Source of the DNA: Floccifex porci
GTDB lineage: Bacteria; Bacillota_I; Bacilli_A; Erysipelotrichales; Erysipelotrichaceae
Assembly: GCF_009696175.1 (NCBI RefSeq)
Contig: NZ_VUMM01000018.1
Location: 1-38,493 of the forward strand
Reading direction: 5' to 3'
Length of the DNA stretch: 38,493 nucleotides
Below, in pieces: positions 1-38,493 of this stretch (its first letter is position 1; the number at the start of each line of letters is the position of its first letter). Under the pieces are notes generated by a model that was not told where the DNA came from, did not search any database, and saw only the letters and a program-made list of their open reading frames with translations. Both the position numbers and the translations under genes were made by a program.

Positions 1-185
1 TACTATAACAACAAAAGAATTCAATCCAAAACAAAATGGATGCCTCCTGTTGTATACAGAGAAACATCCATGTGTTAAACTCAATTCAAATTAACGTATG
101 TCCAGAATATTGGGTACATATCACTTTTGGGGTTCACTTCAAGATTATATCTTTTTAGATATATCTGAAAGAAAGGAGGAGAAAT

Positions 186-2123
186 ATGAAAAGAATAGTA
201 AAATGGTTAATTCCATGTCTGGTAGCTTGTTTTATGGTTGTAGGACTTGTACAAAAAGCTTCTTTTACGTTTGCGAATGAGGAGGGTCAGACTGAGGAGA
301 CGACTGGTGAATTAAATACAGATGAAAGTTCAGAGTTTTCTAATGAGGATGCCAACAGTTTCGATTCTGATTCAAATGAGGATGAATCCTTATCTGAAGA
401 GACAATGAGCAATTATAAAATATCTGGTGAAGGAACAACTTACGATAACCCATCTGAAAAGGATATCGAAATGAATGTTAGAGATAAAGGATACATTGCT
501 GGTTATGTTCTTTTCGGAGATTGGTCATCTAATCATCCTGATATAGTTACTGTTGATTCTTCTGGATATATTAAATGTATAAAATCCAGTAATGGACAAC
601 CAGTTAAAGTAACATATACAATTTTTGGTGAGCAACGTCGTGTATACAATGTCTATGTTTATGGAGACAATGAGGTTGCGTTTTATTATTTAAAAACACC
701 AACATCAAAACCAGATTCTAACGATACGGATCAATGGGGAAAACGTTTAGGTGTTGGGACAATTAATACAGAAGGTATAAAATGGATAAAAGATGAAGAA
801 GGAAAAGATAAAAACTGTTTTATATCAACAACACCCAAACGAGTGCTTACTTGGCCTACTAATGATGATTTAGGGGAACAAAATGCTGATGGAAGTTATA
901 CTCTTACTAGAAACGAAAATTCCGATTCTCATTGGATGGCAATATTTAATGCATATAGAGATTCAGTGAGTCATAATTTACATAAGGAAATCAACATAGG
1001 TGATATACAAAGTATTATTTTACATCCCTATAAGATTTCACAAAATAATAATACAGCTCCAGATAAACATGTTGACTGTACTGTAGAAATCAAAGTAAAT
1101 GATATTGTGACTGCTACATTTTTTGTAATGGAACCAGGAAGTACTTCATATGAATGGAAAGAAGCTACAGATTATCTGAAGGGAAATGGTGTAGCGATAG
1201 TAAACGGAACAAAGAATAATTATGAAGACAAAGTGGATGGCGAAAATAAATATAGGTTTGACGGCTGGTATACTGATGAAGCACGTGAAAATAAAGTGAA
1301 TTTTCCAATAGAAATATCTGAAAATACATATTTTTATGCGAAATATGTGCCAAAAACTGTAACAATTAATTATGTTGTTGCATCGGGGAATGGAACTGTT
1401 AGCAACAACCCAGAAACAGTAAACGTTATTGGAGATGTAGCTGGTTCTACGGCAACACCAGCAGAAAATTATAAATTTGTAGGATGGTACAGTGATCAAT
1501 CATGTGAGACCCTAGTCTCAGAAGAAGCAACATTAAATGGAACAATTTTAAGTGGAATCAACAAATCACCTAGTGGTGAATGGCAACCCGCAACTTACTA
1601 TGCAAAATTTGAAAGAGCTACACAAGATATAACTGTAAAGAAAGATGTTAAAGGTGATTTTGGAAATCACAATGAAACATTCAACTTCACTTATTCCTAT
1701 AAGGTTGGAAATAATACAGTAGATGGGGATTTTTCTTTGACTGATATTAATTCAGATGGTTCAGACAATTCAGGAACAATATTAAGGAATATACCTTTGG
1801 GTGCTGAATTAACAATTGTTGAAAAAGATGTTGCAGGTTACGAAACAATAGCAACTTATACAAATTCATCAGGATCATCAGAAACAAGTAGTGATTCCTC
1901 AAATATAACAGTAGAGGGAAATAAAGAACTAGGAGATAAAATCATTTCTGTAACTGTTGATAAAGATAACAATTTGATCACAATTACAAATACTAAAGAT
2001 ACCGTACCACTAACTGGAATTATTGATAACACTCCAAAAGGACTTGGATTAATTGGTTCCATCGTAGTTGAAATTGCAGCTATCGCATTCGTTCTAAAGA
2101 AAAAAAGACAATTAAAAATGTAG
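186..2123 (+). CDS. Sortase-anchored adhesin-like ancillary pilin, InlB-type repeats
   Basis: First gene of the pilus operon, 645 aa, preceded by a strong GAAAGGAGG site. It has an N-terminal signal peptide (about 1-30) and an acidic Ser/Glu/Asp linker (31-75). A unique region follows (76-330). Then come two Listeria-Bacteroides (InlB B) repeats with FDGWY and FVGWY cores near 358 and 431, and a DUF7601/pilin-type domain (about 480-604). Its K485/K486, E546 and N602 could form a Lys-Asn isopeptide bond. The C-terminus is a sorting signal: VPLTG (607-611), a hydrophobic stretch and a KKKR tail. By position it would be the tip or ancillary subunit, as Cpa is in streptococcal FCT loci, but I see no thioester domain. 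Role is inferred; surface anchoring is well supported. Confidence 0.82.
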   Translation: MKRIVKWLIPCLVACFMVVGLVQKASFTFANEEGQTEETTGELNTDESSEFSNEDANSFDSDSNEDESLSEETMSNYKISGEGTTYDNPSEKDIEMNVRDKGYIAGYVLFGDWSSNHPDIVTVDSSGYIKCIKSSNGQPVKVTYTIFGEQRRVYNVYVYGDNEVAFYYLKTPTSKPDSNDTDQWGKRLGVGTINTEGIKWIKDEEGKDKNCFISTTPKRVLTWPTNDDLGEQNADGSYTLTRNENSDSHWMAIFNAYRDSVSHNLHKEINIGDIQSIILHPYKISQNNNTAPDKHVDCTVEIKVNDIVTATFFVMEPGSTSYEWKEATDYLKGNGVAIVNGTKNNYEDKVDGENKYRFDGWYTDEARENKVNFPIEISENTYFYAKYVPKTVTINYVVASGNGTVSNNPETVNVIGDVAGSTATPAENYKFVGWYSDQSCETLVSEEATLNGTILSGINKSPSGEWQPATYYAKFERATQDITVKKDVKGDFGNHNETFNFTYSYKVGNNTVDGDFSLTDINSDGSDNSGTILRNIPLGAELTIVEKDVAGYETIATYTNSSGSSETSSDSSNITVEGNKELGDKIISVTVDKDNNLITITNTKDTVPLTGIIDNTPKGLGLIGSIVVEIAAIAFVLKKKRQLKM

Positions 2124-2164
2124 AGTAAGTTGAATAATTTCTCAGGTTAATAACTTACTCTACA
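2119..2164. repeat. Perfect 13-bp inverted repeat over the stop codon of the first pilin gene
   Basis: The arm TGTAGAGTAAGTT (2119-2131) is repeated exactly inverted at 2152-2164, with a 20-nt loop. It includes the TAG stop of the upstream gene. There is no U-tract after it, so a simple intrinsic terminator is unlikely. An mRNA processing or stabilising hairpin, or partial attenuation inside the operon, is more plausible. The rest of the 150-bp gap to the next gene holds no ORF I can support. Confidence 0.7.
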
Positions 2165-2273
2165 TTGAACTCGAAATATTTAAGACAAGAATACCTTGTA
2201 TATAAATATTTCAATTTAATTCTATCAGTATTGTTTATGTGAATAAACAAGAAAAATAAAAAGGAAAAGATTC

Positions 2274-2780
2274 ATGAATCAAAGGTTAGCTTTGAAACAG
2301 GAAATAAAGGAACTGGGTATAAAGATTGGACTTCTTATCATTGTATTTTCTGTATTGTTTGGATTCTGCTTTGGATTTATAGCAAATCCAGATGACTCGA
2401 TGTCCCCTGCCTTCTGTGAAGGGGACCTGGTCCTGTATTACAGGCTGGACAGGACCTATGTATCCAATGATACGGTTGTGATGAAGTACAAAGATCGAAC
2501 GATCGTAAGAAGAGTCGTTGCTGTTGAAGGTGATACAGTGGATATCAATGAGGATGGACAGCTAATGGTAAACGGCTTCGTTCAACAGGAAAGTCATGTA
2601 TTTACCAAAACGTATCCTTATAAGGAGGGAATCGAATTTCCGGTAACGCTGAAGAAAGATGAAGTGTTTCTGATGGCGGACAATCGGGACAATGCCCAGG
2701 ATGGAAGGATATTTGGACCTGTAAAAAGGTCAGATATCAAAGGTTCCGTAATGCTGATATGCAGAAGAAGGAACCTGTAA
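2274..2780 (+). CDS. SipA-like signal peptidase I family protein, catalytic Lys replaced
   Basis: 168 aa with one N-terminal membrane anchor (about 16-36) and an S26-family fold. The Ser box is present (DSMSP, S42), as are the later conserved blocks (RVVAVEGD at 80-87 and MADNRDNAQDGR near 134-145). The residue that should be the general-base lysine just before RV is arginine (R79). In streptococcal FCT pilus loci the equivalent SipA/LepA also lacks catalytic residues and acts as a pilus assembly factor rather than a peptidase. Placement between two pilin genes fits that. I infer a pilus-specific chaperone; a non-canonical active peptidase is the alternative. SD AAAAGGAAAAG precedes the ATG. 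Confidence 0.85.
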   Translation: MNQRLALKQEIKELGIKIGLLIIVFSVLFGFCFGFIANPDDSMSPAFCEGDLVLYYRLDRTYVSNDTVVMKYKDRTIVRRVVAVEGDTVDINEDGQLMVNGFVQQESHVFTKTYPYKEGIEFPVTLKKDEVFLMADNRDNAQDGRIFGPVKRSDIKGSVMLICRRRNL

Positions 2781-2801
2781 AAAGAAAGGAAAGAATTAAT
2801 T

Positions 2802-3968
2802 ATGTTTAAGAAAAATATTAAACCGATATTAATGGCTGGTGCTTTAGCTTTAGCTACAGCAGTGAGTCCGGTGTTGGCTGATGAAAATCCAGATGCTGTA
2901 ACACCATCACCTAGTAGCAATACAATAGATGTCACAAAAAATTTAAATTTTGCAAAGGGTATAAGTACGATAAATGAGACTTATACATATACAGTTACTC
3001 CGAAATCCTATTATACTTATACAATAACGAAAGATGGAGTTAGTGAGCCAGGTGATCTAACAGTTTGTACTGAAAATAATAAATCTATTTTTCCTACAGC
3101 AGCATACGATAATAAATTAAATGTAGTAGTTGATTCTGATAACCCAGGTAGTCAAGTTACGAATACAAACTATATGAATGCAACTACTAAACAAACTATT
3201 ACATTTACTGCAAAAGCAAACACTATTCCTGGTGTTTACATTTATGAAGTTAAAGAAACTGCTGTTTCAAAAAATGAGCAAAATGGAACTTCATCCAAAG
3301 ATTCAAAAGAATGGAATGTATATGTTAAGGTTACAGATAATGAAGGAATTCAAGTATCAGAAATTAAAGCTAAGGGAAGTGATGCTAAAGTAGAAAATAT
3401 TGAATTTACAAACGAATACGCTGAAAATTCAAGTTTAACTTTAACTAAAGAAGTAGAAGGTTTAGGTGGTGACAAAACAGCTAAATTTAATTTTACAATT
3501 AAATTAACTTTACCCGAAAAACTAGCAGGTCAAACTATAAATTCAATTACAGCAAGTGTAGGTGAATCAGAATATACATTTAATTTTGAGGATGTACAAA
3601 CAACTGAAGGTGAAAAAACTGTTACTAAGAAAGTTGCGACTGTACAAAATATTAAATTATCTGATAATCAAACAATAACAATTAATGGCTTACCAGCAGG
3701 TACAGAATATGAAATTACTGAAGCTGAAGCAGATAAATATGGATATACTACTACAGTGGATGGTGCCGATCAATTGAAAGATAATACTGATGTAGCAACT
3801 GGTATTGTAAACGATGATGAAGCTGAGGAAATTACATATACAAATGATAAAGATGGTGCCATTAATACAGGTGTCATTGTAAACAATATGCCATATATCG
3901 CATTGTTAGGAGCATCTGGAGCTGGATTGGTCGTATTGGCAGCCAGTAAAAAACGTTCTAAGAAATAA
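2802..3968 (+). CDS. Major (backbone) pilin, FctA/Spy0128-like
   Basis: 388 aa: signal peptide to about residue 26, two Ig-like pilin domains, then a sorting signal INTG (354-357), a hydrophobic helix and KKRSKK. The C-terminal pattern (TGV, PYIAL, hydrophobic, KK) closely resembles that of the Streptococcus pyogenes T-antigen pilin Spy0128. Candidate intramolecular isopeptides are K46 or K52 with N204, assisted by E152 (domain 1), and K216 with N348, assisted by E307 (domain 2). K196, eight residues before N204, sits where Spy0128 has its inter-subunit lysine. The stop overlaps the sortase start by one base (TAATG), so the two should be translationally coupled. Confidence 0.88.
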   Translation: MFKKNIKPILMAGALALATAVSPVLADENPDAVTPSPSSNTIDVTKNLNFAKGISTINETYTYTVTPKSYYTYTITKDGVSEPGDLTVCTENNKSIFPTAAYDNKLNVVVDSDNPGSQVTNTNYMNATTKQTITFTAKANTIPGVYIYEVKETAVSKNEQNGTSSKDSKEWNVYVKVTDNEGIQVSEIKAKGSDAKVENIEFTNEYAENSSLTLTKEVEGLGGDKTAKFNFTIKLTLPEKLAGQTINSITASVGESEYTFNFEDVQTTEGEKTVTKKVATVQNIKLSDNQTITINGLPAGTEYEITEAEADKYGYTTTVDGADQLKDNTDVATGIVNDDEAEEITYTNDKDGAINTGVIVNNMPYIALLGASGAGLVVLAASKKRSKK

Positions 3969-4840
3969 TGAAGAGAAAAGATAGAAAGATATCTTTATTA
4001 AGAAAGATTGTTTCTATGATAGATAGTACCGTGAATATCGCGGTACTACTCTTTTTTATATTGTGTGTTCTGTTCAGTGGGTATTCGATATGGGACAACA
4101 ATCATATCTATACAAAGGCCAGTCCAAGTGTATATGAAACGTATAAGCCTGAAAAGGAAGATACGAAATCATTTGAAGAATTAATAAAGATCAATCCAGA
4201 TGTATATGGATGGATTACTTTATATGGAACCGAAATCGATTATCCTTTAGTACAGGGTGAAAACAATCAGAAATATATCAATACAGACTATGAAGGAAAC
4301 TTTTCTTTATCTGGGGCATTGTTTCTGGACTGTAATAATTCTAAAGATATGAGGGATACGGTTAATATAATCTATGGACATCATATGGAAAAGGATAAGA
4401 TGTTTGGAGGACTGGATCATTATGAGAAGGAAGACTACTTTAAGGAACATCGATATGGAAATCTGTATGTAGATGGAAAGAATTATGGACTTGAATTTTT
4501 TATGCTGATCAAAGCGGATGCGTATGATTCAAGTGTATACAACATACATGCCAGTGATGCCAATACTTATATTGAAACGATAGAACCGTTAAGTATTCAG
4601 TCTTTTGATATAGAAGATGCGAAACGACTGGTTGTTTTATCTACGTGTTCGGATTCCACAAATGGAAGAACGTTACTGATTGGTAAGATCTGTGATGAAA
4701 CATTTGAGGATCCTTATCTTGAAAAAGAAGAATCAGAAGAAGAGTCTTCAATTGACTGGTATCATATGTTCTTATATGGAATATCAATTGTATTGATTCT
4801 GTGCATTCTGATTGTACTGGTATGGTCTAAAAAGAAATAA
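3968..4840 (+). CDS. Class B sortase (pilus polymerase)
   Basis: 290 aa cysteine transpeptidase. It has an N-terminal membrane helix (about 22-42), a SrtB-type catalytic domain with YGHHM (H138), LSTC (C227) and the arginine of NGRTLLIG (R234), and a second membrane helix at the C-terminus (about 266-287) ending KKK. Start ATG overlaps the pilin TAA. As the only sortase in the operon it should recognise the unusual xxxTG signals of the two pilins (VPLTG, INTG) and polymerise the shaft, as class B SrtC2 does in FCT-3 pili. Which subunit it joins to the wall is not readable from sequence. A terminator follows directly. Confidence 0.93.
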   Translation: MKRKDRKISLLRKIVSMIDSTVNIAVLLFFILCVLFSGYSIWDNNHIYTKASPSVYETYKPEKEDTKSFEELIKINPDVYGWITLYGTEIDYPLVQGENNQKYINTDYEGNFSLSGALFLDCNNSKDMRDTVNIIYGHHMEKDKMFGGLDHYEKEDYFKEHRYGNLYVDGKNYGLEFFMLIKADAYDSSVYNIHASDANTYIETIEPLSIQSFDIEDAKRLVVLSTCSDSTNGRTLLIGKICDETFEDPYLEKEESEEESSIDWYHMFLYGISIVLILCILIVLVWSKKK

Positions 4841-4876
4841 CTGTAATGATTGAATTTCATTACAGTTTTTTTTAAA
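4839..4876 (+). terminator. Intrinsic terminator of pilus operon
   Basis: An 11-bp perfect stem AACTGTAATGA / TCATTACAGTT with a 7-nt loop, followed by a T-rich run. The left arm overlaps the sortase stop codon. Confidence 0.9.
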
Positions 4877-4900
4877 TAAAAAAACTCTCTTTCGAGAGTT
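4877..4900 (-). terminator. Terminator of tRNA-His
   Basis: Stem AACTCTC/GAGAGTT with a 4-nt loop at 4883-4900. On the minus strand it is followed by a T-run (the A-run at 4877-4884). It lies just downstream of the tRNA 3' end. Confidence 0.8.
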
Positions 4901-4909
4901 ATTGGCATA

Positions 4910-4986
4910 TGGGGCGGCTGACGCGAGTCGAACGCGCGAATGACGGTGCCACAAACCGCTGTGTTAACCACTTCACCACAACCGCC
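4910..4986 (-). tRNA. tRNA-His (GTG)
   Basis: Read on the minus strand it folds as a standard cloverleaf with acceptor stem GCGGTTG/CAGCCGC. It has the extra 5' G (G-1) opposite C73 that marks tRNA-His, an anticodon loop TTGTGGC with GTG, a TTCGA T-loop and an encoded CCA. A near-consensus promoter lies just upstream and a terminator downstream, so it is a single-gene unit. Confidence 0.95.
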
Positions 4987-4998
4987 ATGTGCTTAAAT

Positions 4999-5027
4999 AT
5001 TATAACGAAAAGAGGTTTACTTGTAAA
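4999..5027 (-). promoter_or_regulatory. Promoter of tRNA-His
   Basis: On the minus strand: -35 TTTACA (5027-5022), 17-bp spacer, -10 TATAAT (5004-4999), about 12 bp before the tRNA 5' end. This is close to the sigma-A consensus. Confidence 0.85.
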
Positions 5028-5050
5028 GGAAAAATTTATAAAATGTTTTT

Positions 5051-5521
5051 ATGATGTTTAGGTATGCAGATATAAATGATTTAAATCGAGTTTATGAAAT
5101 TGAAAAAGAATGTTTTCCGGAAAATGAAGCAGCGAGTTTTAATTCGTTAAAACATAGAATTGAAAATGGATTCTTTCTTTTATTAGAGGAAGAACATGAA
5201 ATATTATCTTTTATAAATGGAATGTATTCAAATGAAAAAGATTTAAAAGATGAAATGTATGAAGGAAAGTATTGTGTAAAAAATGGAGACTGGTTGATGA
5301 TTTTTGGTGTAGATACACCGTACAAACATCAACATCATGGATATGCTTCTATGGTAATGAATGAGCTAATCAAAAATTTTAAAGGAAAAGGAATTGTATT
5401 AACTTGTAAAGAACACTTGATTCCTTTTTATTCAGAATTTGGATTTGTGGATGAAGGAATTTCATCATCTACTCATGGAAATGTTCTATGGCATCAGATG
5501 AGATACGAAATTATTACATAA
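5051..5521 (+). CDS. GNAT-family N-acetyltransferase
   Basis: 156 aa, the usual size of a single GNAT domain. An N-terminal FRYADINDLNRVYEIEKECFP segment is typical of the first strand and helix. The acetyl-CoA-binding motif A is seen as FGVDTPYKHQHHGYASMVM (about 92-110), followed by a late strand with FYSEFGF. Substrate cannot be told. It is monocistronic, between the tRNA-His promoter and its own terminator. ATG codons at 5051 and 5054 are both usable; AAAGGA lies about 20 nt upstream, so the start is not certain. Confidence 0.85.
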   Translation: MMFRYADINDLNRVYEIEKECFPENEAASFNSLKHRIENGFFLLLEEEHEILSFINGMYSNEKDLKDEMYEGKYCVKNGDWLMIFGVDTPYKHQHHGYASMVMNELIKNFKGKGIVLTCKEHLIPFYSEFGFVDEGISSSTHGNVLWHQMRYEIIT

Positions 5522-5532
5522 ACTTTAAAAAG

Positions 5533-5557
5533 TAGATTTTGATAAATCTAATTTTTT
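5533..5557 (+). terminator. Terminator of GNAT gene
   Basis: Stem TAGATTT/AAATCTA with a 4-nt loop and a run of six T. Confidence 0.75.
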
Positions 5558-5635
5558 CAATACTTTTACTTCTATTCAATCCTCTTTTTACAATATTTTG
5601 TTAATGTAGAGTTGACTTGATTAGGAGGATGTAAA

Positions 5636-7948
5636 ATGAAGAAAAAAGTTAAAATGAAGAAAAAAGTGTTTACAACTTTATTCGTGACAGGTTTGACTTT
5701 AACACAGGCTTTACCTGTAAGTGCTCAGGAGCCTGTACAGGAAGAATCTGTTGTTGATTCGCAGGAACAACCTGTCGGTGAATTACAGGAAGAAATAGAA
5801 GTAGAGTCACAGACAGTTGAATCTATGCCTATAGAAAATGAAATCCAATTGTTAAGCGACGAAGTATATCCAACTTCCATTACTTTATTATCGAGTGTTA
5901 AATCTTTTATGGTTCAGGGAGATACAGCTACTATTAAAGTCAATGGATATGCACCGTCTAATGTGACTGATAAAAATGTTATCTGGTCAAGTTCAGATAC
6001 AAATGTTGCTACTGTAAACTCGGAAGGGGTTATTACGGCTGTTGGTGCAGGGAATGTAACCATTACAGCTACCTGTGTTGGAAAGAATCCGGATATGACT
6101 TCACCTGCAACGGCAACCTTCTCATTCTATGTAAAAGGGATTGCAGATAATTATCAGTATAAAATCGATAATGGAACTATCACAATTGAAAAATATTTAG
6201 GAAGCGATACAAATATCGTTATTCCATCTACTATTAATGGAATGCCAGTAAAAAGTATTGGATCGTATGCCTTTGCCTTTAGCAACAATGCCAAATCCAT
6301 TACTTCTGTTACCATCCCTTATGGGGTTACTCAAATTTCAGATTATGCGTTTAATGCCTGTACAGCTTTAAGTAAGGTATCCATTCCATCGACTGTAAAA
6401 ACCATAGGAAAAAGAGCTTTCTGGTCTACCGCTTTAATCAGTGTAACCATTCCAAATGGAGTAATCAGTATTGGAAATGAAGCTTTTAGTAAATGTGCCA
6501 GCTTAACCAGTGTTTCCTTACCTGCTTCTTTAACTTCAGTAGGAGCCAATGCGTTTAATGGAACAAAACTGTCTTCATTAACTCTACCAGACAACATTTC
6601 TTATGTTGGAACCAATGCTTTTTCTGGCATTACTTTATATGCCAATCCTGAATCAACCACTTATAAGACATTGACTTCTAAAAAAATCGAAGTGAAAGTG
6701 AAATATCCAACTTCTATTTCCATCACAACAGACTCAAAAACAGTCACAGGAAAAAATAAAGAAATTGTACAGGGAAATACAGCGCAGTTCTATGTCAATT
6801 CTTATAGTTTTGAAAGTACTGTTCATGATGTAATCTGGTCAGTGGATAATGAAGAGATTGGAAGCATTGATTCAAATGGAGTGGTAACCATCAAAAAAGA
6901 AGGAACATTAAAAGTGATTGCTACATGTACAGGAAAAAATGAAGATATGACCTCTCCTGCACAGGCTGAATTTACTTTAACTTGTATAGGTGTATCTGGT
7001 TCTTTTCAATATAAGACAAAAGAAGATGGTACCATTTTAATTGATGAATATATTGGAACGGATAAAGACGTCCAGATTCCATCTACAATTGATGGAAAAC
7101 CGGTTACTGAAATATACAATGCTTTTTATGGAGATGAAAATATAGAGAGCGTCGTTATCCCAGAAGGGGTTACTGTTTTAGACAAAGAAGCCTTTGCGTT
7201 ATGTAAGAATTTATCAAAGGTAACTTTACCTTCTACTTTAAAAACCATTGGAGAAAGGGCTTTTGCCTATACAAATCTAAAAGAAGTTATCATCCCAGAA
7301 GGAGTGACTTCTATTGGAAGAAATGCTTTCAATAATTGTAAGCAAATGACAAATATTAGTTTGCCTTCTACCTTAAAAACAATCAATCCTTTAGCTTTTA
7401 CTTCTACAGGTTTGAAAGAAATTGTATTACCAGATCATATTACGTATATTGGAACGAATGCTTTAAAGGGAATTGATACGATTCTAGTAAAATTTGGTAC
7501 AGAAACCGAACAGACTTTAAAAGAAAACAACATTCCATATTCCATTCAATGGGTTTCTTTAAATTCGATTCCTGTCATTGAATGTAAAGATATTGTCCTA
7601 AAAGAAAAGGATTCATTTGATCCATTAAAAGATGTAAAGGCAATGGATGCAGAAGATGGAGATTTAACGGTTTCTATTGAAATAGTGGAGAATGATGTAG
7701 ATACTTCCAAAGTGGGAGAATACAAAGTGATCTACAAAGTAGTAGATTCAAATGGAGCCATCTGTACAAAAACAAGAAAAGTTATTGTTGAAAAGAAAGA
7801 TAACACAGAAAATACAAAAACAGAAACGAAAAAGAATACTAAAAAAGAAGTGAAAACGGGATTTATTTCTTCTTTCTTATTATATTTGTCTCTATTCCTT
7901 TCTTCGTTTACGTCCCTATTCATTATTAGAAGAAATAAATCAAAATAA
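5636..7948 (+). CDS. Surface protein: Big2 + BspA-type LRR_5 repeats + DUF5011, degenerate sortase signal
   Basis: 770 aa. Signal peptide to about residue 30, then two copies of one module: a Big_2 Ig-like domain (about 80-168 and 355-455) followed by BspA/LRR_5 leucine-rich repeats (about 172-345 and 460-635; repeated IPxGVTxIGxxAF and LPxTLKTI units). Next comes a DUF5011 Ig-like domain (about 648-723) and a Lys/Thr-rich spacer. The tail is VKTGF (739-743), a hydrophobic helix and RRNKSK, i.e. an LPXTG-like signal keeping only TG. Host or matrix binding is the usual assignment for such proteins; ligand unknown. AGGAGG sits 7 nt before the first ATG. The first 18 bases are nearly repeated, so a second ATG lies at 5654. 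Confidence 0.9.
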   Translation: MKKKVKMKKKVFTTLFVTGLTLTQALPVSAQEPVQEESVVDSQEQPVGELQEEIEVESQTVESMPIENEIQLLSDEVYPTSITLLSSVKSFMVQGDTATIKVNGYAPSNVTDKNVIWSSSDTNVATVNSEGVITAVGAGNVTITATCVGKNPDMTSPATATFSFYVKGIADNYQYKIDNGTITIEKYLGSDTNIVIPSTINGMPVKSIGSYAFAFSNNAKSITSVTIPYGVTQISDYAFNACTALSKVSIPSTVKTIGKRAFWSTALISVTIPNGVISIGNEAFSKCASLTSVSLPASLTSVGANAFNGTKLSSLTLPDNISYVGTNAFSGITLYANPESTTYKTLTSKKIEVKVKYPTSISITTDSKTVTGKNKEIVQGNTAQFYVNSYSFESTVHDVIWSVDNEEIGSIDSNGVVTIKKEGTLKVIATCTGKNEDMTSPAQAEFTLTCIGVSGSFQYKTKEDGTILIDEYIGTDKDVQIPSTIDGKPVTEIYNAFYGDENIESVVIPEGVTVLDKEAFALCKNLSKVTLPSTLKTIGERAFAYTNLKEVIIPEGVTSIGRNAFNNCKQMTNISLPSTLKTINPLAFTSTGLKEIVLPDHITYIGTNALKGIDTILVKFGTETEQTLKENNIPYSIQWVSLNSIPVIECKDIVLKEKDSFDPLKDVKAMDAEDGDLTVSIEIVENDVDTSKVGEYKVIYKVVDSNGAICTKTRKVIVEKKDNTENTKTETKKNTKKEVKTGFISSFLLYLSLFLSSFTSLFIIRRNKSK

Positions 7949-7967
7949 GGCTGAAAAGCCTTATTTT
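7942..7967. terminator. Bidirectional terminator between convergent genes
   Basis: An 11-bp perfect stem (AAAATAAGGCT/AGCCTTATTTT) with a GAAA-type loop. It overlaps both stop codons. T-runs on each strand make it usable from either side. Confidence 0.88.
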
Positions 7968-8980
7968 ATGTTTAATTTCTCTTTTAATAATGGAATAAAG
8001 AAACCCTGCTGAAGTAAACATTTTAAGTCTAAATCTAGATTTCTAAAGATAGATACATCAATGTCTTCATTTAATAAAGTAAATAGACATGTTTTTTTAT
8101 TTATATCTGGTATAGTTTCATTGATCTGATAAGGGATAGCACATCTTCTTTTCTTTTCTCTTAGTTTAGATATATCACAGTCAAATATATAAAAATAATA
8201 AGGTGTATGTTTCATCATATCTCGTATTTCATCTAAGCTGAAACAATCTAAAGATACATCTATAAAATCAATATTTAATTCTAATAGATCACATAATTGT
8301 TCCACTTCACGATCTTTAAACATATAAGGGTATTTATTTTCACATGTTTTAAAGAAAGTATCGACAATATCTATATTTTTAATGGTTTTATTTCCTTTAA
8401 AACAGAATAACTGTTTTACATCGGATTTCATTAATTCAACAACAGTATGAATCAATGTAGAATCTTTTTCTAAAATTGTATTTATGATTTCCTGTCTTTG
8501 TGCATATTTTTCAAAATGAGTGGTTAAGTAAGAAAATATATATTCCAGATCCTGTAAAACAGGTTCATGTTTTTTATAGATATTTTTAAATTCTGTATCA
8601 AAGATTTCATAATATGTATTGGTTGTATGATGTGTCTGGTATCCTAACTGAAGATATTTTTCATTGTATTCATGTAAAAAAGAAATGGATACATTATCAT
8701 CGTTAATAATAGATGCACAACATTTTAACTGTTCTTTACAATCCTGAACGATCTGATGATTTAATTCATTTTTTACAGAAGCAGCAATGATCAAAAAATA
8801 GTCTTTAATGTCTTCTTTTTCATAATGTTTATATATACGTTTTTCTTCTTCAATTTCATCAATAAAATTGGGAGAAAGATATTTTACATTTTCAAATTGT
8901 TTTCCCATTTCATAGGCTTTTTTTCCTCCACCTATGACCAGTATATTCTGATTTTCTAAATTTATATTCACTGTTTTCAT
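7961..8980 (-). CDS. Siroheme-synthase (precorrin-2 dehydrogenase)-like NAD(P)-binding protein with unknown C-terminal half
   Basis: 339 aa. Residues 1-110 look like the Rossmann domain of CysG/Met8/SirC: NINLENQNILVIGGGKKAYE at the dinucleotide loop, LIIAASV after strand 4, and IINDDN where family members have NVVDxP. The remaining 230 residues are Lys/Asp-rich and resemble nothing I recognise; they have no clear chelatase or methyltransferase motif. No other tetrapyrrole gene is in the window, so true siroheme activity is doubtful. It is monocistronic, divergent from ligA across a perfect palindrome. Confidence 0.6.
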   Translation of the reverse strand: MKTVNINLENQNILVIGGGKKAYEMGKQFENVKYLSPNFIDEIEEEKRIYKHYEKEDIKDYFLIIAASVKNELNHQIVQDCKEQLKCCASIINDDNVSISFLHEYNEKYLQLGYQTHHTTNTYYEIFDTEFKNIYKKHEPVLQDLEYIFSYLTTHFEKYAQRQEIINTILEKDSTLIHTVVELMKSDVKQLFCFKGNKTIKNIDIVDTFFKTCENKYPYMFKDREVEQLCDLLELNIDFIDVSLDCFSLDEIRDMMKHTPYYFYIFDCDISKLREKKRRCAIPYQINETIPDINKKTCLFTLLNEDIDVSIFRNLDLDLKCLLQQGFFIPLLKEKLNIK

Positions 8981-8994
8981 TTTATCACCTTGTT

Positions 8995-9023
8995 TATCAT
9001 ATCATAAAAATTATGATATGATA
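8995..9023. promoter_or_regulatory. Palindrome in divergent promoter region
   Basis: A perfect 12-bp inverted repeat TATCATATCATA / TATGATATGATA with a 5-nt centre, placed in the 65-bp gap between the two divergent start codons. It contains -10-like hexamers (TATGAT) on both strands. An operator shared by both genes or a symmetric promoter are both possible. Confidence 0.55.
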
Positions 9024-9045
9024 ATTGAAGTTATGGAGAAAAAAT

Positions 9046-11064
9046 ATGGCTAGAATTGATGATTTAAAAGCGTTAATTAAAAAATATGATGAACAATATT
9101 ATGAATGGGGACAATCGGAAATATCCGATGCACAATACGATCGTTTATATGATGAATATGTGGCTTTGGAAAAAGAATTTCCTGAATATGCTTTAATGGA
9201 GGATTCTCCTACAAGAACAGTAGGGGCGGGAAAAGAAGCTGGAAAAAGTACGGGGTTAGAAAAATTCAGACATAAATCCCCTTTATTAAGCATTGATCGT
9301 AAGGCAAAAGAAATTAGTGAACTGATGGATTTTTATATTAAATGTGGAAGTCCTCAGGTTATTGTAGAACCAAAACTGGATGGGATTACTTGTAATATAA
9401 ATTATGAGAATGGGAAATTTGTCAATGCGGCTACCAGAGGAAATGGATATATTGGAGATCTTATTACAGATAATTTTAAAGTGACACAGACAAAGTATCC
9501 CAAAGAACTAGAAGAAGGAGTGGAATTGGAAGTTCGAGGAGAAGCCATTATTCCGTTTGATTATTTTAAGAAACATTTAATGGAAGATTATTCCAATCCT
9601 AGAAATGCGGTCAGTGGAATCATGAGACAGATTGATGCCAAGGATGTAAAGGGAAAAGGTGTACAGGTTTTATTTTACGATGTTGGGGTTTCTTCCCTTC
9701 CTTTTTCAAATGACAGTGAATTTATAGACTATTTAAAATCACATGATTTTCAAAGTGTACCAGTACGGATTGCCGATAACTGGGAACAGTTAAAACAGAT
9801 TGTGGAGTCCAGTTTAGATGGGTATATTCAGCAGGTGGATGGATTTAATGTATTAATGGATGCGAAAAAAGAATATCCACAGGCAGTATGTGATGGTTTA
9901 GTCATTAAAGTAAACGATTTTGGTTTAAGAAATGAAATAGGGATGTCCATTAAAGGACCGAAATGGGCATTTGCGTATAAATTTAAACCATTACAGGAAG
10001 TCACTCGCATTGAAAAAGTCATCTGGCAGACTGGAAAATCCGGTCGTATTACTCCGGTCGCACAGTTTAAGGAAGTATCTTTAGGGGGTACAAAAATTAC
10101 CAGAGCAACGTTGAATAATATTGATTATATGAAACAGATGGATCTGCAGTGGAACGATGATATTGTCATTGAACGAAGCAACGATGTGATTCCTCGTGTG
10201 ATTGAAGTAAAGAAACACAATGAAGGACTGGATCTGGATGGTTTTGAAGAAAGCTTTCATCAGCCAGAATATTGTCCGGTGTGTCATGAAAAGATAAAAG
10301 TGCTTTATCCTTTACTATATTGTGTCAATCCTGCCTGTAAAGCGCAGATCAAAGGAAAAATTGTACATTATGCATCCAGGGATGCTTTAAACATTGTAGG
10401 CTTAGGGAAAGCAATAGTGGATGTATTATTTGAAGAAAATTTATTGAGCGATCTGCCTTCCATTTATCAATTAAAAGAATATCGAGAACAATTGGAAGCT
10501 CTTCCCAAATTTGGAAAGAAGAAAGTGGATAATTTATTAAATTCAATTGAAAATACAAAGAATCCAGAATTGTGGCAGTTTATTTATGGACTTTCCATTC
10601 CAGAAGTAGGAAAGAAAACAGCTAAAGATCTGGCACAAAGATATCATACTTTGGATGATTTTATGAATTGTACGATGCAGGAATTACTGGATATGGAAGA
10701 CATTGGTGAAATCATTGCACAGAATATTGTGGATTTTGTCCACAATCCACATGTATTAGAATGGATTCAGACATTAAAAAAACGGGGAGTCAAATGCAAA
10801 GATATTGAAATTCATAGTGAAGAATTAAAAGGAAAAACATTTGTGATTACCGGAACTTTAGAACATCCAAGAAAATATTATCAGGATATCATTGAGAAAA
10901 AAGGTGGAAAGGTTTCTTCTTCGGTTTCTAAAAAAACAACAGCGGTATTGATTGGTGTGGATGCAGGCTCAAAAGAGACAAAAGCCAGAGAACTGGTATC
11001 AAAGGGAGAATCCATTACTTTATTGACAAGTGAAGAAGAAATTTTGAAATATTTTCAAATGTAA
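9046..11064 (+). CDS. ligA: NAD-dependent DNA ligase
   Basis: 672 aa, the standard LigA length. It seals nicks in duplex DNA using NAD+ during replication and repair. The catalytic lysine is in EPKLDG (K110 from this start), within the adenylation domain. An OB fold, a Cys4 zinc finger (CPVC ... CVNPAC near residues 402-425), helix-hairpin-helix repeats (about 440-575) and a C-terminal BRCT domain (about 592-672) follow in the usual order. I chose ATG 9046 because GGAG lies about 7 nt upstream. An in-frame TTG at 9025 would add seven residues but falls next to the -10-like palindrome. It is followed by its own terminator. Confidence 0.97.
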   Translation: MARIDDLKALIKKYDEQYYEWGQSEISDAQYDRLYDEYVALEKEFPEYALMEDSPTRTVGAGKEAGKSTGLEKFRHKSPLLSIDRKAKEISELMDFYIKCGSPQVIVEPKLDGITCNINYENGKFVNAATRGNGYIGDLITDNFKVTQTKYPKELEEGVELEVRGEAIIPFDYFKKHLMEDYSNPRNAVSGIMRQIDAKDVKGKGVQVLFYDVGVSSLPFSNDSEFIDYLKSHDFQSVPVRIADNWEQLKQIVESSLDGYIQQVDGFNVLMDAKKEYPQAVCDGLVIKVNDFGLRNEIGMSIKGPKWAFAYKFKPLQEVTRIEKVIWQTGKSGRITPVAQFKEVSLGGTKITRATLNNIDYMKQMDLQWNDDIVIERSNDVIPRVIEVKKHNEGLDLDGFEESFHQPEYCPVCHEKIKVLYPLLYCVNPACKAQIKGKIVHYASRDALNIVGLGKAIVDVLFEENLLSDLPSIYQLKEYREQLEALPKFGKKKVDNLLNSIENTKNPELWQFIYGLSIPEVGKKTAKDLAQRYHTLDDFMNCTMQELLDMEDIGEIIAQNIVDFVHNPHVLEWIQTLKKRGVKCKDIEIHSEELKGKTFVITGTLEHPRKYYQDIIEKKGGKVSSSVSKKTTAVLIGVDAGSKETKARELVSKGESITLLTSEEEILKYFQM

Positions 11065-11070
11065 GGATTG

Positions 11071-11110
11071 ATCCTTTGGTTGTGTTTAGACAGAATCAAA
11101 GGATTTTTTA
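11071..11110 (+). terminator. Terminator of ligA
   Basis: Stem ATCCTTTG / CAAAGGAT (11071-11078, 11097-11104) with an 18-nt loop, then TTTTT. Confidence 0.75.
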
Positions 11111-11129
11111 TTTTCAATTGTTATGATAA

Positions 11130-11158
11130 TAGACTTTACAAGGGTTTTTATGTATAAT
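11130..11158 (+). promoter_or_regulatory. Likely promoter of rny
   Basis: TAGACT (11130-11135), 17-bp spacer, perfect TATAAT (11153-11158), 41 bp before the rny start. The -35 box matches consensus at 4 of 6 positions. Confidence 0.6.
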
Positions 11159-11199
11159 AAATAAGGTTTATACCGTGTACAAGATAGGAGGATTTTGAA

Positions 11200-12753
11200 A
11201 TGCAAAGTGGTGTAATCATCTTCTTGTCTTTGATAGCAGGTCTTGCCTTTGGGATTGTGATAATGTTTTTGGTTTCAAAAGCAGGATTAAATAAAGATCA
11301 GCAAAAAGCGGAAAAGATTTTGCGGGATGCGCAAATGGATGCCGATGCGAAAATTAAACAGGCTGTATTGGATGGTAAAACACAGGCGCATGAATTGCGT
11401 GTTGAAGCAGAAAAGGAAATTAAAGAGAAAAAACAGGAAGCAATGAATTTTGAAAATAAGTTGATTCGTAGAGAAGATAGCTTGAATTTCCGTGAAGAGG
11501 CTTTAATGCAGAAAGAGCGCCAGATGAATGATAAAATGCAGAAAGTTGCTGATAAACTGTCATCTTTAGACGCAAAAGAAAAGAAATTACAGGAACAGAT
11601 TGATCAACAGATCGTCGTTCTGGAAGGTGTGGCGAAAATGAGCAGCCAGGATGCCAAGAAGGAACTGTTTGCGGTTGTTGAAAAGAAAATGGAGCACGAG
11701 ACAATTGCTTATATCAAAGATAAAGAAGAGGAAGCAAAAGCCAGTGCAAAAGAAAAGGCACAGAATATCATAGCCTTAGCCATTGAAAGAATGGCACAGC
11801 AGGAAACACAGGAACGTACCGTAAGTGTTGTTTCCATTCCAAGTGAAGAAATGAAGGGACGTATTATTGGTCGAGAAGGTCGTAACATTCGTGCTTTTGA
11901 AACGGCAACGGGAGTGGAATTGAATATTGATGATACACCAGATGTGATCACCATTACCTGCTTTAATCCAGTTCGTCGTGAAGTGGCTCGATTAGCTTTG
12001 GAACATCTGATTCATGATGGAAGAATTCAGCCAGGTCGTATTGAAGAAGTGGTTAAAAAATACCAGACGGAAATCGATCAGGAAATTCAGAAAGCAGGAG
12101 AAGACGCCATTTTTAAACTGGGAATTGGAAGAATCGATCGCGATATCGTTCGTTTGATCGGAACGTTAAAATATCGTTATTCCTATGGACAGAATGCTTT
12201 ACAGCATTCAATGGAAGTGGCTTATATTTCAGGGGCTTTAGCTGCTGAACTGGGCTTAAATCAGCAATTGGCAAAACGTGCTGGATTGCTTCATGATATT
12301 GGAAAAGCCTTAAACATTGAACAGGATGGTTCACATGTGGAACTGGGTTATAAATTCTGTAAAAAACATGGAGAAAAAGAAATTGTCTTAAATGCGATTC
12401 AATCTCACCATGGTGATGTAGAAGCAAAATTTTTGACAAGTCATCTGGTTATTGCAGCCGATACTATTTCCGCTGCTCGTCCAGGAGCTCGTAAAGAAAG
12501 TGCGCAGGCATATATTGATCGTCTGGAAAATCTTGAAAAGATTGCCAATGAACATGAAGGTGTACAAAGCGCATTTGCAATCCAGGCAGGTCGTGAAATT
12601 CGTGTATTAGTTCATCCAGATCAGGTAGATGATTTTAATTGTACAAAAATTGCACGTGAAATTCGTGAAAGAATTGAAGCGGAATTAACGTATCCAGGAC
12701 AGATAAAAGTAAATGTGATTCGTGAAGTTCGCGCTCAGGAAATCGCAAAATAA
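11200..12753 (+). CDS. rny: Ribonuclease Y
   Basis: 517 aa membrane-anchored endoribonuclease that starts mRNA turnover in many Firmicutes. It shows an N-terminal membrane helix (about 5-25), a long charged coiled coil (about 30-200), a KH domain with GRIIGREGRNIRAFE (220-234) and an HD domain with LLHDIGKA (H365, D366). Length and domain order match the family. AGGAGG lies 8-9 nt before ATG. It is a single-gene unit between a good -10 and a 15-bp terminator stem. Confidence 0.97.
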   Translation: MQSGVIIFLSLIAGLAFGIVIMFLVSKAGLNKDQQKAEKILRDAQMDADAKIKQAVLDGKTQAHELRVEAEKEIKEKKQEAMNFENKLIRREDSLNFREEALMQKERQMNDKMQKVADKLSSLDAKEKKLQEQIDQQIVVLEGVAKMSSQDAKKELFAVVEKKMEHETIAYIKDKEEEAKASAKEKAQNIIALAIERMAQQETQERTVSVVSIPSEEMKGRIIGREGRNIRAFETATGVELNIDDTPDVITITCFNPVRREVARLALEHLIHDGRIQPGRIEEVVKKYQTEIDQEIQKAGEDAIFKLGIGRIDRDIVRLIGTLKYRYSYGQNALQHSMEVAYISGALAAELGLNQQLAKRAGLLHDIGKALNIEQDGSHVELGYKFCKKHGEKEIVLNAIQSHHGDVEAKFLTSHLVIAADTISAARPGARKESAQAYIDRLENLEKIANEHEGVQSAFAIQAGREIRVLVHPDQVDDFNCTKIAREIRERIEAELTYPGQIKVNVIREVRAQEIAK

Positions 12754-12787
12754 TATGTTTGTCTTTGACAAACATATTATTCTTTTA
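12749..12787 (+). terminator. Terminator of rny
   Basis: A 15-bp perfect stem (12749-12763 / 12767-12781) with a TTT loop overlaps the stop codon, followed by CTTTTA. Strong hairpin, modest T-tract. Confidence 0.85.
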
Positions 12788-12837
12788 GGGTTTATTTTTC
12801 CTGAAAAATAAAGTAAACTAAGACTAACTACTTTTGG

Positions 12838-12866
12838 TTGAATCGCTTTGATGAAAAGTCTATACT
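12838..12866 (+). promoter_or_regulatory. Promoter of ferredoxin gene
   Basis: -35 TTGAAT (12838-12843), 17-bp spacer, -10 TATACT (12861-12866), 30 bp upstream of the ferredoxin ATG. Confidence 0.8.
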
Positions 12867-12895
12867 TATTTTAGAATTCAAAGGAGGAAATTAAA

Positions 12896-13066
12896 ATGGT
12901 TATTATTGATAAAGATGCTTGCATCGGTTGTGGTGCTTGTGTAGGTGGATGTCCAGTTGGTGCATTATCACTAAGTGATGAAGGATACTCTGTATGTGAC
13001 GGAGATACTTGCATTGATTGTGGTTCATGTGTAGGAACTTGTCCAGTTAGCGCAATTACTCAATAA
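12896..13066 (+). CDS. 2[4Fe-4S] ferredoxin
   Basis: 56 aa, clostridial-type ferredoxin carrying low-potential electrons in the cytoplasm. Two CxxCxxCxxxCP clusters are complete: C9, C12, C15, C19 and C39, C42, C45, C49, each followed by proline, with the usual internal two-fold repeat. Start ATG follows AAAGGAGG by 8 nt. It has its own near-consensus promoter and terminator, so it should be a strongly expressed single gene. Redox partners are not encoded nearby. Confidence 0.97.
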   Translation: MVIIDKDACIGCGACVGGCPVGALSLSDEGYSVCDGDTCIDCGSCVGTCPVSAITQ

Positions 13067-13079
13067 TATAAATATAGAT

Positions 13080-13106
13080 GCCAAGCTTTATGCTTGGCTT
13101 TTTTTT
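13080..13106 (+). terminator. Terminator abutting the miaB ribosome-binding site
   Basis: Stem GCCAAGC/GCTTGGC, 5-nt loop, eight T (13099-13106). The next bases, GGAGGT (13107-13112), are the miaB SD. The miaB operon has no other space for a promoter here, so it probably depends on read-through from the ferredoxin promoter. Confidence 0.88.
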
Positions 13107-13116
13107 GGAGGTAGAA

Positions 13117-14553
13117 ATGAAAAAAAGACCAGAATGGATCTTACCAGATTTAAAAGAAGCACAAAAACGTACAAAAAAACAAATTGAACGAATCGATTCC
13201 TATGTTGTACCAGAAAACGCTCGTTCAATTGGAGTCAATCGTTTATATTTTATTTCCACATATGGCTGTCAGGCTAATGAAAGAGATTCGGAAACATTGG
13301 CAGGAATTATGGATTCGATGGGATTCACAAAGGTTGAAGATGTGGAAAAAGCAGACGTGATTTTAATCAATACATGTGCGATTCGTGACAATGCCATGGA
13401 AAAAGTATTGGGAGAAATTGGCAATTTTAAACGATTGTATCGTGAAAATCCAGATCTGGTGATCGGTGTGTGTGGATGCATGGCTCAGGAAGAAGGCTTT
13501 GTGGAACGTTTGCTTGAGAAATATCCACAGGTCCGTCTACTTTTTGGAACACATAATATTCATCAGCTTCCAGAAATGTTATATTCGGTTATTTATGAAA
13601 AGAAACGTGTAGTCCGTATTTATTCTCGTGAAGGAGAAGTTTATGAAAATTTACCGGTGCATCGTTTTGGTAAACACAAGGCATGGGTAAATATCATGTA
13701 TGGATGTGATAAATTCTGTACTTACTGCATTGTTCCTTATACACGAGGAAAACAGCGTTCTCGCTATATGGATGAAATCTTAAAAGAAGTAAGAGAATTG
13801 AAAGAACAGGGATATAAAGAAATCACATTGCTGGGGCAGAATGTCAATGCGTATGGAAAAGACATTGATGATTCCTATGATTTTGCGACATTACTGGAAG
13901 AATGTGCAAAGATTGGCATTCCTCGTATACGATTTACGACAAGCCATCCTTGGGACTTTAGCGATGAAATGCTGGATGTGATTGGAAAATATGAGAATAT
14001 CATGCCATTTATTCATCTTCCTTTACAATCAGGGGATAGCGATATCTTAAAATTAATGGGTAGACGTTATACACAGGAAGAATATATTACGTTGTATAAT
14101 AAAATTATTGAAAGAATTCCAAACGTCGCGGTCAGTACCGATATCATTGTTGGATTCCCAAATGAATCCGATCAGCAGTTTGAACATACTTTGGATGTTG
14201 TGAAATATTGTAAATTTGATAATGCCTTTACTTTTATATTCTCACCTCGTCCTGGTACACCAGCCAGTCGAATGGAAGATCCAATCTCTTTAGAAACAAA
14301 GAAAAAACGTTTAGCTTTGTTGAATAAAACATGGAATCAGTATGCGCTTGAAAGAAATAAAGCCTATATTGGAAAAACCGTAACGGTATTAGTGGATGGA
14401 TGGAGCAAGAAAAATCATACGGTGTATTCAGGCTATACGGATACCAACAAACTTGTCAATTTTACCGGAAATCATATTCAGACAGGGGATTTTGTACAGG
14501 TTTATATTGATGATGCGAAAACATTTTCTTTGGATGGGCATGCGATAGAATAA
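13117..14553 (+). CDS. miaB: tRNA-2-methylthio-N6-isopentenyladenosine synthase
   Basis: 478 aa radical-SAM methylthiotransferase acting on i6A37 of tRNAs. Its N-terminal UPF0004 domain carries the auxiliary cluster cysteines C51 (STYGCQ), C87 (NTCAIR) and C121 (CGCMAQ). The radical-SAM triad is CDKFCTYC (C197, C201, C204), and a TRAM domain is at the C-terminus (about 410-475). An upstream in-frame ATG at 13078 is rejected because those 13 codons are the preceding terminator. The SD GGAGGT is 4 nt before ATG 13117. It opens a miaB, RNase J, spoIIIE cluster with gaps of 21 and 12 bp. Confidence 0.96.
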   Translation: MKKRPEWILPDLKEAQKRTKKQIERIDSYVVPENARSIGVNRLYFISTYGCQANERDSETLAGIMDSMGFTKVEDVEKADVILINTCAIRDNAMEKVLGEIGNFKRLYRENPDLVIGVCGCMAQEEGFVERLLEKYPQVRLLFGTHNIHQLPEMLYSVIYEKKRVVRIYSREGEVYENLPVHRFGKHKAWVNIMYGCDKFCTYCIVPYTRGKQRSRYMDEILKEVRELKEQGYKEITLLGQNVNAYGKDIDDSYDFATLLEECAKIGIPRIRFTTSHPWDFSDEMLDVIGKYENIMPFIHLPLQSGDSDILKLMGRRYTQEEYITLYNKIIERIPNVAVSTDIIVGFPNESDQQFEHTLDVVKYCKFDNAFTFIFSPRPGTPASRMEDPISLETKKKRLALLNKTWNQYALERNKAYIGKTVTVLVDGWSKKNHTVYSGYTDTNKLVNFTGNHIQTGDFVQVYIDDAKTFSLDGHAIE

Positions 14554-14574
14554 TAATAAGAAAGAGGTGAATGT

Positions 14575-16257
14575 ATGCCAAATATATCAGCATTACATGA
14601 AAAAATACGAATTTTCTCTCTTGGTGGTTTAGACGAAGATGGAAAAAACATGTATTGTGTTGAAGTAGGAAATCAGATTTATATCATTGAAGCGGGAATT
14701 AAATTTCCAGATGAGAAAGAATCGTTAGGAATTGAATATATCGTTCCTGATTTTACGTATTTAATTGAAAATAAAAATCGAATTGCTGGAATCATAATTA
14801 CACATGCACATGATGATGTAATGGGAGCTTTGCCTTATTTGTGCAAACAAATAAAAGCCGATATTTATTCTTCTCCATTAACCGCGAAATGTATAAGACG
14901 TGTGATGAAAGAAGAAAATATCAGAGACATTCAGATTCATGAAGTAAAAAGACACGATCAGAAACGTATTGGAAAACATAAAGTCATATTTTTCCCAATT
15001 ACTCATTCGGTACCAGAAGCTTTTGGAATTGCGATCAGTACCAGCCAGGGATTCATCGTTTATTCGGGTGAATTTATTGAAGACTATACATCTTTATCGG
15101 ATGCGTACCGTGGAGATTTTACTACACCGGCTCAGTTTCGAAACGAAGGCGTACTTGTTCTGATGCAGGATTCAAAAGGAGCCGATTGCACAGGGCATAC
15201 CGCACCTTATCATCGAATTGCGCCTCATTTTGCCAATATACTGGAAAAATATGAAAACAAACGAATCTTTGTATCCGTATATACACAAAGTGTATTCCGG
15301 ATTCAGGAACTGATTGATACATGCATCAGCTTTAATCGAAAGATCTTATTATATACCGAAGAACTTCGCTCTTTGATCAAAGATTTAGAAGACATTGGAT
15401 ATACCATTCCATCTTCTGTACTGGTGGACGTAAACCAGATTGATCATATTTCCAATGTGGTGGTCCTGATTGGTGGAACCGGAAAAGCGGTAACCAATCT
15501 TCTAAGCAACATCTGTAATAATGAAGTGGATGATATTGACTTTACCAGCGAGGATGTCATTGTTCTGGCTACACCGGTATTACCAGGGGTAGAAAGAGAA
15601 TTTAAACAGATGGAAAATGACATCTATAAAGAAGGTGGCGAAGTCATACAGCTGGATAAGGTCATAAGAAGTGTACATCCAAGTCAGGAAGATCTGAAAA
15701 TGATGATTTTTGCGACACGGCCTAAATACTATATTCCAGTAAAAGGGGAATACCGAAAACTGGTTATGAATGCCAATGTTGCACTAGATATGGATTTTTC
15801 ACCAAGTCAGATCATTATTCTGGATAATGGACAGGTCGCAACCTTTGAAAATAAAAAATTAAAGTCCTGTGCCATGGAAATGGAACTTCATGACAATCTG
15901 ATTGATGGAAAAGAAGGCTGGGATATGGCTGGTGTGGTTTTAAAAGATCGAGAAATCTTATCCACTGATGGAGTTATGATTCTGGCCATTGGAATTGACA
16001 GTGAGACTAAAAAAATCATTAATGGACCGGATGTTCAGACACGTGGTTTAGTTTATTTAAAGGATGCCGATTATTTAAATACAGATGTTTCTAAAATTAT
16101 GGAACAGACCATCGAAGAAGCAGTGAAAAATAAAACGTATAACAACCTGGATACACGAAATGAAATTCGTGATAAGGTTGCGAAATATTTATCCAATAAA
16201 ATTGGAAAAAAACCAATGATTTTAAGTGTAATATTAGAAATTAATACACAGCAGTAA
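14575..16257 (+). CDS. RNase J paralogue with degenerate metal site (J2-like)
   Basis: 560 aa beta-CASP metallo-beta-lactamase with the full RNase J layout. The HxHxDH metal motif reads HAHDDV (77-82), losing the last histidine. The SGD aspartate is glutamate (SGEF, E166). The late PVHGEY histidine is lysine (PVKGEY, K390). H144 (ITHSVPEAFG) and H368 (SVHPSQ) remain. In B. subtilis and staphylococci RNase J2 has a similarly altered centre, contributes little activity and works in complex with J1. I infer a J2-type regulatory subunit. Start ATG 14575 follows AGAGGTGA. Confidence 0.85.
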   Translation: MPNISALHEKIRIFSLGGLDEDGKNMYCVEVGNQIYIIEAGIKFPDEKESLGIEYIVPDFTYLIENKNRIAGIIITHAHDDVMGALPYLCKQIKADIYSSPLTAKCIRRVMKEENIRDIQIHEVKRHDQKRIGKHKVIFFPITHSVPEAFGIAISTSQGFIVYSGEFIEDYTSLSDAYRGDFTTPAQFRNEGVLVLMQDSKGADCTGHTAPYHRIAPHFANILEKYENKRIFVSVYTQSVFRIQELIDTCISFNRKILLYTEELRSLIKDLEDIGYTIPSSVLVDVNQIDHISNVVVLIGGTGKAVTNLLSNICNNEVDDIDFTSEDVIVLATPVLPGVEREFKQMENDIYKEGGEVIQLDKVIRSVHPSQEDLKMMIFATRPKYYIPVKGEYRKLVMNANVALDMDFSPSQIIILDNGQVATFENKKLKSCAMEMELHDNLIDGKEGWDMAGVVLKDREILSTDGVMILAIGIDSETKKIINGPDVQTRGLVYLKDADYLNTDVSKIMEQTIEEAVKNKTYNNLDTRNEIRDKVAKYLSNKIGKKPMILSVILEINTQQ

Positions 16258-16269
16258 GGGGTGATGAAT

Positions 16270-18492
16270 GTGGCAAAAGCCAGAAAAAAGAAGACTCCCG
16301 CAAAAAAGAATAAAAAAACGCAACAAACAAATATGGGACAAATCCTGTTATTTGTTTGTTTCATTGTTTTATCTATTATCGCTATCTGTCGATTTGGAAT
16401 TGTAGGACAGACATTATACAATATTGTTTGTTTTGTATTTGGAACTTTGAGTATTCCTTTACTGATTCTTTTTATATTTATTTGTGGATGGGCTATCTTC
16501 AAAGATATAAAAGATTTATTTGAAAATCAGTACTGGATTGGGATTCTTTGTATCCTTTGTGCGACTTCTTTATTACTGGGATTGATCGAATTTAAAGGAA
16601 ACAATGCGACACATGGTTTAAATGTTGTATTAAGTCAGTTTGTGGATATATTAAAAGGAGATGCGAAAACATTAAGTGGACTTTTTGGATCTTTACTTCT
16701 GGCTTTATTTGTATCTTTACTGGACTTTAATGGATCCTATTTTATTGTAGTTGTTTTATATCTGATTGGAATTGGATTTTTATCGATTCGCTGGATCAGA
16801 GAATATTTGGAGCAGCCAAAACAGAAACCAGTAAAAATAAAACCAGTTATAAAAAAAGAAGAACCGGTAAAGAGAAAAGAGACTTCCATTTTTCTTGATT
16901 ATGATAAAAAAGAAGAGAAAAAATCTATCTTTTTAGAAGCGGATACAGATATTAAAGTGCCGGAACCAAAAGTGATCAAACCGTTTGAAGAAAAGAAAGA
17001 AGAAAAAGAAGTCAAACACATCGTGGTTTCGTATGATGAAGATTATTCTAATTATGTTCTTCCGAATTTAAAACAGGTACTTTCTCCATACAATCGAAGA
17101 AGCCGTAAAGATGGAAATGTTTCCAATGCGAAAGAACAGGGAGCTTTACTGATCAATATATTGAATCAGTTTGGAGTCAGTGCGACTTTATCCGATATTC
17201 ATATAGGACCAACGGTCACAAAATTTGAAGTGAAACCGGAATTAGGAGTTCGTGTATCAAAGATTGCCAATTTACAGGATGATATTAAAATGGCTTTAGC
17301 GGCCAAAGAAATCCGTATTGAAGCACCCATTCCTGGAAAGAGTGCAGTGGGAATCGAAATTCCCAATGAAATTAAAACCAGTGTGCAGATGATGGAATGT
17401 ATGATGTCCATTCCTTCTTCTCTAAATGATAAGTCATTGTTGTTCTGTTTAGGAAAAGATTTATCGGGAGAAAATATATATGGTAAAATGGATAAAATGC
17501 CGCATTTACTGATTGCTGGAGCAACAGGTTCAGGAAAATCAGTATGTGTTAACAGCATTATCTGTTCTCTATTATTAAGAACAAGACCGGATCAGGTAAA
17601 ACTGATTTTAATTGATCCAAAAAAAGTAGAATTTACACCATATAATGATGTCCCTCATTTACTGGCTCCGGTAATAACCGATGGAGATCTGGCAAACAAC
17701 GCCCTAAAAGTGGTCGTAAAAATGATGGACGATCGTTATGAATTGTTTGGACGATTAGGGGTTCGTAACATTCAGGCTTATAATTCATATTTAATGGAGC
17801 ATCCAGAAGAATCCTTAAAGCCACTTCCATGGATCGTGGTCATTATTGATGAGTTAGCCGATCTGATGCTGGTGGCTGCCAAAGAAGTGGAAGCCAGCAT
17901 TCAAAGAATTACACAGCTGGCCAGAGCGGCTGGAATTCATCTGATTGTAGCAACCCAGCGACCAAGTGTGGATGTCATTACCGGTGTCATCAAAGCCAAT
18001 ATTCCTTCCCGTATTGCTTTTGCGGTATCCAGCAGTGTGGATTCCCGTACAATACTGGATCAGACTGGAGCAGAAAAACTATTAGGAAATGGAGATATGC
18101 TCTATCTTCCAAATGGTCAGACTACGCCAATTCGTGTACAGGGAGTCTTTATTAAAGATGAGGAAGTCAATCGCATTGCCCAGTGCATCAAAGAACAGGC
18201 CAAACCGCATTACGATGATACACTGATTGGTTTGCAGGATTTGCAGATGCAGGGAAATCAGGTTGATATGGAATGCAGCGATCCTATCTATAATGATGTG
18301 AAAAGCTTTGTGATTCAATCGCAGAAAGCCAGTACTTCCCTGATTCAAAGACGATTCTCCATTGGATATTCAAGAGCAGCTCGTTTAATGGATGTACTGG
18401 AAGAAAATGGAATCATAGGACCGGCTCGAGGATCAAAACCAAGAGAAATACTGGTAAAAAACAGTCTGGAAGATCCTATGGATTTAGAATAA
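16270..18492 (+). CDS. DNA translocase SpoIIIE/FtsK
   Basis: About 740 aa septal DNA pump that moves chromosome ends across the closing septum. It has an N-terminal basic tail, four membrane helices (about residues 22-175), a charged linker and a RecA-like motor. Walker A is GATGSGKSV (about 417) and Walker B VVIIDELADLM (about 523). A C-terminal winged-helix gamma domain includes RRFSIGYSRAARLMD (DNA orienting sequence reader). GTG 16270 is preferred because AGGGGTG lies 7 nt upstream; ATG 16264 or GTG 16261 would add 2-3 residues. Its last 17 bp overlap the convergent comK-like gene. SpoIIIE and FtsK cannot be separated here. Confidence 0.94.
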   Translation: MAKARKKKTPAKKNKKTQQTNMGQILLFVCFIVLSIIAICRFGIVGQTLYNIVCFVFGTLSIPLLILFIFICGWAIFKDIKDLFENQYWIGILCILCATSLLLGLIEFKGNNATHGLNVVLSQFVDILKGDAKTLSGLFGSLLLALFVSLLDFNGSYFIVVVLYLIGIGFLSIRWIREYLEQPKQKPVKIKPVIKKEEPVKRKETSIFLDYDKKEEKKSIFLEADTDIKVPEPKVIKPFEEKKEEKEVKHIVVSYDEDYSNYVLPNLKQVLSPYNRRSRKDGNVSNAKEQGALLINILNQFGVSATLSDIHIGPTVTKFEVKPELGVRVSKIANLQDDIKMALAAKEIRIEAPIPGKSAVGIEIPNEIKTSVQMMECMMSIPSSLNDKSLLFCLGKDLSGENIYGKMDKMPHLLIAGATGSGKSVCVNSIICSLLLRTRPDQVKLILIDPKKVEFTPYNDVPHLLAPVITDGDLANNALKVVVKMMDDRYELFGRLGVRNIQAYNSYLMEHPEESLKPLPWIVVIIDELADLMLVAAKEVEASIQRITQLARAAGIHLIVATQRPSVDVITGVIKANIPSRIAFAVSSSVDSRTILDQTGAEKLLGNGDMLYLPNGQTTPIRVQGVFIKDEEVNRIAQCIKEQAKPHYDDTLIGLQDLQMQGNQVDMECSDPIYNDVKSFVIQSQKASTSLIQRRFSIGYSRAARLMDVLEENGIIGPARGSKPREILVKNSLEDPMDLE

Positions 18493-18883
18493 GAAGATAT
18501 CTTTGGATGCGTTGTATCAGAGATTGAATTCGTTTTGGATTTTGACAGGTTAAACATGTATTGTCTTTAAAATGGATGATACATGTTTTTTCTTTATATT
18601 CAATGGATTGGATTTCAAAATAATTGATGTATAGGCAGGAACTGTGATTTGTAGCTTCATTGGGAAAATAGATTTCCTCTTTGGATATGGGAATGGGCAA
18701 ATATTTCTTTTGCGGAATGAAATGCTGGTAACTGGCTTGCCTTCCTTTTAAACTGGATCCATTTAATAGACATTGTTGATTGAAATAAGATTGTAAAGAA
18801 GTGGAATAAATGGATTCAATGCCATCTTCTTTTACTTTACACACAGAACTGGTCATATAATCGTAATATATATAATTCGACAT
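18476..18883 (-). CDS. ComK-like competence transcription factor
   Basis: 135 aa, shorter than B. subtilis ComK (192). The ComK-family core is clear: GSSLKGRQASYQH (about 42-54), PIPISKEEIYFP (about 63-74), then NHSSCLYINYFEIQSIE (about 79-95) in place of the usual NxxCxWI block. Family members bind AT-boxes and activate DNA-uptake genes; whether this one does is unknown. On the minus strand it follows plsY, and its SD (AGGAG, 18895-18891, 7 nt from ATG) is part of the plsY terminator stem. Its 3' end runs 17 bp into spoIIIE. Confidence 0.75.
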   Translation of the reverse strand: MSNYIYYDYMTSSVCKVKEDGIESIYSTSLQSYFNQQCLLNGSSLKGRQASYQHFIPQKKYLPIPISKEEIYFPNEATNHSSCLYINYFEIQSIEYKEKTCIIHFKDNTCLTCQNPKRIQSLIQRIQRYLLILNP

Positions 18884-18919
18884 AAAAAAACTCCTGCTTT
18901 AATTATATAAAACAGAAGT
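18884..18919 (-). terminator. plsY terminator overlapping comK-like SD
   Basis: On the minus strand, ACTTCTGTTTT (18919-18909) pairs with AAAGCAGGAGT (18900-18890) through an 11-bp stem with two G-U pairs, followed by seven T (18890-18884) running up to the comK-like ATG. The SD of that gene lies in the right arm. Confidence 0.8.
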
Positions 18920-18929
18920 GAAATATAAA

Positions 18930-19547
18930 TTACATCCAGGAAATTTTATTTTCGCATCCCTCTTTAATTCGTTTCATATTTTCTTTATGACGATAAATGA
19001 CTAAAAGCGTCATCAGCCAGGAACAGATAATAATGATAATCGGTTCCATTTTTAAAATAAACTGTTCACTTGTGATAAAGATACTGGAATAGAGGGCTCC
19101 ACATATACTGGCAAGAGAAACATATTTAAATAAATATAAAACCAGAAAGAACATTAGAAATGGACCGGCAAAATACCATGGATCCTGAAACACAAAGATA
19201 GCACAGCTTAACAAAAAACCAAAGATGGTACTGACTGCCTTTCCGCCTTTGAAATTGGCAAAAATCGGGTAACAATGTCCAATGCAGCAGGCCAATCCTG
19301 TTAAGATGGCAGCGACTTCCGATACCAGACTGGCTAGACCAAAAGCCAATACAACTTTTAGAACATCGCATACAATAACAGCTATACCAGCTTTCTTTCC
19401 TAAAATACGACCGGCATTGGTTCCTCCTAAATTACCAGAACCACTTTGTCGAATATCGGTTTTATAAAAAACTTTGCCAATGACCAGGGCAAAAGGAATG
19501 GACCCTAATAAATAACCTAAAATTATACTGAATATTATTTTTATCAT
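18930..19547 (-). CDS. plsY: Acyl-phosphate:glycerol-3-phosphate acyltransferase
   Basis: 205 aa polytopic membrane enzyme making lysophosphatidic acid from acyl-phosphate, the first step of phospholipid synthesis. All three PlsY signatures are present: LGSIPFALVIGK near the N-terminus, SGSGNLGGTNAGR (about 36-48) and CIGHCYPIFANFKGGKAVST (about 88-107). ATG 19547 is chosen because GGTGAT lies just upstream on the minus strand; a GTG at 19556 would add three residues but overlaps that site. It is divergent from the AAA+ operon. Confidence 0.96.
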   Translation of the reverse strand: MIKIIFSIILGYLLGSIPFALVIGKVFYKTDIRQSGSGNLGGTNAGRILGKKAGIAVIVCDVLKVVLAFGLASLVSEVAAILTGLACCIGHCYPIFANFKGGKAVSTIFGFLLSCAIFVFQDPWYFAGPFLMFFLVLYLFKYVSLASICGALYSSIFITSEQFILKMEPIIIIICSWLMTLLVIYRHKENMKRIKEGCENKISWM

Positions 19548-19612
19548 GTTTATCACCGTTTATATTTTAACAGATTTTAATAAAAAAGGGAGGTGAATAT
19601 GATAAAATAAAT

Positions 19613-20035
19613 ATGCATATGAAAAAAAATAGACAACAGGAAATAGAAGAACTTCAAAAACGAGTATTTGGTAAAGATCGAAGTGTAAATAAGAGTTTAG
19701 AAGAAATGATTACGGTTCAGAAAGAAATTGAATCGTTTGAAAAAGAACTGAAAAAAGATTTCTCTTTACCAGAAAAAGAAATTCCATTGTATTCCATGCA
19801 GGAATCAATTGATTCTATGAATGTCGCAATCAATCGTGCCAATGTAAATGGAAATTCAGATTCGATTTTAAATACCATCTGTATATATGGACCTCAAGGT
19901 TGTGGAAAACATACACTGGTTGAAAAAATGATTGGCAGTACATGGATCGATGGTTCTTTGTATACAAATAGTGAAGATGAAAAAAATTTAATACAGGATC
20001 TGTATCAGGCTATTTTATCTTCTAAAAAAGGCTGA
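19613..20035 (+). pseudogene. AAA+ ATPase, 5' fragment (interrupted by IS30 element)
   Basis: 140 codons before a stop supplied by the IS end. It contains a charged N-terminal coiled region and a P-loop GPQGCGKHT (93-101), so the intact protein had an N-terminal nucleotide-binding domain before the CbxX-type AAA+ domain encoded after the IS. Removing the IS and one 13-bp repeat rejoins the reading frame exactly (AILSSKKG then IAFENL) into 591 residues. Translation start is unclear: the good SD GGGAGGTG serves an ATG at 19599 that stops after three codons. ATG 19613 or 19619 would then start by reinitiation. Confidence 0.85.
20018..20030. repeat. 13-bp target-site duplication, left copy
   Basis: TCTTCTAAAAAAG directly before the IS left inverted repeat; an identical copy is at 21717-21729. 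Confidence 0.9.
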
Positions 20036-20061
20036 ATTGAAAAAGTAAATTCCACTTTGAA
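20031..20061. repeat. IS30 element left inverted repeat
   Basis: 31 bp, identical to the reverse complement of 21686-21716. Confidence 0.92.
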
Positions 20062-20293
20062 GTGTGTTCAAAACAAAGTTGAACTTAGTCTTACAAATAC
20101 TGTGGTTTTCAGAAGAAAACTGCAGTTTTTTGTTGTGGAATTTACTGAACAAGGTACAATATGTTTAGAGTTGATAGAAAAAAAGGCGCACTGAAAACAA
20201 GTGAAATTTAGAAATTTTTTTAATTGGAATAACTAAATTCCACTTTAGTTATTAGGTAAATCAATGTCTGCCAATGGATGATCAGCTCATTGA

Positions 20294-21577
20294 TTACTTA
20301 AGCAGATACGGTCTTAAAATGACTTTATCTGGCTCAATTTCAATGATTCCGAATTCTCTGAATCTGTTTGCCAATTCAGGATTCATGAATTCAAGATATC
20401 TGAATGGACTCTTTCCTTTCAGATTTTCTTTTGGGAAAGAGTTGATGTGTGAAGAGATAAGATTTGCCTTGGACTGATCCGTAAGCCCAAGCGCATACAG
20501 ATCGGTTTCTTTAGGACAGATATAACGTATCTCTTCGTGATTGTTTTCAAGACTGCCCTTTTGATGGCTGCTCATCGGATCACAATAGAAGAGCCGTGTA
20601 CGTCGTGTTCCGTCTGGTCTGACTTCTATAGCGTCAGCCATTGTAAATTCTGAGCCTCGATCTGTGATAATAATTTCCACCTCTTTGTTGAATAGCTCTT
20701 CTCCAAGAATAGATTCAAGCAGCAAGATACCTTCATACATGTCCTGTGCTGTCTTGGTTTCATGATAAATGATTACCATGAAGGAATAGGATTTGAATTT
20801 GAAGGTTTGCATGAATGGTCCTGTGGTGATGTTATTGTAAACAGTATCCATTTCTACAACATTGGCATTGGGATTTTCCTCAATGTAAGAAATATAGTCC
20901 TTATAGAGTCTGCCATTAAGATGTTTACGGTCCTGACGCTGCTTGTAGACGTTTTTATCTTTACGTTTTGAAGGTTTACGGCCAGCGAATCTGCGAAGAT
21001 CAAGACCGATTACATCGATACCTGCATTCCTGAAGGTGCCGTCTTCAATGTATTTATAAATAGTCTTGGGCGAGATATTGATTTCAGGATGGTTCTGACA
21101 AATAACGTAAGGAGATTGTCCTTGTTTGATTAAAGGGGCAATGATGTTACCGATCCTGATCAGTTCATCTTCAGAAATGTTAATACCTTCACGCGAAGTG
21201 GAAAGAGAATCTTCATACTCTTTCTGTGCAAGATCCGGTTTATACATGAAATGGTTAAAGTGACAGCTCTTAGTGTCAGGGCATCCATTACATGCTCCTG
21301 GAGACCTGTCTCTGTACTTACAATAGAAAGGAACAAAATCAGGACATGACGACGTGCAGTTCCGACCGTGCTTGCATGTTTTATAAACAGCACATTCGAG
21401 TGGAAGATTACATTTCTTGGTAAGCTGCCTGTGAGATAGAATTTCTTTACCAATAGTTGATTTATCCTTACCGAGTGTATCTGCAATAGCCTTTTTGCTT
21501 GAGCGATTACGAATACCAGTTTCAATGATGGATCTTTCTTGCAGGGTAAGGTGCTTATTGGAATTGGATGATGACAT
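20294..21577 (-). CDS. IS30-family transposase
   Basis: 427 aa. N-terminal HTH (HLTLQERSIIETGIRN, about 9-24, then a KAIADTLGKDKSTIGKEI recognition region). A Cys-rich insert follows (C56 to C105, about ten cysteines, possibly zinc-binding). The DDE catalytic core has VEMDTVYNN (D244), IITDRGSEF (D306) and GSLENNHEEIR (E344). SD GAAAGGAG precedes ATG 21577 on the minus strand. The frame is intact with all catalytic acids, so it is expected to be active. Confidence 0.95.
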   Translation of the reverse strand: MSSSNSNKHLTLQERSIIETGIRNRSSKKAIADTLGKDKSTIGKEILSHRQLTKKCNLPLECAVYKTCKHGRNCTSSCPDFVPFYCKYRDRSPGACNGCPDTKSCHFNHFMYKPDLAQKEYEDSLSTSREGINISEDELIRIGNIIAPLIKQGQSPYVICQNHPEINISPKTIYKYIEDGTFRNAGIDVIGLDLRRFAGRKPSKRKDKNVYKQRQDRKHLNGRLYKDYISYIEENPNANVVEMDTVYNNITTGPFMQTFKFKSYSFMVIIYHETKTAQDMYEGILLLESILGEELFNKEVEIIITDRGSEFTMADAIEVRPDGTRRTRLFYCDPMSSHQKGSLENNHEEIRYICPKETDLYALGLTDQSKANLISSHINSFPKENLKGKSPFRYLEFMNPELANRFREFGIIEIEPDKVILRPYLLK

Positions 21578-21685
21578 ATAAATTACTCCTTTCTGTATGG
21601 ATCATCCATTGGTATCTAAATCATCCGTTATTGTAAGAGAAAACGCAAGTTGATATTCGTGGAGACTAAATTCAACTTCGCGCCT

Positions 21686-21716
21686 TTCAAAGTGGAATTT
21701 ACTTTTTCAATTCAGC
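21686..21716. repeat. IS30 element right inverted repeat
   Basis: 31 bp, perfect inverse of the left end. Confidence 0.92.
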
Positions 21717-21729
21717 TCTTCTAAAAAAG
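21717..21729. repeat. 13-bp target-site duplication, right copy
   Basis: Identical to 20018-20030; the ATPase frame continues through it (SSKKG). Confidence 0.9.
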
Positions 21730-23087
21730 GAATCGCATTTGAAAATCTGGATCTGATTCATCCTTCTATTCGAAATAAAATCTATCAGTTCTTTAAAGAA
21801 GGTGTTTATCCTTTAAATAAAAGATATATACAGAATAAAAATCAATTACAGGAAACCAGTTCTTCTTTTGTATCCCAGGCAATTTCAAAAATAGAAGTAA
21901 AATATAAGTATCTAATTTATCTGTCCAATGAATCCAAAGAAAAAATACTGGAAAAGATGGGAAGACAATTTATAGAATCTATAAATGATTTTATTGAATG
22001 TAAACCATTGGATGAAACAGCTATTGATTTGTTGATTGAAGATGAAATCAGTCTATTAAGAAAAAAATATCGTTTTACTTTTGATGAAAGTCTGAAAGAG
22101 TATTATAAGAAACAGTATGATTCAAAACGAAATGCGTACAGTTTAAAAGATACAACGGATGGGATTTCTAAAATATTGAATCAGAAAATCTTACTTTCTA
22201 AAAAAGAAGAGGGTCACATTCATTATGATACAGATTTAAAATTGGATAATGAATTCTTAATAAAGACAACAGAAGAAGAAAATCCTGCATTGATAAAAAT
22301 GCAGAAAGAACTGGATGAAATTGTTGGTCTGGATTCCGTAAAAGAATATGTGAAGTCTTTAGAGAATCTGATTCTGGTTCAAAAACTTAGAGAAAAACAG
22401 GGACTGAAAGTGGATTCCATATCTAAACATATGATTTTTTTAGGAAATCCAGGAACAGGGAAAACAACCGTTGCCAGAATTTTATCCCGTTATCTGCAGG
22501 CTATGGGAGTTTTAAAGAATGGCTATTTGATTGAAGTGACACGACAGGATCTGGTTGGAAAATATGCCGGACATACTGCACCATTGACTCAATCCGTAAT
22601 TGAATCGGCATTGGGTGGTATATTATTCATTGATGAAGCCTATTCTTTACATCGTTCTAAAGAAGATGCCTTTGGTCTAGAATGCATTGATACTTTAGTC
22701 AAAGGAATTGAAGAATATAAAGACCAGTTTATTGTGATCTTAGCGGGATATGAAAAAGAAATGAAAGAGTTTTTATCCAGCAATTCTGGATTGGAATCCC
22801 GTTTTCCAAATGTTGTTCATTTTGAAGATTATACACCTTTACAGCTTGTACAAATATGTCACAGCATTGCCAGAAAGAAAGACTATTATCTGCATGAAGA
22901 ATGCGATGAAGTTTTAAAAGCTTATTTTGAAAAGACAGATTGTTCTGGAAATGGAAGAATGGCTCGAAATTTAGTGGAAAAAGCCATACTTCATCAGGCT
23001 GGACGCATTGTAAAGGAAAATGGAAATTTACAGGAATTGAGAATTTCAGATTTTGAATTAGGGGATGTATATGGCAAGTGTAATTAA
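21717..23087 (+). pseudogene. AAA+ ATPase (CbxX/CfqX, SpoVK type), 3' fragment
   Basis: The rest of the IS-split ATPase. From ATG 21957 it still encodes 376 aa with a whole CbxX-type AAA+ domain: IVGLDSVKEYVKSL, Walker A GNPGTGKTT, Walker B GGILFIDEAYSL, sensor region FIVILAGYEKEM and an arginine-finger segment GLESRFPN. These motifs are intact, so a shortened ATPase could be made if transcription and an internal start exist, but I see no strong SD before ATG 21957. The stop overlaps the xpaC start by 17 bp, which ties the gene to the downstream pair. Confidence 0.88.
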
Positions 23088-23715
23088 GAAGAAAAAAAGA
23101 ATTCCATCAAAAATACCTTATTTTGCCACAGGAATTTATGGAGCTTTCTATTTGATGCAGATGAATTTTACCAGTATAAGGGAATGGATTACTTTAGGAA
23201 TCGGAAGTGTGCTGATTTATTTTATATCCACAAAAATATTCAGAGGTAAACTGGTGGAATATGAAGTGCCGGTACAATATGAAGATATGAGTGTGCAGGA
23301 AATTCTATCAACTGGAAATTTATATATGGATTCTTTTGAAAAGAAAAGAAGAAAGGTACAGAATTATGAAGTTCGTTTAAATATACGAAATATCATTCAT
23401 GTATCCAATCAGATATTAGAAGAAGTACGAAACGATCCATCGGATGTTAAGAAAATCAGAAAGTTTATTACGTATTATTTACCAACTATTGATAAAGTAT
23501 TGAATTCATATGTGGATATGGAAAAAGTAGCACAGACTCCACAGATTATTGAATCAAAAAAGAAAATTGAAGAGTTATTAAAGACGGTTGAAAAAGCATT
23601 TTTGTCTTTGTATGATTCTTTATTTGAAAATGAAACTTTGGATCTGATGACAGATATTTCGGTTTTGGAAAAAGTGATTGAACAGGAAGGATTAACAGAA
23701 AAACAGGTGTTATAG
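23071..23715 (+). CDS. XpaC-like membrane protein
   Basis: 214 aa. Two hydrophobic segments near the N-terminus (about 14-55), then a charged alpha-helical domain with RNIIHVSNQILEEVRN and a YLPTIDKVLNSYVDME stretch. This is the pattern of the XpaC family (named for 5-bromo-4-chloroindolyl phosphate hydrolysis). Biochemical role is poorly defined. It is commonly encoded beside telA, as here, with a 3-bp gap. ATG 23071 is preferred (AGGGGA about 6 nt upstream); 23065 is in frame. It overlaps the end of the AAA+ gene. Confidence 0.8.
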   Translation: MASVIKKKKRIPSKIPYFATGIYGAFYLMQMNFTSIREWITLGIGSVLIYFISTKIFRGKLVEYEVPVQYEDMSVQEILSTGNLYMDSFEKKRRKVQNYEVRLNIRNIIHVSNQILEEVRNDPSDVKKIRKFITYYLPTIDKVLNSYVDMEKVAQTPQIIESKKKIEELLKTVEKAFLSLYDSLFENETLDLMTDISVLEKVIEQEGLTEKQVL

Positions 23716-23718
23716 GTT

Positions 23719-24843
23719 ATGGCAGAAGAGAAAATCGTATTAACATTAAATGAAGAAGTGGAAGAAGAAAAGAAAGTGGAAATGCCAGAAATACCACAGA
23801 ATTCATATTCAGAAGAAGACATTTTAACAGAAGAACAGAAAAAACAGGTAGATGAATTTGTGAAACAGATTGATTTAACACAATCCAATGTGGTTTTACA
23901 ATATGGAAGTGCAGCACAAAGAAAGATTGCGAATTTTTCGGATAATACATTGCAGAGTGTAAAGACAAAAGATTTAGGGGAAACCGGTGAAATGTTGTCC
24001 GATCTGATTGTTGAATTAAAAGGATTTGATGCGATTGAAACAGAACAGAAAGGGATTGCAGCTTTCTTTAAGAAACAATCCAATAAAGCCAGTGCTTTAA
24101 AATCAAAATACGATGCAGCTGAAAAAAATGTAGATCGAATTGTACATTCTTTGGAAGATCATCAGATTCAGCTGATGAAAGATATTGAACTATTGGATCA
24201 GCTGTATGAAAAAAATATGACCAATTTTAAAGAATTGACGATGTATATTTTAGCTGGTAAGAAAAAATTAAAAGAAGTACGTGAGAATGAACTTCCTGTA
24301 TTAATTGAAAAAGCACAGCGTTCTGGATTGGCAGAAGATTCTCAGAAAGCCAATGATCTGGCTGGTTTGTGTGAACGATTTGAAAAGAAAATTTATGACT
24401 TGGAACTGACTAGAAATGTAGCTTTACAAATGGGACCTCAGATTCGTCTGGTTCAGAACAATGATACATTGATGACCGAAAAAATTCAGTCTACCATTGT
24501 CAATACGATTCTTTTATGGAAATCCCAAATGGTCATTGCCTTAGGTCTTCATCATTCCCAGCAGGCAATTAAAGCACAGCAGGCCGTGGATGAAATGACA
24601 AATTCATTATTAAGAAAGAATGCGGATACTTTAAAACAGGCAACTATAGAAGTGGCTAGAGAAAGTGAAAAAGGCATTGTGGATATTGAAACGCTAAAAC
24701 ATACAAACAGTCAGCTGATTTCAACTTTGGATGAAGTGGTTAAGATTCAGGACGAAGGTCGACAGAAACGACAGGAAGCAGAAATGGAACTGGCTCGTAT
24801 TGAGGCGGAATTAAAGAATAAATTATTAGAAATCCACAAGTAA
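23719..24843 (+). CDS. telA: TelA-family toxic-anion resistance protein
   Basis: 374 aa, mostly helical and coiled coil, soluble, the normal TelA length. Family hallmarks are an acidic N-terminus, IDLTQSNVVLQYGSAAQRKIANFSD (split at about 54-78), DLIVELKGFD (about 94-103) and a long C-terminal helix ending LEIHK. Members are linked to tellurite and cell-envelope stress resistance; the mechanism is not settled. It is the last gene of the AAA+-xpaC-telA operon. No clear terminator is visible before the lysS promoter, which begins 3 bp after the stop. Confidence 0.9.
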   Translation: MAEEKIVLTLNEEVEEEKKVEMPEIPQNSYSEEDILTEEQKKQVDEFVKQIDLTQSNVVLQYGSAAQRKIANFSDNTLQSVKTKDLGETGEMLSDLIVELKGFDAIETEQKGIAAFFKKQSNKASALKSKYDAAEKNVDRIVHSLEDHQIQLMKDIELLDQLYEKNMTNFKELTMYILAGKKKLKEVRENELPVLIEKAQRSGLAEDSQKANDLAGLCERFEKKIYDLELTRNVALQMGPQIRLVQNNDTLMTEKIQSTIVNTILLWKSQMVIALGLHHSQQAIKAQQAVDEMTNSLLRKNADTLKQATIEVARESEKGIVDIETLKHTNSQLISTLDEVVKIQDEGRQKRQEAEMELARIEAELKNKLLEIHK

Positions 24844-24845
24844 TA

Positions 24846-24874
24846 TTGACAAATAGATAAGAATTGTTTACGAT
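24846..24874 (+). promoter_or_regulatory. Promoter of T-box/lysS
   Basis: Perfect -35 TTGACA (24846-24851), 17-bp spacer, -10 TACGAT (24869-24874), directly after telA. Confidence 0.87.
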
Positions 24875-24879
24875 ACTAA

Positions 24880-25104
24880 GGCAAAGGCTATGAAGAGGAC
24901 GAGTAACTGAATACGGATGCATAGAGAGATTCTGGAAGGTGTAAAGAATCGTGAGGGTTCAGCGAATAAAAACTTGGAGCTGTATGTAATTCCTGCATTA
25001 AAGGAAGCACTGTTAGTTGACAGTGACAGAGGTCTTTTAAAGTGATTTAAAAGATAAATTAGGGTGGTAACACGGCATTCGTCCCTATGGATGGATGCCT
25101 TTTT
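24880..25104 (+). promoter_or_regulatory. T-box leader (lysine-specific) controlling lysS
   Basis: A tRNA-sensing leader RNA. The T-box AGGGTGGTAACACGG (25061-25075) begins the antiterminator AGGG...CCCT (25061-25086). The competing terminator is GGCATTCGTCC / GGATGGATGCC (25074-25084, 25089-25099) plus T-run. Stem I landmarks are visible (AGAGAG near 24922, GGAAGGTG near 24936). The specifier position before ACTTGGAG reads AAA (24969-24971), a Lys codon, consistent with the downstream gene. Uncharged tRNA-Lys should favour read-through. Confidence 0.93.
25074..25104 (+). terminator. Regulated terminator of the lysS T-box
   Basis: An 11-bp stem with two G-U pairs, 4-nt loop, six T. Its left arm overlaps the antiterminator. 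Confidence 0.9.
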
Positions 25105-25111
25105 TATTTGA

Positions 25112-26614
<1,503 letters not shown>

Positions 26615-26647
26615 TTTATATATCCGTATAAATCTTTATAAACTTAC

Positions 26648-26677
26648 AGATCATTGATTTTTCAATGATCTTTTTTT
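26648..26677 (+). terminator. Terminator of lysS
   Basis: A 10-bp perfect stem AGATCATTGA/TCAATGATCT, TTTT loop, seven T. Confidence 0.93.
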
Positions 26678-26680
26678 ATT

Positions 26681-27012
26681 ACCCACTTTTTTAAATAAAA
26701 TAGTATAAAAATGGGATGATTTATATAATATATTGATTTATTTATATACAATTCTCCACTTTTATAAAAAATGAGTTTTTATAAAAATAAGGAAAATTTA
26801 ACATGCAATTAAACTTTAAACGTAAAAAATTTACACCAAATTTTTAGATTTACACCAAATTTACACCAATTTTTTTGCAACTCAAATTTTTTTATAAATT
26901 TAAAAATAAAAAATACATAACATATTGTTAATAGAAATTACAAAATGTAGCTATTTATTATAGTGTGGCCACATTTTATCGTTTCTAGCATGGTTTTTGT
27001 CAGGAGGTAAAT
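26681..27012. other. Very AT-rich gap with iteron-like repeats and a palindrome (possible oriT/oriV)
   Basis: No gene visible. Contains three direct copies of TTTACACCAAA(A/T)-type sequence (26830-26843, 26849-26860, 26860-26872) and a 10-bp palindrome TGTGGCCACA (26964-26973) about 40 bp before the RHR gene. Position directly upstream of mobilisation genes suggests an origin of transfer or replication, or an operator for the RHR protein. Inference only. Confidence 0.5.
26830..26872. repeat. Three iteron-like direct repeats
   Basis: Core TTTACACCAA at 26830, 26849 and 26860; spacings 19 and 11 bp. Confidence 0.75.
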
Positions 27013-27300
27013 ATGAGAAAAGAAGTTGTTAAAGTTAGAATTGATCAAAATATGAAAGAGAAATATAAGAAATATACAGATCAATTAGGTATTACAATGA
27101 GTGAAGACATATTATTGCATATCCAACAATGTATAAAAAATCAAAACTATAATACTGTATGTGAACAGAATGATATACATAAAAATATATATCAGTCATT
27201 TTTAAATATATATAGTATCTTGGATGATGCTGACTTTTGCGGAGTAAAAGAATTAATAAAGGAATTGGAGGATTTAGAATGTCATTTATTAAATGCGTAA
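27013..27300 (+). CDS. Small RHR-type mobilisation accessory / DNA-binding protein
   Basis: 95 aa. The N-terminal 45 residues (KVRIDQNMKEKYKKYTDQLG, then TMSEDILLHIQQCI) read as a ribbon-helix-helix fold: a basic beta strand followed by two helices, as in MobC/MbeC-like relaxosome proteins and plasmid repressors. The rest is acidic and helical. SD AGGAGG lies 6 nt before the ATG. It overlaps the relaxase gene by 22 bp. It probably binds the repeats or palindrome just upstream; which of them cannot be said. Confidence 0.65.
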   Translation: MRKEVVKVRIDQNMKEKYKKYTDQLGITMSEDILLHIQQCIKNQNYNTVCEQNDIHKNIYQSFLNIYSILDDADFCGVKELIKELEDLECHLLNA

Positions 27301-27806
27301 ATAAACCTTATAATGATAAAAATGATTTAAAAAGGATGGTTTATTACGTATGCGATAAACCAAATATGGTTGATTATAAAATATTTGGAGCCAATATATT
27401 AGATAAAGACTCTGCAATAAGATCTATGAATAGGGTTAAAAAATATTTCAATAAGTGTGATGGAAAACAGCTTTATCACATTATCATAAGTATTTATCCA
27501 TCTAAATATACAGAATTTGATACAAAGAAAATCCTTGCACGTTATGTTATGAATGAAGTGGGATTTTTTATAGCAAAGATGGGATATCAAAATGTAGCTG
27601 CTGTACATGCAAAAAAAAGAATTGATTATGGAGTGTTGGGAGTACAAGAAGAAAATGTTCATGTCCACTTTATAATAAATTCTGTATCAGCTATTAATGG
27701 ACACAAACTAACAAATATTAAAACCTTTCTTAACAAAATTAAATGCTTTGCGAATAATAATGATCTATTATATGGAATCAATATAAATGGGATCTATCTC
27801 CAATAA
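27279..27806 (+). CDS. Short relaxase / mobilisation nuclease (HUH type)
   Basis: 175 aa. Family signs are RMVYYVCDK (19-27) with candidate catalytic tyrosines, H67 in LYHIIIS, and HVHFIINSVS (128-137) giving the HxH metal motif followed by the N typical of MobA/MobP relaxases. Relaxases are usually well over 300 aa. This one stops right after the nuclease core at a clean terminator, so it is a minimal or truncated form. ATG 27279 is taken because GGAGGA lies 6 nt upstream; a longer frame upstream overlaps the RHR gene and lacks an SD. Confidence 0.8.
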   Translation: MSFIKCVNKPYNDKNDLKRMVYYVCDKPNMVDYKIFGANILDKDSAIRSMNRVKKYFNKCDGKQLYHIIISIYPSKYTEFDTKKILARYVMNEVGFFIAKMGYQNVAAVHAKKRIDYGVLGVQEENVHVHFIINSVSAINGHKLTNIKTFLNKIKCFANNNDLLYGININGIYLQ

Positions 27807-27835
27807 CCAAGGACTGTGTTCCTTGGTTATTTTTT
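27802..27835 (+). terminator. Terminator of mobilisation pair
   Basis: A 12-bp perfect stem AATAACCAAGGA/TCCTTGGTTATT overlapping the relaxase stop, then six T. Confidence 0.92.
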
Positions 27836-27941
27836 CGTAAATATGAGCGAAATATAGACTGGTTTTTCGCAGTTTGTGTCGTTCATTTTCTATGTTCCAG
27901 ATATTATCATATAATCATAAAAAGAAACGAGGAAAGAATAT

Positions 27942-28079
27942 ATGGAACAGTTAAAAAATTTAGATTTAAACCAATTTATGAACAATTTGAATGAAATGGA
28001 CATTAAAAAATTAGGAGTTTTCACTGTTGGAATTGTAGCAGGTGCTGCAATTGCTACTATTGCAAAAATTATGCAGTAA
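27942..28079 (+). CDS. 45-aa putative membrane peptide
   Basis: Starts 8 nt after GAGGAAAG. Residues 1-23 are polar and amphipathic (MEQLKNLDLNQFMNNL...), 24-42 form one hydrophobic helix (LGVFTVGIVAGAAIATIAK), then a short IMQ tail. I do not recognise a family. Good SD, codon use like its surroundings and clear topology make it a credible gene. A small membrane toxin or a mobile-element accessory peptide are possible. Confidence 0.6.
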   Translation: MEQLKNLDLNQFMNNLNEMDIKKLGVFTVGIVAGAAIATIAKIMQ

Positions 28080-28103
28080 TAGAATTTAAGAAAGGTTAAA
28101 TAT

Positions 28104-28292
28104 ATGACAGTTGCTAAAATGACAGGCACACCACGGCATACAGAATATTTGCATATCGCAAAAGATGATTCAAGACGGGATAAAAGAAGATGTGAATTCT
28201 ATACTAAGAAATGCTGCCACTGTTTTAAATCCACTTGTTATGGTTATAGATGTTTTGGATCTTCACACTGTATGCAGTATAAAGAACGATAA
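28104..28292 (+). CDS. 62-aa cysteine-rich protein
   Basis: Starts 9 nt after AAGAAAGG. The C-terminal half carries seven cysteines (CEFYTKKCCHC, then STCYGYRCFGSSHC), a likely small zinc-binding domain. The pattern of Cys, aromatic residues and GSSxC near the end occurs in short clostridial proteins of unknown role that sit beside other genes. It follows the 45-aa peptide by 24 bp, probably on one transcript. Confidence 0.6.
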   Translation: MTVAKMTGTPRHTEYLHIAKDDSRRDKRRCEFYTKKCCHCFKSTCYGYRCFGSSHCMQYKER

Positions 28293-28426
28293 TTAATTCT
28301 AATTGATGATATCTAGTATTTAATAGTGATTTAAATAATAAAGAAATATTAATTCCATTAAATCCAGGTACATCTATAAAAAATGACAAAAAAGTGACAA
28401 AAATCATCAAGTAAGGAGAAATAACA

Positions 28427-28585
28427 ATGAAATTCAATTTTTTACCGCAGATTGCGGGAGTACAGACTGCTTCGGGACAGCAAAAAGGCCGGATAATAGG
28501 AATGTGGCTATCAGAATGTGTACCTTTTGACAATTATTTCCTCAAATACATAATGGCCTCAGAGCGGGTGGAGATGGAACCATAA
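28427..28585 (+). CDS. 52-aa hypothetical protein
   Basis: AAGGAG lies 7 nt before the ATG. The product has IAGVQTASGQQKGRIIG followed by MWLSECVPFDNYF. The second motif recurs in the next short frame (LWLSEGTPFDYCS). Unrecognised. Base composition rises in GC from about here, in line with the operon that follows. It may be a real peptide or a leftover of a longer gene. The 134 bp before it (28293-28426) hold no gene I can support. Confidence 0.35.
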   Translation: MKFNFLPQIAGVQTASGQQKGRIIGMWLSECVPFDNYFLKYIMASERVEMEP

Positions 28586-28606
28586 ATCCAAGCAGTTTGC
28601 AGCAAA

Positions 28607-28750
28607 ATGCTTGATTCTCTTGATTTATTTCCGCTTTTCGTGTATAACGATAATGAATTTTTGTGGCTATCAGAAGGTACACCTTTTGATTATTGTTCAG
28701 ACTATTATGCACCGCCATATCAATATTTCTTGCTCTTCAAAATGTTATAG
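28607..28750 (+). CDS. 47-aa hypothetical peptide sharing WLSExxPFD motif
   Basis: Frame from ATG 28607 to TAG 28750 ending YQYFLLFKML. It contains LWLSEGTPFDY, matching MWLSECVPFDN in the preceding ORF at both protein and DNA level. No good SD. Probably a fragment of the same ancestral sequence; reported for the repeat rather than as a sure gene. Confidence 0.25.
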   Translation: MLDSLDLFPLFVYNDNEFLWLSEGTPFDYCSDYYAPPYQYFLLFKML

Positions 28751-28803
28751 ATTAACAGCATAAAGAAGCAAATTTTACCAAAAACCAAAAAAGGGGGATA
28801 AGG

Positions 28804-29589
28804 ATGAACAAAATAATTTTAATATTCGGGGTTTTATTTATCGTGATTGCCGGTTGCTTAATTGGAACTAGTCTATCCCGTTTAGAGGATGAAGATGTCA
28901 TTGTGATGGAACAGCCGTCCAACACAGAATTTTCTGAGGTTTCTACTGATGCTGTGGAAACCTCGGAAGACGATGCGATGTTTGTTGCCGTTGATGCTTT
29001 AAAATCACCCAATAATGAGATTCAGCAATATATTTCTTCACAGGTACAAATTGACGAGACGCATATTCGCATGACTGCTGATAAAATGGGAGAGGCATAT
29101 CTCTCCGGAAAAGCAGAATCCGTATCTGCTTTTCGTTACGGAAGATTTTCTTTTTGTATCAATACTATGAAAGGTGTAGGATTGTTTCCTGCAATTTGGA
29201 TGTTGCCATCCGATATCAATTCCGATTATCCGGAAGTAGATATTTATGAACTGATTGGGAATGAACCCAACATATTTTATGGAGTGCTACATTACATGGA
29301 GAAAAGTGAAAAATCAAGAGATTTTTTTAGACATACCTTTCCAGTTGATAAAATACCGGAAACATACCGTATTACATTTGAATGGACGCAGGAAGAAATG
29401 GTTTGGTATCTGGGAGATGAAATAATCTATACAATTCAGGATAATGTTCCGGATGAACCTTTATATTTCATTTTTAATCTTGCAGTGGGAGGAAACTGGC
29501 CCGGAAGTCCGGATGCTGATACTGAATTTCCGGCAATGTTTGAGGTGGAGATTTTGGAATTTATGCCGCAGGAAATTTATTCGAGATGA
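28804..29589 (+). CDS. GH16-family beta-glucanase lipoprotein
   Basis: 261 aa. N-terminal signal with lipobox IAGC (C18), so probably tethered outside the membrane. An acidic linker is followed by a GH16 jelly-roll (about 80-258). The active-site signature is EVDIYE (E144 nucleophile, D146, E149 acid/base). FPAIWMLP and FIFNLAVGGNWPG are also standard GH16 blocks. Family members cleave beta-1,3, beta-1,3-1,4 or related glucans. First gene of a seven-gene operon ending in a glycan synthase, so it most likely trims or releases the product. SD AGGGGGATAAGG precedes ATG. Confidence 0.9.
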   Translation: MNKIILIFGVLFIVIAGCLIGTSLSRLEDEDVIVMEQPSNTEFSEVSTDAVETSEDDAMFVAVDALKSPNNEIQQYISSQVQIDETHIRMTADKMGEAYLSGKAESVSAFRYGRFSFCINTMKGVGLFPAIWMLPSDINSDYPEVDIYELIGNEPNIFYGVLHYMEKSEKSRDFFRHTFPVDKIPETYRITFEWTQEEMVWYLGDEIIYTIQDNVPDEPLYFIFNLAVGGNWPGSPDADTEFPAMFEVEILEFMPQEIYSR

Positions 29590-29604
29590 GGAGGAGAGAA
29601 TATT

Positions 29605-30294
29605 GTGCAGGTAAAAAGAACCGAGAAAAAATTTATATTAAACAGTCAAGAGCGTGTTCTTGTACAAAAGAGAATTGGCGCAGTCATGCCGAAAGACCTC
29701 CATTGCGTTTCGGCAGACGGCTATGAGATCCGATCGCTTTATTTTGATACCTTTTCTGATCGAGCTTGCGCTGAAAAAGAAGAAGGCTTGCAAGAGCATG
29801 AAAAAATTCGGGCAAGGATTTACGGAACGAATGACCATATCATAAAGTTGGAAAGCAAAAGGAAGAATGGAGAATTCCAAACAAAAGACAGTATGTTGAT
29901 TGATCGAAAAACATTGGAAGATTTATGTGTCGGAAATTACAACGTCCTTTTGCAAAGTAATGATCCGCTGGCCATGTATTTTTACATAAAACTTTCTCAG
30001 GGGATGGCACCGAAAGTGATTATACAATACAAAAGAGTGTCCTACTGTGCTCCCGGCAATCATACGAGGATTACATTTGACACCGATATACGAGCTACTG
30101 AGAGCAATTTTGATTTGTTTCAAGAGAAACTGCTGACTTATCCAATTCTTTCGTCAGATCAGACGATTATGGAAGTAAAATATAATAACTTCCTTTTTGG
30201 ATATATAAAAGAGGCGTTAGCCGGAGTAAAAAAATCCACCACATCTTTCAGTAAATATTTTAACGGAAGAATGTTTTATAAATACATGATATAG
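29605..30294 (+). CDS. VTC-domain protein (polyphosphate-polymerase-like)
   Basis: 229 aa. The CYTH-like tunnel fold of VTC proteins is indicated by regularly spaced basic and acidic strands: RTEKKFIL at the N-terminus, IRSLYFDT (about 46-53), EKIRARIYG (about 66-74), IKLESKRKNGEFQTKDS (about 79-95) and IMEVKYNNFL near the C-terminus. Yeast Vtc4 makes polyphosphate from ATP; bacterial relatives beside CotH and DUF4956 genes are uncharacterised as far as I know. Start GTG 29605 follows GAGGAGAG; 15 bp after the GH16 gene. Confidence 0.85.
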   Translation: MQVKRTEKKFILNSQERVLVQKRIGAVMPKDLHCVSADGYEIRSLYFDTFSDRACAEKEEGLQEHEKIRARIYGTNDHIIKLESKRKNGEFQTKDSMLIDRKTLEDLCVGNYNVLLQSNDPLAMYFYIKLSQGMAPKVIIQYKRVSYCAPGNHTRITFDTDIRATESNFDLFQEKLLTYPILSSDQTIMEVKYNNFLFGYIKEALAGVKKSTTSFSKYFNGRMFYKYMI

Positions 30295-30307
30295 GGAGAG
30301 AGTAGAA

Positions 30308-30970
30308 ATGAATGAATTTATTGTTGAAAATCTTTTAGCGGGAAGTACTGTGTCTTTTTTTGATGTTGCCATTAAGCTTTTTATGGCACTTGTGATTGGG
30401 GTTACTATCTATATTGCATACTATTTTACATCAAGCAAGGTTTCCTATAACAGTAACTTTAACCTTTCACTGGTTGCTATGGCGATCATCACTACAGCGA
30501 TTATGGCAGTTATCACGAATAATATTGCTTTATCTTTGGGTATGGTTGGTGCGTTGTCAATCATTCGTTTTCGTACAGCTATCAAAGACCCACGTGATGC
30601 CATGTTCATCTTTTGGAGTATTATGGTTGGCATCTGCTGCGGAGTTGCACAGTATGTGATTGCGATTGCCACCACGATGATTCTCTTTTTATTCTTTATT
30701 CTTGCAAAAGCTGTCAAAGAGGAAAGAAGATATATTTTAATTATTCGCTGTGAAGTTGATGCAATGGAATATGTAAAATCGGTTACCTACCAATATTTCA
30801 AAAACAGCCGAATCTCAGTTCAAAATACAACCAGTGAATATGCAGAATTTATCTATGAATTGAAAAAAATTGAAAAGACCAAAACAGATGATTTTCTCAA
30901 AAAATTGTATGCTTGCAAAAAAATTGAGTGTGCAAACTTTGTTTTACAGGAAGATAAAGCAAGTGTATAA
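30308..30970 (+). CDS. DUF4956 membrane protein
   Basis: 220 aa with four membrane helices (about 20-38, 53-72, 76-90, 96-135) and a cytosolic C-terminal alpha/beta domain (about 140-215). The family signature GMVGALSIIRFRTAIKDPRD lies after helix 3. DUF4956 proteins repeatedly occur next to VTC-domain and CotH genes, as here. Function unknown; a membrane partner of the VTC protein is a fair guess. SD GGGAGAG, 13 bp after the previous stop. Confidence 0.88.
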   Translation: MNEFIVENLLAGSTVSFFDVAIKLFMALVIGVTIYIAYYFTSSKVSYNSNFNLSLVAMAIITTAIMAVITNNIALSLGMVGALSIIRFRTAIKDPRDAMFIFWSIMVGICCGVAQYVIAIATTMILFLFFILAKAVKEERRYILIIRCEVDAMEYVKSVTYQYFKNSRISVQNTTSEYAEFIYELKKIEKTKTDDFLKKLYACKKIECANFVLQEDKASV

Positions 30971-30985
30971 GGGAGAGATTCTGTT

Positions 30986-32356
30986 ATGAGAGGAAAATGG
31001 CTTATGCTTGGTGTGGTGCTTACTTCATGTGTGATAGTTGCGCTCCTGCCCCTTTATCCTAAAGTAGATACCTTGGTTGTTCATCAGCATCAAAGTTTCC
31101 CTGTGGAAAATAAAGAAATCATCGGTTTTGATGACAACGGTGTTCTGACCTCCCATCTGCCGCTGATTGTTTTAAAAGCGGATGGCAATGTGATTCCGGG
31201 TGCAGATAGGCCTACCGATCAGGAATTATACTGTGAATTTGCTGTGATTGACAATACCAATCACTTAAACCGTTCAGACGATGCCCCAACGCAAATCGGC
31301 AGAATGGCGATTAACGTTCGTGGAAATTCTTCACGTTATTTTCCCAAAAAACAATATGCAATCCGAACGGTAGATGATGACGGCATTCCGCAGGAAACAA
31401 CTTTTTTCGGTATGCCGGCGGAAACCACTTGGGTACTAAATGGAAGCTATATAGACTATTCCCAAATTCGTAACTACATGATGTATAATATTTCTTCTGA
31501 AATTATGGATTATGCACCTCAATGCCGACTTTGCGAGGTGTTTCTGACAAATGTAGACGGTGAGTTGGAATATCAGGGGCTGTATACCATGATAGAAAAA
31601 CCAAAGGTGTCGAAGGAACGATTGGACTTGACACCCTACAATCCGAAATATACGGAAACCTCTTTTGTTGTGCAGCTGAATAAACGGATTGATGATGCAA
31701 GGATCGATCATCTGAAACCGGATGATGTTGATGTGTATTCTGCCAATTTGGAATATCCTGATGTGGAAAAGATTACGGATTCCTCATTGCAATATATACA
31801 AAAAGAGATACTCCAATTTGAAAAAACACTTTATGATGCGGAGTATTCCGATAATTGGGAAAAAGTGAATCAGTGCATCGATTTAGACAGCTTTGTAGAT
31901 TATTATATTATCAATGAATTTTTTCAAAACTATGATGCCGGAAGACGTTCTACCTATCTTTATAAAAATGTCGGAGGCAAATTTTGTATGGGACCAGTAT
32001 GGGATTTTGACAGTGCATTCAATAATTTTACAGGAATGGAAATTTCTCCGTATATATTAGATATGCAATCTACATTTTATTACTTCTACCTTTGCCACGA
32101 TGCTGAATTTGTTGAACGGTGCAATGAACGCTACGAAGAACTTCGCAAGACGTTTTTATCGGAAGAATATCTGCTTAAATATATAGACGAGAGCAGTATG
32201 TACTTAGGCAGCGCAGTGATTAGAAATTGTGATAAATGGTATGATGGAGATTATTCTCTATATTATGGTGATATAGAAAAGATGAAAACATTCGTTATAG
32301 AAAGAGGCAAATGGATGGATGAACATTTTAAAGAATATATAGCGATTGTAAGGTAA
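30986..32356 (+). CDS. CotH-family kinase, membrane anchored
   Basis: 456 aa. N-terminal membrane anchor (about 5-24), then the CotH domain. Visible blocks include INVRGNSSRYFPKKQYAIR (about 110-128), the hallmark GPVWDFDSAFN (about 335-345), and a catalytic-loop-like segment IINEFFQNYDAGRRSTYLYKN. Spore-coat CotH is an atypical protein kinase; non-spore homologues sit in polysaccharide loci. The protein is predicted to be outside the membrane, which makes ATP supply a puzzle for a kinase. SD GGGAGAG; 15 bp after DUF4956. Confidence 0.88.
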   Translation: MRGKWLMLGVVLTSCVIVALLPLYPKVDTLVVHQHQSFPVENKEIIGFDDNGVLTSHLPLIVLKADGNVIPGADRPTDQELYCEFAVIDNTNHLNRSDDAPTQIGRMAINVRGNSSRYFPKKQYAIRTVDDDGIPQETTFFGMPAETTWVLNGSYIDYSQIRNYMMYNISSEIMDYAPQCRLCEVFLTNVDGELEYQGLYTMIEKPKVSKERLDLTPYNPKYTETSFVVQLNKRIDDARIDHLKPDDVDVYSANLEYPDVEKITDSSLQYIQKEILQFEKTLYDAEYSDNWEKVNQCIDLDSFVDYYIINEFFQNYDAGRRSTYLYKNVGGKFCMGPVWDFDSAFNNFTGMEISPYILDMQSTFYYFYLCHDAEFVERCNERYEELRKTFLSEEYLLKYIDESSMYLGSAVIRNCDKWYDGDYSLYYGDIEKMKTFVIERGKWMDEHFKEYIAIVR

Positions 32357-32362
32357 GCGAAG

Positions 32363-34510
32363 ATGAAGAACATGAAAAAAGGATTTACAATCAGCGTCAT
32401 TACAGCTGTTTTGTGTATTATTTGTATATGCTTGATATTTCATTGTTTTGATGGAAATAAAAGTGAAAAAGATAATATATTCAGAACCAATCAGAAAAAA
32501 ATAGAAATTCTGCAAGATGGAAGCTGGACGGATTTTGAGATAAAAGGCGTCAATATGGGAACCGGTTATCCTGGATTGTTTCCAAATGAATTCGGTATCA
32601 GTGAGGAAACCTATGCTCGATGGTTCAACCTGATCGGGGAAATGAATGCCAATACGATCCGGGTTTATAAAATACAATCGCCATGGTTTTATAAAGCCTT
32701 TGCCCAATATAATGAAACTCATGAAAATAAAATTTATCTCGTTCAAGGTGTAGATTTTAGTGAGGATTTGATGTTTTCGGAAGAAAATTTGCTGAATCCG
32801 AAGCAGAAAAACAAAGTCTTTCAAGAAACAAAAAAGACAGTTGATGCATTACATGGGGAAAACATAACGTTTGATACAGACACAGGGAAAATGTGTTACT
32901 ATAGTAATGATGTTTCCGACTACGTATTAGGATATGTTTTAGGCGTGGAATGGGACGAAATGTTTGTAGATTATGTATGTCGCTTTAATGAAGGGATTGC
33001 ACCTTATCAAGGAGCCTATATATCCAGTAGGCAGGAGGCAAATGCCGTCGAGATTTTCTTCTCTCAGTGGGGAGATTATCTTTTAAAATATGAAGATGAA
33101 ACTTACGGAACCCAGAAACTTCTCTCCTTTGCCAACTGGCCGGAAACAGATCCACTGGTAAATGAGGTATCCCCCAAACAATCAGTTGCATCAGCTACAG
33201 AAAATACAGAAGCCTTTATTGACCTTGAAAATCTACAACTTTCCGATAAGGTGAAGAGTGGGATGTTCGCTTCTTATAATGTTTATCCCTACTTTCCTGC
33301 CAGCCTTCAGTATGGAAAATATACGGAGTATATTGATGACGAAGGTAATCGAAATCCCTATCGGAAATATCTGATGGAGCTTGTTGATCATCATTCATGT
33401 CCGGTTGTTATTACCGAATACGGAGTTCCTGCTTCCAGAAGCCCAGCATATAAAGATGTTTGGAGAAATTTATCGCAGGGTGGAAATAACGAAACCGAAC
33501 AAGGTATTGCCTTGCTGGAGATGTATGAGGATATTCAGAAAGCGGGCTGCGCTGGAGGGATGGTATTCACATGGCAGGACGAATGGTTTAAGCGTTCATG
33601 GAATGAAAAAAGTTTGTCCAATCCGGATGGCAGAGCAAGCTGGAGTAATGCACAGAGTATAGAGCAGTTTTACGGATTGCTTGCATTTGAGCCGGGAGAT
33701 GGTAAGACTGAAAACTATCCGGATGGAAAAATTTCAGAATGGTCGAAAGAAGATGTTGTATTAGAAAATAATGATACGAAACTCAGTATGAAATCGGATG
33801 AAAAATATATTTATTTTATGGTGCAAGGGTTATCTGATATTAAAAGTGGCAATTCTATTAATCTTGCACTAGATGTTCTGCCAAACGCAGGAACAACCTA
33901 TACAAAAAACTTAGACTTTGCCATTCCAGTGGATTTTTTGATTCAAATCAATGCAGAAAAAGGCAGTAAGCTATTAGTTCATGACGATTCGGATTTGGCT
34001 GTTTATTCGATTGCAATCAAAAACAAAAGTGCGGCAGTTACCGATATTTATAAAAAAGCTGAGGAATTGATGCTGCCGTTGAAAAATAATACTCATACAT
34101 TTCATGTTGTTTCCAGAGCAAGTGGCAGTGTAAATGACTTCCTTTTGAATGAAAAGCCTCTTGAAAATGTTGGGATGTTAAAGCATGGGAACGCTAATCC
34201 GAACAGTGAGAATTATGATTCCAACGCAGATTACTGCATCAACGGTGATATCGTAGAGGTTAGAATCCCGTGGTCGCTTCTGAATTTTTATGACCCTTCT
34301 AAATGTATGGTAATTGATGATTATCACAAAAACGATTTTAATATCAAGGGTTTGAAAATCGAGGAGATTTATGCGGCTGCCTACTATGACAATCAGGAAA
34401 GTGTGACTGATTTCGGTACATATAAATTAAAAGGCTGGAAAAAACCGCAGTTTCATGAACGGTTAAAGAAATCATACTATATGCTTCAAAAAGCGTTTGG
34501 AGATGACTGA
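32363..34510 (+). CDS. Putative clan-A-like glycoside hydrolase with C-terminal beta domain
   Basis: 715 aa. One N-terminal membrane helix (about 8-28). Residues 55-440 look like a TIM-barrel hydrolase: EIKGVNMGTGYPG start, NANTIRVY on an early strand, LGVEWDE (E196) as possible acid/base, VVITEYG (E352) as possible nucleophile, and FTWQDEW on the last strand. Residues about 460-710 resemble a carbohydrate-binding beta-sandwich (LSMKSDEKYIYFMV). Family not certain (GH5/GH2-like clan A by pattern). In the operon it would act on the exported glycan, perhaps as a transglycosidase. Gap to CotH 6 bp. Confidence 0.68.
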   Translation: MKNMKKGFTISVITAVLCIICICLIFHCFDGNKSEKDNIFRTNQKKIEILQDGSWTDFEIKGVNMGTGYPGLFPNEFGISEETYARWFNLIGEMNANTIRVYKIQSPWFYKAFAQYNETHENKIYLVQGVDFSEDLMFSEENLLNPKQKNKVFQETKKTVDALHGENITFDTDTGKMCYYSNDVSDYVLGYVLGVEWDEMFVDYVCRFNEGIAPYQGAYISSRQEANAVEIFFSQWGDYLLKYEDETYGTQKLLSFANWPETDPLVNEVSPKQSVASATENTEAFIDLENLQLSDKVKSGMFASYNVYPYFPASLQYGKYTEYIDDEGNRNPYRKYLMELVDHHSCPVVITEYGVPASRSPAYKDVWRNLSQGGNNETEQGIALLEMYEDIQKAGCAGGMVFTWQDEWFKRSWNEKSLSNPDGRASWSNAQSIEQFYGLLAFEPGDGKTENYPDGKISEWSKEDVVLENNDTKLSMKSDEKYIYFMVQGLSDIKSGNSINLALDVLPNAGTTYTKNLDFAIPVDFLIQINAEKGSKLLVHDDSDLAVYSIAIKNKSAAVTDIYKKAEELMLPLKNNTHTFHVVSRASGSVNDFLLNEKPLENVGMLKHGNANPNSENYDSNADYCINGDIVEVRIPWSLLNFYDPSKCMVIDDYHKNDFNIKGLKIEEIYAAAYYDNQESVTDFGTYKLKGWKKPQFHERLKKSYYMLQKAFGDD

Positions 34511-34511
34511 T

Positions 34512-35036
34512 ATGGTGATTAATAATTTTTATATGGTTATATTGTATACTCTGTGTGGATATAGTTTACTTTGTTTATGTGTTAAATTGCTTTTGGATAG
34601 GAATAGAGAAAAAAGGACAGAGAAAAAGGAAAAAATAATTTGTGATTTTTTCCTTTTTCGTTCCAAAAAAGAACCTGCAGAAGCATCCCTCATTATGAGG
34701 CTAGCACAGGACGATTTCCTGTTCGCTTATATCTGTGAATGTTACATAAAACTCAGTCCGCAATATACATTGCATAAACAACAAAAAATGTCAAAATATA
34801 TGCAGTCTCTTATGGAAAATAAAATTAACTCTCTGGTAAAAGAGGATGTGCAGACACGTTGCTTGATTCTGAGATACCTGTTTCAAATGGGAATTCATTC
34901 GGACACAATTAACCAGTTCGTCAATGGATGCAGGAAGCAATCTAAGCTGGAACAGATATGGGTAAAAGCAATTGGATTAAGCGAAGACAACGTTTCCGAA
35001 GAGATTCCTGTAAAGGCTGTGTGTAAGGCGGGATAA
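34512..35036 (+). CDS. Small membrane-anchored operon protein, unknown
   Basis: 174 aa. One N-terminal membrane helix (about 5-25), a basic stretch, then a soluble alpha-helical domain (about 55-165) rich in short helices (MRLAQDDFLFAYICECYIK, then QTRCLILRYLFQMG), somewhat repeat-like. I do not recognise a family. It sits between the hydrolase and the synthase, so it may be an accessory subunit of the synthase. ATG 34512 is chosen because GGAG is 9 nt upstream; ATG 34503 has no spacing. Confidence 0.65.
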   Translation: MVINNFYMVILYTLCGYSLLCLCVKLLLDRNREKRTEKKEKIICDFFLFRSKKEPAEASLIMRLAQDDFLFAYICECYIKLSPQYTLHKQQKMSKYMQSLMENKINSLVKEDVQTRCLILRYLFQMGIHSDTINQFVNGCRKQSKLEQIWVKAIGLSEDNVSEEIPVKAVCKAG

Positions 35037-35040
35037 AAAG

Positions 35041-36429
35041 ATGATGATGATTTATATGATACGTGTTTTATTTGTCTTGTTTTTTGTATATACAGTAATC
35101 TATCTTTTCCAAATGGGAATCAGTCTCTGTATCTCAATTTATCGCCTTGAAAAATATAAGAAAAATAAAACGCTTAATCGAAAACTATTTCCCATCGCAT
35201 TTACCAAACGGATTCCGGTTAGCGTTATTATTCCCGCATACAACGAGGCGGCTTGTATAACAGAAACAATCGAAGCTTTATTTGAGGAAGATTATCTGAA
35301 TCTGGAAATTATTGTAGTAGATGATGGCTCAAATGATAACACCGAATCTCTTGTAGTAAAGAGATTCGGATTGATAGAAGAACCTGTTATGTCTGAATCT
35401 GAATTGAAGACAAAACCGATTCTTCGTCAATATCGAAAAGTATTTGATAAAAAAACGCTTGTTCTTATACATAAGGAAAACGGTGGAAAATCAGATGCGC
35501 TTAACTGCGGACTGAATATTTGTCATAGCCCATACTGCGTTATGCTAGATGCTGATACAAAAGTTCAACGAGGCTCCATCCGCATAATGATGAGTTGCTT
35601 TTTGATGAATCCCAAAACCATTGTTTGTGCAGGTGCTGTTGGCAGTGAAAATTTGAAAAATTATCCAAAACTTCCTTTTTTGAAGAAAGCACTGGTTGTT
35701 TTCCAAATATTAGAATATTATCGGACATTTTATATGCAAAGAATAATGTTCGATCATATCAATGCGAATATTATTGTCTCCGGTGCGTTTGCCATGTTTG
35801 ATACTGATTTAGTGAAACGGGTTGGTGGCTACCAAGTAAATACAATTGGAGAGGACATGGAACTGACCATGCGTCTCCATGCGTTTTGTGCTTCACAGGG
35901 AAAAGAATATCACATCGCATATGTTCCGGAAGCAAAGTGCATGACGCAGCTGCCGTTTACATATAAAGACTACTATCATCAAAGGCGGCGTTGGCATATC
36001 GGGCTGCTGCAAAGTTTGAAATTTCATAAATATATGCTTGGAAATAAAAATTATGGATGGGCTGGAATCACATCCGGTACATTTTTCATTTTGTATGAAC
36101 TTCTTGCACCGTTTTTGGAAATCATTGGGGTGGTTACTTTAATCGCAGCCAATTTACTGGATATTTTGAATCTTCAATTCACCATACAGGCAGCTATCCT
36201 ATATACGTTGATTGTTATATGGATACAGGTAATTCTTGTAAGTGCTGTTAATCGGTATAAAGTGGAACCGATTAACGGCAAACAGCGATGGATTTTGTTT
36301 CTGATTTCTATATTTGAGATAGTATTTTTTCATCCGCTCAATATTGTAATAAAAATAATAGCGACAGCTATGAACTATTGGCACAGAAAAAGCTGGGAAC
36401 ATATTCAGCGTATTGAAACGAACCGGTAA
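35041..36429 (+). CDS. Processive family-2 glycosyltransferase (beta-glycan synthase)
   Basis: 462 aa inner-membrane synthase. Membrane helix at about 5-30, then GT-A domain: SVIIPAYNEA (61-70), IVVDDGS (D94/D95), NGGKSDALNCG (147-157), MLDADTKVQ (D170, D172), GED (270-272) and QRRRW (314-318). Three membrane helices follow (about 345-372, 383-402, 416-440). The D, DxD, (T/G)ED, QxxRW set marks a processive enzyme that makes and extrudes a beta-linked polymer (BcsA, PgaC, HasA, mixed-linkage glucan synthases). The GH16 in the operon argues for a glucan rather than poly-GlcNAc. No PilZ domain seen. Three ATGs in a row leave the exact start open. Confidence 0.9.
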   Translation: MMMIYMIRVLFVLFFVYTVIYLFQMGISLCISIYRLEKYKKNKTLNRKLFPIAFTKRIPVSVIIPAYNEAACITETIEALFEEDYLNLEIIVVDDGSNDNTESLVVKRFGLIEEPVMSESELKTKPILRQYRKVFDKKTLVLIHKENGGKSDALNCGLNICHSPYCVMLDADTKVQRGSIRIMMSCFLMNPKTIVCAGAVGSENLKNYPKLPFLKKALVVFQILEYYRTFYMQRIMFDHINANIIVSGAFAMFDTDLVKRVGGYQVNTIGEDMELTMRLHAFCASQGKEYHIAYVPEAKCMTQLPFTYKDYYHQRRRWHIGLLQSLKFHKYMLGNKNYGWAGITSGTFFILYELLAPFLEIIGVVTLIAANLLDILNLQFTIQAAILYTLIVIWIQVILVSAVNRYKVEPINGKQRWILFLISIFEIVFFHPLNIVIKIIATAMNYWHRKSWEHIQRIETNR

Positions 36430-36620
36430 AGACTTTTTGATTCTTTATCACATCCGCTCAGAGATTTCGAAGATGAGCTAAATAAAATAGCTATAAAAAA
36501 TCCATCAGATTTCATTTTTCCTATTAAGATGAAGTCTTATGGATTGTTTTATTTTTGGAGAATGTATGAGCCGTTTCATCGATTTTATAGATATAAATTT
36601 GCGGGAGAAATACACCTTAA
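36430..36620 (+). other. Gene-free stretch after the synthase; open frame without recognisable product
   Basis: The synthase frame stays open after its stop up to about 36725 (LFDSLSHPLRDFEDELNKI at first), but it has no SD, no good start and then runs out of frame across the hsdS remnant. I see no clear intrinsic terminator for the polysaccharide operon here. Confidence 0.4.
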
Positions 36621-37403
36621 CGAATCTCGTCCCAAGAAGAAATTTTCAGACATTCATCAGGAAGTATTGTACGTGGAATACGCTCTAAGGAACTTATTGA
36701 AATTGAAATTAAATTTCCTGAATTAGAAAAACAAAAAATAATTAGCAAAGAATTGTTATCTTTAGAAAAAATAATAAGATTTAGATATCAAGAATTTAAC
36801 ACGTTGGGCGAACTAGTCAAAGCACGATTTGTCGAGATGTTTGGAAATTCAAAAGAATGTGTTAGACTAGGGGATTATTGTGAAGTACATGCAAGAATAG
36901 GATGGCAAGCTTTAACAAAATCAGAACACTTACAAAGTGGAGAATATATGTTAATCACTGGTAGTGATTTTTTGGATGGAAAAATAAACTATAATACTTG
37001 TGTCTAAGTAACTAAAGAAAGATATGAAATAGATTCTCATATTATTTTGAAAAATGATGATGTTTTGATTACAAAAGATGGTTCAATTGGAAAAGGGGCA
37101 ATTGTTGAGAAACTTCCAAAACCAGCAACATTAATTGGAGGTATCTTTGTTGTTCGTCCTGATAAAAGATTTAATAAAGAATATATATCAAATGTATTTA
37201 AAGGCTCTATATTTGCTGATTTTGTAAATTCATCTAAAACAGGGACAACTATAAAACATTTAAATCAAAAGCATTTAGTTGAATTTACAATTCCTGTTCC
37301 TGAAATGAAACTTCAGAATGAGTTTGCTGAATTTGTAAAATAAGTCGATAAATCTTTGTTTATTATGGTATCTTTCGCAATACGTCTTATTGAAAAACTA
37401 TAA
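36621..37403 (+). pseudogene. Type I restriction specificity subunit (hsdS) remnant
   Basis: One reading frame carries HsdS hallmarks: HSSGSIVRGIRSKEL (end of target domain 1), IKFPELEKQ, the helical spacer ELVKARFVEMFGN, then a second target domain with DVLITKDGSIGKGAIVEK and FTIPVPEMKLQNEFAEFVK. It lacks an N-terminus and is broken by two in-frame TAA codons, at 37005-37007 and 37341-37343. The second stands exactly where FVKQVDKS normally has CAA for Gln, so a single C-to-T change explains it. No hsdM or hsdR is in the window. Confidence 0.85.
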
Positions 37404-37795
37404 ATAATCATTTTAGGGTTTTACAGATAAAATTGGGGTCTAGCCGTTCAACAAATTGTGAAGTGTATCCTATTTATAGACAAAAAATAAGGCATATTCC
37501 TTATTTATGAACAAGAAATAGGTTTTATTCCTATTTAGTAGATATTGTTCTTATGTTTTATTTATTTAGTAAAAGGTCAATCACAAAAGATGAACCGCCT
37601 CTGCCAAGTAGACAGCGTAAAAAATTTGATGTCTTTGAAGGACAGAACTTAGGTTTTGTTCGTTTTTAAAAGGATCTCAGATACTAAATTTCCATGACTA
37701 ATGCCATTCACCATAATTTGGTTGTTATGGAATCCGTATTATTTCTGTAGTGTTCCAGGTGAGAGGGGATACGGACAAATTCTTGAACCGTTTTT
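37404..37795. other. Non-coding, degenerate region with small tandem hairpin repeats
   Basis: No supported gene. A roughly 31-bp unit containing CC(T)TATTTAT is repeated at about 37467-37497 and 37498-37528, with a partial third copy. Each holds a hairpin (AAATAAGG/CCTTATTT and AAATAGG/CCTATTT). A 38-codon frame at 37553-37669 lacks an SD. Confidence 0.5.
37467..37536. repeat. Tandem 31-bp hairpin repeats
   Basis: Two and a part copies; stems 37485-37492/37499-37506 and 37516-37522/37530-37536. Confidence 0.6.
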
Positions 37796-37890
37796 TTAAG
37801 CTAACCCTTGACTTTGTCTGAACTCCATGGGACTCATATAATCCAACGATGTTTTAAATTTTATTGTGTAATTGAATTTACAAACTGAAA
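37796..37890 (-). pseudogene. 3' end of an IS3-family transposase (orfB) gene
   Basis: On the minus strand the frame ends SLDYMSPMEFRQSQGLA and a stop, the typical tail of IS3/IS150-type OrfB proteins (..NYMSPxEYR..). The rest of the gene is absent. The downstream stretch (about 37750-37790, with CCCCTCTCACC on the minus strand) may be the old IS end. Confidence 0.7.
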
Positions 37891-38025
37891 ATTGAGTCAA
37901 TTTATAATTAAATGGCACAATTTAACATTAATAAATAAAGGCTTTTCGTACCATTATAAAAACCTCTCGTAGTCAGTATAATTTTTTTACTGTCTACTGG
38001 GAGGTCATCTTATTTATAACTTGTC

Positions 38026-38298
38026 TTACATATTCGATTTAATGATTTTTTCTACATATTCAATTTTTGTTTCTAATGCATCTGCAATGGTTTCTATATC
38101 AAAGCCTTTTTTGTACATAGATTGAATGTTTTTATTTAAATTATTAGCTTCTCCAACAGCTTTCCCACGAGCCTCTCCATCACTTATCCCTTTTTCATAA
38201 CCTTCCAGTCTGGCATTCGTAATTTTCTGGTTTCGATCCAGCTCATTTCTTTCTTCTTCTATCTTCTTCAGCCATTCTTTTTCATTTTCATAATACAT
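38026..38298 (-). CDS. Stand-alone Rpn-family nuclease C-terminal domain
   Basis: 90 aa. It matches only the C-terminal part of Rpn/PD-(D/E)XK-transposase-like nucleases: a charged helix with ERNELDRNQKITNARLEGYEKG, a GxAxGEA linker, then KGFDIETIADALETKIEYVEKIIKS, an HTH-like tail. The catalytic domain is missing. It nonetheless has a very strong SD (AAAGGAGGT, 10 nt before ATG), so it may be made as a separate small protein. In some Rpn systems an internal start yields a short protein that inhibits the full nuclease; this could be such a form on its own. Confidence 0.7.
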   Translation of the reverse strand: MYYENEKEWLKKIEEERNELDRNQKITNARLEGYEKGISDGEARGKAVGEANNLNKNIQSMYKKGFDIETIADALETKIEYVEKIIKSNM

Positions 38299-38376
38299 TT
38301 TTTAATACCTCCTTTATTATATATACGTAATAAAATATGAAAATGACTAAAAAATGTTAAATTTTTAAAAAGAAAA

Positions 38377-38396
38377 ACAAGGCTTCTAAACCTTGT
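38377..38396 (-). terminator. Weak terminator after second Rpn-tail copy
   Basis: Stem ACAAGG/CCTTGT, overlapping the stop on the minus strand, followed by TGTTTTTC. Confidence 0.45.
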
Positions 38397-38493
38397 CTTG
38401 TGTATTGGATTTGATGATTTTTTCTACATATTCAATTTTTGTTTCTAATGCATCTGCAATGGTTTCTATGTCGAAGCCTTTTTTGTACATAGA
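38386..38493 (-). CDS. Second Rpn-family C-terminal copy (cut by window edge)
   Basis: Minus-strand frame ending KIEYVEKIIKSNTQDKV. Over the last roughly 35 codons it is almost identical to the 38026-38298 gene (only a few base changes over about 90 bp), but it ends differently. The rest lies beyond the window, so whether the upstream copy is a full nuclease is unknown. Confidence 0.7.
   Translation of the reverse strand, partial: SMYKKGFDIETIADALETKIEYVEKIIKSNTQDKV

Follow-up and report, generated by a model that had tools for sequence, protein, structure and literature searches.

Among the described systems closest to the locus considered here, NELoc-2 is a disease-associated chromosomal island of Clostridium perfringens with a resolvase, and its published gene table gives, in order, VTC, a membrane protein of 222-226 aa, CotH (497 aa), a 685-aa protein, a HEAT protein (377 aa), and a GT2 (466 aa); the ~225-aa proteins were read by the authors as tubulin/FtsZ (Lepp et al., 2010; PMC2879425). 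Gram-positive Pel clusters carry cotH, a polyphosphate polymerase gene (VTC), DUF4956, and DUF4832 as accessory genes (Whitfield et al., 2020; PMC7112168), and in the yeast VTC complex R264, R266, and E426 have been inactivated and a basic channel has been mapped beneath the polymerase (PMC9911596). For CotH, the D228Q substitution yields a dead protein. CotH is known as a kinase that uses ATP, which is in short supply extracellularly, and we know of no CotH that depends on polyphosphate.

The window, a 38,493-nt stretch of contig NZ_VUMM01000018.1 of Floccifex porci, contains seven open reading frames on the + strand at 28804-36429, separated in order by 15, 13, 15, 6, -14, and 4 nt. The first-pass annotation, made from the sequence alone, had described seven genes on one strand with gaps of 1-15 bp; the genes and strand stand, but the gap range does not, because genes 5 and 6 overlap by 14 nt. 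Purine-rich sites resembling ribosome-binding sites precede most of the seven starts, which include GTG for VTC and TTG for the 179-aa gene 6. A promoter-like sequence (TTGACA-16-CATAAT; 28527..28554, + strand; 11/12 matches) lies 250 nt upstream of the first gene and is a candidate only, since shuffled sequence yielded such sites at least as often as the region did; an Rfam scan found no riboswitch within the operon or just upstream. The domain names proposed earlier for GH16, VTC, DUF4956, CotH, and GT2 all scored above their Pfam cut-offs.

The order VTC-DUF4956-CotH-barrel (700 aa)-HEAT-GT2 was kept in L062, L097, L098, and a Planococcus plasmid, four further loci with about 30-35% protein identity to the window operon; against this NELoc-2-type order, five of six window genes are present in order, and gene 6 is in place without HEAT similarity. 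The neighborhood proposed in the first-pass annotation recurs for VTC, DUF4956, CotH, and GT2 in these four loci and, with ~225-aa membrane proteins in the DUF4956 place, in NELoc-2, but not with GH16 as a recognized member. The earlier view of a single operon that serves a surface polysaccharide and includes a module for handling phosphate is supported, and, as judged from gene content and order, the locus is very probably a synthase-dependent exopolysaccharide operon of NELoc-2 type. The core also occurs without the phosphate trio, as barrel-HEAT-GT2 in Paenibacillus and Deinococcus and as HEAT-GT2 alone in Legionella, Halosolutus, Bacteroides, and Mesorhizobium, and the barrel and GT2 families tend to occur in the same genomes even where they are not linked (GT2 in 10/11 barrel genomes, p 9e-14, kinship ignored). 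Genes for c-di-GMP enzymes were found just upstream in two loci, GGDEF in L062 and GGDEF-EAL near L097.

A block spanning the complete operon plus the sequence upstream of it (28439..36638, no strand assigned) matched locus L022 of Fusibacillus kribbianus (3411-11598) by blastn at 94% nucleotide identity over 8240 columns, whereas lysyl-tRNA synthetase from the same genome pair was only 57% identical. This pattern indicates a mobile block, evidently transferred horizontally and recently passed between gut bacteria. The seven-gene unit is not a chance arrangement, because other genera hold two copies at 94-96% identity and the order recurs in the four further loci.

The last gene encodes a processive-type GT2 polysaccharide synthase (35041..36429, + strand; PF00535, 99 bits, cut-off 23), in which all of the motifs reported in the first pass were located: D, DAD (D170-A-D172), GED (270-272), and QRRRW (314-318). 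Phylogenetic analysis placed it within a clade of HEAT-partnered GT2s (support 99/98), in a sub-clade from Bacillota operons (98/96), and apart from E. coli BcsA, a CelA-like enzyme, an S. meliloti pSymB GT2, and PgaC, in a tree built without RiGT2 and without a GT2 carrying a confirmed BgsA label. The clustering with poly-GlcNAc (PNAG) synthases that would have told against the first-pass annotation did not appear, as the enzyme falls outside the PgaC clade. The best NCBIfam model was nevertheless PgaC_IcaA, which matched 8/8 members of the family scanned, and the best hit of the NELoc-2 GT2 was named chitin synthase in the published table (PMC2879425); a PNAG- or chitin-like amino-sugar polymer is thus possible, if short of probable, given that the window GT2 scored 118.5 bits against a cut-off of 422.3, that true PgaC forms a separate clade, and that Pfam found no deacetylase within the operon. 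With a score so far under the cut-off, the enzyme is no proven PNAG synthase, and membership in that group was rejected on both cut-off and tree.

The first gene encodes a laminarinase-like GH16 lipoprotein (28804..29589, + strand; lipobox IAGC; PF00722, 58 bits, cut-off 22), and the EVDIYE motif noted earlier was found at residues 144-149 (E144-V-D146-I-Y-E149), as ExDxxE. Its nearest PDB matches were laminarinases (ULam111, E 3.5e-19), and its best NCBIfam model was EglC, a 1,3-1,4-beta-glycanase, at a score far under the cut-off. These beta-1,3(4)-glucanase neighbors favor a surface beta-1,3/1,4-glucan, made by a mixed-linkage synthase and trimmed by the operon's own GH16, as the first-pass annotation had proposed; this was dropped as the leading reading after the GT2 tree and family scores, and we consider it quite improbable, as the GT2 groups with neither BcsA/CelA nor the S. 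meliloti pSymB enzyme (CelA model, 44 of 699 bits), an archaeal relative adjoins glmS, which suggests amino sugars there, and GH16 was not recognized in other operons of NELoc-2 type and so is no constant part of them. By hhalign, no GH16 homology was found in the first-gene lipoproteins of L097 and L098 or in the first gene of L152. The string EVDIEF occurs in the first-gene lipoproteins of L097 and L098.

Gene 5 (32363..34510, + strand) encodes a 715-aa membrane-anchored exoprotein with a probable clan GH-A barrel and a C-terminal domain, as judged from family alignments, a weak profile match to the GH2-type catalytic domain 9fz9 (E 0.0039), which was its best support, and a Glu pair (E196 and E352). 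The earlier label of TIM-barrel hydrolase therefore holds as a probable barrel but is doubtful as to hydrolase: there was no Pfam match, and two relatives have lost the catalytic residues of the barrel, so hydrolase activity need not be assumed. Gene 6 (34497..35036, + strand) encodes a 179-aa protein with an N-terminal membrane segment followed by a helical, probably cytosolic part (low-confidence model), and by synteny it occupies the place of the HEAT-repeat protein of relatives; neither HMMER nor hhalign matched it to HEAT, and Foldseek with the weak model returned helical hits alone, none of them significant (E above 0.2). By analogy with these families, the GT2 would use a cytosolic sugar nucleotide to build the chain and move it across the membrane, the membrane-anchored gene 6 protein taking the part of the HEAT partner, and outside the cell the barrel protein and GH16 lipoprotein may bind, trim, or release the chain.

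The second gene encodes VTC, a predicted cytosolic domain of polyphosphate-polymerase type (29605..30294, + strand; PF09359, 124 bits, cut-off 23), and its alignment profile matched yeast Vtc4 (3g3q, E 1.4e-17) in the catalytic domain. K67, R69, R71, E83, K85, R144, R155, E190, and K192 were invariant in 83 proteins, so that VTC keeps the polymerase active-site residues of Vtc4 in an intact site, with the equivalence of E190 to E426 assigned by position, as the printed 3g3q alignment ends before that residue. The third gene encodes the DUF4956 membrane protein (30308..30970, + strand; PF16316, 48.6 bits, cut-off 31), which is weakly MgtC-like in Pfam (MgtC at 19.7 bits, below its cut-off), had no PDB match in a profile search, and gave a poor predicted model (pLDDT 54, pTM 0.29), too weak for use; among 80 proteins, R87 was kept in 99% and R89 in 100%. 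VTC and DUF4956 occurred together in 71/392 genomes, with two exceptions each way (p 4e-73, kinship ignored), were found in the same three control genomes, and lay side by side in 80/82 loci; in the other two, VTC lay at the end of a contig. This near-obligate partnership of VTC and DUF4956 is newly reported here. Viral contigs searched for relatives contained one DUF4956 and no barrel protein.

This pairing and the intact active-site residues suggest that VTC would make polyphosphate from ATP and that DUF4956 might pass it across the membrane by way of its two conserved arginines, as Vtc4 and its channel do at the yeast vacuole. We put synthesis and export of polyphosphate by this pair at an even chance, and the full chain from polymerization of the polysaccharide through its handling outside to polyphosphate export at slightly under even.

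The fourth gene encodes a CotH kinase with an N-terminal membrane anchor, predicted to lie outside the cell (30986..32356, + strand; PF08757, 198 bits, cut-off 24; E 3.3e-32 against the CotH structure 5jd9). The catalytic-type residues D317 and D340 are kept, both invariant in 36 proteins and spaced by 23 as in 5jd9, and an N-terminal hydrophobic segment was present in 34/35 CotH proteins near VTC. The question raised in the first pass, of how VTC in the cytosol and CotH outside the cell serve one system, is therefore apt. In the family to which the window belongs, CotH lay near VTC in 13/25 genomes with VTC against 0/16 without (p 3e-4, kinship ignored), the VTC-negative set being small at about 16-17 genomes. 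As the final step of the proposed mechanism, extracellular CotH could phosphorylate matrix proteins or the polysaccharide itself, using exported polyphosphate as its substrate or phosphate source. That polyphosphate feeds CotH is doubtful, the donor role being our inference, and the whole proposal, in which VTC and DUF4956 act in bacteria and archaea as a pair that synthesizes and exports polyphosphate and whose external product is the CotH donor for phosphorylation of exopolysaccharide or matrix proteins without ATP, is likewise put forward as speculative.

The protein encoded beside VTC-DUF4956 is often extracellular, either CotH or a Cthe_2159 lipoprotein, and CotH is not the sole use of the pair, because a member of the carbohydrate-binding Cthe_2159 lipoprotein cluster replaces it in 22 loci. 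These loci, and others with neither CotH nor such a lipoprotein, would fit deposition of polyphosphate as an anionic polymer that binds cations in the wall or matrix, with CotH separately using ATP on matrix proteins or binding and polyphosphate being no donor; we regard this as possible without being probable, since half of the VTC genomes in the window's family keep CotH near, relatives without VTC have none, and ATP is in short supply where CotH is predicted to act. Alternatively, VTC-DUF4956-CotH could be a sensing or regulatory unit, in which a phosphorylated or phosphate-bearing signal controls the synthase and no bulk polyphosphate is made. SigI/RsgI-like regulators precede VTC in eight loci, and RsgI proteins sense polysaccharide outside the cell; these regulators may, however, merely switch the genes on. 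Phosphorylation by CotH has also been proposed as a means of Pel regulation (Whitfield et al., 2020; PMC7112168), but the polymerase active-site set, 100% kept in 83 VTC proteins, is more than a sensor needs, and a regulatory role appears improbable.

VTC, DUF4956, and secreted CotH, each widespread and little studied in bacteria, together form a portable module attached to no fewer than two types of polysaccharide machinery (HEAT-GT2 and Pel). Through its near-perfect pairing with VTC, DUF4956 acquires a function that can be tested, and how an extracellular kinase can phosphorylate without ATP becomes a directly testable question. NELoc-2 also gains a readable meaning: from their place, size, and membrane location in the published table, we infer that the ~225-aa proteins listed as tubulin/FtsZ are DUF4956, and the gene order, published in 2010, was not recognized there as a polysaccharide operon (PMC2879425).

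The first-pass annotation had called it undescribed how CotH and VTC serve one polymer; this holds only in part, and the gene combination is not unique and has been described to some extent, because the NELoc-2 order, in its published table, and the Pel accessory set are both in print (PMC2879425; PMC7112168). Two other candidates were set aside: a zetaproteobacterial stalk cluster, with CotH only and neither VTC nor DUF4956, and the clostridial ccs operon, in whose published account CotH, VTC, or a DUF are absent. The window GT2 and the Romboutsia ilealis mixed-linkage glucan synthase RiGT2 are both Gram-positive processive GT2s with D, D, D, and QxxRW and no BcsB partner, but RiGT2, which was not in our tree, was modeled on BcsA (PMC10374906), whereas the window enzyme is apart from BcsA-type enzymes. 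Bacillus subtilis CotH, a spore-coat kinase (5jd9; PMC7821199), belongs to the same family and shares the Asp pair and its spacing; the window's CotH, unlike it, has an N-terminal membrane segment and a polysaccharide-operon setting, with no spore-coat genes nearby. The yeast vacuolar transporter chaperone complex (PMC9911596) has the same polymerase active-site residues and a membrane partner with key basic residues, but no likeness to its Vtc1-type channel was detected in DUF4956, the window system lacks an SPX domain, and the yeast complex fills a vacuole. Pel clusters (PMC7112168), in which the CotH/VTC/DUF4956 module was also found in this analysis, place the same three genes beside a polysaccharide synthase, with a DUF4832 gene adjoining; the window differs in having a GT2 in place of the PelF GT4 synthase, and Pfam found neither pelF nor pelG nor any further pel gene in the operon; PelG was not found in the genome either. 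Compared by its published table, NELoc-2 (PMC2879425) has the same gene order from VTC to GT2 as the window's operon type, but it opens with SigI followed by a gene of 348 aa and holds a second VTC-membrane protein pair, whereas the window places GH16 first and a 179-aa protein where NELoc-2 has HEAT.

Seven open reading frames (ORFs) were read on the + strand of the window at 28804-36429, bearing out the seven-gene, same-strand operon proposed in the first-pass annotation. Most gene pairs are separated by the proposed 1-15 bp, except that one overlaps (spacings along the operon of 15, 13, 15, 6, -14, and 4 nt). Five of the seven genes were assigned to Pfam families (GH16, VTC, DUF4956, CotH, and GT2), and the Pfam scan gave no family for gene 5 (715 aa) or gene 6 (179 aa); the TIM-barrel hydrolase proposed for gene 5 is likely rather than proven. 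Elsewhere in the window, a T-box leader (24881-25089; 92.9 bits against a cut-off of 93) lies immediately 5′ of the lysyl-tRNA synthetase gene (25127), and two short ORFs 3′ of the operon (36753-37343) look like fragments of a specificity subunit of a type I restriction system.

The operon is a mobile block that has passed between genera. An alignment of 8240 columns puts positions 28439-36638 at 94.3% identity to Fusibacillus kribbianus; for a Frisingicoccus MAG, identity to the window is 96.2% across its entire 7.7-kb contig. Lysyl-tRNA synthetase, by comparison, is only 57 and 55% identical to that of the window in the two genomes, respectively. In F. kribbianus, the block lies between a large serine recombinase and, at its other end, a serine recombinase with a MobQ relaxase; in the window, its left neighbor is a relaxase-like ORF. 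The operon's GT2 was absent from all four Floccifex genomes examined, and operon GC3 is 0.35 versus 0.26 for ten other window genes (all ≤0.30).

VTC was surveyed in 392 genomes of the phylum; up to 20 kb was retrieved around nearly all matches and searched with profiles grown from the window’s proteins. VTC and DUF4956 each occurred in 73 of the 392 genomes and were common to 71 (p 4e-73); the two VTC-only genomes held a contig-end match and a fragment, the two DUF4956-only matches had E near 8e-4, and in the control set the two families fall in the same three genomes. The genes adjoin in 80 of 82 loci, VTC being at a contig end in the other two. The VTC alignment profile matches the catalytic domain of yeast Vtc4, and K67, R69, R71, E83, K85, K87, K94, R144, R155, D159, E190, and K192 are 100% conserved (n = 83). 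R69 and R71 align with yeast R264 and R266, and E190 corresponds to E426 by position, the printed alignment ending earlier; the R264A/R266A/E426N substitutions inactivate Vtc4, beneath which lies a basic membrane channel (PMC9911596). In DUF4956 (n = 80), R87 is conserved in 99% and R89 in 100%, and position 97 stays acidic; its likeness to MgtC is weak, below the Pfam cut-off. We infer that VTC synthesizes polyphosphate and that DUF4956 exports it. A two-way dependence of VTC and DUF4956 did not turn up in the papers searched, three of which mention DUF4956.

Three of the loci searched (L062, L097, and L098) have the order VTC-DUF4956-CotH-barrel-HEAT-GT2 (barrel, the ∼700-aa gene 5 family), their sixth gene encoding a HEAT-repeat protein (358-363 aa) with a membrane anchor, and a Planococcus plasmid shows this order as well. 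HEAT and GT2 accompany two barrel genes in Paenibacillus, and Deinococcus has barrel-HEAT-GT2, neither set including the VTC-DUF4956-CotH trio; HEAT-GT2 pairs were found in Legionella, Mesorhizobium, Bacteroides, and Halosolutus, adjoining a YaiO-type outer-membrane protein in the first two. GT2 was carried by 10 of 11 barrel genomes, a co-occurrence that holds even when unlinked (p 9e-14). Because HEAT-GT2 and barrel sets occur without the phosphate trio, the HEAT-GT2 pair looks like a widespread core, with the barrel as frequent partner and the trio as an added module. GT2 neighbors an outer-membrane barrel of the YaiO family in three Gram-negative loci (L192, L195, and L196), two of which have an annotated HEAT protein, an arrangement suggestive of another synthase-dependent export system.

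In gene 5, E196-W is of acid/base type and E352 of nucleophile type, and the protein weakly matches a GH2-type domain. Since the second Glu is missing in L062 and both are missing in Planococcus, in some operons the barrel is probably a binding rather than a cutting protein. The window GH16 is nearest to laminarinases; among operons of this type in the profile-searched loci, a GH16 was recognized nowhere but in the window and the two near-identical copies; lipoproteins in the GH16 position of L097 (10391-11182) and L098 (8920-9696), with no family match, carry an EVDIEF string like a GH16 active site.

In the GT2 tree, the window GT2 grouped with HEAT-partnered and 950-aa GT2s (a clade of 21 rows, support 99/98), nested in a subclade of Bacillota operons (98/96). 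Escherichia coli BcsA, a CelA-like protein, and a Sinorhizobium meliloti pSymB GT2 were distant (100/100), and PgaC of E. coli and Bacillota formed another clade; the tree covers neither hyaluronan synthase nor RiGT2, and its deeper joins are unsure owing to the long branches of NodC, YaiP, and Legionella. PgaC_IcaA was the best NCBIfam model for the window GT2, which scored far below its cut-off, and was matched by all GT2 members scanned; these scores agree with the tree. GT2 presumably makes a polymer, which cannot be named from sequence. The ∼950-aa GT2s of this clade (L149 and L161-L174) have an extra N-terminal half, and the gene 5′ of that in L149 encodes an ODP beta-lactamase-GGDEF-response-regulator fusion.

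CotH lies near VTC-DUF4956 in 35 loci. D317 and D340 are conserved in 36/36 with a spacing of 23, as in 5jd9; an N-terminal hydrophobic segment is present in 34/35, and CotH would act outside the cell. Polyphosphate from VTC-DUF4956 would serve as its phosphate donor, the most speculative part of our reading. This is favored by relatives of the window, in which CotH occurs in 0/16 genomes without VTC versus nearby in 13/25 with VTC (p 3e-4, uncorrected for kinship), and by Bacillus subtilis, whose CotH works from within the mother cell on the spore coat and which is in the CotH control list and not the VTC list; it is weakened by the many VTC-DUF4956 pairs without CotH. In 22 other loci (among L053-L132), a Cthe_2159-type lipoprotein cluster, not CotH, occupies the next place. 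One of these (L074) combines VTC-DUF4956 and the carbohydrate-binding Cthe_2159-type lipoprotein cluster with a GGDEF protein, GT2, and BcsB-like protein further downstream, and Pseudobutyrivibrio plasmid pNP95 (L191) carries CotH-VTC-DUF4956 as part of a bigger polysaccharide cluster that also encodes pyruvyl transferases and acyltransferases.

The gene layout is not unique to the window, and the VTC-DUF4956-CotH module poses a sharp, testable question. The combination has precedents in print, Pel clusters for the module and NELoc-2, a Clostridium perfringens disease-associated locus, for the layout. PelG is immediately 5′ of CotH in two loci, and in the one scanned, the module has PelF on its 5′ side and DUF4832 on its 3′ side, matching Pel clusters of Whitfield et al. 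(PMC7112168). The NELoc-2 list begins with SigI, a 348-aa protein, VTC, a 226-aa membrane protein, and a resolvase, and continues with VTC, a 222-aa membrane protein, CotH, a 685-aa protein, HEAT (377 aa), and GT2 (466 aa); its ∼225-aa proteins, published in 2010 as tubulin/FtsZ (PMC2879425), are probably DUF4956. The SigI-type sigma factor and RsgI-like anti-sigma genes preceding VTC in eight loci (L091, L095, L100, L101, L111, L120, L124, and L127) resemble the head of NELoc-2. Because the published list has the same VTC-membrane protein-CotH-∼700 aa-HEAT-GT2 order as L062, L097, L098, and the Planococcus plasmid, this operon type is already in print under a disease-locus name.
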